Shown here one piece after another: positions 1 to 64,000 of a stretch of DNA of 64,000 nt (positions are counted from its first letter, which is position 1; every line of letters starts with the position of its first letter). Source of the DNA: Zygnema cylindricum (taxonomy: Eukaryota > Streptophyta > Zygnematophyceae > Zygnematales > Zygnemataceae); the NCBI GenBank assembly GCA_037447655.1, contig JBBHKE010000963.1:1-64000 (forward strand), written 5' to 3'. A program made the position numbers and the translations under genes. Under the pieces are notes generated by a model, which worked only from the letters and a program-made list of their open reading frames with translations, had not been told where the DNA came from and did not search any database.

Positions 1-742
1 GTCGCAAATTCTTTTGTTTCGCTGGTCGCGGGTTTGGCGCCGAATTTTATTGTGGGGAATACGATCGCGACCGCAATAAATGCGTATTTTTTTCTCTTTT
101 CGGGGTTTTTTATTCCACGGTAATTCTTGGGTCACTTGCATAAAATGCAAGGGGAGGTTTGGGTGTATTATTTTTATTGTTGGAAAATGCTTCAGTCGTC
201 GTTGAAAAAATGTCGACGATCTTTTTACATGTTTTTTTTTCTGAAACATGTATCTCTGTCTCTCTCCTCCCCCTCCCTCTCCTTCTCCCTCTTTCTCTCT
301 CTTCCTCTTATGGAACCGTAACTTGGCCGATTTCAACCATGACAAAAACAACCTCCTCTTTCCTCCACCACCTCTTCCCTTTCTTTCCCTTCTTCCCTTC
401 GCTGAACCTCCATCTTCTCGTTCTTTTGTCTTGTTGTGCATTATTTATTTTTTTTGCAGGGCAAATATCCCAAAATATTGGATATGGATGCATTACCTTT
501 CTTCTTTAAAATATCCTTTAGAAATTTTTGAACACAACGAATATACCCATCTTGAAAATGTTTGTTGGAGTACAAACTCGGATGGAACTTGTGGTGTAGA
601 TTCGGAACAAATACTTGACCAATTATCCGCGGAAAATGTCGATCTGGTCGAAAACTTTTTGATTATAGTATTCTTTTTCGTCGCGTACCGCGTTCTCCTC
701 TATTTTGCTTTAAGATATCAAAAAGGGTTAGTTCGGAAGTAA
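1..742 (+). CDS. ABCG-subfamily half-transporter, C-terminal two exons (5' end outside window)
   Basis: Two exons join in frame: 1-119, then 460-742 with stop TAA at 740-742. The intron is 120-459 (GT at 120, a long pyrimidine tract, TTTTTGCAG ending at 459). The split codon is CG|G (Arg). The first exon encodes a membrane helix ending FFLFSGFFIPR, and the second starts NIPKYWIWMHYLS, the signature junction of plant ABCG (white-brown complex) membrane domains. Then come KYPLE, a Cys-containing extracellular loop (about residues 70-95 of the fragment) and a last helix around VAYRVLLYFALRY, with a short basic tail. Members of this family export lipids, cutin or wax precursors, or hormones across the plasma membrane; the substrate cannot be told from this piece. 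The nucleotide-binding domain lies upstream of the window. Family call is firm, subgroup is not. Confidence 0.92.
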
Positions 743-1384
743 AGAAAGGGTTTTTCAGGGTTTTTTTGGGTTCTTAAGGAAAAATGTGAAGAGGTTCGCT
801 TAGTAATATAGAAAGTTGGGAAGACAACCGATACGTGAAAATTTGAAGTTTTTGGTTTTTTTTCTTTTTCCCGAATGTTGATAGGGCAAGAAATTTGGTA
901 AATTGTTTTGATTACCACATGAATAATATTTTCCTTTTTGAACAAGAACACAATTAAAGAAGAAGTTTGTCAAATAGATTTTTTTTGCTACTTCATTTTG
1001 AATCGTTGTTGGAGAACTAATCTCATCTTCCCATTTTCGTTATGGACGAGAGTCTTGTGACATCATCCATTTTTCACAAGAACATTACTTTAAATGACAA
1101 CTTGCTTACATTCTTTTCCAAATTTTGTTTCCTCAAGAAGGCTCGATAATACAGAACATTTTTTTTGCCAAAAAATTGCTATCCTTTCGCCATTTGTTTT
1201 TGACATTTACATTCCTATGGTTAGTTGCTATCCCAGATTATGTTTTCGAAGTTCCGTGAATAATTTTAGATAAAATGTGTACTTTAAAATTTTTTCATTA
1301 CTTCTATCAGTGTGAAATTTGTTTATCTACTTGAATGGCAAAGAAAAAAGCATACTGACTACTGAAAATTTATGGATCTCCTAC

Positions 1385-1388
<4 letters not shown>

Positions 1389-1423
<35 letters not shown>

Positions 1424-1452
1424 TGAGAGAGGGGGGAGAGGGAGGAGAGAGA
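1389..1452. repeat. GA microsatellite
   Basis: Runs of GA/GGA, starting as uninterrupted (GA)n and degrading into GGGGAGAGGGAGGAGAG. A matching CT-rich tract lies at about 1581-1613. Confidence 0.9.
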
Positions 1453-1919
1453 GTACACAAATTATAATAAAAAACCAAACATGTGTCTTGGAATGGCAAA
1501 AACATAACTTTTCTGAGGCAGGGCATCAGAAAAAAGAAGACTCACAAATGTTTGTAGTTGGTTTTTTTATGAACCACTTCTCTCTCTCTCTCCCTCTCCC
1601 TCAGTCTCCCTTTTCTTAGGGTTTCCCATTCTGGCATATCTATCGCAAACTGGAGCCGCTGTTTCCAATAAAGTTCCTCCAACGTCCAAACAAAACCATT
1701 AAAGCAAAAATCTCCCTCCACTCTCCACTCTCGCTTTCCCCTGTCAAAAAGATAAAAAAAACTTTGTCAGAAGCTCTCCCTCTCTCGCTGGCAGAAAGAT
1801 AGTCTCTGGTGTTCGGAAGAATTGTTGTATCTATATTTGTCACCTTGATTTTTAACAATTAAGGTAGGAGAGGTTGCACATGTAAACGGAAATTGGAAGA
1901 GTAATTTATCGTTTGTGTA

Positions 1920-2290
1920 AGATGTCCAGTGTCGGATGTTTAATGTGCAGTGTCCAATGTTTCAATATCTAAAGTAATGTCAACTGTGATGTTTAATGTG
2001 CAATGTTCAATGTCCAACTTTTGCAACGCTCAAATGCGATGTTAAATCAATATTTAAATTTACAATGTTTAATTTCCAAGGCCCAAGTACAACGTCCACT
2101 GTTTACATATTTGTGGATGCTCAAAATATTGACTGTCCTGTTTGATGTGCAATTTTCAATGTGAAAAATTGATGAAACATTTTGTTTCATATCAAATAAT
2201 TAGTACTTAATGTCCCATGTTTCCCATCTAAAAGAAAGGTTGCAAGTAAATTCAATGTCCAATGACAAATGTCAAACCATCGTCTTTAAA
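1920..2290. repeat. Degenerate TGTCCAATGT-type repeat
   Basis: Words such as AATGTGCAATGTTCAATGT, GTCCAATGTTTCAAT and GATGTTTAATGTGCA recur about every 15-30 bases, in diverged form. The same vocabulary reappears at about 23358-23390 inside a SURF6 intron, so it is probably a dispersed repeat rather than a local slippage product. Confidence 0.6.
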
Positions 2291-2383
2291 ACGCTTATTC
2301 ATTACAGATGCGCATTTCCTATTCGCACATGATTGATAGCCTTTCTCCCATTAATGTAAAGCAAAATGTCACCAATACTGCAA

Positions 2384-2459
2384 TGCCGCCAAACGTACTG
2401 GAAAAGTAAACTACAATCATTACGAGCCGCCAAACGTACTGGACTACCATCATTACGAC
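2384..2459. repeat. Short direct duplication
   Basis: GCCGCCAAACGTACTGGA occurs twice about 40 bases apart, each followed by a variant of CTACNATCATTACGA. Confidence 0.75.
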
Positions 2460-3103
2460 TGTGTAGAAGCATTAGTGTTAACTGCGAAGTTAGAATGTAT
2501 TGTACTATCTAATGTATAAGTAGAATCGCTATCAGTACAAAAGAGTTATTAATGTAAAAACGGAATTAGAACCATAGTTCAAAAGTAGGCGTTTTATGGT
2601 AGGCCTTGTGTAGGCGCAAGTTGTGTTATGGGCTTTTCACGTGATCTTCTTAGATCGCTACTTTGATTGCTACTTTGATCAGCGACCGTCCGATGACGTT
2701 TAATTCTCTATCGAACGATGTGCAACTCAACCCTATTGTTTTTTTTTTTCATTTTGCGCGCTATCAACATTTCATCGACGACGTAAGTTTTTGAAATATA
2801 TTGGCAAATTGAACCAACTTTTACGTGATCCCGTTTCATTTCTCGCGTTTTGAAATATTTCTAAATTGAAACCGTTCTAAAGTTCAAAATTTGAATTTTA
2901 AAAGAAAAATTCAAAATGGCAAACCCCTCCATTTTTACCGCGCAAATTCACTTTCACTTGTATCTCGTGTATTATATAAATGTATTTGTGATAATGACAA
3001 TGACACTATCGCCATTTCTTCCTCATTTGCTTGGGTTGTCACTTTCTTCCTTTTCAGCTGCTCGTATTTAATATTTTTTAAGTGATACCAAGTGTTTGAA
3101 GAT

Positions 3104-3490
3104 ATGTGGACCCTTAGTAAAATTTGGGGTGCCAACCCTGCCAATAACATCAACAATCCCCATAACGCTCAGTCTGAGAAAGATGAAGAAATTGAGAGGA
3201 ACGACGAGGAAAACGCATTTCCGAACGAGGAAGAGAGTGAGGCGGAAGTCGAAACCTCGGTTGACCCGGCGGCCATTGTGGAAGGGTTTTTTCCGTCCTC
3301 GGCCAATACGAGAGGACGTGTGTCCTACCGTAAAGTTCAACACGTGTCGACCAATGCAACTCGAATACGAGTAATAAATTGGATGCTGAAGGACTGCCAA
3401 AATAACGGCTCGGCCGAACTCATTCCAAGGACCACAAAGAAGTTTCCCAAGCATTTTACCGGAGTGTACGGTACAATTAAGCCACTTTAA
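3104..3490 (+). CDS. Unrecognised MW..S..WG family protein, copy 1 (probably a first exon or fragment)
   Basis: ATG at 3104, chosen because the second copy (14734) starts at the same conserved point with the same preceding AGAT. The product opens MWTLSKIWG, has an acidic middle, then a basic C-terminal block: RKVQHVSTN, RIRVINWML, LIPRTTKKFPKHF. The C-terminal block aligns residue by residue with copy 2 and looks like a small helical, possibly DNA-binding, module; that role is inference. Similarity ends near GVYG, where GGTACAA could be a splice donor, so the stop at 3488-3490 may be fortuitous. TATA-like sequence lies at about 2970. I do not recognise the family; its presence inside the candidate transposon at 13.8-21.4 kb suggests a mobile-element protein. 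Confidence 0.55.
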   Translation: MWTLSKIWGANPANNINNPHNAQSEKDEEIERNDEENAFPNEEESEAEVETSVDPAAIVEGFFPSSANTRGRVSYRKVQHVSTNATRIRVINWMLKDCQNNGSAELIPRTTKKFPKHFTGVYGTIKPL

Positions 3491-4377
3491 TTAAACATTT
3501 TTCCGTTTATTAAATTGTTCATTGCATCCTTTTTTTTCTGTTATTATTCCCATTCAGAGTGCGTTGTTATATTTTAATTTTGTTGTGGTTTTAAATTATT
3601 TGTACAGTATTAGTTTGGACCGTCGTATTTCCCTCTCAATCTATATCCAGACTTCTCAATAATTATCCATTAGTGCGCGTCTTTCTATGTTGTCGACTGC
3701 TAAGCATTGTTTTGTTTTTTTTAAGTATTAATTTTTGCGTGTGTTGCGATTTCCTTAAAGGGGCAACATACTAGCGACGACAGGTCTTGTCGCGGTGGAC
3801 GCGACGACATCATTTCGTCGCTTCAATGATGGATACGACAAAATAATTGAATGGGTGAGGATACCTGGTTAGATCGAAAGTGCGAATGACGGACGAGAGT
3901 GGTTCGTCGTTTAGACTAAACCACCGAAGATATCAGTTCAGACAATCCAACGTGGGTATTCTCGAATGTAATTCGCGGACGACGACGTTGTTTCTTCCAT
4001 GCAATATTGGGAAACTCGAAAAAGTCAAACGCTCGACGACATTCTGTCGTCGTTTGACTGTCGTTTATAAGTCGCAGGGACAACGGTTAAATTTTCCAAA
4101 TGTGAATAGTGGCCTACTTTTACAGCTGGACTATTTGAGTAAAGGTTTGCGTAAAAGTGTGTCTTTTAAGTTATTTTTGTCTCCCTTGACTGTGTATTAG
4201 TTTTTTTTCTTGTTAACCAATAGTTTTTTTTTTCAATGGAGGGCGGCCAACGACCATTCAAATGACTTCGCTCTGCCATTTCGAGGCGATATCGTCGAAT
4301 ACCAACGGCAACCGAGATGGGGGGTCATATACCTAGAGGGGAGAACTTAGAGAGGGAAAGGGATGCAACCGAAGGAG
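3491..4377. other. Non-coding stretch, no gene seen
   Basis: AT-rich to about 3750, then a CpG-rich part (3770-4060) with many CGACGA/GTCGTC words and small hairpins such as TGTCGCGGTGGACGCGACG. The open frame at 3880-4200 has no recognisable protein character. Confidence 0.5.
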
Positions 4378-4884
4378 TGTTAGTGTAAAAGAGGCAACAA
4401 TACACCACAACACGTTACAGTGCACAGCGGAAAACACCAAGGATCTTCCCGTAGCAGCAGCAGGAATACACAGAACTCACAGACAAGGTTATTTACTTGA
4501 GAGAAAGTACAAGGTTGCGCTAGCTGTGTCTGTCTACTTCAGGTGTCCCATTCACTAGGTCTACTTGCCTATTTAATCTAGCTAACTGCTAGTCAACTTA
4601 GTACTATACAGCTGTACACGTGGACCTTCGCGGCCAATCCAAGATCTATCCAAACTTCCTTCTAGAACTATACAGTTCAATCTACACAATTGCGGCGTTG
4701 CTATGCTGCGCTGCTACGCCGCTGCGCTACTAGTTGCTACGCCACTAAGTTGCTATGCTGCTATGCTGCGCTGGTCTGGAATCGCAGGTGCGGTGCTCTG
4801 GACTCGCAGTTGCGCTGCTCTGCACCCGCAGTTATAGCAGCCTAGCCCTAGCTACCAATTACCCAATTCTGTAACCCTGTTACA
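4378..4884 (-). repeat. Candidate solo LTR of a gypsy-type element
   Basis: Read on the minus strand it begins TGTAACAGGGTTACAG and ends CACTAACA, i.e. TG...CA ends of the type common in plant Ty3/gypsy LTRs. Its interior holds a degenerate GCTATGCTGCG/GCTACGCC repeat (about 4690-4830). I found no 5-bp target duplication (flanks AGGAG and CTTTT), and it is opposite in orientation to the gag-protease region just downstream, so this stays tentative. Confidence 0.35.
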
Positions 4885-4895
4885 CTTTTTTTCGT

Positions 4896-5810
4896 ATGTT
4901 ATTCGATATCGAAATGCGCGATCATGCATTCTGGTACCAATATCGATTTGACCTACGGGTTGCTTTCCCTCTTTTATGCCGTTACCTTCGCGGTTCGGCC
5001 CTTACTTTTTATTCCTGCAAGTATGATTCCGTACTTCTGATGACGAAGTTTTCTCCAGCTTTCGCTGGGAGTCTTGCTATTATAGAAAAACCAGAAATTC
5101 CCTATAAAGCGGCTATCCCGGAAGTCTTTGATCTCAACAACGATGTTATTACATCAGCAGTTGCGGAAATACCGCAACAGTTTGCTATAGTCGCACGTGC
5201 TGGAATCCCGCCACGACTAGCAATGACGATCCCTATACTGGATCTGCTCTCAGTTTGAAATATTGCAAGCGGAATACCGTATGGAAAACCCTGACAAAGT
5301 TCTCGAGTTAATGACCTTCGAACGCATATCAGGAGAGACCACCCCTGCCATGCGTGCTCGTATGAAAGCTCTTCGTGGAGCATTGATTGACCTGATGTCG
5401 GATGCTGAAGCTATCCAAAAATTTGTAGGGCAGTTTCCAAGTCAGTCTAAGAAATTTATCCAGAGTCATCTGAATCAAACCTACGGCTTAAAGTTCACTT
5501 TCGACCAAGCCGTCCAGCATGTTGTGGAATATGAAATGCAAAATTGTTGGTGGGAAGCCCATGACCGTCCTAAAGCTGTCGCGAAAAAACCGATTTTTTT
5601 ACCATGGAACAATCCTCGTCCTTACAATCGGCCTCCTAAGCTCCTAACCATGGGAACCCCACTAATTGCTCCGGAAATAGATTATGTTTTCGACGTGGGA
5701 AAACAGGGCATGATGCCCGAATGTGTCCAGACAAAACTGCTACGTGTACACATTGCAAGCAAAAATGACATTATGTCCAACGTTGTCATATAAAAAACCC
5801 AAAATTTTCT
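4896..5810 (+). pseudogene. Ty3/gypsy-type retrotransposon gag, decayed
   Basis: Open stretches at about 4896-5258 and 5263-5793 carry gag-like sequence (KVLELMTFERI, TPAMRARMKALRGAL, SHLNQTYG, FTFDQAVQHVVEYEM). At 5685-5786, in another frame, two CCHC zinc-knuckle patterns are readable, with the second Cys of the first knuckle changed to Arg and a TGA in the second. Gag would form the particle and bind RNA through the knuckles. Frame changes and stops make this copy dead. The spacer to the protease (5811-6150) is a proline/lysine and Met-rich linker, also broken. Confidence 0.75.
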
Positions 5811-6154
5811 TATCATAACCGAATTAAGAGTGGTGGCGTTCCCGCTCGATCCGCAAGACCAGTTCAATCGGTTAAAGAACCTAAAAAAGACACCACTCCA
5901 CCTAAGGTATCTCGAAGAGATACAAAACGTTTGGAAATGCAAGAGCAAATGGCGGTCATGATGAAAGAGCGGTTTGCAACCTTCATGGCTCAAATGAAGC
6001 CACAATTTATAGGCATGGCTCGCACCGTTGTACACATGCCCACGTTTGCATGTAGAATCTTACAAGATTTCACCGTCCAACAACGAGAGGCTATGTTCAA
6101 TAAAGGTTTGACGATCACAACCGTGACGAAAAAACTCCTGACACGCGTATTACG

Positions 6155-7024
6155 TTGTCATTTACTAAAGAACCTTCTCCTCCCATGCCCGAAACCGCTT
6201 CACCCATCGTGGTTGAAGCTCTCAACATTGTGGATCGAACCATACATGAAGCACATCGCGTGAAAGAACGCTTGTGCATTCTATCCAGTATGATTTTTGA
6301 CACTCCAAAACTCTCTTCTACTTGCGAAGGCTCAACTGCAGCTGCCGCTTTACAAGCAATGCAGTTGCACAAAAATCTTGCTGCTATTCAGCCTATTTCC
6401 GTAGAGGAGAGAAATTCCCTTGATCGTCACATCAATTTTTTGGATAACGGGAAGGGTTAATTGTTGATCAATGGTATAGCCCCTTCCTTGCCCCTCATGG
6501 ATACGAGTGCAAAGCCTGTCATATTGGGCCCTAGCTTTGCACTCAAGCTTGGTCTTACTCCGGACAAGCTTCAGCCCACCGCGACTCGCTTGTTAACATC
6601 AGCGGGTACAACCGAGCCAGTCTTAGGAATCACTAACAAACCGCTCGTCTTCCAGTTCCAGAATCGAACAGACACGGACTTTGTAGAGATTGCGGTGCAC
6701 GCTCTGGTCACTAAATGTAGTGACAATGAATGCCTAGTAGGACAAGACGTTATATTTCATGTAGAGGGTGGAATTCACATACATGATCAGACATTTTCTT
6801 ATAGAACCACTAACTTTCCAGAACGCAAAATCTACATTCTGCTAATTTCCGTTAGGAAACCCATGCCTTTTATGGCACATTTGACCACCTTCATGCCTTT
6901 ATTTTCAAAGAATTCAGTGGGGGCCGAAATACTTCATTCATTGTCAGCTGAAGAAATTCTACCCGATAGTTATTACTTGCCAGAAATTTTCAGTGACCGA
7001 GTATTTCTGATAGATACCACGTAA
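6155..7024 (+). pseudogene. Retroviral-type aspartic protease region, decayed
   Basis: One reading frame runs through 6155-7024 with an internal TAA at 6458-6460. After a linker it reads LLINGIAPSLPLMDTSAKPV, the strand-loop-Asp core of a pepsin-like retroviral protease (canonical DTGA, here DTSA), followed by GPSFALKLGL and the LTSAGTTEPVLG hairpin. It would cut Gag-Pol. The frame meets TAA at 7022-7024 and then continues, unshifted, into the methyltransferase, so protease and methyltransferase were probably one polyprotein. Confidence 0.75.
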
Positions 7025-8094
7025 TTTGATCGCATCTATAACCAAACCTTGTCAATTCCACTTTCTCCAGTCTTTCCTCTAATCCCAATCCCTACAAACT
7101 CGTTTGGGTTTCTTCCCATGTATTCGAATCCGGTCCAATTAAGACCTCAACCAAATGGATTGGTGATTTTGGACCTTTTCGCTGGAATAAGCACTCCCCT
7201 ATTTTTTTGTCTGCGAAATGGATTATTAATCCAATTTTATTATTCTGTCGAGATTGATCCTTTAGCATGGAAAGCACAAGTACATCATTGTAATCTGTTG
7301 CATTCCCAAAACGCGCATTTGTTACCAAAATCTGCATACGAGTATATGCATACTGCCCTCTCACAAGACATCCCGATTGTGGGCAATCATCACTTACTGG
7401 ATATAGGTCCAATCGATCTGGTTTTTGGCGGATGGGAGTGCCACGGAATGTCGCGGGCCGAGAAAGGTCTCGGTTTGGCCCATCCCAACACCAAATTATT
7501 TTTTGAATTGGTCCGCTTCCTGATTTCCTACAAACTATCGAACATCCTATGGGATATATCGTAGAAAATGTCGCCTCCTATAATAATCTAAGACCCACGA
7601 TCCTAGCTCATTATCAACCGATCGAACAAGTAATTTGTCCGCCCCTTATTATTGATGCCGCTCGCCACGATTCACTAGTTGACCGAGTTCGCTCCAAATG
7701 GACAAACCTGATCGATATTAGTCGACTCTGCGAGGCTAACCTGTCAGTTCGTCCTCCTCTTACAGATATTCAGGCTCCCCTTCTTCCTTTCCACAAGGTG
7801 CAGTCTTGCATTCAAAATAACTATCTCTTTTATTTCAATATCAATGTCCCGGTTCAACCTCTCAAGATTCTCCCTACCTTAGTTTTTTACCCACATTCAC
7901 ATGTATTCTCTAATGACGGTCCTGGCATGCTTCGAAACATTCATACCAGTGAGCTCGAAGAGCCTACCTCTACGGAGCGAGAACACCTCCTGCATTTCAT
8001 CGTTGGCACTACAACCGCTCTTGGTCTTACAAAACTTTAAAGATGCACTTTATTTGGTCGTGTCATGGACCTACAGTCTTTGTCTTTTTTTTAG
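7025..8094 (+). pseudogene. Retroelement-encoded C5-cytosine DNA methyltransferase, decayed by one frameshift and stops
   Basis: Motif I DLFAGIST (from 7172) binds S-adenosylmethionine; VEIDPLAW is the motif II acidic position; GGWECHGMSRA (catalytic Cys codon 7439-7441) is motif IV, with the usual Pro before Cys replaced by Glu; GLGLAHPNTKLFFELVRFL follows. A frameshift near 7550-7563 moves to the frame reading YIVENV (motif VI), then DAARHDSLVDRVRSKWTNL (motif VIII-type Arg block and the conserved WTNL), an ER-EHLLHFIVGTT target-recognition/motif IX area, and after TAA at 8038-8040 the motif X sequence LFGRVMDL. Stop TAG at 8092-8094. All landmarks of a full catalytic domain are present in order with no N-terminal targeting domain. 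Known precedent: LTR elements carrying DNMTs in charophytes and dinoflagellates. The copy itself is inactive as read. Confidence 0.85.
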
Positions 8095-8142
8095 GTCTTG
8101 GGTTTGCACTTGGTCGCCACTCTCAAGCACATCCGTCTCAAC

Positions 8143-8156
8143 CAGCTGGGGGGGGA
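8143..8156 (+). promoter_or_regulatory. Candidate polypurine tract 1
   Basis: AGCTGGGGGGGGAA, 55 bases after the methyltransferase stop. The only other sequence like it in the retroelement region is at the end of the integrase-PHD frame (12714). A TATA-like CTATATATAATCC follows at about 8329, which would suit the U3 region of a 3' LTR. No second LTR copy was found, so the LTR is not proved. Confidence 0.4.
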
Positions 8157-9540
8157 ATGCATCACTAAGTAAATTGTTCTGTCCTACTCTCAAAGGGACC
8201 ACATTTCATTTTTTCCTCTTTCCTTCTCCAATTCCACCAGTTTCGGAATCCTCTCTCTACGATTTCCTCAATCCTAGCCATATGTCTTGGTCTATCCCTG
8301 CATACACGGTTCTCTAGTCTGCAAGTTCTATATATAATCCACCCACTCCTCATTGGAGTGCATAAAACTCTGTGTGCTCCATTGCCCACAGAAATCCCAG
8401 ATCCAAAAGAAGCTAATCTCGATAGTGCCGACTCCAAGTTGATATAATCCTAAATGACTAACCCCTTGACAATCAGAAACCCATTATAACTACACCCCTG
8501 TGAAATAAGACTATTTGTGTGCTTAGTTCCACCACAGAATGCAAAGTTAGATTATGAGTTTTGGACACATTCACCCACTTTGACTTTCCCTTAGAAATGC
8601 AGCCACCCTGGCAAGAAAAATCTCTGACCCACTACACCCGTGTGTAGCCTTGACTCCTTTGAGTCCGCAGCAAAAAGAATCACTGTAAATGGTCAAGTAA
8701 ATTGATAGTTATGGCTGGCCAAAGTTTGCCTTTTATACAAGATGCTCTCTGGGAGAGGCGACTACCTACCCCAAAATTCTAAGTCCTATTCTCTCTCTAA
8801 GATCCTATCTACTGACATACAGCACCAATCACTTTACTGTACCGTACAGAAAAGTATAAGTGCAGGTGTACTTTTTGTACGACCATCGTACAATATGGCC
8901 GAAATGTCAACACATGTCATATCCCTATTTGTTTACGTAATCTCTGAAGTCGCCGCAATCCATTGTTGACGTACCACGTGTCACTAAACGTGGCGATGGC
9001 CGTAAAACGCCAAAAGTATATATCCCGCGATAGCGACGCCTATAGAGGCCATCCGATCAAATCTGGCTATATTTTTAGCCGTTGAAAATAACCGCGCGGT
9101 ATTTGTTTCGCGTTCGAAACAAATGCGCGATATCCGTTTCATACAATACATAAAACTGTACTCTGTACTATCTATAACTGTAACTATGCACTACGTTTAT
9201 ATTTCTCGTTAAATGAACTATTGTTTTTCTAACTATTTAAATACAAATCAAACCCCATGTGTACTAGCACTAGTCTTAGGCTTAACGGACAAAGCTTCCG
9301 TCTATCGGAATCTTGACGGACGGTAGGTTCCAATATAAATTCCTGGATCCGTCAAAATTCATTTTAGTAAACCTACCATTTATCTACACCTGTCTCTTTG
9401 GAGAGCTTAGGCAGCCATGGCTCTAGCTCCCTTTCTAGCGTTTAGTGACTACAACAAGTGTGGGGGCTTGGAGAAGGGAGTCAGAGGTTAACTGCCTCTG
9501 CGTTTTTTTCTATCCTAATAAAGACCTAGAAAATACTCAA
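8157..9540. other. Non-coding spacer between methyltransferase and reverse transcriptase regions; possible LTR remnants
   Basis: About 1.4 kb without recognisable protein. It has TATA-like (8329) and AATAAAG (about 9517) signals, CpG-rich palindromic words at 8960-9110, and an inverted GGTAGGTT/AACCTACC pair at about 9322-9380. It could be a diverged 3' LTR of the upstream element, an unrelated insertion, or linker of a single long element. Confidence 0.4.
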
Positions 9541-11350
9541 ATATCAACACTGCTTTTCCAACATGCAGCAAGAATCATCCGGTTAATTACCTTAAACATA
9601 CACCTGTGGCTTACGAGTTAGGACAAACGCTTATCGCAAATAAGGAGTTAGGTTTTGCACAAGCCATAAAGGCCATGACAACTGAGAATCCCGATGCTCC
9701 AAAATGGAAATTCGGCACCAATTTAACAAAGGCTAGACAAGAATTACTGAACGACGTTGTTTTACGGAATGTCGATGCCTTTGGTTTTTCAATAACCGAT
9801 GTGGGACGTCACACCACTTATAAGATGTTGATAGATCTCAAAGATGACCACGCGATATTTAAACCGAAACATCGTCTGTCACACAGTGAATGGGAAATGG
9901 TAGATAAGTGATGTGCCGAACTAGAGGAAGCTGGCCTAATCTATCAGTCAGACTCCACATTTGCAGCTCCCATCGTCATACCTCGGAAAAAGGATTCCGA
10001 GGGTAATTTTACTAACTGTCGAATGTGTATTGATTATCGTGAACTAAATGCTAAAACTATTCAAGATCCTCATCCCATGCCTCTTGCCGAAAAAATATTT
10101 GATCACGTAGGCGAGGCGAAGTATTTTAGTATCCTTGACCTCTGTCAGGGATTCAATCAAATTGAGATAGAGGAAAAAGATCGACGTAAAACTGTCTTTT
10201 AGGGTAGTGACGGCCGATAGGAATGGGCCGTAATGCCATTCGGACTAAAAAATGCTCCAGCGGTATTTGAAAAAGTCATGGACTCGGTTCTCGGAGGTTG
10301 AAAGTTTGCTAGATGTTACATCGATGACCTCATCATTGCCCCGCTACTATCGAAGAGCACGCAGCTCACATCGAATGGGTATTGACTTATTTTAAAAAAG
10401 GTCGGATTAAAGTGTCATCCCGCAAAATGCACCTTTAGAGCCGAGGGAGTACCTTACCTCGGCCATTTTATCTAGGCTCAGGGGATCACTCCTCTCGAAG
10501 CAAAGGTAGAGGCAATCAATAAATTGCCGGCTCTCACAAACCTCACAAGCCTGTGAGCCTTTCTCGGACTTGCTAATTATTATCGCAGGTTTGTATCTAA
10601 TTTCAGTACCATCGCATCGCCTTTAAACGACCTTCTCAAGAAAGAAGTGGCCTTTATATGGGGTCTTGATCAGATTTCCGCATTTCAAAAATTAAAAACT
10701 ACCTTATCGAGTGCTCCGATTCTCCGTTCCCCCTATCACAAACTCCCTTTTGGTCTCCAAACATATTTTGGAGAAACCAGAATCGCTGCCATTTTGACAC
10801 AAAGAGAGTTGAGCGGAGAGGAATACATAGTTGCTTTCGCGAGTAGAAGCAATAATCTTGCTGAATGGAATTATAGTAGTTACAAAGGGGAATGTCTAGC
10901 CGCGGTTTGAGGAGTCTTTCACTTCCGTCATTATTTGTACAAAAAGCCTTTCACACTTCTAACAAACCATCAGCCCTTACATTGGCCGATGACTAACGAT
11001 AAGCTTTCCGAGAAGCTAGCCTGATAGGCTTTAATTTTGCAAGAATATGACGTTGAAATAATTCACCGACCCTGTCTGCTTAGTCTAAACGCGGACGGAA
11101 TTTCCCGAAATCCTTTGCCACGAACGAGGAATAACGGAGTTCGAAAGAATTTCGATGACGACGATGATCTCGTCATGTCAGAGGGTTCTTATCTTACTTA
11201 CTGTCTGGCCTCTATTCCGAACCCTCGTCCCGCCACGGATCCTTGGCGTGATGGGCCTCTCATTCTTTTCCTTTCCTTCCAGACCTTCAAGTTCGGCACT
11301 ACCACTGACGAAGAAAACAGAGTGAAAAAGAGAGCCAAAAATAACCTTTG
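9541..11350 (+). pseudogene. Ty3/gypsy reverse transcriptase and RNase H, decayed
   Basis: The pre-RT and RT domains lie in one frame from 9541: KHRLS, FAAPIVIPRKKD, CRMCIDYRELNAKTIQD, SILDLCQGFNQIEIEEKDRR, MPFGLKNAPAVFEKVMD, and the active-site YIDD at 10317-10328. Stops at 9909 (TGA), 10200 (TAG), 10218 (TAG) and 10299 (TGA) all sit where the family has Trp or a similarly mutable codon. After a frameshift near 10340 come thumb and RNase H pieces: LANYYRRFVSN, then 10647-10910 with FASRSNNLAEWNYSSYKGE and 11037 onward IIHRPCLLSLNADGISR. The enzyme would copy element RNA to DNA; this copy cannot. Confidence 0.85.
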
Positions 11351-11375
11351 GCTCTGAGGATCTTTAGTTCGGTTA

Positions 11376-12746
11376 TTGGCAGATGGAAGCCATAGATACG
11401 TCCCTCGTCCTACCGAGCGGCTTTCTCTAATTGAGCAGATTCACACCGAGCTTGGTCACTACGGTACCAAGCGGACGTTAAGTCTGGTTCAGGCACGCTA
11501 TTGGTGGTCGGGAATGCAAGTTGATGTTGTTGCCAATCTACACAAGTGTGCCACCTGCGACCGTCTCCGAACTTCTTTCTCTAATCGGCAGACAACGCTC
11601 TACCCCTACCCATTAGGGGTTTATTCTATCGATGGTCGGTTGATCTGGCCGTCCCTTTTCCCATCTCACGTAGAGGAAAACAATACATCATGATTATGAT
11701 CAAAAAATTTAGTAAGTGGGTAGAAGTCGTAGCTCTGCCTCACAAGACAGCAAAGTTAACTACACAGCCTTTAAGGAACATGTCCTTATGGGATACGGTG
11801 CCCTAGCCGAGGTCTTATGGATCAAGGTACAGAATTTCGAGGAGAATTTCAAGATAAGCTTGATGAGGCTCTCATCGATCATCGTCGTACTAGTCCGATC
11901 ACTCTCAAGCCGATGGCTTGGCTGAACAGGCAGTCCAGACATTTAAGCGTGCCTTGCGTAAGCATTGCTTAGAAAAACACATTTTAGTTTGGGACGAGTC
12001 CCTCGGCTACATTACCATGTGATATCGCCTGTCATTTTAAGCTAGTCTGGCTAGTTTCAGCCCGTATTGTATTTTATTTGGGCGACAACCGTTGCTCGGT
12101 CGGAATATTCAGAAAGCTGCAAGTTTTTTGCTTCCGCTGATGTCTGACACTATCTTTTTGGAAGAACTCACTCGTCATGCTTTGATTTTTGACCTTGAAA
12201 TGCCCATGGCTTTTGATAATCATAATAATTACCCAGCATCGAGACACACTTTGGTTTGCAACCGCTCGAAGAGCCAGTTACAGGCCGCAACTGAAGCCCT
12301 ATCGGATGGGAGACTATGTGTATCTTTGCAGGCAATCTTATGACACTTTGGACACTGATATTTCAACACACATCCTACGCATAATCGAGGTGGATCCGAA
12401 CGGAATGTTGGGATTACAAGGAGCGGACACTTGGACTTTCCGCGAGCACTCCAAGAATTGTGCGCCATATTATTTACCAAATTTGTCACAAGATATGGAT
12501 CCCATGCAGATGCTGATTGCGGAGGCGACAGCATGTACCTTTTGCCATCGATCGGACGGGGAAACTACCATGTTACTTTGTGATCATTGCAATCAAGGGT
12601 TTCACATGGAGTGTTTAGTGCCACCATTGTTGGCGGATCCGGATGGTAACTGGTTTTGTCACGGATGTCGCGAGCTTCCGGTCATGTTGGCCAGCTCCTC
12701 TGTCGGCGATAGAGCTGGGGGGGGGATAAAACTGACTAGACCATAA
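11376..12746 (+). pseudogene. Integrase with C-terminal PHD finger, core broken but PHD intact
   Basis: HHCC zinc domain at 11430-11570 (HTELGHYGTKR ... CATCDRLR). The DDE core is spread over frames: SVDLA near 11640, MDQGTEFRGEF near 11820, and GLAEQAVQTFKRALRK near 11905. A final frame 12189-12746 gives the integrase tail (MGDYVYLCRQSYD ... HILRIIEVDPNG) and then a complete Cys4-His-Cys3 PHD finger at 12534-12668: CTFC, CDHC, H-x2-C, C-x2-C with the Trp two residues before the last pair. PHD fingers read histone H3 tails, so the likely role is steering integration to particular chromatin, as chromodomains do in chromoviruses; that role is inference. The frame ends over a G-run that may be the polypurine tract. 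Confidence 0.85.
12714..12730 (+). promoter_or_regulatory. Candidate polypurine tract 2
   Basis: AGAGCTGGGGGGGGGGAT at the 3' end of the integrase-PHD frame. It is the same kind of G-run, after AGCT, as at 8143. A 3' LTR would start just downstream; a TATA-like AATATAAATATTGG lies at about 13078. Confidence 0.5.
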
Positions 12747-13815
12747 CCAGCTAAGTCGTTGACCTTTCTTTTTCTTCCACCTTGCGTGTTGTTGTATTTA
12801 TACATTTTTCACTTTTATGTCTTATTTCATTCACATTAGTTTGTCTTCATTTGGGTTTAAATTGAGCACAGTTGATGATATTGCATGCATCTTCACGTTA
12901 TTTAACACATGCACGACATCCCCCATTTTTCCCTCCTCATCCGATTGCGGGTTTAAAGATGTAGGTTTAGAGTTTCGGGTTTGACGATTTTGCTTCGTTT
13001 GTGCGTATCGAGATCTTATTATGACTCTATTTACGAATTGTGCACACCTTGTTGCGGATTGGCAATGTAACGTTTTTAATATAAATATTGGCACATCGCA
13101 CCTTTGTTGCCACGTCTAGTCGATCTCTCGCATTTGGAAATTAATAATTTCGTAGCGCCACGTGGTATACATATCTGTTGGCCAGAGGTTGTAATAGTCA
13201 AAATTTTAGATACTCGAAACCGACATTTTTTTTTCAGAATGTGAACACCTTATATTTGACCGGGTTATGTCACGCTCCTAAATTGTTAACCGTTTCACGG
13301 TACGGGTTAACGAAAAAAAAAGTTAACCGAAACTCGATTTCTTTGGACTACTTGTACCCGTCCGTACCTTAATATGTACAAAATTAATGGTACATCTCCC
13401 TCATACCTTCCACGATATTAAGAGTAGGAAGTACAATAATGTTGGATTGTATGACAAGACAAAACCTTCAATTTTTTTCGTTTTTTGCTTACCCGACCAT
13501 ACCTGTTTTTTTTTTTTTTTCGTGCATCACCCGCCCAAATCCGTCCGACCCCTAAAATTTGGCACCCAAATCCGTTCCGGATCCGACGCGAGCGGTCGGG
13601 TAAGGTTCGGGTACGGATTCGGGTACCCGATTTCGACCTCTGCTGCTGGCCGTATCAGATACATAACTAATCGTAAAGTCGAAAAGACGAATACCGATGC
13701 GATGCGCTACGCGTATCTGCTTGCCCCGTATGTTCATCCGATTGAAGCTAAGCGATATGGAAATTGTCTTTGAGTAGGGTAAGCATTTTTGATCCGAGCA
13801 AAGTCTACAGTACAG
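12747..13815. other. Probable 3' LTR remnant and low-complexity sequence
   Basis: No convincing gene. The first 400 bases are pyrimidine-rich and could be an LTR. At about 13560-13640 there is a CGGGTA/TCGGGTACGG repetitive stretch that yields a Gly/Arg-rich open frame without protein character. Confidence 0.4.
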
Positions 13816-14093
13816 TACACCGCGAATCGTAATTCGCTCTATTTATGAACACTAAATTTTGTAGACGTACAAAAATTGTCAGTCCGTATATTTTGACGTC
13901 ATTATGGCGTTAATACTATTGTCACGCTGAATGTCAGTTACGTTGGGACCACCGTCAAAGGTTACATGTAAATAATGCGCAGTTACATAATTGAAAGTCA
14001 ACATTTTTGAACGGCTGAATTACACTTGTAGTTCTAATGTAAACGACACTTTCTGTTACGTTGTTTGATTTTCGTACGAAAAAGGTACTTTTG

Positions 14094-14245
14094 AACTCTA
14101 ATAACGTCGCACTTTGCTGGTTTTATTAGAGTCATTATACGTTAATAAGGTGTCTTAACTCTAATAAAGTCGCGTTCAAGTGAGGAAGTTCGAAAATGAA
14201 CACCTAATATAGTGAAATTTAACTCTAATTGGGTCGCAATTTGAA
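14094..14245 (+). repeat. Three 63-bp-spaced subterminal repeats
   Basis: AACTCTAATAACGTCGC, AACTCTAATAAAGTCGC and AACTCTAATTGGGTCGC start at 14094, 14157 and 14221. Only the first 17-20 bases of each period are conserved, as expected for spaced protein-binding sites. Confidence 0.7.
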
Positions 14246-14733
14246 GATATCCTAACGAATTGACGTAGCGCGGCATATTATTGGACAATCACAATTACAC
14301 GTGGCCAATTTATTGACCATAGAAACGTCATGTGTGCAAAACAACGATATTACACAAACTGTCTGTCCTTTTGGTCTCTTTTGTAAGAGTCATCCGTACA
14401 TCCAATAAGTTGCATCGTTTTTCGCAGCTCTTTTGTAGAATTTTTGGGCGGCAATTTTTGCAAATTCCAGTTTCGTTTTTGAGTTTTTTAAAAAGGTGGG
14501 ATTTCAAATTTACAACCAAATATTAAAATTTAAATTTTGAACCCATCCTCTTTTCACAATGGATTCCCTCGTTTTTTTGACCTCCCACTTCTATAATTTT
14601 CCCATATATATTGCACGTTCAGACGAGCAATGGCATTATCGATTTAGATTTTTTATTTGCGCTTACTCTTACATCCGACTCTCATTGTTGCCTAATGTTT
14701 ACACCTATAAAAAGTCGCTTAATCTTTAGAGAT

Positions 14734-15141
14734 ATGTGGAGATTTTCAAGAATGTGGGGTAACTACGCGTCGAGATATAACAGCATATCTCAGATCCTTG
14801 CACCTGTTGTTGAAGAGGTGATCGGGGAGATGCACAGTGTGGGATCCGAAATGGCGAGTGGTGCAACCGAATTACCACGTGTGGAGCCTCTCGTGGAAGA
14901 AGCTTCGAGTGGAGAAGACCACACCACAGGCGGAGATTTTGGGAGTCACCATACAGCTGTTGACCCGCAGGAGTGCAGACGGAAAAAACAACATGTTACA
15001 ACCAAAAAGGATCGTTTGCGGATAATCATGTGGATGATTGCTGAGGAGTGGGCGAACGGATACCGAAAGCTCATCCCCAAAACTATCAAAAAGTTTCCCG
15101 AACAGTTTTCGAGAAGCAATGGATGTAGTAAGTTTCCCTAA
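14734..15141 (+). CDS. Unrecognised MW..S..WG family protein, copy 2 (probable first exon)
   Basis: ATG at 14734, same conserved start as copy 1. The product opens MWRFSRMWG, has an acidic/Ser-rich middle, and a basic block KKQHVTTKKDRLRIIMWMI ... KLIPKTIKKFPEQF that aligns with copy 1 (about half the positions identical in the last 45 residues). Similarity ends at SRSNG, followed by GTAGTAAGT, a plausible splice donor, after which the satellite starts. A TATA-like CCCATATATATTGC lies at about 14593. The protein may supply the DNA-binding part of a transposase; no catalytic domain is visible here, so this is inference. I do not recognise the family. Confidence 0.55.
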   Translation: MWRFSRMWGNYASRYNSISQILAPVVEEVIGEMHSVGSEMASGATELPRVEPLVEEASSGEDHTTGGDFGSHHTAVDPQECRRKKQHVTTKKDRLRIIMWMIAEEWANGYRKLIPKTIKKFPEQFSRSNGCSKFP

Positions 15142-15235
15142 AACTCTTCTCCCCCTTTACCTCATCAACCCACCTCTCGAGTATTACTATTTTTTTGGTA
15201 GTTTCGAGGATTTAAAATCTGTTACACTCTCATTT

Positions 15236-16735
15236 TTTCTATCTAATTATGTATTTAATCTAATTATCTGCCTATTCAAGTTATCTCTAATCTAATTATC
15301 TATGTAATCTAATTATCTATCTAATCTAATTACCTGTCTAACTGTCGATATATTTGTCTAATTATATGTCTATCGATCTATCTATCTATCTATCTGTCTA
15401 TCTGTGTCTATCTAATTATCTAATTATCTATCTAATTATCTGTCTAATTATCTATCTAATCTAATTATCCATCTAAACTATTTATCTATCTAATCTAATT
15501 ATCTATCTAATTTAATTACCTATCTAATCTTATTCACTATCTAATCTAATTCACTATCTTATCTAATTATCTGTCAAATTATCTGTCCAATTATGTGTCA
15601 AATTATATAATCTAATTATCTGTCTATTTACCTGTCTAATTATCTGTCAAGTTATCTGTCAAATTATCTAATCTAATTATCTGTCTAATTATTTGTCTAA
15701 TTATGTAATCTAATTATTTGTCAAATTACCTATCTAATCTAATTATCTATCCAATCTAATTATCTACCTAATCTAATTATCTTTCTATGGTTATTCACTA
15801 TCTAATTTAGTTATCTATCTAATCTAATTATCTATCTAATTTAATTATCTATCTAATCTAATTATCTATGTAATCTATTTTTGTATCTAATCTCTTTCTG
15901 TATCTAATCTAATTTTCTGTCTAATTAACTGTATAATTATCTGTCCAATTATGCGTCATATGATCTAATTATCTATCTACGGTTATTCACTATCTAATCC
16001 AATTATCTATCTAATCTAATTATCAAGCTAACCTAATTATCTATCTAAGTTAATTATCTATCTAATCTAATTATCTATGTAATCTATTTTTCTATCTAAT
16101 CTATTTATGTATCTAATCTAATTATCTGTCAAATTATCTGTCCAATTATGTGTCAAATTATCTAATCTAATTATCTAATCTAATTTTCTGTCAATTTATC
16201 TGTCTAATTATCTGTCTAATTTTCTGTTTATCTATCTGCCAAATTATCTAAACTAATTATCTGTCTAGTTATCTTTCTAATTATCTGTTTAATTATCTGT
16301 CTAATTATATGTCTAATTTAATTATCTATCTTATCTAATTCACTATCTAATCTAATTCACTATCTAATCTAATTCACTATCTATTCTAATTCACAATCTA
16401 ATCTAATTCACTATCTAATCTAATTCACTCTCTAATCAGATTATCTATCTAATCTAATTACCTATCTAATCTAATTATCTGTCTAATCTAAATATCTATC
16501 TGATCTAATTATCTATCTAATCTAGTTCACTATCTAATTAGATTATCAATCTAATCTAATTATCTATCTAATCTAATTCAGTATCTACGGTTATTCACTA
16601 TTCAATCCAATTATCTATGCTAACCTAATTTTCTATCTAAGTTAATTATCTATCTAATCTAATTATCTATGCAATCCATTTTTCTGTCTAATCTATTTAT
16701 ATATCTAATCTAATTATCTGTCTAATTATTTGTAT
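15236..16735 (+). repeat. Degenerate TCTAATCTAATTATC satellite, left arm
   Basis: About 1.5 kb of TCTAATCTAATTATCTATC-type repeat with variants TCTGTC, TTCACTATC and CCAATTATG. It is the reverse complement in type of the block at 18775-20165. Confidence 0.95.
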
Positions 16736-16755
16736 ATTGGCGAATATTTCTCGAA

Positions 16756-17056
16756 TTGGAGAGGGACTCGATCCGGGATGTTAACTCCCTGGTTGACAAA
16801 GATGGGATGGGATATGCTAGAAAGGCTATGATACAATGTGGGTTCTCATTGAAGGATGGGACATGGGAGGAGGGAATGCTTACACATCAATTGCAATATA
16901 TCATCGACAAACACCGAAACCATTTCGACGAGGAGGAAATGCCACCTCCCTTTGCAAGGGCACGGGAATCTCTCGGAAATTCTGGAAAACGCTGACGCCG
17001 CTACTCATGAAGACAATGTTACGGACGAACTATTCACGGAAGGGGGCGAATATTAA
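16756..17056 (+). CDS. Unrecognised exon-like coding piece between satellite arms
   Basis: The frame 16756-16995 reads LVDKDGMGYARKAMIQCGFS ... QLQYIIDKHRNHFDEEEMPP, with balanced amino-acid use unlike the flanking AT-rich DNA. A +1/-1 change near 16960 would join it to an acidic ending ENADAATHEDNVTDELFTEG before TAA at about 17056. It could be a later exon or remnant of the protein begun at 14734, with the left satellite arm inside the intron. No family is recognised. Confidence 0.4.
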
Positions 17057-18774
17057 GCCCATGTTAATGCCTAAGCATTCCCCATGTATGCCTTTTTGGT
17101 GGATCTTGGAACGTAAGAGTGACATAGTTTTGTAGTTTTTGTTGCTTTGGATTGTTTTACCTGTTTTTCAAATGTAAGGAGTGTTAGGATTTAGGAGATA
17201 GGAGTTATCATACAATATCATAGGTGTAATACGTCTCATAGTGTGTTTGTTACTACAATGTAATTGTTTTTGCAATTTTTTAATTTACTTCATTGTGAAG
17301 TAAGTATGCCAAAACAATCTATAACACAACCATTTTATAAAACACGATTTTCTTTTTGCAATATATGAGTATGTGTAAGAGCGCTAGTTTGTCATACTTA
17401 ATGTTTTACCGTGTGTTTGTAATTCAGCTATGGGAAACATGATGTTGTAACAGGTGAACAAATTCTTAGTTTTTACATTTAGTACGCAAACATGGTTTTT
17501 ACGTTATATATATTAGGGGACGAGCCCGCCCCAATCGCTGATCGCTGTCGCACCAGTGCCATGGACTATTTCATTGTGATTTGATTAGCGTTGACAGTTT
17601 CTCATTGCCGGTGGAATTTTCAATGATGACATTGCCTTAGAGGAAGGATTTTTTAGCAATGATACAACGTCTTTACTGCTTTTTAATTAGATGGCAATAT
17701 TGTTTTATTGCTGATTTGCAGTTCAACCGCGACACACTTACGTCGCCGGTTGGTCGGTTGAGTCAGTTGATCAGTCAGCTGTAACATGAATCATAACTGG
17801 TTTATAATCCAACAAGAAAAATGCCTCGTTGGTCGTTCATCATCCATGACAAAAGAAAAAAAAATTCAACATTCCATTGGTTTATAATCCAGCAACAAAA
17901 ATGCCTCGTCGTTGGGTGATTATCATCCATGATTAAAGAAAAAAAAATAAACATTACATAGCAGACGCAAACATGTACAAGACAAAATCATTTGGTAAAA
18001 AATAAAACAAAGTCATATATCAGTGAAATAAAGAGTAATAACATCGCCACTAAAAGTATTATTGGCTTAAAAATATGTAGCATTAAAAAAATTTTATTAC
18101 AATCATTTAGTAGTTATGACAAGAAAATTAATTATGGCTCCAAAATTTCTCTATTTTACACACTCCGAAACCGAATATCGGTCCTAAACTTCGGAAAATT
18201 TCTATACCTTTCCACATTCTCTTGAATCTTCTATCTATTCTCTCATTTGAATTCCATTTTTATACAAATCATTTCACTACAAGCGGGAAAATTATAAAGT
18301 CGAATGTAATATGCTGTCGGAAATAAATGAAAAACTTTGGCCTCAACCTGAAAAAAAAATAAGAGGATTTAGGTTAAATTGTTGATCCGTTAAAAGGTCT
18401 AGTTTTTAATGGTTTTTTAGGGTTTTTTGTGAACAACCAACCATTTGTTTTTCCTTGACTGTTTAGCTACATTTGTTTAATGTGATTTGATAAAACATTG
18501 GAGATAGTCTATTAATTCAAGAAAATACAAACCAGCCATTTTGTGATTGTACCACTTGACATGAGGCAGCATACGCATATCTAGGGAGAAAAATTCAGAA
18601 TCCCCACTGACAACTCCAAATATATTTTTTTCGCCTTCAAAAACTTCTCATTAGATTGATGAGACAATTTCCTATTTCAGTCTACTTGTTGAATTCCATA
18701 GGTGAGGTTAATTTCAGTAACGAACTTATAACTTAAAATGAAATAGACTTGTTAATGCAACATATGACAGATAA
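17057..18774. other. Non-coding core between satellite arms
   Basis: AT-rich with no gene seen. At about 17795-17950 a block of roughly 75 bases is tandemly duplicated (TGGTTTATAATCCAACAAG / TGGTTTATAATCCAGCAAC, each followed by AAAAATGCCTCGT and ATCATCCATGA). Confidence 0.6.
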
Positions 18775-20165
18775 GTAGATTAATTGAACAGATAATTAGA
18801 CAGATAATTAAACAGATAATTAGAAAGACAATTAGATTAGATAGATAATTAGATTAAATAGATCATTAGATTAGATAGATAAGTGGATTAGATAGATAAC
18901 TAGATTAGATAGTGAATTAGATTGGATAGATAATGAGATTAGATAGATAATTAGATCAGATAGATAATTAGATTAGATAGGTAATTAGATTAGATTGGTA
19001 ATTTGGCAAATAATTAGATTAGATAATTAGATTAGATAATATGACAGATAAATAGACAGATAATTAGATTAGATAGGTAATTAGATTAGATAGTCAATTA
19101 GATTAGATAGATAACTAGATTAGATAGTGCATTAGATTAGAAAGATAATTAAATTAGATAGATAATTAGATTAGATAATTAATTAGATAATTTGACAGAT
19201 AACTGGACAGATAATTATACAGATAACTAGACAGATAATTAGATTGGATAATAAGATTAGATAATTTGACACATAATCGGACAGATAATTTGACAGATAA
19301 TTTGATAGATAATTAGACAGATAATTAGACAGATATTTAGACAGATAATTAGATTAGATAGATAATTAGATTAGATTGATAATTAGATCAGATAGATAAT
19401 TAGATTAGATAGTGAATTAGATTAGAAAAATAATAAGATTAGATAGATAACTAGATTAGATAGTGAATTAGATTAGATAGTTAATTAGATTAGATTGATA
19501 ATTATCTTTCTAATCTAATGCACTATCTAATCTAGTTATTAATTTGACAGATAATTTGATAGATAATTAGACAGATAATTAGACAGATAATTAGACAGAT
19601 AATTAGATTAGATAGATAATTAGATTAGATAGATAATTAGATTAGATAGATAACTAGATTAGATAGTGAATTAGATTAGAAAGTTAATTAGATTAGATAG
19701 ATAATTAGATTATATAACCCTAATTAGATAATTGGACGGATAATTGGACAGATAATTAGACAGATAATTAGACGGATAAACGGATAATTAGACGTATAAT
19801 TAGACAGATAATTAGATTAGATAGATAATTAGATCAGATAGATAATTAGATTAGATAGATAATTAGATTAGATAGATAACTAGATTAGATAGTGAATTAA
19901 ATTAGAAAGATAATTAGATTAGATAATTGAATAGATAATTTGACAGGTAATTTGACAGATAATTAGAGAGATAATTATACAGGTAATTAGACAGATAATT
20001 AGATTAGATAATTAGATTACATAATTATACACATAATTGGACAGATAATTTGACACATAATTTGACAGATAATTAGATTAGATAGATAATTAGATTAGAT
20101 AGTGAATTGGATTAGAGAGAGAATTAGATAGGTTATATAGACAAAAAATTACCCAGATAATTAGA
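18775..20165 (-). repeat. Degenerate GATAATTAGATTAGATA satellite, right arm
   Basis: About 1.4 kb of the reverse-complement form of the 15236-16735 satellite. The two arms could pair as a giant imperfect hairpin with a 2-kb loop, the plan of foldback-type elements. Confidence 0.95.
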
Positions 20166-21389
20166 CAAATAACTCTGCTTTGTCTTTTAAGTTTTTTTTT
20201 CCAATTTTGTGTTTTGATATTTTTCCAGTTTTCTTTCGTTGTCTTCGTTGTCTTCCCTTCTGTTTTTGGTTGTTTTTGGTTGTTACTTCTGACATATCAT
20301 ATTGAACCACTGCAGTAAGAGAGAAGGATCTTGCCTCGTCATCATTGGTGGAGTTGGCTGGCAGCAAATTTTTCGCCATTTCGAACAACAAAACCTTAAA
20401 AATGTAAGCACCCTGAGAAAGTAAGCAGATAACAGGAAAGAGATGACGTGGGCGACGTGCAATCCATGGCGGTGAAAAAAGAAGCGAGACTTTCACAGAT
20501 CCCTACTGAAAAATTGGAGAGATTTTTCGGATGGCGGCGCAGTCAGGATGGCGGTGGTTGCCAGATTCCAAAGGGAACAAACAAAAAAAAAAACGGTTGT
20601 GATTGGACAAAGAAAGAGTGACTGTGATTGGTCCAAGAAGATTACATTTTGTGAGGTCTGCCCGCATTTGGCGTTACCTCACGACATATATCACCCACAC
20701 CAAATGCTGTAAATTTATTCTATTTTTGTCAATATGGTTACTCTATTTCATGTGCCATCATGGTAAAAAACCCATATTACAGTTAAAAGTTACTCCTTTC
20801 AAGGGTCATTTTGGTAAGTCGGGTTTTTTTAGAATTAATATTTACGCTAAATCAGGCGCAATCCTATATTAGAATACATTTTTTATTAAATTGGTGCGAA
20901 GTTCCTTATTTTAACTGAATACGCGGAACGTCGAACAACAGTTACAAAGTTGTTACGGGAATAAAGGCAAACACGTATTTTCGCCGTTACACTATAAACT
21001 TTTAGCATGGATATTAAGGTAAATGTTCACACTGACGACGATGTTGTCGACGAACGAGAGTTATGCGAACGGCTTTTTTTCGATGTGATTTAGTCTTTTT
21101 GTTTATTGCGATTTCACATGCGAGCGTGACTCTTTTAAATCATCAAAATGTACCCTTTCACTTAAAAAGTACAATTTTATACGGTTGGACGTTGTCCGTA
21201 CTCCACACTATTTAAAACGCACTTATATTAGAATGTTGTTACGCTAATTAAACCTTACCTTAAATAGCATAATGAAAAAATTAGAATCATTTGCTCTATT
21301 TGATGTGATAGAGTCGAAATTTCGAGCGACCGAATTAGAGTAATTTACTCTAATTACGATTCGCGGTGTACAGTCTAACGTAAAGAGCA
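20166..21389. other. Right flank of the large candidate element
   Basis: No recognisable gene. At 20595-20630 GTGATTGG occurs twice. The right TACACCG end lies at 21370. An open minus-strand frame at 20161-20496 is basic and low-complexity and was not accepted as a gene. Confidence 0.5.
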
Positions 21390-21434
21390 CTACAGTACAG
21401 TACAGTACAGTACAGTACAGTACAGTACAGTACA
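21390..21434. repeat. (TACAG)n pentanucleotide repeat
   Basis: About eight perfect TACAG units immediately before the MITE at 21431. Two TACAG units also precede the TACACCG end at 13816, so the repeat may have grown from the element terminus. Confidence 0.9.
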
Positions 21435-21651
21435 CCGTCGATCGTATTTAGCGTGTATGTTTTTTTTGTCTCTTAAAATATCTTTTCTCCGTACATACAT
21501 GTCGGATTGTGGATCTGACGGTTGCGATTGAAAGCATCTATTCTCAGCTTACGAATGGCGGTCTTAAATTGAAAATTGGACAAATGTGTACGGAGATAAG
21601 ATGTTTTCAGTGGCGAAAAAAACATACACGCTAAATACGATCGACGGTGTA
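21431..21651. mobile_element. 221-bp MITE with perfect 36-bp terminal inverted repeats
   Basis: Starts TACACCGTCGATCGTATTT and ends with its exact reverse complement; the match runs 36 bases to a T/A homopolymer and continues imperfectly (CTTTTCTCCGTAC / GTACGGAGATAAG) for about 75 bases. The centre carries GATCTGACGGTTG and TGGCGGTCTTA words shared with the 34096-37289 element (type 2 MITE). TA at both ends fits a Tc1/mariner-type duplication. Confidence 0.85.
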
Positions 21652-22029
21652 CTGTACCATCCGGAGCGCACCGATATCAGGGTTTTATCGTGAAAAATTA
21701 TTTTCTCTACAAGCCGAATAACATTCATTTGAGACGTCATGGCCTAGTGGAGAGCAGCTGCCAACCCTGATTCAAGCTTTCTTTGTTAGTGTAGAAGAAA
21801 ACTTCTGAGAAAAACGAAGTTGCCGGTGACAGCCAAGTCTACGTGCGGCAACTGCTCGGAACTATAGAAAGAAGGGAAACCGCATTTATTATGATGTGGT
21901 AAACGACAATGGTCATGGATGAAGTAACGCTGAGGCTCGCAGAACACAGCCAGTGTGAGATTTTTTTCCCAGATGGACTCTTTTGTGGCGTCAGCAGTTC
22001 CTTTTTGGAGAATCTCTCACAAGTTTCAG
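21652..22029. other. Region upstream of SURF6; true 5' exon not resolved
   Basis: The first SURF6 exon must lie here or slightly further left. ATG codons exist at about 21908, 21914 and 21973 but each is in a different frame from the DHLVEL exon, so at least one unseen splice is needed (or a one-base error joins the 21914 frame). Confidence 0.4.
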
Positions 22030-25000
22030 TGTGAATGCAGTTTTTGACCATCTTGTGGAACTTATTCCTCCAAAAATCTACTTGGCATCGGAGCAGCAGT
22101 CAACAGGTCCATCGGTGAGTTCCCTTTTGTTATATGGCATCGCATTAAGAAGTTTTTCATGCATCATAATAGAGCCCTAACTACTATATTGTAGTTACAA
22201 TAGCAATTACAGATTCTACAGTTGCCCTGACTGTACTTGGTATTCGGCTAACTGTTTTCAGCATGCATGTATGCTACACATTTCTTTTAATTCATACCTG
22301 TATTTATATTTCTGCACTGTTATGCAATTGATGGCTTTGATGGCATATGTTTCATACCTTCCGAGTGTCATATTCCGCGTCTTCGGTCCCTTTTTTCTTA
22401 TGTTTTTTTCACCTGACATTCCATGCGATTGGAAATCCTGCTAGAGGGACTTTACGAATTTTCAGTGTTTTACAGGGTTTCTGCATTATTGATTCTGAGG
22501 TCTATGGTTGAATCTTGAATTTTCGCTGATTAAAAAACTTTGGCACAAAATTTTTAAATGTACCAAACGTAAGGTTATATCTATGATTTTTTCTAACTTG
22601 CTGTTTCACTGGCCATCACCATATTATGCATGTGAAAAATCTTGAATGTAAAAATTGTTCGATAAAGTGCAACATAATACGAATATGAATATTTACTCTG
22701 AACTACGAAGCTGACAAATTGTGATCCTCTTTCAATCAATTTTGAAATATAGTCTACATATACCAGTTTTCAACCTTCTTGTTCTGTTGAGTCTATAAAT
22801 GAATGCAAGTCTAACAGGTCTCTATTTGTTAAACAGAAGTACATTCACAATAAAAGTGAGAAGGCCAAGGCTAAGGCAGAGGCAAAGGAACACTCAAAGA
22901 AGGCACGACGAGCCAAGGTCAGCTCATTTTCTGATAGTTCCAGTCGTGGTGATCTATGCATGTTTATGATGTGCTTTTGTCAATCATCACATAGACAGTG
23001 TTTTCCAATTCCCTGTTAAGTGAGTTTCCTAACCTTTCCTTTGTCAAGGCTAATAGGTTTAGGATGTAAAATGCGCTACATTCTTAAGTTGTAGCTTTTG
23101 TTCTTCCATGTCATATTGTGTCCAACTTTGGCATATCTTGCACGGCATTGGATGACCCTTACGTTTGTGTGTGGTGAGAGCAGTTGGACCCGTCCTCCTT
23201 TAAGACAACTTTGGACATCCAAAAGGAACACCAGGAAAAGGAGCAAGAAGCGTCTCTGAGCAAGGAGCATAATGCATTCAAGCCACCTTCAGGAGGTGAA
23301 ATTGATGAAACTGATAGAACTGATAGAGCTTTGGCTAGTCAACATTACTGGCAATAGGCAATGTGCAATGTTCAATGTGTGATGTTTATGATCCATCAAA
23401 CACGAAATGCTGAACACGACTTGGATCATAGCCGCTGTCCAAAGTGTAATTTTAGAGAACGATTGTGTCTATCGTCAAGCCCACATTATTATATTGCATT
23501 CCCAGGACAAATACATCACAGGAGATCAAGAGCTTCTAGCCGGTTCTCAAAACTTGATTTTAAAGATTGGTTCCTGGAGCTCTGTGGCCTCTCGGCAACA
23601 GTCTGCTGACAGCTGTCAGCTTTCTGAACGCTGGTTGCAGAGCGTGCTGCCACATACGAGCAGCTGCGAGAAAGGTTGCACCAAAGACTTTCGGCATTGA
23701 GGGCAAAGAGGAAGGCTGATGATGCCTCAGCTGCTGCAAGCAAGGCCCGAGACTGGCAGCTTAAGAAACGTGGAGGTTCTGCCTCTGCTCCAAAGCGTAA
23801 GCCTGGAGACTCAGATGGTCAAGTGGAGACAGACTATCCCAAGAAGGCCTTGGCAACTGCTACCGGAGCTTCAACAAAAGAAAGTGAATCCAAGGTATTG
23901 GCTCTTTGTTTACGCGTTTAGTTTTAACTGTTAAAAAGTACTGCTTTCACCGCAGTCTGAAAATGACATGCGCCATTTCTGTCTGTTGTGCAGGTTGAGG
24001 AGGTGCTGGACTTGCAGTATGGGCGATTATCAATGGGACAGGATGGCATAAAGCGTCCAAAGAAAAAACCACGCACGGAACGGCTTTTGGCTGAGGTAAA
24101 AGTTTGTTTATTCTATATCTAGGAGGACAGTCTTGAATTTGTGGAAAAAAACAAGTTTTCTCTTGGCCTCTAGCTGTGATCACTAATTGGTTCATACAAC
24201 TCGTGCTAAATCCATGAATTAACCAGCTGTAAACAGCTGAACTCCAATTGAAAACATGTGTACAAGATGTAAACTTAAATAGTTTCCCACTATTAAAGGC
24301 TGTTCACTAATTCCTTAAACCTTGAGGCTTTATTGCATGACCAAGAACTCCAAAAGAAGGAAAAATAAGAACCATACACATTTGCTACGCTGTCGTAGGT
24401 AGGCTACGTTTTTCTGGCTGAAATCTAATTGGGTGGGTAAATTTTGTATGGCCTTGGAATCCTCTTAGTTTCCATCTTTTGGGTTTTTCTCCGCCATGGT
24501 TCAAATGCTGTTTGTCAATTAACAAATGCGACTCAACTTCATTATGGAGATCACTTAATGCATGATCAAAGTGTATATTTGTCACAACTGGCTTGGCTGA
24601 CTCAAACCAAGATAGCTAAACGCGAGAACTGTTTAGTAAACTGGGTCAAAAAATAGCAAATAGGGAGTAAAACTCCTCGTCCCATCTCTGCCTTGAGACA
24701 CGTCTATACAGTATTTCTTAACTGGAAACCAAACGCTTGTTGTGGCATTTACTTTTACAAAGATGGTTCTTGGTTTACTTTGTACCCAGTTAAGGACATT
24801 GGATACTGAGGCCTTTTTCATCTAGGGTGGTATATCAATGGTCATGCTAGCTATTTGGTTGGATCCAGTATAAAGTCACCTTCAGGAGATTTTGAGTCTT
24901 TCTGCCTCCCTGTCTCTGTGTTCAGTTGTGCGGAGTGATGTGATTTTCAGTTTTGAGCGAAACTTCTATTTTAACGAGAAGGGACTTGTAACAAGCTGCT

Positions 25001-28000
25001 TTCATGCACCCTTGGGAATTATTTTTAATGAAATTGCACGCTAGTGCACCAAGTCTGACCTTTACTGTGGTTCACGTTCAGCTCCTTTGGTTTGAATTGC
25101 TTACGCTGAATCCTTCAACAGGTTCTTGAGTAGTTCCTTTCGCTTTGAGTTTTAGCTGGAGCTGGCCCTTTGACCTTCCTGTGTGTGTGCCACTAACCCA
25201 AAGGTTTATGGGCCATCTAAAGTCCATACTGTCCATATCGATAGTCTACTTTATATCGATAGGCTGCAGTTGATAGGTTACTGGACAATGGCAGGTATTG
25301 ATTGAATACCAGAACGTCTTTCTCTCTGTCTAAATCAGAGATCCATATCATGTTTTGGGGCAATGCTCGACGTCACCATGCGTTTGCTATTATAGTCGTC
25401 CTGCTTTTTGTGAAAATTCAAATCTGCATTGCTGGCGGTTGAGATCCACATGCGATTTAGTGGTCATGTACAGCATTGTTCTCGTTTTAACCATGTTTTT
25501 GCATATTGCTGAGAGGGTTTTTTTAGACTAATTTTTGTGCAAATGCACTAAAAATTTAGGTAACTTGTAGTAGATTTTGGGATAGGTTCTTTTTCCCTTC
25601 TGACATGCACAGATGATGTTTAAAAGGAACGTTCGGAAGCAAGAGTTACTTGTCTTCTGGTTTTCTCACCATGTTCACTTCTTCCTGGAGAAAAACCCTT
25701 AATAATGCTGACTAGTGAAGAACCTTGCTCTAATGTGGTTATATAGGCTATAATGTGGTTATTTAGTACCCTCATTGTTTGTATTGTGGCAAGGAAACTA
25801 CACCGCCCATCAGTTTTAGAGTTTAAGAATTATCAGCACTAACACTTTGTTAGAATTAACTACAAAAAATCACGTTTTGTGACGTGGTTTATTGTGGGCC
25901 ACGTACTTAAATAGTGTTATTAACACTATTAATATTTTCGGGTCAAAAAGCACTACCTTGAATTAGAGTGATTAACTCTAATAGCGCTGGGGGTGTATTG
26001 CTCTTCCGCAACAGGAAAGCAAACAAGAATTGGATGAGAGAAAAATATGTATTTTTTTTTTTTTCCTTTGATGAGTATTTGTTTGATTGTATAAATTTTT
26101 CTGTGGTTGTCTTTTTAGGCAGCGGCCCTGCAGGAGAAGCTATCTTCAGCCAAACAGTCGGGAGATGGTGAGGTATGTATTGACTCAGGCTATGGAAACT
26201 GGACCTTGTTTATTCATGTTTATAGTGTTTGGAGATCATGTATTGGATCAGATGTTATCTATTTTCTTTAGGTTACACTTGCGGCAAGCGTCTGCTTGTA
26301 ACACACTGCGAGTACAGACCTGTCTCCTTGTCTGTTCTCCAAGAAATGTTTTGGAACGAGTTTAGTTTGTCGAAGTTAATGCAATTTAGAGCTTGCGAAC
26401 AATCGTCCCATCGCCAATAAAGGATAGTACAGAACAATAGGTGCAGGTAAGCTGTAAAAAAATTATGGAACAGGAGGTGACAGTATTTTGCTGGGGAAAC
26501 TCAAGGACACTTGATGCCCAAGACGCTGTTAAACCTAGATCAGCTGGTTTCTGAAAATGTTTTTTGTGGATGGGGTCTTTGGGAGACAGGAAGTGAGCAC
26601 TTATACTTGGAATTCTGCAGCAGATCGAGCTGCAGGAAAAAAGGTAAAATAAAATTTCTCACGCGACAATGAGGTGAAATAATTAAGTCAGAGTGCTGAT
26701 TTGTTACGCTTAATAGCAAAGCTCTTTTTCATGCTGGTAAGTCTTGAATGGTGAGAACAAAATAAATAGTTGCATGTTTCTTTTTGCAGGTCTTGGATGA
26801 TCCTAAACTGTTAAAACGGACTTTGCAAAAACAGGAGAAAGCGCGCAAAAAAAGTACTGCACAATGGTAAGTTTGTTATTATATTGCAATTATAGGAGCA
26901 GAAAGTACTGAATTTACTCCCAGTAACTCCAGTAATGCACGGATTTTGGAAGACTGTTGGGGTACGGTTGTCGGTAATAACTGTATTCTACAGGCGTAAC
27001 ATAGTTGGGGTTTTCACGATGGAGAAATGTATGGCTCACAAGTGTATGTGTAGTTGAACGGCCCTGTACAAAAAAAAACGGAAAAAGGCAGTTAATGCAC
27101 CCACTTTATCAATGCGTATACTCTACAATGTCAGTTTACGCAACGAGGTGTGTTCAGTTGATAAATACTAAACACAAATAATGAGGCAATTCGTCCTTGC
27201 CTCTTTTCTCACGTCCGAGGTCGGGTTGTGAAATGAAACGATCTACTGCGACGCGCAGGAGGGGATGGGTCAAAGCTGCACTTTTGGATGTAGTAAAAAG
27301 AACCAAGTGTAGCAGTTCTACTGCAATTTGACTACTTCTGGTAACCGTACGATAACGGTCAACAGGTTTGGTGCGGAATTCGTACCGCTACTGGATTGTA
27401 AAAGGGAAAAGCCCGTCTGCGAAATTTCTACAATACTCCCCCATATCTCTTCAGATAATTAATCACCATGCAATGTTTTTTTTTTTAATTTCCAAACCAT
27501 CCTGTACTCTGCCCAAACAACAGACAACCGCCATATGCATGATTCCTTACATGTTAGAGGAAGTATGCTTAAGTACGGATACTGACATTACGGACATCCA
27601 TAAATTTGTAATTCACGTTTTCAGTAATTGCAGTACAAGCAGTAGTTATTGACATAACTTTACTCGAATCCGCGACATATCCAGTTATTCACCCTCAACT
27701 AATTACCATAGTAGAGATTTTTAATACTGCAAAAGGATGTCGAAGGAAAAACGGTTAAATTTGTTGTGGTTTGAACAAAAGCATATACGCTGTTGGTTGG
27801 GACCTCTTGTATATAACTGCATTATAACTGCAAGATCTGTCTTGTTTGGTGTGGCTAGGGAGGAGCGCAAAGGACGGGAGAAAGCATCAATAACTGCAAA
27901 ACAGGAGAAGAGAAAAGAACATTTGAATGAACGTTCAGACGCAAAAAAGAAAGCTCGTATTGCTAAGGTTTGTTCACTACTTTGTTTGCAGCATGATGAT

Positions 28001-28179
28001 TTCAATTAGCGAAGGATTTTGATTTTGCTCCAATTAGTGAACAGCTACCATATTGTATTTCTATGTTCGTCCTGTACTAATGTTTTTCGATGCTCTTCTA
28101 CACGCAGAGAGAAAAGAAGTTGCAAAGACCCGGCTTTGAGGGACGTGCGAAGGGCATTATTAACAAGGATGAAGGATAA
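22030..28179 (+). CDS. SURF6: SURF6/Rrp14-type ribosome biogenesis protein
   Basis: Nine coding exons with consistent phase: 22030-22114 (5' limit tentative), 22837-22917, 23184-23295, 23641-23894, 23994-24095, 26119-26172, 26790-26866, 27859-27967, 28108-28179 (TAA). The joined protein has the SURF6 N-terminal motif FDHLVELIPPKIYL, the Lys-rich KKARRAKLDPSSFKTTLD, the family core YEQLRERLHQRLSALRAKRK, the DLQYGRLSMG segment, DPKLLKRTLQKQEKARKKS, then QW|EERKGREKA, KQEKRKEHLNERSDAKKK and the terminal RPGFEGRAKG. The protein is a nucleolar RNA-binding factor for rRNA processing in both subunits in yeast and animals. Introns reach 2 kb; intron 5 contains a MITE (25.8-26.0 kb) and intron 3 a degenerate ATGT repeat. 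The start codon is not identified. Confidence 0.92.
25850..25997 (-). mobile_element. Decayed TACACC-type MITE inside SURF6 intron 5
   Basis: Ends ATTAGAGTGATTAACTCTAATAGCGCTGGGGGTGTA, i.e. a mutated TACACCG terminus on the minus strand with internal ACTCTAAT words and the ACTTAAATAGTG/ACGTGG words of the 203-bp family. Its left end is not clear. Confidence 0.55.
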
Positions 28180-30132
28180 TCCCACACTTTTGGATGTCCT
28201 TCTGAGACGGAATTATAAGGCATGGAAGGTGTGATATGCCATTTTTCTCAGGGGGCAATGATCCTTGGGTTCTCTGCATCTCCTGAGGATCGGATGCCTA
28301 CATCCATGTCACAGCAGAAACCGTTTACATGCAGCAAAAGCTAAAATTGTACGCAGTTACCTCCATAGCCAATGTGCCTGTATGAATCAGGGCATTAAGC
28401 AACGAAGCTTGTCTTCTAAGGCGGTTATCATATATTATGCAACGTTTGTTTTCTACCAAATGGAACTCCGCACCAAGACTGGTTTAAGAATAAGCCCTGT
28501 ATTTTAACAAGTGAATGAAGTGGGATTTCTCAATTTTTCTTGCTCACTTCTGCTTATTGTCTTGGTCCTTCTGCGTTTTGCTTTTTTAGGGTGTTCTTTG
28601 TGAGTTTTGCCTCATACAATTTTTTTTTACTCTTTTAACATGGATACATGCTCCAGGACCTACTTACAGGGGCTCATAAGGCAAATCAGAAAGAAACTAT
28701 ATGGGTCTCACTGTGTTCGAGTTGAATAGCATGTCCTTTTCTGAAAATGCTAGTAAGGTGGACTACTTCAGGTTCTTGTAATATTTTTCTTGGTTTGAAA
28801 AAAAAATCTGTCTTTGTGCATGTAGATTGTTACACGCTGACTTCATGACTGTACACCGCCCACTGTTGTTTTGAAAAAACATCTTTTAGGTAGTCAAATG
28901 CGTTCAGCTTTTTTATCGACCATTATTTTTGTTCTGAGGCAAGAAATCATAAGGTAATGGTCTTACCCTTGGATCATGATATCATGATTAAAGTTGGTGA
29001 CCCGTGATGAGAAAAAGTACTTCGAATGGCTGAAAAATGTTTAACTCCAATGATGAGTGTTGTTGTGAAACTGACCAAATACATCTTCTTTGTGTAGCTT
29101 CCAGGGAATATTTTGGGATGTTACCATTATGGTCAACATAATATATTGAATGATTCCCCACTTAGCTCTTTACTTGTGATGAACCTTTCTGTAATGACCA
29201 GGAACATCTGACTGTTGTATAAGACTGTAAGACTACACGACTAAATACTGTGCAGATACGAACAACACGTGCCATGTAAACGGCCACAAAAAACCGATAG
29301 CCTTCAAAGGCAGCATCCAGTTTTAGTAAAGCTGTAAGTTAGGGATAGCCAAGGGCATATGACAATAGCAAACGAGTACAATGACCTAATAACAAGCTTT
29401 ATTAAGGAAGCGTGATGACAACGATTGGAGCACATGGAACAAAAGAAACAAATATCTGAAAAGAAACTGAGAAGGCAATCATGGGCGGAAGCAAACCATG
29501 TAGAAAATTAACAAGAAAGAAACGAAGTACATAGAAGGGCAAACTAACAAGACATGAACAATCACTGGAAAAGCAACAATAAAATAAAACTCCGTAATAA
29601 ACATAACCCAAAAACACTCAACAATACCTCACTAAGCCTGGCAGGGATGCTGAGGGAGATGAGTGGAATAAAAGACAATATGAAGGTGAAAAAGTCACAT
29701 GCCATCAAATCACAAAAGATCGAGTTCACATGCACATAAAGAGGAGCTAAAGCTGCAAATATTACACAAAAATAAAATTGAAAAATGTGAGTAAAATTAA
29801 ACTACCAGACCAACTTCTCTATAAGTAAGCTTGCTTAAAGAGTCCTAACCCTCGTAAATTGCGCATGCCCAATGGAGCACACTGGCTACTAGCACAAGAT
29901 GTGCGAGTACGGAGATGTTAAATGCTTTTATTAATCCTCTCTATTTTTATCAAATTTACGGTCCTTCAACCTACATTGAAATATGACATGAATCGAGCAG
30001 ATTCAACCCAAATCAGAAATGGCTTCAAGTCATAGCCTTCTACATTTAACACTTGATAGTATTCAATCAACTGGTGAACTTGATAACTCCGATACTTGTC
30101 ATCCAGTAATTTTGTCACCATTTCTTATTTTA
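28180..30132. other. SURF6 3' side and intergenic sequence
   Basis: No protein gene seen. It contains the candidate snoRNA at 28994-29078. The rest is unremarkable AT-rich DNA; the 3' UTR of the minus-strand gene ending at 30133 lies at its right edge. Confidence 0.5.
28994..29078 (+). ncRNA. Candidate box C/D snoRNA
   Basis: Box C GTGATGA at 29004-29010, box D' CTGA at 29030-29033, box C' ATGATGA at 29050-29056, box D CTGA at 29071-29074. TTGGT (28994) can pair with ACCAA (29074-29078) to close the terminal stem. Spacing is normal for the class. The guide next to D' is GTACTTCGAATGG and next to D is GTTGTTGTGAAA; I could not assign an rRNA target from memory. It lies about 0.8 kb beyond the SURF6 stop. 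Confidence 0.4.
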
Positions 30133-32892
30133 CTAGTTTCCTCCACTCCTTGTATTTAAATTTACTTGATTGTCCTTCCTTTGTTCGTTTGCCAAACGAC
30201 GAATTGCAGCCTTTTGCTCATTTTGCATCTGTACATTTTCTGAATCAAAATTCACTTTTGCATTTTGGATCTCTACTTGTTGCTCATTTTGCAACTTTTT
30301 CAGTTCCTCCTCTTGTTCCTTTTCCAAACTTTTCTCCTCTTCTTGGACTCGCTTTTGGGCGTCTGTAACATTACCACTTTTCTCGTCATTTTTCTTGGAT
30401 CGTTCTTCCTGTTTCTTTTTCAACTCCTCTCGCTGTCGTTTTTGACTTTTATCGAGTTTTTCCAACTCGCTTTCCTGCTTCTTTTTCAACCCTCTCGCAC
30501 TTTCGAGCTGGTTTCGACCCAAACTCAGCCTTTGCCTCGACTGCTTTACCTCGAGTTGCAAACTCTCGACTAAACCGTCAATGGTCACATTAACTCCGTT
30601 TCCTGCAACGGAAGTTCCATTTGTACCGTTGCTCTGGCTCGTAGTTGAGCTGTCGGATGTTGAGCTGTTGGATGCTGAGCTGTCAGATCCAGACTGGCCC
30701 AGAAGAATTTGTTCTGACTGAGGTGCGTACTGTTGTACGGTACTGTTACCATCAGAATTTGCCGTTGATTGGCTCGATTGGAATAGCAAATGTTCCATAC
30801 CTTGGTTTCCGCTAGAGAGAAGACTTACTGCTTGAACAGGACCACCAAAAACATAGAGATTGAAGTTGAAAAGTCGTCCTAAAGGATTGAGATTAGAAGC
30901 CAAAGGGGATGCAACCCCCGTTGGTGCCATGGTTGTCGTTTGCGATGGAAAGGTTCCATTGTCTGTGTTGTTGAATGACGTGGCATTGGATGAGGTTTGA
31001 GGAGAAGAGACATTGGTCAATCCCGGAGTTGCTACTTCTGTAAAATGGAAGTTTGGCAATTGTTAAGGAAATGCCAAAATGAAATATTGTAATCAGAACA
31101 TGGTATGCTGTGCGTGAAATGATAAGCTATATATTACACAGCACACAGCATGCCCATAGGTTATCTCCTATAAAACGCAAAATATGATACATACTACATA
31201 TCTTATGTACCGTAAAACAAACGACATAGTAAATACATACGACCTACAACATGGAACATGGAATATACCACAAATGATATATGACATACATCATAGAGTA
31301 TAGGACAAACAACATGGGATAAGCAACACACCATTGAGAGTTGAGATAAATCGATCCACGGCGGCGAGTACTTCCACAGAGGGGTCAGAGGTTTCTTGGA
31401 ATGTGGAGTTTCCTGTGGGATGTCAGAGACATTTCATAATACGTGACTATTTTTTTTTCTTTTTTTTCTTTTTTTCAACTCTTGATAAACGTGCTACTTT
31501 ATTATCGTCTTGTCATAATAAAAAGAAGTACATTACTTCAAAAATAAATGATGGAAGCCCTCACCAACACGAACACTTTGTACTGATGTCTACGAGGATT
31601 TTTCGTCACCATTCATACGTCCAAGATATTTACTTTGATGTTCAACCCCCTTCTGTGGATACGAGTATTCATTCAATTAATGGTTTAACGTAAAAAAATG
31701 ACATTTCTTAAATAAGGTTTGCCATTGAGATTGAACCAGAAACCAAAAAAACCTGTTACAACGAACAAACTCCGGGATTGCTTGAATCTACAGTTGCCAC
31801 GTGTCCCAGTTTTAGTTTACAAGAAAAAAAGGAAACAAAATGGCAGTGCAATCTTGAAGTTGGTAACCCAAATGGTTCTCATATTCAGACTTAACACGCG
31901 TGAACTAGAGGGAGAGGGCAAGAGGGAGAGGGAGAGGGAGAGGGAGAGGGAGAGGGAGAGGGAGAGGGAGAGGGAGAGGGAGAGGGAGAGGGAGAGGGAG
32001 AGGGAGAGGGAGAGGAGAGGGAGAGGGAGAGGGAGAGGGAGAGGGAGAGGGAGAGGGAGAGGGAGAGGGAGAGGGAGAGGGAGAGGGAGAGGGAGAGGGA
32101 GAGGGAGAGAGGGAGAGGGAGAGGGAGAGGGAGAGGGAGAGGGAGAGGGAGAGGGAGAGGGAGAGGGAGAGGGAGAGGGAGAGGGAGAGGGAGAGGGAGA
32201 GGGAGAGGGAGAGGGAGAGGGAGAGGGAGAGGGAGAGGGAGAGGGAGAGGGAGAGGGAGAGGGAGAGGGAGAGGGAGAGGGAGAGGGAGAGGGAGAGGGA
32301 GAGGGAGAGGGAGAGGGAGAGGGAGAGGGAGAGGGAGAGGGAGAGGGAGAGGGAGAGGGAGAGGGAGAGGGAGAGGGAGAGGGAGAGGGAGAGGGAGAGG
32401 GAGAGGGAGAGGGAGAGGGAGAGGGAGAGGGAGAGGGAGAGGGAGAGGGAGAGGGAGAGGAGAGGGGAGAGGGAGAGGGAGAGGGAGAGGGAGAGGGAGA
32501 GGGAGAGGGAGAGGGAGAGGGAGAGGGAGAGGGAGAGGGAGAGGGAGAGGGGGAGGGGGAGGGAGAGGGAGAGGGAGAGGGAGAGGGAGAGGGAGAGGGA
32601 GAGGGAGAGGGGTACGTAAAGAGAGTGGGGGAGGGAGGGAGAGAGGGGGGAAGGGTGCGATGGAAGGATCGAGGGAGGAGGGAGGGAGAGAGTTAGGTAG
32701 GGAGAGAAGGAGAAGGGATATAGCGGGAGAGGGAGACAGACCTCCATCAGTTGCATTAGTTGCGGTTCTGCCAAGTTGTGTCGGTGCGTTTTGGTCGCTT
32801 TGGAATGTTGTCATCGTGCGCAGTTTCCTCGAAGTTTCGGCGCCAGCTCCGCAGGCGATGCCTAGTACCATAATGATTGTAACAGTCCGCAT
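30133..32892 (-). CDS. Secreted Asn/Ser/Thr-rich protein with C-terminal coiled coil (378 aa)
   Basis: Three exons on the minus strand: 32892-32742, 31412-31332, 31037-30133. Phases fit (G|GA Gly, G|AA Glu). ATG at 32892 chosen because it starts a clean signal peptide, [18 protein letters not shown], with likely cleavage before ETSRK; the longer open frame upstream begins at GTG. The mature part has about ten N-glycosylation sequons (NATD, NVSS, NATS, NGTF, NSTV, NSST, NGTN, NVTI), then from about residue 240 a heptad-rich Lys/Glu/Gln coiled coil ([36 protein letters not shown]). It would enter the secretory pathway, perhaps to the wall or surface. I do not recognise the family. Intron 1 contains the GAGAGG array. 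Confidence 0.75.
31909..32612. repeat. (GAGAGG)n array, about 700 bp
   Basis: More than 110 almost perfect GGGAGA units with a few irregular joins (for example near 32013, 32108, 32460 and 32550). It is purine-only on the plus strand, so pyrimidine-only in the transcribed minus-strand intron of the secreted-protein gene. It continues as imperfect GGGA-rich sequence to about 32735, one base short of the splice donor region. Confidence 0.97.
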
Positions 32893-33456
32893 GGCGAGCG
32901 TTGGCTTTTTAGGTCGAGGAGTCTCGGGCGCTTCTGACACTGTAGCTGCTGTGATTCAATCCTCCACTATGCGGATGATTGGCCCAGCTTTGAAGCTCCA
33001 ATCTTAACAAATGTTATCTCACAGCCTTGTGCAGCTGCCGTCCTAAAAATTTGAAGTTTATGTTAAAGGCTTTTTATGTTTGCCAGTCCGATATTTTCGT
33101 GCATTCTGTCAGTGAGATCGGACGGGTGTGAGAGTGTCAGAAATCGAGGAGGCGCCGACGATATTGCTGATTAATTGGCGCCAAAATAGTTTAAATATTC
33201 AAGCTTGTGACATGACACGAACATTGACGATTGGTTAGCACGCTCACGATTGGTCAGAGGGAAAAATCAATTTCGTCAAAAAGTTGAATTGAAGAGGCAT
33301 ACATGACGTCTGGTCTGCCGTCAATCGGCCGTCTGGTTTTGACACCTGAATCCCGATCTCCGCAAAGGCGGCCGCGACTTCAATGACGGCGAGACAATTT
33401 GATGTCTGGCTGTCCACTCTCCGGCATAGATGGCCGGCAAAATTTGAAGGTAAAGA
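32893..33456. promoter_or_regulatory. 5' flank of the secreted-protein gene
   Basis: CpG-containing unique sequence directly upstream of the minus-strand ATG at 32892, the likely promoter and 5' UTR. No other gene is seen before the nested repeats start at 33457. Confidence 0.4.
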
Positions 33457-33464
33457 CTAAAGAG

Positions 33465-34085
33465 TACACCGTGAATCGTTATTAGCCTTATGTACGCTAT
33501 ATCGGCACCCCAAAATTTTGACATTGATACCTTAAATATAATAAATTACACTATTTAAGGACGTGGACCATAATCTGCCACGTCTCCTGGCACTAAATTA
33601 GAATGAATGACGCTAATTTTTTCTTTACACTAATAATTTCTATACTCTAATAACGATTCAAGGTGTAGTGTTGGGTATCGAGGACCACTTGCCGATATTC
33701 AATATGTACCGAATTTTAGGTACCCGATAATCGATATATCGCTTCGATATATCGATTATCGAAATATCGCGATATATCGTATCAACGATATATCGAAAAT
33801 GAAAATTTTATTTTTTTTTTTCAAAACCGCCCCCCCCCCCCCCCCCCCCTCCCCCGAGCGCTCAGTGTGGGGGGGGGGGGGGGGGCTAAATTTCCGTACG
33901 ATTTTTCGTACATTTTCCGTACAGTTTTCCGTACTCTCACTGTACGGACAAGCAATTTTTGCGATATATATCGCGATAATTTATGTTGGTCCCGGCACGA
34001 TATATCGAGGAATCTGTTCGATCGATATTCGATATATCGAATATCGAAATTATCGCGATATGAATTTACCCGATACCCAACACTA
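33465..34085. mobile_element. hAT-like non-autonomous element, copy 1 (contains the MITE)
   Basis: Once the nested MITE is removed, ends are TAGTGTTGGG and CCCAACACTA. The 8-bp sequence CTAAAGAG flanks both sides (33457-33464 and 34086-34093), the target-duplication length of hAT transposons. The body is rich in CGATATATCG palindromes and has a C-run/G-run hairpin (33831-33887) and CCGTAC words. Confidence 0.8.
33467..33665. mobile_element. MITE of the 203-bp TACACCG family, inserted in the hAT-like copy 1
   Basis: CACCGTGAATCGTTATTAG ... CTAATAACGATTCAAGGTG, flanked by TA on both sides (33465-33466 and 33666-33667). Removing it restores the left end TAGTGTTGGG of the surrounding element. 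With the TA pair it is 203 bp, exactly the length of the 46311-46513 copy. Confidence 0.85.
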
Positions 34086-34116
34086 CTAAAGAGAGTACAC
34101 CGCGTATCGCTATTAG

Positions 34117-35786
34117 CAGTGTTGGGTAGTGTTGGGTATCGAGGACCTTTTGCCGATATTCGATATATATATATATATCGAATTTCAGGTACACGATAAT
34201 CGATATATCGCTTCGATATATCGAAAACCAAATCATCGCGATATAACGCCGATATATTGCCATTTTATCGTATCGCCGATATATCGAGGCATCAAAAAAA
34301 AAAAAATCCTTTTTTTTTTCCCAAATTTTTTTTCAACCCCCCCCCCCCCCACTGAGCGCGCGCGCGGGGGGGGGGGGGGGTATCCGTACGATTTTCCGTA
34401 CTAGTACTGTACGGACACCCAGTTTTTTCGATATATATCGCGATAATTTATGTTGGTCCCGGTACGATATATCGAGGAATGTGCTCGATCGATATTCGAT
34501 ATATCGAATATCGAAATTATCGCGATATGAATTTACCCTATACCCAACACTAGTGTTGGGTATCAAGGACCTTTTGCCGATATTCGATATATATATCGAA
34601 TTCCAGGTACCCGATAATCGATATATCGAAAACCAAATCATCGCAATATAACGCCGATATATTGCCATTTTATCGTATCGCCGATATATCGAGGCATCAA
34701 AAAAAAAAAATCCTTTTTTTTTTCCCAATTTTTTTTTCAAACCCCCCCCCCCACTGAGCGCGCGGGGGGGGGGGGGGGGTGTATCCGTACGATTTTCCGT
34801 ACTAGTACTGTACGGACACCCATTTTTCGATATATATCGCGATAATTTATGTTGGTCCCGGTACGATATATCGAGGAATGTGCTCGATCGATATTCGATA
34901 TATCGAATATCGAAATTATCGCGATATGAATTTACCCTATACCCAACACTAGTGTTGGGTATCAAGGACCTTTTGCCGATATTCGATATATATATCGAAT
35001 TTCAGGTATTGATAATTGATATATCGCTTCGATATATCGTAAATCAAAATATCGCGATGCATTGCCAATATATCGCCGATATATCGTATCGTCAATATAT
35101 CGAGGCATTTAAAAAAAAAAATGAAAATTTTCACAGGTCTCCAAAGTCACGTGCCTTCTGACAAGGTGACCGTAAAATCTTTGCCGAAAAGAAATACGGT
35201 TTTTTCCTGAAAGTCAGCAGAGTGAAGGAGATCCCTAAGGTACATTGACGCGGTACACTTGCGAAGTACACGAACTTAATACGCAAGTACGGATTTCCAT
35301 ACGAAAATGGTCGGTTTTCAAATTTTTGACGATTTAGAGATTTGATCGTCAGTTTACAAGGAACCACTCAAATCAAAACACGTATGTAAAAACTTGTTTA
35401 CAGAATATACGCGATGTTAACCGAGGCCTCTGTAATACATAAATTACTGTCCGTACTATTACAGAGACCTCCTCATGTAACCATACCCCAAATAAGTAAT
35501 TATATGAATTACAGAATTTGTACTTTTTTGTCGGTTACATTTAGCGGCGTCTACCTTTAAGTCACGGAACGAAAATCACATTGTACGTGGCGTATCAAAC
35601 AATTTGTTTTTTTCGCTAAAATAACATATTATATTAACATATAAAATATTAAATTTAAAAAATACTATATATCGCGATGATTTATGTTGGTCTCGGTACG
35701 ATATATCGAGGAGTCTGCTCGATCGATATTCGATATATCGAATGTCGAAATTATCGCGATATGAATTTACCCGATACCCAACACTA
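34117..35786. mobile_element. Tandem array of three hAT-like elements inserted as a unit
   Basis: Starts CAGTGTTGGG, ends CCCAACACTA, and is flanked by the 8-bp duplication GCTATTAG (34109-34116 and 35787-35794). Internal boundaries are palindromic joins ACCCAACACTAGTGTTGGG at about 34543-34561 and 34942-34960, giving copies of about 420, 399 and 836 bp. The first two share a C-run/G-run core; the third has a different 530-bp centre (about 35110-35660). A 12-bp partial terminus is duplicated at the left end. Confidence 0.8.
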
Positions 35787-35874
35787 GCTATTAGTGTTAA
35801 TGTTTTTCTCGCCATTTCAAACGTTCTACGTGCACGGTTGTTTCGGTGTTAATCTGACGGTTGAAAATGGAAGG

Positions 35875-37180
35875 TTCACCGTGAATCGGTACTAGCGCTA
35901 GAACATAATTAGTGTTGAAAAAAAATTAGTATTATTAACTCTAGTGTGGGTTCAAAGCCTTTCGCCAAAAAAAAAAATTACTCTAATTTATAAACAACTA
36001 AATTCTTCCCATAGTGTAGCTGCTATAGCCTGTGTTCACATAGTCGACCTTTGAACATATGAGAACAGGTTCGCGTGATTTTCCGCTGTCTTTATCACTG
36101 GGAATCAAATTTGAGTGCGCTTTTTTGTGTTAGGGTGCGTCTCCATGTACTTGAAACTTAGAGAATTTACTTTGTTTTCTAGCGCAAATCCGACGGACCC
36201 GGATTTCGGGTGTCCCTATGTGTACCAAACGAAGTTGTCACTTAAGGGCGTGACAATTTTAGACGTCGACAATGCCCATGACGGCTGTCGACAGTATACA
36301 ATCTGTGATGACGCACGTTATTTGTTGTAACTGCTTGTGACGTCGCATGACTTTTCCTGACATTGTAGACGTACCGCCATCCAGCCTCTGCCGTTTCACG
36401 GTTGAAGAAGATGCACTTTGCCTTTGCGTCTCTTGTCCGCTCGACGTGAAATGGCATCGGATCTTGAGACGCCTGGCGAAATAAAATACGTACCAAGCGC
36501 AAACGGACAAAACCAAACAAATTATGTACTTTGCTTTGTCGAACCTGAACGCAAACGGACAAAACATAGCGGATCGTGCACCTTCGTCGTCGCTTGAATT
36601 CTTTTGAAATTTCTTGAAAAAAAATTGCACGTGCGACTACGTGTCTCTATTTGTTTTTCGAAAATTCTTTGTTTTAAATCACATCTTCCCTGTGTTTTAA
36701 AGAAAAGTTTGAAGATGACGTTTTTTGGCGTGGCCGTGGGTCGAAGAACACAAAACGACAACATGTAGTACATCTTAAATTCGATGATGACGCAAAATGT
36801 ACTTTATATTTTCTCTATTTTTTTGTACGGTTGAAACTTACGCGGTACGGCTCTAAGTTTTACAGGAAAACGACAGAAAAAAAACCCTTACTTAAGCACA
36901 TGGAGACGCACCCTTACTCACTTTCGCGTGTCGACGCCTTTATTTGACACTCTTTTTGTACGATTGTACTAAATAACGAGCGATTTTAGTACGGATTGAA
37001 GCATTTCTTACAATGGACTATTTAAAAGCACTCCAAAGTAGAGTAATTAACGTTAATTAAACAGTACCTATATTTACGTCAAAAAATAAAATTAAGTTAT
37101 TTATTCTATTTTAGGTTCAAGGGTCAAAATTTGGGGGGCGCGGATTAGCGTTATTAACACTAATAGCGATTCACGGTATA
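35875..37180. mobile_element. Type 1 TACACCG element nested in the type 2 MITE
   Basis: Left end TTCACCGTGAATCGGTACTAG, right end CTAATAGCGATTCACGGTATA, inverted copies of the 203-bp family terminus. It contains the Harbinger-like element at 36133-36913. Confidence 0.65.
36133..36913. mobile_element. PIF/Harbinger-like non-autonomous element (781 bp)
   Basis: Terminal inverted repeats GGGTGCGTCTCCATGTACTT and AAGCACATGGAGACGCACCC, flanked by the 3-bp duplication TTA (36130-36132 and 36914-36916), the classic PIF/Harbinger target. The interior has open frames on the minus strand without recognisable transposase motifs. Confidence 0.8.
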
Positions 37181-37289
37181 CTATTCACACCTTCTATTGG
37201 CGGTCTCATGTCGAGACATTTGTGCACGTAAAGAAAAGATGTTCAAGTGGCGAAAAAAACCATTTTCACTAATAGCGATCCATGATTTA

Positions 37290-38180
37290 CTATTTGTCCA
37301 CCGAGATTTACGCCACAGCCACATGTAGGGAAAATTAGGGCTTGGCAATTAGGGTTTGCGCCAAATGCAGATCGTGGTCTTGATATTCTCTCCACTTCAT
37401 CCTTTCCGCGTGTCGTTACCAACCTGATTTCCACCGTGGTGGGGACAACTTTTGCTCTCTTGTGGAACCAGTCTCTTCAATTTTTATTTCCCTATATTGG
37501 TAGTGTAACTAAGGCTATTGCATAATGATAAAAAACATCACACCCTATTTGGTTATATTATTTGGCTCGACTGACCATTCACGGTGTCCTGGTCAATCAT
37601 ATATCAAATATGTTGTGTATACCTAAGCATCAATATTCTTTTCACCATTTAAATCGATTTTTCTTGGTTCACACTTGTTTGATATTTATTTGGAGATGGC
37701 CAATTGGGAGGGAAAATTGTTCCCTTTCCATCGCTACCTTGGAAGTAATAATGCAACAAGTGTGCACGGAAAAGTTTAAAAACCAAAAGAGCTAATGCCA
37801 ACGTCAGTACAAAGTGATTGCTACAAAAGCAGAGTCTTTATGATTTACTGTTCCATGACAGTGATGATAAAGACGGTGTCAAAATTTCCACGATAGCGCT
37901 GGTAGACTATGTTTGCATTGATATGACATGGTAATTATTAAAATCTCTAAAGTTCCACGACTTGTGTTAGTATTTACCACTATGTGGAGAATGCGTTGGC
38001 GATAAAATTTAGATAATGCTAGAAAAATATCGTAGAATAGTAGAATGCATCCATCAAATCAGGAAAAGAGGGATCACCACAACAATGATTCCCTTGTTAT
38101 GCCAATGGTGTAACATGAGAACAATTCATTATTTTGAACCATTAAAGGGCTCTTAGCGTATTGGGGGTTTTCTTTGCGGT
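37290..38180. other. Intergenic, no gene seen
   Basis: AT-rich unique-looking sequence; short open frames only. Confidence 0.5.
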
Positions 38181-39150
38181 GATTGGAAGGCCCTCAAATG
38201 CCGAGGATGATGATCGTGTTCCTAGTGCTTTTTTTACACCCCGTTGTCCACCTATCCTGCTTGGCTCGGCTACTTTTCCGACCAATTTTTTTGTATGTTT
38301 CTAAAAACGGGTTTGTCCCACGTGGATGACCTCTTTCCTGACCCTCATATTGCTTTTACTTTTTCGACGAGGTGTTTCACCCATCACCCCTCCTGGTTCA
38401 CTCACAGTGCCTGCCACCCATTCTTGTGTCGCATTTATTTTTGCCTTCGATGATCATTCTATGGACATCCTCCACGCCTTATCTTGTGGGGCTTTTGATT
38501 GCAAGTCGGGGCCTGCAGCCCGCTTTTATATATCTCTTCATGTCTCCCTTGTGGGGTTGGGTTTAGTATTTACGGCACGTGTAACGCGTGCTCCCTATTT
38601 GGGGTGTTGGTGCCTTATTGCCCCCACGCTTGTCTCACAGATTTTGCTGGGAATTTTATTTTTGCTACCATCATTCCTCGAGAATCGGAGGGTGTCTTGT
38701 CCTTTCAGCCCCTCTTTTCTTTTCTTCCCTTGCTTTAGCAGGTATGCCGGTTTTCTCCACCCATATTTGAAAGCCAGTTGCACGCGTCCAAACTTCTCGA
38801 GGCGCTTCTCTCTGATTCTACACGTGCCTGTTTATTCTCTTGCGAGGACCCTACTTCCGGAGCTTGACATTTGGCTACACTACCCTCATACCCACTGAAC
38901 CCTCAGGATTAAACTTGGCCTCCCTCATTCTCTCTCGTGCAACCAGATCCTTCAGCCAGATGTTCAATTGCTTCATCGCTCACAGTGGGGAGAGCTTGAC
39001 CCTTGCACACGATACTGTTCACAGAACTATTGCGACTATGGCTTTGGGGAGGAGGGGTTGAAACTCTGTTCGTCAGGATATTTCACATATTATTACGTGC
39101 TTCTGATTCGATATTCAAACTTTTGCTGATATAGCATGTATTGCTGTGCT
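38181..39150 (+). pseudogene. Ruined LINE (non-LTR retrotransposon) fragment
   Basis: The part 38720-39150 is homologous at DNA level to 57470-57900: CTTCTCGAGGCGCTTCTCTCTGATTC, CGGAGCTTG, CATTCTCTCTCGTGCAACC, TCACAGTGGGGAGAGCTTGACCC, CACGATACTGTTCACAGAAC. The frames are scattered. The part 38210-38460 resembles 58830-59330 (CACCCCGTTGTCCACC, TTGTCCCACGTGGATGACC, GACGAGGT). No intact domain remains. Confidence 0.65.
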
Positions 39151-40120
39151 GCTTTTCCTGCAGATGCCATTTCATTTTACTAACAGAAATGGCTTCTTGC
39201 AAATGCAATTCAACAACTTAACCTTAACGATACCTTTCTTTGAGTAAGCATCTGAGAGTGAAATGAATACGGCTAACCATGTGCTAGACTCTGTTTCTCA
39301 TCCACAATATGTACAATGTGACACCATCTAAGGACGTCCATTTAAGTTTCCTTCAGTCCACTTGGTTACAGATGGTGTGAACATTCCTAATTGCATTGGA
39401 GTAACTGCGATAACTTCAGCTTCATAAATAAAGACACTTCATAGGGATTTCATAGACCAAAAACCAGCCTATGAAACATGTCCATGGTTTCCAAACCAGT
39501 GCTCACTGCCATTTCCATTAAGTCACGACAGCAAAATCTGTGACAGAAAGATGTAAACCTTTGCCCAGTAACTGTCACTGTAAACTGCGAAAATCTTGTC
39601 CTTCAGCATAAAAATATGTCACGAATCCAATAGTGTCGTTGTTTAAAAATTACCTTTACACATGACTAAAATCTTCATCAGACCAAACCCTTTAGAGACT
39701 GGTAAATGGTGTTTACATGCAATTCTGCACCCTGAATTATGGACAGTCCTGGGACAGCAAAACATAAGACCCGTCCCTCCCTCCTGCTTTTGCAACCCTT
39801 TCCCTAGTATGAGGGTCCAGCTTCTCGGCTCAAAAGCCAGAGCACAGATAAAGACACTAGAGAATCTGTGACAAAAGCATTCACGCAAATATAAAAGAGA
39901 GTTGACAAACACCAAATGATTGTCCATAAACGTAAATCGTGACAAAGTCAACCATCATTTACAACATGCAGCGCTCAAACATTTGCGCCAGGTCAATTTG
40001 CAAGATTTCTTGACTCAGTTAGACAAGATTATGAGTTGAAACGAAAAGATTCTATTACTCCAGAGATCTGTTTACAAAATTGCCACCATTTCACCCTGTG
40101 CAGCAAGCCAAACAATTCCC
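39151..40120. other. Intergenic / 3' side of RPS16
   Basis: No gene seen. The part just left of 40121 is the 3' UTR of RPS16 read on the minus strand. Confidence 0.5.
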
Positions 40121-42202
<2,082 letters not shown>

Positions 42203-42839
42203 AGCGCCGCTGCTTTAACGTTTATCGCAGACGCGAGAGAGAGAGAAAGAAAGTTTCGAACGTCTAAGGATTGATAAACCCTGGCGGAAGGCGGGCTGTG
42301 ATGATATTTTCTTTTTGTCGCGAACAATTTTTTGAGACGGGCAGCATTCCCTTTCGGAGGATAAAATATTCTGACTTGCGCGCCTATAGAACGTTTGTTT
42401 GTGCTTTATGGATTTTCGCATTTTCCCATATGAATGGTATTAGGAAGCAACTTGCCCGCTGACGAAGTTTTCGGGCAGACATTGTTGAAACGTTTGAGTG
42501 TTGCCCGCCGAGAAAATAAGTTAAAACGTTTCGAAGGGAAAACATTTTTTTTTGGGCAGCCTTCGGGGCTTTAATGGGCTGGCGTCAAAGTTTTAGTTCT
42601 CTTTCGTTCCTCTTCGTCTCTGCGTAAGGTATGTCATGGCGGCGAGTCATGTAACACAACCTCCGCTAGTGTTAGTTTGCAGATGTCGTTTTCTGCCTTT
42701 TCTTTTGCCAATCTTCTACTGGACAACGAGGGAACTGCCTATGTTACGTGTCTATTCATGTCTGTTTCTCTTGCTTGCTTGTCTTTTTTTAAGCTAACAT
42801 GAGCTGATAGAAACCTGCAGTGCAGGGAGGTGAGCGAAG
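42203..42839. promoter_or_regulatory. Shared divergent promoter region of RPS16 and RPL13
   Basis: The 637 bp between the two ATGs. CTCTTTCGTTCCTCTTCGTCTCTGCG before GTAAGGTATGT (42629) and CCTGCAG (ending 42820) suggest that the RPL13 5' UTR has its own intron of about 192 bp. A GA/CT tract (42235-42252) lies on the RPS16 side. Pyrimidine-rich leaders fit ribosomal protein mRNAs. Confidence 0.6.
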
Positions 42840-44870
42840 ATGGTGAGGCACAACAATGAGGTCCCGCACCAGCATTTCAAGAAGGACTGGCAGTCTTATG
42901 TGAAAACATGGTTCAACCAGCCGGCAAGGAAGAAGCGTAGACGTGTTGGTGAGTATTCTGTTGACTTTTGACCTTAAAAGTTTCAATTTGCAGTTCACTG
43001 CCCTACCGTTCCACCCGTTCTGCTGACTTGAGTAGTTTTAGTTTTGTGTACTGACAACCTCTTCATATTATCCAGCTCGTGAGAAGAAGGCGGTTCAAAT
43101 TTTCCCTCGCCCTGTCTCTGGGCTTTTGCGACCTATTGTGCGTTCCCAGACCTTGAAGTACAACACAAAGATTCGTGCTGGGAGAGGCTTCACCCTTGAG
43201 GAGTTGAAGGTAATCTTTTCAACACTCAACTTAGTGGTTATATTGATTTTCCTCGTCTCAGTAAGGTGCCCATTGATTTCACACAGGGTAATTTTACGTA
43301 ACTGCTGGTAGGGTTTTTGATTCGTACATAATGAAGAGAGGTGCTGCTTCCAGCAAACACATTTAGGTTAGCTGCACTATTGTTTTTAGTCGTCTGTGTT
43401 CTGCGAATTTTTTCATTTTTTTCTCTATGAGCGACTTTATTACAAACGATTTGAACGACTTAGTGGATGAAAGTTGGACAGTATTGGGTGTTGTGTTTCA
43501 CTGGTAAATTCATTTCTCAGAACTGACTTTGGCCCAGGAGAACTTGAAGCTACTGCAATTTGCAACTTCTTTAGGGTTGTCGTCAGTTGGTCGTTAGTTA
43601 AGTGTTGTTTTCTCCTTAGTGTCAGTCACGCGCCGTTTTTACATGCTAGACTTCTGTGTGGCTTACAGGAAGCAGGCATTCCAAGGAAGTTGGCCCCGAC
43701 AATTGGTATCGCAGTTGATCACAGAAGGACAAACAAGTGTTTGGAGAGCCTTCAAATTAATGCCCAACGGTTGAAGGCCTACAAGGCGAAGCTTGTTGTC
43801 TTCCCACGGAGATCAAAGAAGCCTAAGGTACGCAGTTTGCAGTTTGACTTCCATTTTTAAAGCTCGTGATGTGCTATCCTTTTCCTTTTCTCAATGCGAG
43901 TTGAGACTTGAACAATTTGAAGCTTTGAAGCTCAACTTTATAGGTGTCTGGTTGTACATTTGGTCTTCTTAGGACCCTACTCTTTTATAATGTAAGGGTA
44001 CTTACTCTTGTTCGACGCTGGGCAAGTGAACTTCCCATTAGACATCCATCTAGTCATTTTACTGTTAACTTATGGACAAGTCAGCTGTAAAGGATTTAAA
44101 TTTAATTCGTTCTATTAATGACTTGGTGACTTTTGAAAGCTTAGACCAGTCCAAAATGAAGGGTTTCATTGTGACTACCAACTCTCCATTCTTCTTGCTT
44201 TGGGGGAAGTGACAGGATAACAGATGCAACAGAACTATGCAGTGTCAACATGCTTTTTTGTTTTATCCTGTGGTTTTTGTTAATAGGCCTTTAATGTAAC
44301 TAGTGTTCCTACTTGTGCCATCAATCATGTTTTTTCCTGGTATTGACGGGTTAAATTTCAAATATCTCAGCCGGAACACCTAGGTCACTTGTATACGAAA
44401 ATTGGCCTTTTCAAGCCTGCAAAGGTTTTACGGCGTTTGAGTCCTTGATGGATTTCTAGCATTGCACTGAAAAACTTTGCACTGTGCAAAATCGCACTGC
44501 AAAACCTTGCACTGTGCGAAACCCTTCCTGAGAGGTGTCTGCTCAATCTGTATGTGTGAAGGTATCGGGTTGACAATAGAGAAGTTTAGGGTGGATGGAA
44601 AAATAACGCTCATATCCTTCCTTCTTTTTGGCTATTGGTTTACAGGCTGGTGATGCTACTCCAGAGGAGCTGGCAAGCGCAACACAGTTGTCCGGCCCTG
44701 TCCTTCCTATTACTTCTGTGCGGCCATTGCCTGAGATTGTGGAGATTACTGACGAGATGAAGGAAGTGAAGGCATATCAGAAGCTGCGATTGGAGCGCAT
44801 GAATGCTCGCCTGGATGGTCGCAGGAAGAAGAAGGCGGCTGAGGCAGAGAAGGCTGAGGAAAAGAAGTAA
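42840..44870 (+). CDS. RPL13: 60S ribosomal protein L13 (eL13), complete, four exons, 208 aa
   Basis: Coding exons 42840-42948, 43076-43209, 43669-43827, 44646-44870 (TAA); the split codon G|CT gives Ala, the other junctions are phase 0. The protein opens [20 protein letters not shown], has [69 protein letters not shown] and a basic/acidic tail EAEKAEEKK. Length and motif order match plant eL13, a large-subunit surface protein. The open frame seen to extend upstream of 43669 and 44646 is intron. Splice sites are canonical. Confidence 0.97.
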
Positions 44871-45571
44871 AATTGAGAATTAGGGTTTTGCACTCTAATG
44901 TGCATTGAAGTGAGATATCCTGGAGAAACGCGGGCAGGGGCAAGCTAGCTGATGTAATACCTTGTTTGTTGTTAACTGGAAGTTGATGGAGAGTCGACAC
45001 ACGACCATGTGCAGCCCCCATGATTTGCTGTTGTGTTGCTGTATTTTTTTTCTGGTAATGTGACATACCTGTGTGAACTTTCCCACATTTTCCAGTACCT
45101 TCCTACTTTTTTCAATTGTTCGATGTTTGAACTCCGTTTCATCCTCCTTAAACCTCAAACAATGCTTTGTTGTTGTTGGAAATACGACTCCCTTAGGTGA
45201 GCAGCTGGAAACAGAACTGGAATATTGTGTTTTTTGGAAAAGCTGGTGAATTAAATGGTGGAGGTTAAATGCAGATGATGCCTATCATGTGATCTTCTCT
45301 GGTTCTCTAGTGCATTTATTTGCAGAGAGCTGATGTTCTTACGCAGACCTCAGAATTAAATGACATGGAGAATCTGCACAGTTTGTCGTGAATGTTGATG
45401 CTTATATTGCTGCGAAAGGATACCAAAGTGGAGAACCTCGAAAAGAAATTCAAGCAACCAATGTGGAAAACTTGCTTTGATATACCTGTCTTCCAACGAC
45501 TATCACTCTTAGTGTGTAGGATCTTTAAATGCTAACTTTAGTTTGAGGAGACGTGGCAAATTGTTGTTCAC
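44871..45571. other. RPL13 3' UTR and intergenic
   Basis: No gene seen. The TGTAACTGGAAG-type unique sequence ends at the MITE beginning at 45572. Confidence 0.5.
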
Positions 45572-46068
45572 TACACCGCGAATCGTAATTAGAGTTATGT
45601 ACGCTACTTCCGCCACCCTAAATTTTGACTCTATCACCATAAATAGAGTACATTATTCTAAATTATTCTTTACATTATTTAAGGTACTTTTTGAATGAGT
45701 GTTACAGTGCAGTTTTAAATAGTGTGGCATACAGTTGGTGTCTGATTGTGCAAATTTGTACTTCATTAAGTAAAAAAGTACAAATAATGATTTAATACAG
45801 GCCGTGATCATGTAACTGCGTTTTAACAAACAACGCAGTGCAAACGTCATAATGAATTGAAACTGTACATTTTGTCAGATTTTGTACACGCACATAATTT
45901 ACAGGAGATATATTCAGCGCCCAAATTTACGCCCAATTAGAGTTATTGATAAATTAGAGTAATTTTTTTTTTGAAGAGGGTTGATCACCCAAAATAGCGT
46001 TATAACATTATTTCTTTTCGTTTTTTTACTCTAATTATTTCTTTACTCTAATTACGATTTGCGGTGTA
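45572..46068. mobile_element. 497-bp type 1 TACACCG element
   Basis: TACACCGCGAATCGTAATTAG ... CTAATTACGATTTGCGGTGTA, with TA at both ends. The left 100 bases resemble the 203-bp family (TATGTACGCTA, CACCCTAAATTTTGAC), and the inner part has additional ATTAGAGT words. Confidence 0.85.
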
Positions 46069-46310
46069 GTATATCGTCATTGGTGTTAATTTTTTTTTGC
46101 CACTTGAAACATCTTTTTTTTGTGCACACTTGTTCGATTGTTAATCTGTTAATCGATTGTACGTTAAGATTCTCACTTTCCAATTGGTGCTCTTTAATCA
46201 AAAATTGGACAAGTGGGCACAGAAAAAAGATGTGCGATACACTGATTTTAAGAGTTGTTCACACTTTTGTCATTTTCAGCAAAATCTCCACGGAATAGTA
46301 TTAACTCTCC

Positions 46311-46513
46311 TACACCGCCAATCGTAATTAGCGATAATAACACTAATTCGGTCACGAGTTTTTTTGGCTAAAAATCACAAAATAGAGTTTACAACATTAT
46401 TTAAGGAAATGGACCAAAATCCGCCATGTCACCTTGCACTAAATTAGTATCAATAATTATAATTTCGCATTTACACTAATTTTTCTTTAACAGTAATAGC
46501 GAAGGGCGGTGTA
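46311..46513. mobile_element. 203-bp type 1 TACACCG MITE
   Basis: TACACCGCCAATCGTAATTAG ... CAGTAATAGCGAAGGGCGGTGTA. Same length and internal order (ATTTAAGGAAATGGACCAAAATCC, CCATGTCACC) as the 33465-33667 copy. Confidence 0.9.
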
Positions 46514-49005
46514 GCGGTGGGCAGCGTAATATCGCTGTTAATGTTAAAAATGTGCACAAATGTTAATAATTCAGTGTTCACTCGACCATGTACCTTACTG
46601 ATCAGACGAACATTTCGTTTTACTTGTATGTGATTCCTTCAAGGACAGATCTAGGACCTTTGCAAAACCATTCTCTTGAATGATCAGTCTTTATCACAAC
46701 AGCGGCTATCCTCATAGTTATAACTGCAGCCATGTCAGCACTGAAGGCTTGTGTTGAATAGAAACGGTTTGTATCATACAATGCAAACATGTCCCACAAA
46801 ACCTCGTTGAAAAGATGACGGAGAAATGCTGCAATGCAAACTGGGTTTGCAAACTAAAAATTTGCTTTTACCAGGCCCATCCAACAGGACCTTCAGTTCT
46901 ATCTTCTCGAAGTATCTACAGGCTTGGAACTTGGTCTACCTTCCATTATCCATGCGTATGGTAACAAATGTCACACATCCTACCTTTCTTATCACTGCCC
47001 AGTTATTCAAATAAAACAATATGTAGCAAAGGTAATGGCATGATAAGAAAGAATGCCGACCACCCACTTTAAAGGTCCAAAACGCATTGTTTAACTACTG
47101 AGGCCATTGGAACACCCTCCCTTCCAAACGGCATCTGCTTTGCGTCCTTCCACCCTTCGAAACTTGGGTCCTGTCTAGTTGTTTTCACAAATACAAAGTA
47201 AGTTACAGAGAAAAGGACAAGAAAAAAATCGTAAGGATGGCGACAGGTCACATGCAGTAATCGGTCGCAGTTACCATGGATCAGGAAGAGGCCCTTGAGG
47301 AAAAAGCGAAGTGGCCGGTTTTGCCCAAGACCTTTCAGCCAGGATTAGAGTCAATCGTTCCAAGAGGCTCGACAACGCGGCGTCCTCTTGAAGCTCGAGC
47401 ACATTTGTTGTGCGACCTCCTTGACGCTCCAATTGTCGTTTCTGCGACACTCGAGAATGCAACACCGCGAATCGTTATTAGCATCAAGGAATGAAAACGT
47501 GGTTGTAAGTCTGTTAGGTTGCCACAGTTCATATTCTTTCAATAAGTATGCAAGTTATTGACACGTGTAATGGATCGCTTGATTTCAGAGCATTGGTTTG
47601 TCATGGTTTGAAAAGACCAGTCTAAACCGTGAATTGATATTAGCGTTACAACATGGGTTTTACTAAGTGTTACTAATTCTAATTTAGGTCTGATCCGAAC
47701 GGCTTTGGACCGCTTACCAACTTAGGGTTAAGAAAAAGAACAATATGTAATATTTGACACTATTTTATGTTCAAGGGCCAAAAAAGACAGGCACTGGATT
47801 AGTATTATTGAAGTTAATAAGATTGACGATGAAGCGCTCACACATCCTTCAGACGCAGCAGACTGGCCATACCGTAATCCAAATTCTGTTTTCCAGCAGT
47901 TCATCTGGTACACTTTCAAAAAAGAGTTCAGCAAGAAACTGGCAAGTTTTCTGTGATTTATCTTCAGTTTTCCCCTTTGGTAACACGCCTTCGGTAAGAC
48001 TCCTTTGGTTTTGAAACATTTTGATTCAGCTTTGTCTATGTTTGAAACTGTTTGGTTTGGCACAAGCCTTCTCGAACTATGATTAAACTGGTTCGAAAAT
48101 AGTGCAGCGGTATATAGCGTTTCCTGGTTACACAAAAAAAAACCAAACTCCATTCGTTTTGTATGCCAAAAAACAAGTACTGCGTGTGATATGATCTGAC
48201 AGTTCAAATGGGTACTTCAAAACTAAAATCGCTTTGAGTTTAATAATTTCTGACTCTCACCACCAACCTACACCCTCAACAGGTATCAGCGGTACAACAG
48301 ACCTAGCTATCAACGGGATTAGAACCACCTACAAAACCTAAAGCTGTGCCAAGCTATGTGGACACATGCTATTTGCGGAATTAAAAAGAAATAGCCACAC
48401 TAAATCAAGTAATGAACAATATTTTACATGGCCCCAAAAAGTAGAGTTGTTACTTCCAAAAGTGATGCACTGTATCATACCAAAAAAAAAAACTGGAGTA
48501 GATGGCCATTAGAATGGAACACAGTTTTATATGTATGAAAAAAGAAAGACAGTGATGCTGACCACCTACTTTCACAAGCTAATGATTATGATTTTTTAAA
48601 GTGCAGATGTCAGAAAATGAGCTCCAAAAGTTAGTTTCCAAAATAGTTGATGCACAGTATACTGCCGCGCAGCTCTCGGCCTGCCATTGAAGTTAGACTT
48701 AAGGATATGGGGATAACCATCTTATTCAATTAAATTTGACTGCCTGAAGAAGGTGTCTAGATCAGTTCTGTCCATAACAACCCTGAGCCGTCTCAATCAA
48801 GTTAGGCACACTTTGAGTAAGCGAACAAAACCAACCTGGACTGTGTACTGTCATTGCGATCGACCTCAAGCTCTCTATGGAATTTTCTATTAAACACCTC
48901 AACCTTGTATGAGCTCCAACAATGTTAGTTCCTTTCTTAAAAAAATTGTAACTATTCACAACATGACAACAAAAAGTGAGCCTGTAGGCTGAAGCAAAAT
49001 CTCAC
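46514..49005. other. Intergenic with MITE fragments; possible last exon of the SirB1 gene at the right edge
   Basis: Terminus fragments occur at 47462-47483 (CACCGCGAATCGTTATTAGC) and a diverged type 1 copy at about 47630-47835 (CCGTGAATTGATATTAGCG, ATGTTCAAGGGCCAAAA). Further exons of the minus-strand gene ending at 49006 probably lie within 48600-48960 but I could not place them. Confidence 0.5.
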
Positions 49006-52000
49006 CCGCTTATCAAAATATGTTGTCAAATATTGGTGTGCGAGGGAATACTGGCCGCAATGGAAGAGTAACACACCATAATCCCGTCCTTCTCGCTCAT
49101 CCATGTTCAGCAACACAAGTCGCTCACTCACTGCATAAAGCCTCAAGAACCAACCATAGGTTAGACAGTAGCCGACTGAAACCTTATATAACAGCATCAG
49201 ACAACCGCCTAACTGCCAATGCCATGAGAAAGACTTCATGACCTTCACCTGCCAAGGCCCGTCTGATATCGCCGAAGCCAGTGCTGGTCCAAATGCCTCT
49301 CTGGAGACGATATTGGGCTGCTCGAGCAGCTGCAAGCTCAGCTCCACTCCTGTCAGGCAAGCCTCAAGACTTCCATATAAGAGCCAGTCCGTCCTATTAC
49401 TTCAAAGAGAACTCTGCAGACAAACATTAACGAATACATCCCCGAAGTAGAAAAATCAGAGGAGAAGTGTATAATAAACCTCTTGCTCCTTCTTTCTCCG
49501 CCTGAAACATTTCTCCAGTGAAAGAGAATTTGAAAGAGAATTGTAATGCATTAAAGTTGCTAGCAAGCAACATCGTCAAGCCTGGATTTGAATCAGAAAG
49601 AAAAAGCTGTAGCCTTTTCAGCTAACAACTGCAATGCTGCCCTATCTTAACGTTATTCAAGATCTGTGCATCTGTAAAACCTTGACTGTAACATGCTTAT
49701 AGAGAATCACAGAACAGCGGGGAATAGTAACACATTTTTTGTGAAGTACCAAATAATACCGAGAGACAAGAATGCTGTCATTCTACAAGAAGCCCAATCA
49801 GATCGAAGTCCCGTATGTGATTAGAGCTGATCTCTAAGTCCAACTCCACAGGTGGTGTTATGGTGCCGCAATTTTTGACAGTTTGAAGGGAGTTACAGGG
49901 AGACTTTTTCCATCTACTTCAAATACAGTTGAATAATATCCGAAGTTCCCCAGCAAACGACTACTCTAAACTGATATGCCCATATATTCCATCCTTGTCA
50001 CAAATCACACCTTGTATCTCCATGGGCCTTTGTGTCATACACAGTCTGCCAACATCGGCTTGTACAAATAATGTTCAACAAAGTGGGCTGGGACAAAGAG
50101 GCAAGCTTGCTTGTAACAGCACAAATCATTACTTGATGGTTCTTTGCACGTTTCTCAAAAGAACTTAGTGAAATAATCCTTCCGGTGAAAATGGGCCTTT
50201 TGGTGCTACACGTTGCTGTATATACAGATACATATATGTTTTGTGTTTGTATGTGAAAGTGGTTAAGAAGAATACAATAAACAATACCCTGCCATGAATG
50301 GTGATGTAAGGTCCAAATTTGTAGAAAGTTGTGGTCCTGTCAATATGAGACTGATTACATGTTCCACTTGCCGTTCTTTTGCATCCACTACATACAAATC
50401 AGAAAATTAAATTTGAATTTTGAAGCAGATTAACTTGCCAAAAAAGGTGGCCCGATCCTTGTCATATATCTAAGCATTACTTTGATAACCAAAAGATCAT
50501 CCCTCAAAATCGAGGCCAAAAGCCTTAACACAAAACTGCATGCAGCCAAGTTTTGATACCAAGGACGCTATGAACGACATAGTGTTAACTCACTTTTGAT
50601 AATTTGCTGTTGAAGAAGGCCCCGGAGCAGGGCCCATGATGCCCATGGCCGTTCCATGAGAATTAGCTGCAGCAGCTTCCAGGAAGCCGCTACCTCCACT
50701 TGATCCACGGTCCCAACGCCAAGGCCAATAGAGTTGTTTCAGAGCCAGCAATACCTGCAAAGCAACAATCCACGTTAAGAAATCACTTTTACTAGACCTG
50801 GTTCCTTCTACATCACTCACTCGTCCACATTAAAAAGAAATCAGTTCTTCCATATTCCATGCAGGAAGTTGTGACCCAAGGGACTACCAAAAACAGAATA
50901 TGAAATGTATGAGCATTTTAGGATGATTACAAGCCAAGCTTTTGAAACTCACTTCAAACAACAATAAGTGCGGTTTAAGCACCACAGCAGTGACATCTGA
51001 TTCCGCCTGGAAGGTCATCTCCGAAGAAGCCAACCGCGGTCGTGGCAGACTCAAGAGGTCCAAAGGAAGCTCCATCTCAACCATAAAGTCAATGGCACCC
51101 CGTCGCCTCAACCTATTGGCGAGCTCACTATAAATAAGTGCAAGCATTAAAGGTGTCCCCTGCCTCCTTGTCAGAACCTACATTCGCATAATTCCCCAGA
51201 AACCAAAACCAGAAAAAGATTGATGGCCGAACGAATAGTTCATGACAGGAATGCATTAACGCTCACATATTAACTCAGAACAATCTGAATTCTAAGACAC
51301 GTGTTTATCATTTCTATTACTGTAAAAAATCCAGCTAAACAACGCTATACCCAGTCAACAGAGTAAATTGGCCAATACTTAAAATGACAATCTTCACACA
51401 TTAAACACAGCAGGCATGGACAGACTAAAGTTTTACTGCAACATGTTTGCAGCTGAGAAAAATAAGTAGCCCTAGAACACATCCTACTTATCTAACCATG
51501 GTTGATTGTGAGCCTAAACTAGGCTTAACTGCCGGACAAAGATAAAACACAAAATCTATTCCTATCCAGTCCATTGAGAGCTAGACAAGGCTCCTTGGAA
51601 ATCCATGGTGTGTCATGAGAAGAGTACTTCACATCCTTATACCAAACTCCGACCACATTCTTCTTCCCCTTTTACATATCAATCTACAGAAAACCATGGC
51701 AATTATTGTATTGATATGTGCACCAATGGCCGTTCTGAAAGACATGATGCGATCACGGATTGGTCACCCTAAGGCTTATGCTACTCACTCCATTAAGGTA
51801 GAAATTTCGAGCATCTCCGGGTCCAATAAAAGCAGCTCTTGTAAAGCCCTGCAAATACAATAATCTTCTTAGGCCTTGTTAGGATTGTTTTCATGCATGT
51901 GGAGGAAAATTGCTGAAGGATTTATCCGTTAAATCTTGCCCGAAGAGGATAAACTCAGACAAACTCAACCAAATCAAAAAAATCACAAAGGGGCAGCAAT

Positions 52001-53016
52001 TAAAACAAAGAATAAAAAAGGTACAGGACAACAAGACAAAGTATTATGAAGTTTTCGAGCCTCTTGGAGGATTGCCTGTACCATGAAGCCGTAAATATAA
52101 TCGTTCATGACTTTGAAGACTGCATCTGGAGTCCTCTGAAGTGGAGAGGCTGGAAGATAGTGCCCCTCAATCTCATTAGCCATGAGATCCAGTCTTTGTA
52201 GATAGGCATCCACTGGCAATGGCACGGTAGAATGGGAGACCAGCGCATCATCCTCGGCAGCAATCTCTAACGCAGCCCGTGCAAGGTCAACTTCTGAATC
52301 TCCTCCTTGTAGGTTAGCGGGCTTCTCTGCATCCCCTGAATGACTGAGCTTCGCAATCTCATGGGCAAAGCCCATGCGGGCTATCTGAGCCCACCAAAAA
52401 AGCCTATTTCAATCTCTCAAGTGATGGAGAGAGTTACAATAAAAATGCATACCCTTCCTGATCCCACAAACAACAATTTGGAACCAGTTTTGTTATGCTA
52501 GCAAAATCATTGACGAGGCTAAAACAAAGAAGCTAAACAATATCTTTAGATTTTGAATGGCAAATCTGAAGTTGCCTTCTTCTAAGGAAAATGTCCAATG
52601 TGAATTACCCTTGCAAATTTTGAATCAATGCCGCTTTCCTCTATAAGAGTATGAAGGCGAAACTTTGTGTCACTTTCACCTTCATCTTCCAGCAAAGGTC
52701 CTCCATTTTGCTGCTCTTTCTCTTGTGCCTGACAGGTCGGCAATCGATGAAAGCCATTGTGAACAGTTCTGTGAATCTTGGTGAAGGAAATCAGCGAAGT
52801 TTGAAAAGGAACATCCAAGCCTTTACACTTATCATGGCCAGAAAAGACTGCGTATAGTCTCGAATTACACTTTAGACTAGGCTTCTTTGAGAGATCTTTG
52901 CAAATGAAGAACTTGCAACCCAGAAAAAGAATGGATGCAGCGGGTTCTATGCAAGAAGAAAGACCCCCATGGCTTATTGTACAGTGAGAAATGGAGCCCA
53001 GGTGAGAAAAAGGCAT
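49006..53016 (-). CDS. SirB1-type transglutaminase-like / TPR protein, probably plastid (3' end unresolved)
   Basis: Minus-strand exons 53016-52609, 52384-52082, 51848-51789, 51177-50953, 50754-50594, 49349-49249, 49130-49006, all in phase. The first exon (ATG 53016) has a basic, Ser-rich, acid-poor N-terminus like a chloroplast transit peptide, then RLHTLIEESGIDSKFAR. Next: EIAAEDDALVSHSTVPLPVD and AYLQRLDLMANEIEGHYLP, DARNFYLNGVLTRRQGTPLM and LALIYSELANRLRRRG, the SirB1 / Transglut_core2 signature. Then a Gly/Ala linker and a TPR-type end: AARAAQYRLQRGIWTSTGFG, DIRRALAVSERLVLLN, RDYGVLLFHCGQYSLAHQYL. The role of plant members is not established. One or two C-terminal exons below 49006 are missing; a frame at about 48810-48917 is possible but unconvincing. 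Confidence 0.8.
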
Positions 53017-53489
53017 GTTGAATATTTACACAAGCTTCAAACACTTTTGTATGACATACCAAATGAAAAAGGAAAGCCTTTGTCAGGAAACAGAAGTAAT
53101 TCTAAGTAAATTACGGTAGCATTCTATATCAAAATCTTAGTGGGAAAAATGCTAACGAGCTGTTCGTCGACTGCTTACGTTCAACAAATAGAAAGGCAAA
53201 TTGCAGAAAGGCAAATTCCTCACTGAAGAACTAAGGGCTTAAATTTGACGATTGATTCCAACGGATGCTTGAGACGTACATGTATAAAACGTGTCGTGTC
53301 TTCACAGCTGATACGTATCCATTTCATCACTCGCGAAAAGACATCTCTATTTGAAGATCATTGTCTTACTACTTCAGTTAGTAAGGCTTCCCGTTTGGTT
53401 TTGGCTTCCTTCTTTTTTTAGTAGGTCTTAAAGTTAGTATTCAATTTTACTCCGTATCCCTTTGCCTCTTGCACGGTGGAGTGTTATCA
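53017..53489. promoter_or_regulatory. Divergent intergenic promoter region
   Basis: 473 bp between two head-to-head start codons, with no coding sequence seen; it must carry both promoters and 5' UTRs. Confidence 0.5.
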
Positions 53490-56306
53490 ATGGGTCTCTT
53501 CGATGATTTGCCTCCACCAAGCAAGGAATTGAACAAGCCCAGCAGTCCTCTCCCTGCAGTGAGCAGTGTTGAGCCTGCAGCTAAAAGAAGTCGCTTCAAT
53601 GAACCTGGTCTTCCTACTGGTGGCTCCCTTCACTCTGCTTTGAAAGGGAAGAGAGAAGAATTAAATGGAAGTAAAGGAAGTACGGAGGGTGATCCAAATG
53701 TTAAGAAAGGTGATTAACTCCTTGATGTTACCCTAAATAAAAGAAATTGACTTGGATTAGCGAACAACATTAGTTTCAGTCTACAGGCTATTTGTGCAAC
53801 ATATCATTCCTTGCATTCTCACTTGCACTGGAGCTTTGTGCAGGTGCTCGAGGGGTTTGTTTCAAGACCACAGAAGAAGTGAGCAGCGAGCAAGTCCTGG
53901 CAGCCATGAAAAAAATTACTGCTCACATAGGCACTCCATCGAAATTCAGCAAGGCGTCTAAGTTAGCTCTGCAGTTACTTGAGACAGGTAGTGTCCACCC
54001 TTCAACAGCAGACCAGTTTTTTGAAGTACTTAAGGCTGCCATGTCTACACCAACTGCAGCAGTGATGCCTGACATACATTCGGAATATCGAGCTCTTTTT
54101 ATTGCCGCTAATGAATGCTCCAAAGTAAGATGATTGTGAGAGGTGATTTCCAGATTAATTGCCTTAAATGTCGGTTGTTGTGTCTTCCTTGTCTTACAAT
54201 CCTGGATAGCAAGGTAACTCGCTGTGCCACATTGACATTTGTAGACATTCAAATTAAAATTAAGTTTCTTATCCTGTTGACATCAACAGTATAATGGTAT
54301 TCTTACACCTCCCAAGCACCGTCTATGTACAGCTGTATCACCTACAACTTCAGATGTAATTCTAGTCTTGGAACATTCTCAGTAACTCTCAACATAACGT
54401 GCATTGGATGGGAGAATCCGACCTAGTATTATGAAATCAATGCTGATGCTCTTCACCCGTCGTTTTGAATCAGTTATATTAAAGGAGTATTTGTGTGTTA
54501 TTGGGGGCGCTTGCAGATAGGATGGTTTTAACAGCAGGGCGCATTTCTTTTTAGAAATGCTGCCTGCTTTTCTTTTTAGGTGAGTGGGATAATGTGTTGT
54601 TATAGTATTTTTAAGTTTAATTTTCTTGATATTTATTTTGCACTGCAGATTTTTTCCGTTGCTCAGCAGGAACAACTATGTGTTTGGCTGTTATGGGCAG
54701 ACGTTGCAAATGAGCTTCAAACTGATGATAGTTACCAGGTACATCGAGCCATGTCGATCTTTTCATGAACTACAAGGGAAGATTGTGAGGGAATTTTGTT
54801 GTGAATTTGGTGTACTTATTTGCCAAGTGCATTGTTAATGTGGTTTTCTTGCGCTTGCATGTTAACAGTATTTTTTTTCCACTGCTTTTATTTGAACGTG
54901 TTGCAAAATTGAGGCAAAGAGGAGATCAGATGCTATGGAAGCTCTCATGTTGTTGGAGCTGTCTGGAACCCCAGATAATGTTTCATAACCAATGTGATTG
55001 AAAATTCTTGGCTGTTAATCTGAAGTGTTTTCTTACAGAGTGTTGTAGCTTTCACTGAGGTTTGACGTAGGCTAATGATGGGATTTGTGTCAGTGATCTA
55101 AAATGTCTTATTATCAGCTGCTAAATCGTGAGGTTGCTGCATTTCTAATTTTATTTGTTTTTTGGGCTCTCAGTTTTCTCGGGCCACAGGACGCGTACGC
55201 CAAACAATAGAAGCACTACCAGAGGCCTCATTGGAGGATGAAAATCATGACTCGCTCATCGTTCATGCAGAGGCTGAGTGTGACAATGGTCCTCTACCTC
55301 AGAAGGAGGAAAAGGGCACACCTGCTGATGGTAGTAAAGATACCGGAGAAAAAGCTGGTGATGTCGATCCATTTGGGCTGGATTCTTTGGAAAAAGACCC
55401 CTTTGGATTATCCGCCCTGCTGCCCAAAAAGTCCAAGAAGGAAGAACGGGCGCGCAAGAAACGAGCGGAAGAGGCTGAGCAGCGAAGGGCCACAGAGGAG
55501 AGGCTCCGTTTGCGTAGAGAGAGGAGAGAAGCACTTATCTTCTGCTTGAAACGAGCCTCGGATCTCTATCGACACACCTGGTTAGTTTCATATGAAATTC
55601 TACGCCTTCTGCTGGTACATAGTGAGAAATTGTGATCAGGTAGCGCTGTAATTGCCACTTTAGATATGCTCATGTCCATGCAAGTTATATTGCAGGACTT
55701 TCTGTCCGCTTTTTGTTAAATACACAATGAAACTTAGGAGTATTTTCATGACTTTGATCCTGGGCAGGAACTCACTAAAGGCTGAGTTTGAGTTCAAAAA
55801 CAAGTGACTTTGCACCTGCCACCTGGCAGAGTCAGCTAATTCTCTCATTCTTGTTCCTCAAAATCCCTCTGTCTGAGAGCTCTAAGGATGTGAGGTTGCA
55901 AGGCTGCAAGGTTTCTTACCGGTGTTGAAGTCTGAACAGACGGTTTTTGGTGTATGCTGTCGTGGTAGCCAAATATTGGCGGATTATTATTGCAACATGG
56001 GAAACTATATACGATAAGATGTTTTGTGGTCCTGTGTGCAGGGCGCAGACCACTATTGACATTCTCGTGAAGCATGCTTATGACTTCCGAGCACGGTTCA
56101 CTAGCAGCCAAAAACAAGCGATAGAGTTCCTGTGGGATTCTGTACGTTCACAGCAGGCACGAAGAAAACAGGGGAAATCAACACAGGGAAAACTGGATGT
56201 GACGGCCTTTGAACGTCTCCAGGATCAGTATGCCAGTGAGCTGATAAGCATTAGAAAAGGTGTCGGTTCTAGTGGCGGCAGGTCCACCACCAATTGGTTG
56301 GGCTAA
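53490..56306 (+). CDS. Conserved plant protein of unknown function (MGLFDDLPPP family), complete, 420 aa
   Basis: Exons 53490-53709, 53844-54124, 54649-54738, 55174-55580, 56042-56306 (TAA). Junctions keep phase (G|GT Gly, TG|G Trp; the nearer AG at 56048 would create TGA and is rejected). The protein opens MGLFDDLPPPSKELN, has a helical repeat-like region (ITAHIGTPSKFSKASKLALQ, TADQFFEVLKAAM), a Glu-rich middle with two DPFGL motifs, a charged coiled coil (KEERARKKRAEEAEQRR), and a conserved end TTIDILVKHAYDFRARFTSS ... GKLDVTAFERLQDQYASELI and NWLG. I recall similar full-length proteins in land plants without a defined role. Nothing suggests a membrane or signal peptide. Confidence 0.85.
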
Positions 56307-57390
56307 TCTGTGGATGCCAGCATCAGCCAGGTGTCTAGAACAGCTTGCAGATTGGGCAACTTTTGTATATCCACGGGTGTATGCAATGTCATTGCATTAA
56401 CGAGTATTTGTGTGCCTAGGTTTTCCTTGTCACTGGACTGACATGGTTTTTGCTTCTTTGTGTTGGGATTTTATTTTCTTTTTCAATGGAGTTGTTTTCT
56501 CTCGTCATTGAGTTTACTAATCTGAACAGGCTGCTTTTGAAGTCCACTGTCGGACTATTTTTTGTTTTCATGATCTCCTTTTGGGTCCCAAGGCAGTTCT
56601 CCAAGAGTACAAATATGCATTATTTTTTTATCATAAAGAGGCTATTGTTTTCATAGCCAGAGTTAGTGTGATCATATATGAACTTGTTTTATCGAATCAT
56701 CCGGTGTAGTCCTGCCATGTTGGTGTGAAGACCATTCAGCATGGAGCCTGTTTATCATGAAATACAGTCCAACTTTTCTAAGCAGCAAGAAGTGAAGAAC
56801 CTACCAGTCGTTGTGCAGTCACTGCAAAAAATCCATGAACCAGTCAAGCACATCTCATGTAGGTACTATAGGTCCCCAAAGCTAATCACACACTCTAGAG
56901 TTCTCTGGATGCGCTGTAACTTTGTATACCCACTGCAGTCCTTTCTGTACATATCATCAAATGAAACTGTAGGTCAACAGATGTGTGAAATGTCATTTGG
57001 ATTTCTAGCGCTTGCCACAGTTCTTTCTTCTTGACTATTCTTCACATTCAATCTTGTCAATGATATTGTTTGGCAGTTTGTTTTTTTTTTGTTTGTTTGT
57101 TTTTTTGTTTGTGCCTATTTTCAGAATTGTCGCATTAATGGTTTAATTGTGTGGATGTCTTTGACATTCGGAGTTTTGGGTGTTAGAGATATTTGTCAGT
57201 TCCTTGTTGGGCGAACTGGTGCTCTTTGGCCGTGTGCATTTTTGTGTTCTCAATGCTACATCTCTTTGCACATTTCTGTTTCCTAATGGTTGCTTCCTGA
57301 TGATGATGCTGGTAAATGATGCTGGCAGGATTACCAGGGCCAGGTTTGTAACAAATGGCTTGGAGTACATCCTTAGCAAAACATGAATAA
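56307..57390. other. 3' UTR and intergenic
   Basis: No gene seen. Contains a T/G-rich stretch at 57075-57110. Confidence 0.5.
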
Positions 57391-58305
57391 ATGCACATTG
57401 GAACACTAGCATATCTAGTAGCAGGTACTTGTTTTATAAAATCCGCATGCTCGTTCACGACCTTCAAGGTTGTCACCGCTATTGAGTCCGAGCTTCTCGA
57501 GGCGCTTCCTTCTAATACTTCGCATGCATGCTTTCTTACCTGTGGCGGACCTGGTTCCGGAGCTTGGCTATTGGCTATCCCTATCTTATCTACCCTCCGA
57601 TTCACCTCGGCTCAATTCACCACGGCCCTTAGGTTTCGGCTTGGCTTCCCTCACCCACCTTTGCTTGGCTCTCTTGTTTGCTCATGTGACCACGTTCTTG
57701 AGCCCGACGGCGTTCATTTGCTTCGTTGCTCCCACGGAGGAGAGTTGATTCAAGCGCACGACACGATTCAAGACACCATTGCTAATATCGCTTCCGAGGG
57801 GGGATATTCTGTCCGTCGGGAAGTTTCCAACATTATTTCTCCCCGTCGGGTTGACATTGTATTACTTGATGGTGCGCGTCGTACATTTGGTGACGTTGTT
57901 TTGGCGAACCCTACCTCTGATACAGTTGTTGTCAGTGAAGCAGCTCGACATGTGGGTGTGGCCGCACGCGACTCGGCTAAGAGGAAGGAGCATGATTATG
58001 CCCATCGCGATGCTATGGATGGTTTCATTCCGATGGCGGTCGAGATATTTGGTTGTTTGGGTGTGAATTTGGACGAGTTCCTCCGTGCTTGTGGTCGGCG
58101 TTCGTTCGAGCGGCGGGGACCCCGGAGCCCGTCGGATTCAGTACTTGCTTCCTTTTACCGTTAACGTTTATCGGTGGCCCTTCAGCGAGTGCAGGCTTCT
58201 ATCCTCCTTGGATCGTCTATTGCGGCTATGGGTCGTCGACGTGTCCCAGAACTCCCTCCTCGTGCTCCTCCGGGGTTAGGGGACTTACGTGGTTGCCTTG
58301 CGTAG
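57391..58305 (+). pseudogene. LINE polyprotein C-terminus, 5'-truncated
   Basis: Open from 57391 to a TAA at 58162-58164, then the same frame continues (RLSVALQRVQAS ... GDLRGCLA) to TAG at 58303-58305, so the first stop is probably a later mutation. Motifs: ALRFRLGFPHP, a Cys/His cluster CSCDHVLEPDGVHLLRCSHG, HDTIQDTI, then RRVDIVLLDGARRTFGDVVL, resembling a PD-(D/E)XK (restriction-like) endonuclease core, and EIFGCLGV. The cluster plus nuclease-like order resembles RLE-type non-LTR elements; reverse transcriptase itself is missing, as usual for 5'-truncated LINE copies. A second, ruined copy lies at 38.7-39.1 kb. Confidence 0.7.
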
Positions 58306-58560
58306 ATTTTAAGTTATGCGAGGGTTTTGTTGATAGGTGTTAGCTCTTTCCTTTGACGTTTCGTTTGTTGTTTTTTGCTTCTTTGGGTGTTTTCCGTCTA
58401 CTAGCCATCTTTTCGTGTTTTCGTTGCTTTTGCCTTGCTTATTGTTTTTGTTTATTCCCCCGACATGTAGTTTTTCAGTTTTTGCCGTGCTACTTCCTTT
58501 TGTTTCCATGGACTCAGATGGTTTACCATCGCGCTTTTTAATAAAGTCAGCCATTTTTAG
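58306..58560 (+). other. Probable LINE 3' UTR with AATAAA
   Basis: T-rich sequence after the LINE stop with TTTTTAATAAAGTCAG at about 58537, a plausible polyadenylation signal. I found no clear poly(A) tail or target duplication. Confidence 0.4.
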
Positions 58561-58659
58561 TTTTTTCCATACTCAAAGAATTGTGTTATTGGACAAGTTG
58601 TTAGGTGAGATTGTGAAATGTGAATCTTTCTTTAACCAAACTGAGAGGCAAATTCATGG

Positions 58660-59480
58660 AAAGAAAAAAAAAATGTACCGCGGATGCGCCTTTGGCCACT
58701 AACTACCAATCAATGTTTCATGAAGGCTTGTTGTTCACCGGTTTGCCACCACCTCCCACAAATATCAAATGGTGCCAACAAAGTGGCAAACCCCTTGCAC
58801 ACCGTCCCAAAACATCCTTGTTTCGACATGGAGGATTGTGTTTTGGGGCTTCTTTTATACCCCATTGTCCACCTAAATCTTCAAATATCCCTTCCACATA
58901 TCGGTGTGCTCTCATTTGGGTCACACTGGTGGGCTTTCTCCGATGGTTGGTGCCTTTTGTCCATCACCCATCCTCTCTCTTTTGCAGCATTCAAGGTCCT
59001 TCAAGCTCTCCATCCACCAGCTTGTGTTAAACCATCCTAGTGTGCTGCTTGGTCACCCTCTAACATCCCTCCTTTCTATCCCCCATTTTGTTTTTGAAAC
59101 TTGTTCATCCGAGGGCATTCGTGCATGAGAGTGCACACGCGGCATGAGTTGTTTTGTGACCTAGTTGCTCGATTATGCTCTTCAGCTTGATTTGTCCCAC
59201 ATGGACGACCATCTTCCCCAACCTTCCCAAAACTCAATCGGCGTCTGGTCTTTTGACGAGGTCTTTTATCCACCGAGGCTCCTATTTTACCCGCATGTTC
59301 CTCCCAACCCTACCTGTGTCTTATTTCTTTCCTTCGAGAAATTTTCTAAGACACAAACGAGCCTTTGCTTCCATTTCTTATGTTTGTGTCATTAATCACG
59401 TCTGTACGGGATTTTTACTAGCGTTAACCCCTTTAGCATTTCACGAAACTACAGATTCTATTCCACCTAAAGAGTGACGA
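58660..59480 (+). repeat. Repeat shared with 38.2-38.5 kb
   Basis: Matching words in the same order: ATACCCCATTGTCCACC, TTTGTCCCACATGGACGACC, TTTTGACGAGGTCTTTTATCC, CTTATTTCTTTCCTTCGA. Probably another part of the same LINE family. No intact protein. Confidence 0.6.
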
Positions 59481-61302
59481 TTCAATATAATCATCGAAGA
59501 AGTCCATCTTTAAATGATATTATTGCTCTTTTGTTTACAAAGTCCTCTAATGCCCCATTGTTTTTTGTGCTTTATTCAGTTTTCCAACTGAAGATATTTC
59601 TTCGTGCTTATATTTGCGGCATGATAACAGATTACTAGCAATTCATGACTTTCTCGAGCCACAAGAACATCTTGTTGATTGTAGAATGCTTTAACTAGGT
59701 GCCTTCCATCTTGTAAAACCTTAAAATATCGCCATACTTTGGAAGTTGCTTATGCAAGTACAGTTTTTTAGATTCGCCACCACGCAATATATTGCTATCC
59801 CTTGTACCGATTATCGGAATCATAGCGACAGCAAATTTACCAAAACGTTTTGAGTGTACGCGCGGATTGCGCAAATCTGCAAATATTCCAATTACAGGCG
59901 CCCTGACGCGAAACCAGCAAAAAGTACGTCCACGTGTAAAGTAGAGCACTCGAATTTGCAGCGTGTAGACTATAGTGGTCAACGTGGCATATTGCTGAAA
60001 TCGCTTATTGGGTAACCCGTGTAACCACGTGAACATGAAATAGAGAAAATTGAGCCGACGTGACACTTTTGAACGTCAAATCCGACAAACAAAAAAAAAA
60101 GCTGAGCGCTACAGGAGGGAACGTGGCTCTATTTCCGGACAACGCGTTGAGAAAACACCCAGCGAAATAAAATCAAACAATGGCGTAAAATGACAACGCA
60201 ACGCTAAACGTGGCAAATTAAGCGTTCGACGAATACGAGGCAGAGTACGGGATTCCCTCGGCAAAAGCAGCAAAACAGTGGACGTGGAAACAGCCCGAAA
60301 TGAAAAAGTACCTTGAAAACAAAACGGCGGCAAGTCAAATGGAACGCGGGACGTGGCCCATATTTGAAATCGGCCGTAAAGCTTGTTGCTCCTCCATACT
60401 CTGCGAACACTGCGATATCCTGGTATGACTGCGATGCCACGTGAGGAGTGAGTTCCACGTGTATTGCTCTATCGCCGTTGTTGTTTCGGGCCCTTCAAAG
60501 CAGGTTTTCCGCATGCACACGTCATCGATGTGCGTTCGACGACAGGCACGGCTTCACTTTGCGCCGCAGCCGTCGCCATCCATGATGCGCATGTGTACGG
60601 CGATGAAATAGCATGAAGGCCGGAAAAACCGACGCTACCAGCGCACATTTCCGGTGAATACATTTTTGTTTTACAGGACGAAACTTCATACTTATTTATA
60701 AGCTTTATACCAATATTGAATTTATTTTAGCTTATGTAAATATATGCATCCGATATTAAATTCAAATAATAACAGAGCTACAGTATTAAGAAAATAAACA
60801 TGTTTGTATGAACATGTAATCAAGATTTACGCATTTACATATGTTTTTTGAGTCCGTTGACAAATTTCTTCAGGAAAATTGTGTACCTGTTCCTGACAAA
60901 TATTTTCAGTAGAGATTAAGGATTTCTTCACATTTGTTGGTTTTTTTTGTCAATTATTTAATTATTTGTGAATCTTATTTGGTTTTTCTAGGTTAAAAAA
61001 ACGACCTACCTGGTGAAAGCTATATAGATTAAAAGCATTAAGTAAAATTAATTAATAAAAGAAATAGTATTCTGTTTGTTGAAATATAATAAAAGACAAG
61101 CAGCACTATCTGCTCTGAAAATGTATAAAACATTTTTTTTGACAAATTTCCTGTAATAGGTACCAATAATATTTCAACAGCAATATTTGTAAACTTGCAT
61201 AAAATTTAAAAATCATTAGACAAGTGCGTTATCTTCTCATTTTTTACAAATTTGTAGTTTGTAGCATTTGTCGTTTTTTTTTGCTCGGAATTCTCTGAAA
61301 AT
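59481..61302. other. Intergenic, no gene seen
   Basis: The stretch 59930-60600 is relatively CpG-rich with short overlapping frames that look like chance. The stretch 60660-61290 is very AT-rich and is the likely promoter side of the 61303 gene. Confidence 0.5.
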
Positions 61303-61626
61303 ATGGCTCAAAACTTTTCCGGTGTAAACGGAATCGTGGAAAGGTCGCCGACAGAAATTGAACTATTTTGGCTAAAAAAAACGTACGGATTTTCTGATTT
61401 CCACTTATATTGTATGACAGGCGTGATTCTTTTAGTACTCTATCCAATAGCGAATTTGCCGTACCTTATTTTGGATTATTTGAAACTTCCTTTTTTTGAA
61501 AAGTATCGCCTACAGCCGAATTCGTACAACTCTCCTGCTGCCACGTGGCAGTGTCTGAAAGATGTTATATGGACCATGGTAGTTACCGTTGGGCTGCTGC
61601 AATTTTTGTCATATCCCTTTTTTAAG
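61303..61626 (+). CDS. Sterol C-4 methyl oxidase (SMO1-like), first coding exon only
   Basis: ATG at 61303; the exon ends at TTTAAG|GTGAG (61626), phase 0, 108 codons. The sequence TEIELFWLKKTYGFSDFHLY, two membrane helices (MTGVILLVLYPIANLPYLIL and VVTVGLLQFLSYPFF), FEKYRLQPNSYNSPAATWQC and LKDVIW match the N-terminal third of plant 4,4-dimethylsterol / methylsterol monooxygenases of the fatty-acid hydroxylase superfamily, ER enzymes that remove C-4 methyl groups in phytosterol synthesis. The His-box catalytic motifs would be on later exons that I cannot find before 64000, so the next intron is over 2.3 kb or the gene is broken. Confidence 0.85.
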
Positions 61627-61767
61627 GTGAGAAATCAACATTTTCTTCTTCTTCGTTTCTTTCGGTTCCGATCGGTTTCTTATCCTTTGGTTCATTTGCT
61701 TTTGTTTTAGTTTCTTTGGTTGTTTGTGTGACCCTTCTATGTACCTTAAAGTACAGTGAAGTATATA

Positions 61768-62085
61768 CCCTCCCATCCTCCAAATCCTCCTCCCCTTTCC
61801 CCTTCCTCCTCCCGTCCTCCCTCCCCCTTCCCTCCACACCTCCCCTCTCCTCCCCCCTTCCCCGCCTACTTTTCCGACCTCTCTCCCGCCTCCTCTCCGT
61901 CCTCCTTCCCCTCCTCCCCACCTCCTTTCTTCCCCTCCCTCCTTCCTCCTACCCCTCCCTTTTACCCTCCTCTTTCCCCCCTTCTCCCTCCTGCCTGAGC
62001 CCCTCCTCCCCCCCTCCCCCAGCTCACCCCTCCCTTCTCCCCCCCCTCCCTCCCCGCCTTCCTCCCCGCCTCCTCTCCCTCGTAC
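61768..62085. repeat. Polypyrimidine (CTCC)n-rich tract
   Basis: About 320 bases almost without purines on the plus strand, mixed CCTCC/CCCTTCC words. Confidence 0.95.
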
Positions 62086-63799
62086 AAATATTCAAAAAAT
62101 TGAACGTTACTTGTAATTTAATACGCCCTAGAAAACCAATTTAGGTGACAATTTAGTGTGCGTTAGAGCACAATAAAATACAGACTAGGTTTCTTACATT
62201 TTGGCAGGCGGCGTGGTTCGTGTGGACATGCGGACACAGGTTCAAAAAACGAGTTATTCCCACACTTCGCAAAGTACTGCCCGGGTACCTTGCGATTTTA
62301 GGGTCATAGGGTTATTGGTCGTGTTTTTTTTTAATAAAAAAAAACACGAACGAGAAAAAAACCCGGCCATATTTATACGCGGGACGTCCGCGCGGCGCGG
62401 CGCGTCGTAAAACGAAACGAGTGTGGTCGTCGAGAGTAAAACTCCCACACGTTGTCGTTAGCGCGAAAATCGCAAGGTTCAGTATGGTACGGTATAGTCT
62501 AGCTATTTGGATGTATTTCATGGCTACTTTGTATCTTCCTTGTCCTTACTTTGAGCGTGCGCCTTATTAATTTGAGGCGGGATTTTTTTCTTACATAGTT
62601 TGTACTCAATCGTACTTACTTTACTCGTACTTATACGTAATTTGTTTGTACTACTCTTGTACTTGCAGTTCCAGATACAATGTCATTTTTTTTGGCTTTG
62701 TTTATTCCGTTAGAACATCATTGCCTCATAGTTCAAATATTGAGAAAAAAATGTCGAAAATACACTTATAGGGTTCTTCCAGGAGAAAAATCTTATGAAG
62801 ACAAGATTTGTCTTTTACAATGTGTGATCACAGGGTGATACCTTTTTCCATTTACTAACAAAAAACTAACCTCGTTGACATTTTTTTCGCTGCACCTCGG
62901 TGTCTTCATTCCCCTACGTTTCCCTCTAGCTCTATCTTTCATATTACCACCCCTTTTCTCGTTTCCCTTCTCTCTTTCACTCTCCCTCTCTTTCCTACTA
63001 TCAGTGTTGATACCTATCCAACATACTGTGGATTTTGCGACCAAGCTTACTTTGAGTTGTCTAATTCAATCGGTCAAATGTGCGTCGAACCGTAAGAGCC
63101 AAATACTGACGACTGGCTACTCGAATTTGCCAATTCCAAGGTTACACACACCACTATGAACGCGCAAAATTTCATACCAAAGAGGCAAAATACTTCAAAC
63201 AAAAAGGCAAAAAGATATTCCTTACCAAAATCACTTTCAACATGCATCAAAACCGTGTGTGCAACATTTTTGAAGTCCTCATAAGCTCATCTACTACCGT
63301 TCAATGACTCTTAAAGCGGAAGATTGAATAGTATTGAAGGTAGATGGGACAACCCCGAAAACCTTTTTGAATGATCACTATTACTGCCGAAACACGATTT
63401 AGGCACAGTTTATTAATGTCGCGTCGGTCATGTTGGTTCGCTTAGGATCTTCGGCTATCATATTGTCCGTCAGTCGAATGTATCCATCGTCTCTATACGT
63501 GATCATTTGGCCAAATGCAAATGTCACGCTACGGCGTGAATAAACTCGCTTATTTTAGTGATCATGCACGTCGTCATCGTTTTTGCTAATCGTACGCATT
63601 TTTACTTTTTTACAAAATTTCGTTTTTTTATTTTTTTTTAACCATAGTTGTTCACACCATTTAGTGCGAACGATTCAATCGCGACAAATTATACGTAACG
63701 AACGCATTGAACGTTTTGAAAAAATTGTAAAAATCGTTAATGAATTTTCATCCGTACTATTCTGTACATGTAAACAAAAATAAATTTTGCATGTACCGC

Positions 63800-64000
63800 A
63801 AATTGTATATTTTCCGTACATTTTCCGTATCTTTTCGTAATAGTCCGTACATTTTCGGTACAATTCCGTACATTATCTGTATAATTCTGTTCAGTTATCG
63901 GACAGAAAGAACTATGAAGTGCAACGTATCTTTTCGTCAAAGTCCATACATTTACCGTACAGAACCGTACAGTTATTGTAAAATACCGTACAGTTTCCGT
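63800..64000. repeat. Degenerate CCGTACATTTTCCGTA repeat, continuing past the window
   Basis: CCGTACA/CCGTATC words recur every 12-20 bases to the window end. The same word family occurs in the hAT-like copies at 33.9 and 34.4 kb. Confidence 0.75.

Follow-up and report, generated by a model that had tools for sequence, protein, structure and literature searches.

Does this locus hold a retrotransposon with a C5 cytosine DNA methyltransferase (DNMT) built into its polyprotein, and is the Glu that precedes the catalytic Cys of this DNMT a sign of decay or a lineage trait? A first-pass annotation of the window (the whole 64,000-nucleotide stretch of Zygnema cylindricum DNA analysed here) raised both questions for positions 6155–8094, where a protease is directly followed by DNMT motifs.

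A decayed Gypsy-type element occupies 8 kb of the window

The window element is a dead, decayed copy of a Gypsy-type retrotransposon. It is 5′-truncated and extends over 4884–12918 of the forward strand, on which all of its parts described below lie, as delimited by blastn against the relative C1915 and by a protein map. The stretches 4889–8361, 9550–10950 and 10951–12918 match C1915 with 85.8–88.2% identity in blastn. Relative to C1915, repeat A and about 1.3 kb beyond it are absent, and homology starts at 4889, equivalent to a position 1.3 kb beyond repeat A and 2.8 kb within the C1915 element. The interval 6155–8094 given earlier needs correction at both ends: 6155 falls inside the gag–protease linker, the DNMT reaches ~8156, and the element continues downstream with reverse transcriptase (RT), RNase H, integrase and a PHD finger, to 12707.

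The gag region is broken into three frames (4884–6149; tblastn with the intact relative C1344, 55–60% identity). It includes two zinc knuckle remnants (5685–5786, from sequence and map), the first lacking one Cys and the second carrying a stop; the zinc knuckle of C1344 is a PF00098 match. The retropepsin-like protease (6461–7021, with its DTSA core at 6500–6511) was placed by the map to C1344, to which 6113–7021 is 59% identical in the tblastn map, and matches PF13650 with E 2.1e-4 at 22.4 bits, slightly under the 24.3-bit cutoff. A TAA stop (7022–7024) stands between the protease and the DNMT.

The DNMT3-type C5 cytosine methyltransferase domain (7025–8156) is itself broken. The C1344-based map follows it through three frames (7025–7522, 7525–8118 and a tail at 8067–8156), with frame changes at ~7522–7525 and ~8070–8118 and a TAA at 8038–8040. 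Of the single protease–DNMT frame interrupted only at 7022 that had been described, the stop stands but the single frame does not. Motifs I (DLFAGIST, 7172–7195), IV (GGWECHGMS, 7427–7453, with the Glu codon at 7436–7438 and the catalytic Cys at 7439–7441), VI (ENV, 7564–7572), VIII (RVRSKWTN, 7684–7707) and X (LFGRVMD, 8050–8070) can be read from the sequence in canonical order, as first noted. When the translation was compared with the PF00145 HMM, as the first-pass annotation had proposed, the half at 7025–7561 scored above the cutoff (22.9 versus 22 bits), with 23.7 bits across the frame change.

The DNMT is followed by a DNMT–RT linker (8183–8362; tblastn 48%), which a nested dispersed repeat (8362–9549), missing from C1915 at the corresponding point, separates from the RT. 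Sequence resembling this repeat lies near C1915 (74–76%) and C1344 (66%), outside their elements. The stop-broken RT (9550–10892) is 73% identical to that of C1344, its match beginning at 9528 on the protein map, and is recognised by PF00078 (E 1.4e-7, 9912–10199). RNase H, integrase and PHD finger occupy 10893–12707 (PF17919, PF17921, PF00628 and map); the integrase part seen by Pfam is H2C2, and the PHD finger lies at 12534–12668 (PF00628, E 3.8e-11). A polypurine-tract-like G-run (12717–12725), which three relatives share at the corresponding position, precedes repeat B (12726–12918), which ends in GCACGACA (12911–12918). Repeat B is 85.5% identical to B2 of the relative C829, and B1 of C829 falls within an 88.7% match over 10929–12918. 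Directly 3′ of it there is no second A or B, the window copy ending at B without A2, and a blastn of 4000–10000 against the window revealed no duplicate of any of its segments.

Other repeats are present in the window. Large A+T-rich arrays, built of 12- and 17-base units, lie at 15212–16616 and 18768–20003; the two are oppositely oriented and up to 85–87% complementary over ~170–210 bases, 2.2–3.7 kb apart. A long GA-rich simple repeat (31817–32692) contains several open frames on both strands, and 34001–36000 has the highest CpG observed/expected ratio of any 2-kb bin of the window (2.05), with ORFs that look repeated. A 257-aa ORF (57391–58164), which by eye we take to resemble the C-terminal portion of a LINE reverse transcriptase, has no Pfam match at E 0.1.

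Relatives carry the protease and the methyltransferase in one frame

We took the N half of the DNMT as a query against the window's own assembly (352.8 Mb, 2689 contigs) and scored 150 of 1129 first-look candidates. The genome holds at least 150 matches (151 with the window), all listed ones at E≤1.6e-57, and their identity to the window DNMT ranges among the listed matches from 55 to 81%, the window itself apart. By hand count, 55 of the 150 listed matches, the window included, are free of stops in the N half. Since all seven intact relative DNMT domains match PF00145 (best E 1.2e-12) and the listed genome matches reach such E values, the DNMT match is beyond chance.

The longest open frame among the matches listed, 2395 aa in C1344, runs from the gag region and zinc knuckle through protease, DNMT, RT, RNase H and integrase to the PHD finger. 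Pfam recognises its zinc knuckle, RVT_1, RNase H, H2C2, rve and PHD pieces, the protease falling under the cutoff. C1407 and C449 likewise hold zinc knuckle, protease, DNMT and RT within one frame, and gag–protease–DNMT–RT is continuous in all three. The fusion of protease and DNMT is therefore real and inherited, and the original reading of an LTR-type element carrying a DNMT is borne out within the same genome: rather than a stand-alone host gene whose adjacency to a protease is peculiar to this locus, C1344, C1407 and C449 display the fusion. The genome-wide search for intact relatives and their motif IV, also suggested there, yielded the intact C1344 and, as described below, a prevailing Glu. 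C1344 has the Ty3/Gypsy order of protease, RT, RNase H and integrase, with H2C2 and an rve core, and on this domain order and the Pfam matches the family is assigned to the Gypsy type.

We also considered two separate elements, one with gag, protease and DNMT and the other with RT and integrase, as suggested by the G-run at ~8152 and the gap at 8040–9520. The one-frame relatives and the nested repeat rule this out; the G-run at the DNMT end encodes Gly residues present in relatives. Outside this genome, the protein database gave no relatives at E≤1e-3 with the single DNMT query or at E≤0.01 with the protease plus DNMT query, and none were confirmed among viral contigs or prokaryote genome contigs.

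Split repeats are combined with target duplications

Four of the nine loci read in long stretches have split direct repeats in the order A–coding–B–A–B. The identities of their A and B repeats, respectively, are 100% (931 bp) and 99.6% in C1344, 99.6 and 99.5% in C829, 99.5 and 99.5% in C1915, and 80 and 95.7% in C449. The outer ends are of the TG..CA form, TGTCATGC and GCACGACA, and 4-bp target duplications flank C1344 (TTGG), C829 (AAGG) and C1915 (CCCT); that of C449 agrees in three of four bases (TCAT/GCAT). The B1/A2 junction, GCACGACA-GC-TGTCATGC (GCACGACAGCTGTCATGC), has 142 exact occurrences in the genome and none for the reversed control. By hand count, it lies 2–5.5 kb 3′ on the same strand of 14 of 100 listed motif IV places, the other 86 being without it, and many B-GC-A junctions are remote from any listed motif IV place. 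At A2|B2, the A end is joined to sequence just beyond the G-run, with a few bases' play between copies.

No plain LTR pair, that is, two full direct terminal repeats, was recognised in the other five of the nine loci. C1407 reads B1-GC-A2-B2 and its A1 was not found, C284 has an altered B–A junction, and in C82, which carries other repeats, the order A–coding–B–A–B was not recognised. C2577 (L017/L018) and C783 (L023/L024) have the A start and the B end but no A2; at these two, both without a second A–B unit, no target duplication was seen by eye. Copies that have the start of A or the end of B but lack a second A–B unit (C783, C2577 and the window copy) could be insertions of one-repeat circles or products of later losses.

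Split repeats are usually tied to tyrosine recombinases, and PAT/DIRS-type elements combine split direct repeats with a tyrosine recombinase and are not known to leave target duplications. The present family shares the split direct repeats but differs in its rve integrase and target duplications. The Pfam hits of C1344 include an rve integrase and neither a tyrosine recombinase nor any other recombinase, and both the integrase signature D..LTDQGTEF..E and the RT signature YIDD are present. An ordinary tRNA primer site (TGG..) after A was not seen by eye in four copies. The CA ends and target duplications implicate the integrase, and the occurrence of split repeats together with a DDE integrase and target duplications of 4 bp suggests that these elements inserted from a circle.

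The motif IV Glu is a lineage trait

With the intact DNMTs as a profile, a search of the PDB gave 52 hits, of which 29 DNMT3 chains (DNMT3A, B and C) came first, DNMT3A with the best E of 5e-11; HaeIII and HhaI followed at ~1e-3 and DRM2 at 0.05. Phage methylases are about as similar: over the same ~120-residue stretch three of them score 56–67 bits versus 56–62 bits for DNMT3A. The N half of the DNMT matches 94 phage records (best E 4e-7), and the C half matches none. "DNMT3-type" is therefore a fair label on profile similarity but no pointer to capture from a host DNMT3, since the phage enzymes score about equally.

The Pro-Cys of motif IV is defining for C5 methyltransferases. It is present in the DNMT3 chains and in the three phage proteins that we inspected; the element DNMT differs from both. 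Among 33 fetched copies, mostly chosen to be stop-free (30 without a stop in the N half, and L005–L007 with stops), 30 have Glu ahead of the catalytic Cys, two have Asp, one has Val and none has Pro, so that Glu or Asp replaces Pro in 32 of the 33. The Glu codon is GAG in 24 and GAA in six. The catalytic Cys and the motif VI Glu are each retained in 32/33, and motif VIII reads HRVRSKWTN in 23, the other ten being one- or two-letter variants, two of them with a stop. Genome-wide, Trp-any-Cys-Gln/His-Gly-Met-Ser is matched exactly at 187 places, versus three for the reversed control; 94 of the 100 listed places have Glu by hand count, and the remaining six read Ile, Gly, Lys, Val, Val and a stop. 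When Pro is required in this context, the genome has no match and the reversed control two, a count confined to exact Trp-Pro-Cys-Gln/His-Gly-Met-Ser, which host DNMTs of another context would escape. These counts decide the choice left by the first-pass annotation in favour of a lineage trait, and decay is ruled out.

Divergence within the family indicates how long this trait has lasted. Between subfamilies, the DNMT (seven copies) has a pS of 0.75–0.81, which is saturated, and a pN of 0.12–0.19; the linker plus RT (four copies) behaves much the same, with pS 0.84–0.90 and pN 0.09–0.13. In close DNMT pairs, dN/dS is 0.19–0.40, i.e., not very low. Because synonymous divergence between subfamilies is saturated and pN is low, the Glu-Cys trait is old and most likely kept by selection.

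Base composition and what the methyltransferase may do

We consider it probable that the family is a Gypsy-type element in which a DNMT3-type DNMT follows the protease and precedes RT, with a PHD finger C-terminal to the integrase, that it moves through a circle, and that the DNMT marks the element's own cDNA or circle. Self-methylation of this kind is possible, and the selection seen on the DNMT fits it.

The base composition bears on this question. CpG is not depleted in the four elements examined (observed/expected 0.86–1.2), versus 0.59–0.60 in gene-like window DNA and 0.85 in the whole window, and ratios of this size give no sign of prolonged CG methylation in the elements. In the window copy, C-to-T changes, counted only at sites where C1915, C829 and C2577 agree, are most frequent at CHG (0.165), followed by CG (0.124) and CHH (0.086), with A/T transitions at 0.042. 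Transversions are likewise highest at CHG and CG, and consequently the CHG and CG excess of C-to-T changes is no proof of methylation. As a separate observation, the gene-like stretches of the window (22000–30000 and 38000–56000) have a CpG ratio of 0.59–0.60, below that of the retroelement, which may reflect CG methylation of host gene-like DNA.

A less probable but serious reading keeps the same element and has the DNMT-like domain work without methylating DNA, serving the particle structurally or by binding nucleic acid, or acting as an RNA enzyme. The Pro to Glu or Asp exchange in 32/33 fetched copies speaks for it, as a Glu replacing this Pro could hamper transfer of the methyl group, and so does the absence of CpG depletion from the elements. 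Moreover, the domain of a related element, KnitGypsy-Dnmt3, gave no methylation in yeast, a result that its authors call inconclusive in the available text (PMC5890265). Over saturated synonymous divergence, however, a domain without enzymatic function should probably have lost both the catalytic Cys and the motif VI Glu, each of which persists in 32/33.

Action of the DNMT on host chromatin at or around insertions, with the PHD finger perhaps choosing it and the element or its neighbours being quieted, appears unlikely. The PHD finger does share a polyprotein with the DNMT, copies are numerous, and the 5′ flanks are CpG-poorer than the element in three of four elements; other gene-like window DNA is poor likewise, however, so that nothing in this is specific to the flanks. 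That protease and DNMT are mere chance neighbours, with a host gene or second element beside a gag–protease fragment, is scarcely credible: the window RT lies ~1.4 kb from the DNMT across a gap devoid of long open frames, and a further G-run lies at the DNMT end, but the one open frame of relatives contradicts this, ~1.2 kb of the gap is the nested repeat missing in C1915, and that G-run encodes Gly residues kept in relatives.

A proposed circular cycle

For the favoured self-marking element, we propose the following cycle. The protease would release DNMT, RT and integrase in the same particle; as the DNMT adjoins protease and RT in the polyprotein, it is a likely passenger of that particle and could mark new DNA there. 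Reverse transcription, if it proceeds as in ordinary LTR elements, would yield a linear cDNA with B-GC-A terminal repeats after the G-run, which could close into a two-repeat circle with an A|B junction. The integrase would cut the inverted GCACGACA-GC-TGTCATGC between B and A, drop the GC and insert the product; a cut at this internal inverted site would yield A–coding–B–GC–A|B exactly, minus the GC. The DNMT most likely would methylate the cDNA or circle of the element before or at insertion, and the window copy would be a dead descendant of such a cycle. The more specific proposal that a working Glu-Cys methyltransferase marks the circular intermediate, and that a retroviral-type integrase inserts it from the internal inverted B–A site, we put forward only tentatively, judging it rather doubtful as a whole.

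Relation to known elements

In the available text of de Mendoza et al. 2018 (PMC5890265), KnitGypsy-Dnmt3 of Klebsormidium nitens is described as a Dnmt3 in a Gypsy Pol, without introns, with a DIRS-like repeat order and with purifying selection on the DNMT. Judged by that text, it is the nearest published element, and the window element is of the same kind: both have an intron-free Dnmt3-type DNMT in a Gypsy Pol polyprotein, the same repeat order and purifying selection. KnitGypsy-Dnmt3 being known here from the text of that paper, the apparent differences are the Glu for Pro in motif IV and the many candidates in the present genome (1129); K. nitens copies are said there to be fewer than those of Symbiodinium, and element DNMTs to keep key residues. 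SymbioDIRS-Dnmt3 of Symbiodinium (PMC5890265), as described in the same text, shares a Dnmt3 in Pol and the order A–coding–B–A–B but has a tyrosine recombinase, in contrast to the rve-type (DDE) integrase and target duplications found here. The text mentions target duplications for SymbioLINE-Dnmt only, and the terms PHD, target site and circular have no occurrences in the main text. In their available text, PMC12344493 reports that streptophyte and dinoflagellate retrotransposons include DNMT3 members, and PMC6338049 discusses possible roles of such DNMTs. Relative to these published texts, the present family adds a prevailing Glu-Cys motif, a PHD finger, split-repeat ends flanked by target duplications, and a large number of copies.

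A large family with young-looking copies thus joins the known DNMT-carrying retrotransposons. Its Glu, retained over long divergence, offers a natural test of the need for Pro in the Pro-Cys motif, and the propagation of a split-repeat element by a retroviral-type integrase becomes testable. If the specific cycle proposed above were true, an LTR-type enzyme set would drive a circular, DIRS-like cycle that carries an epigenetic tag of its own.
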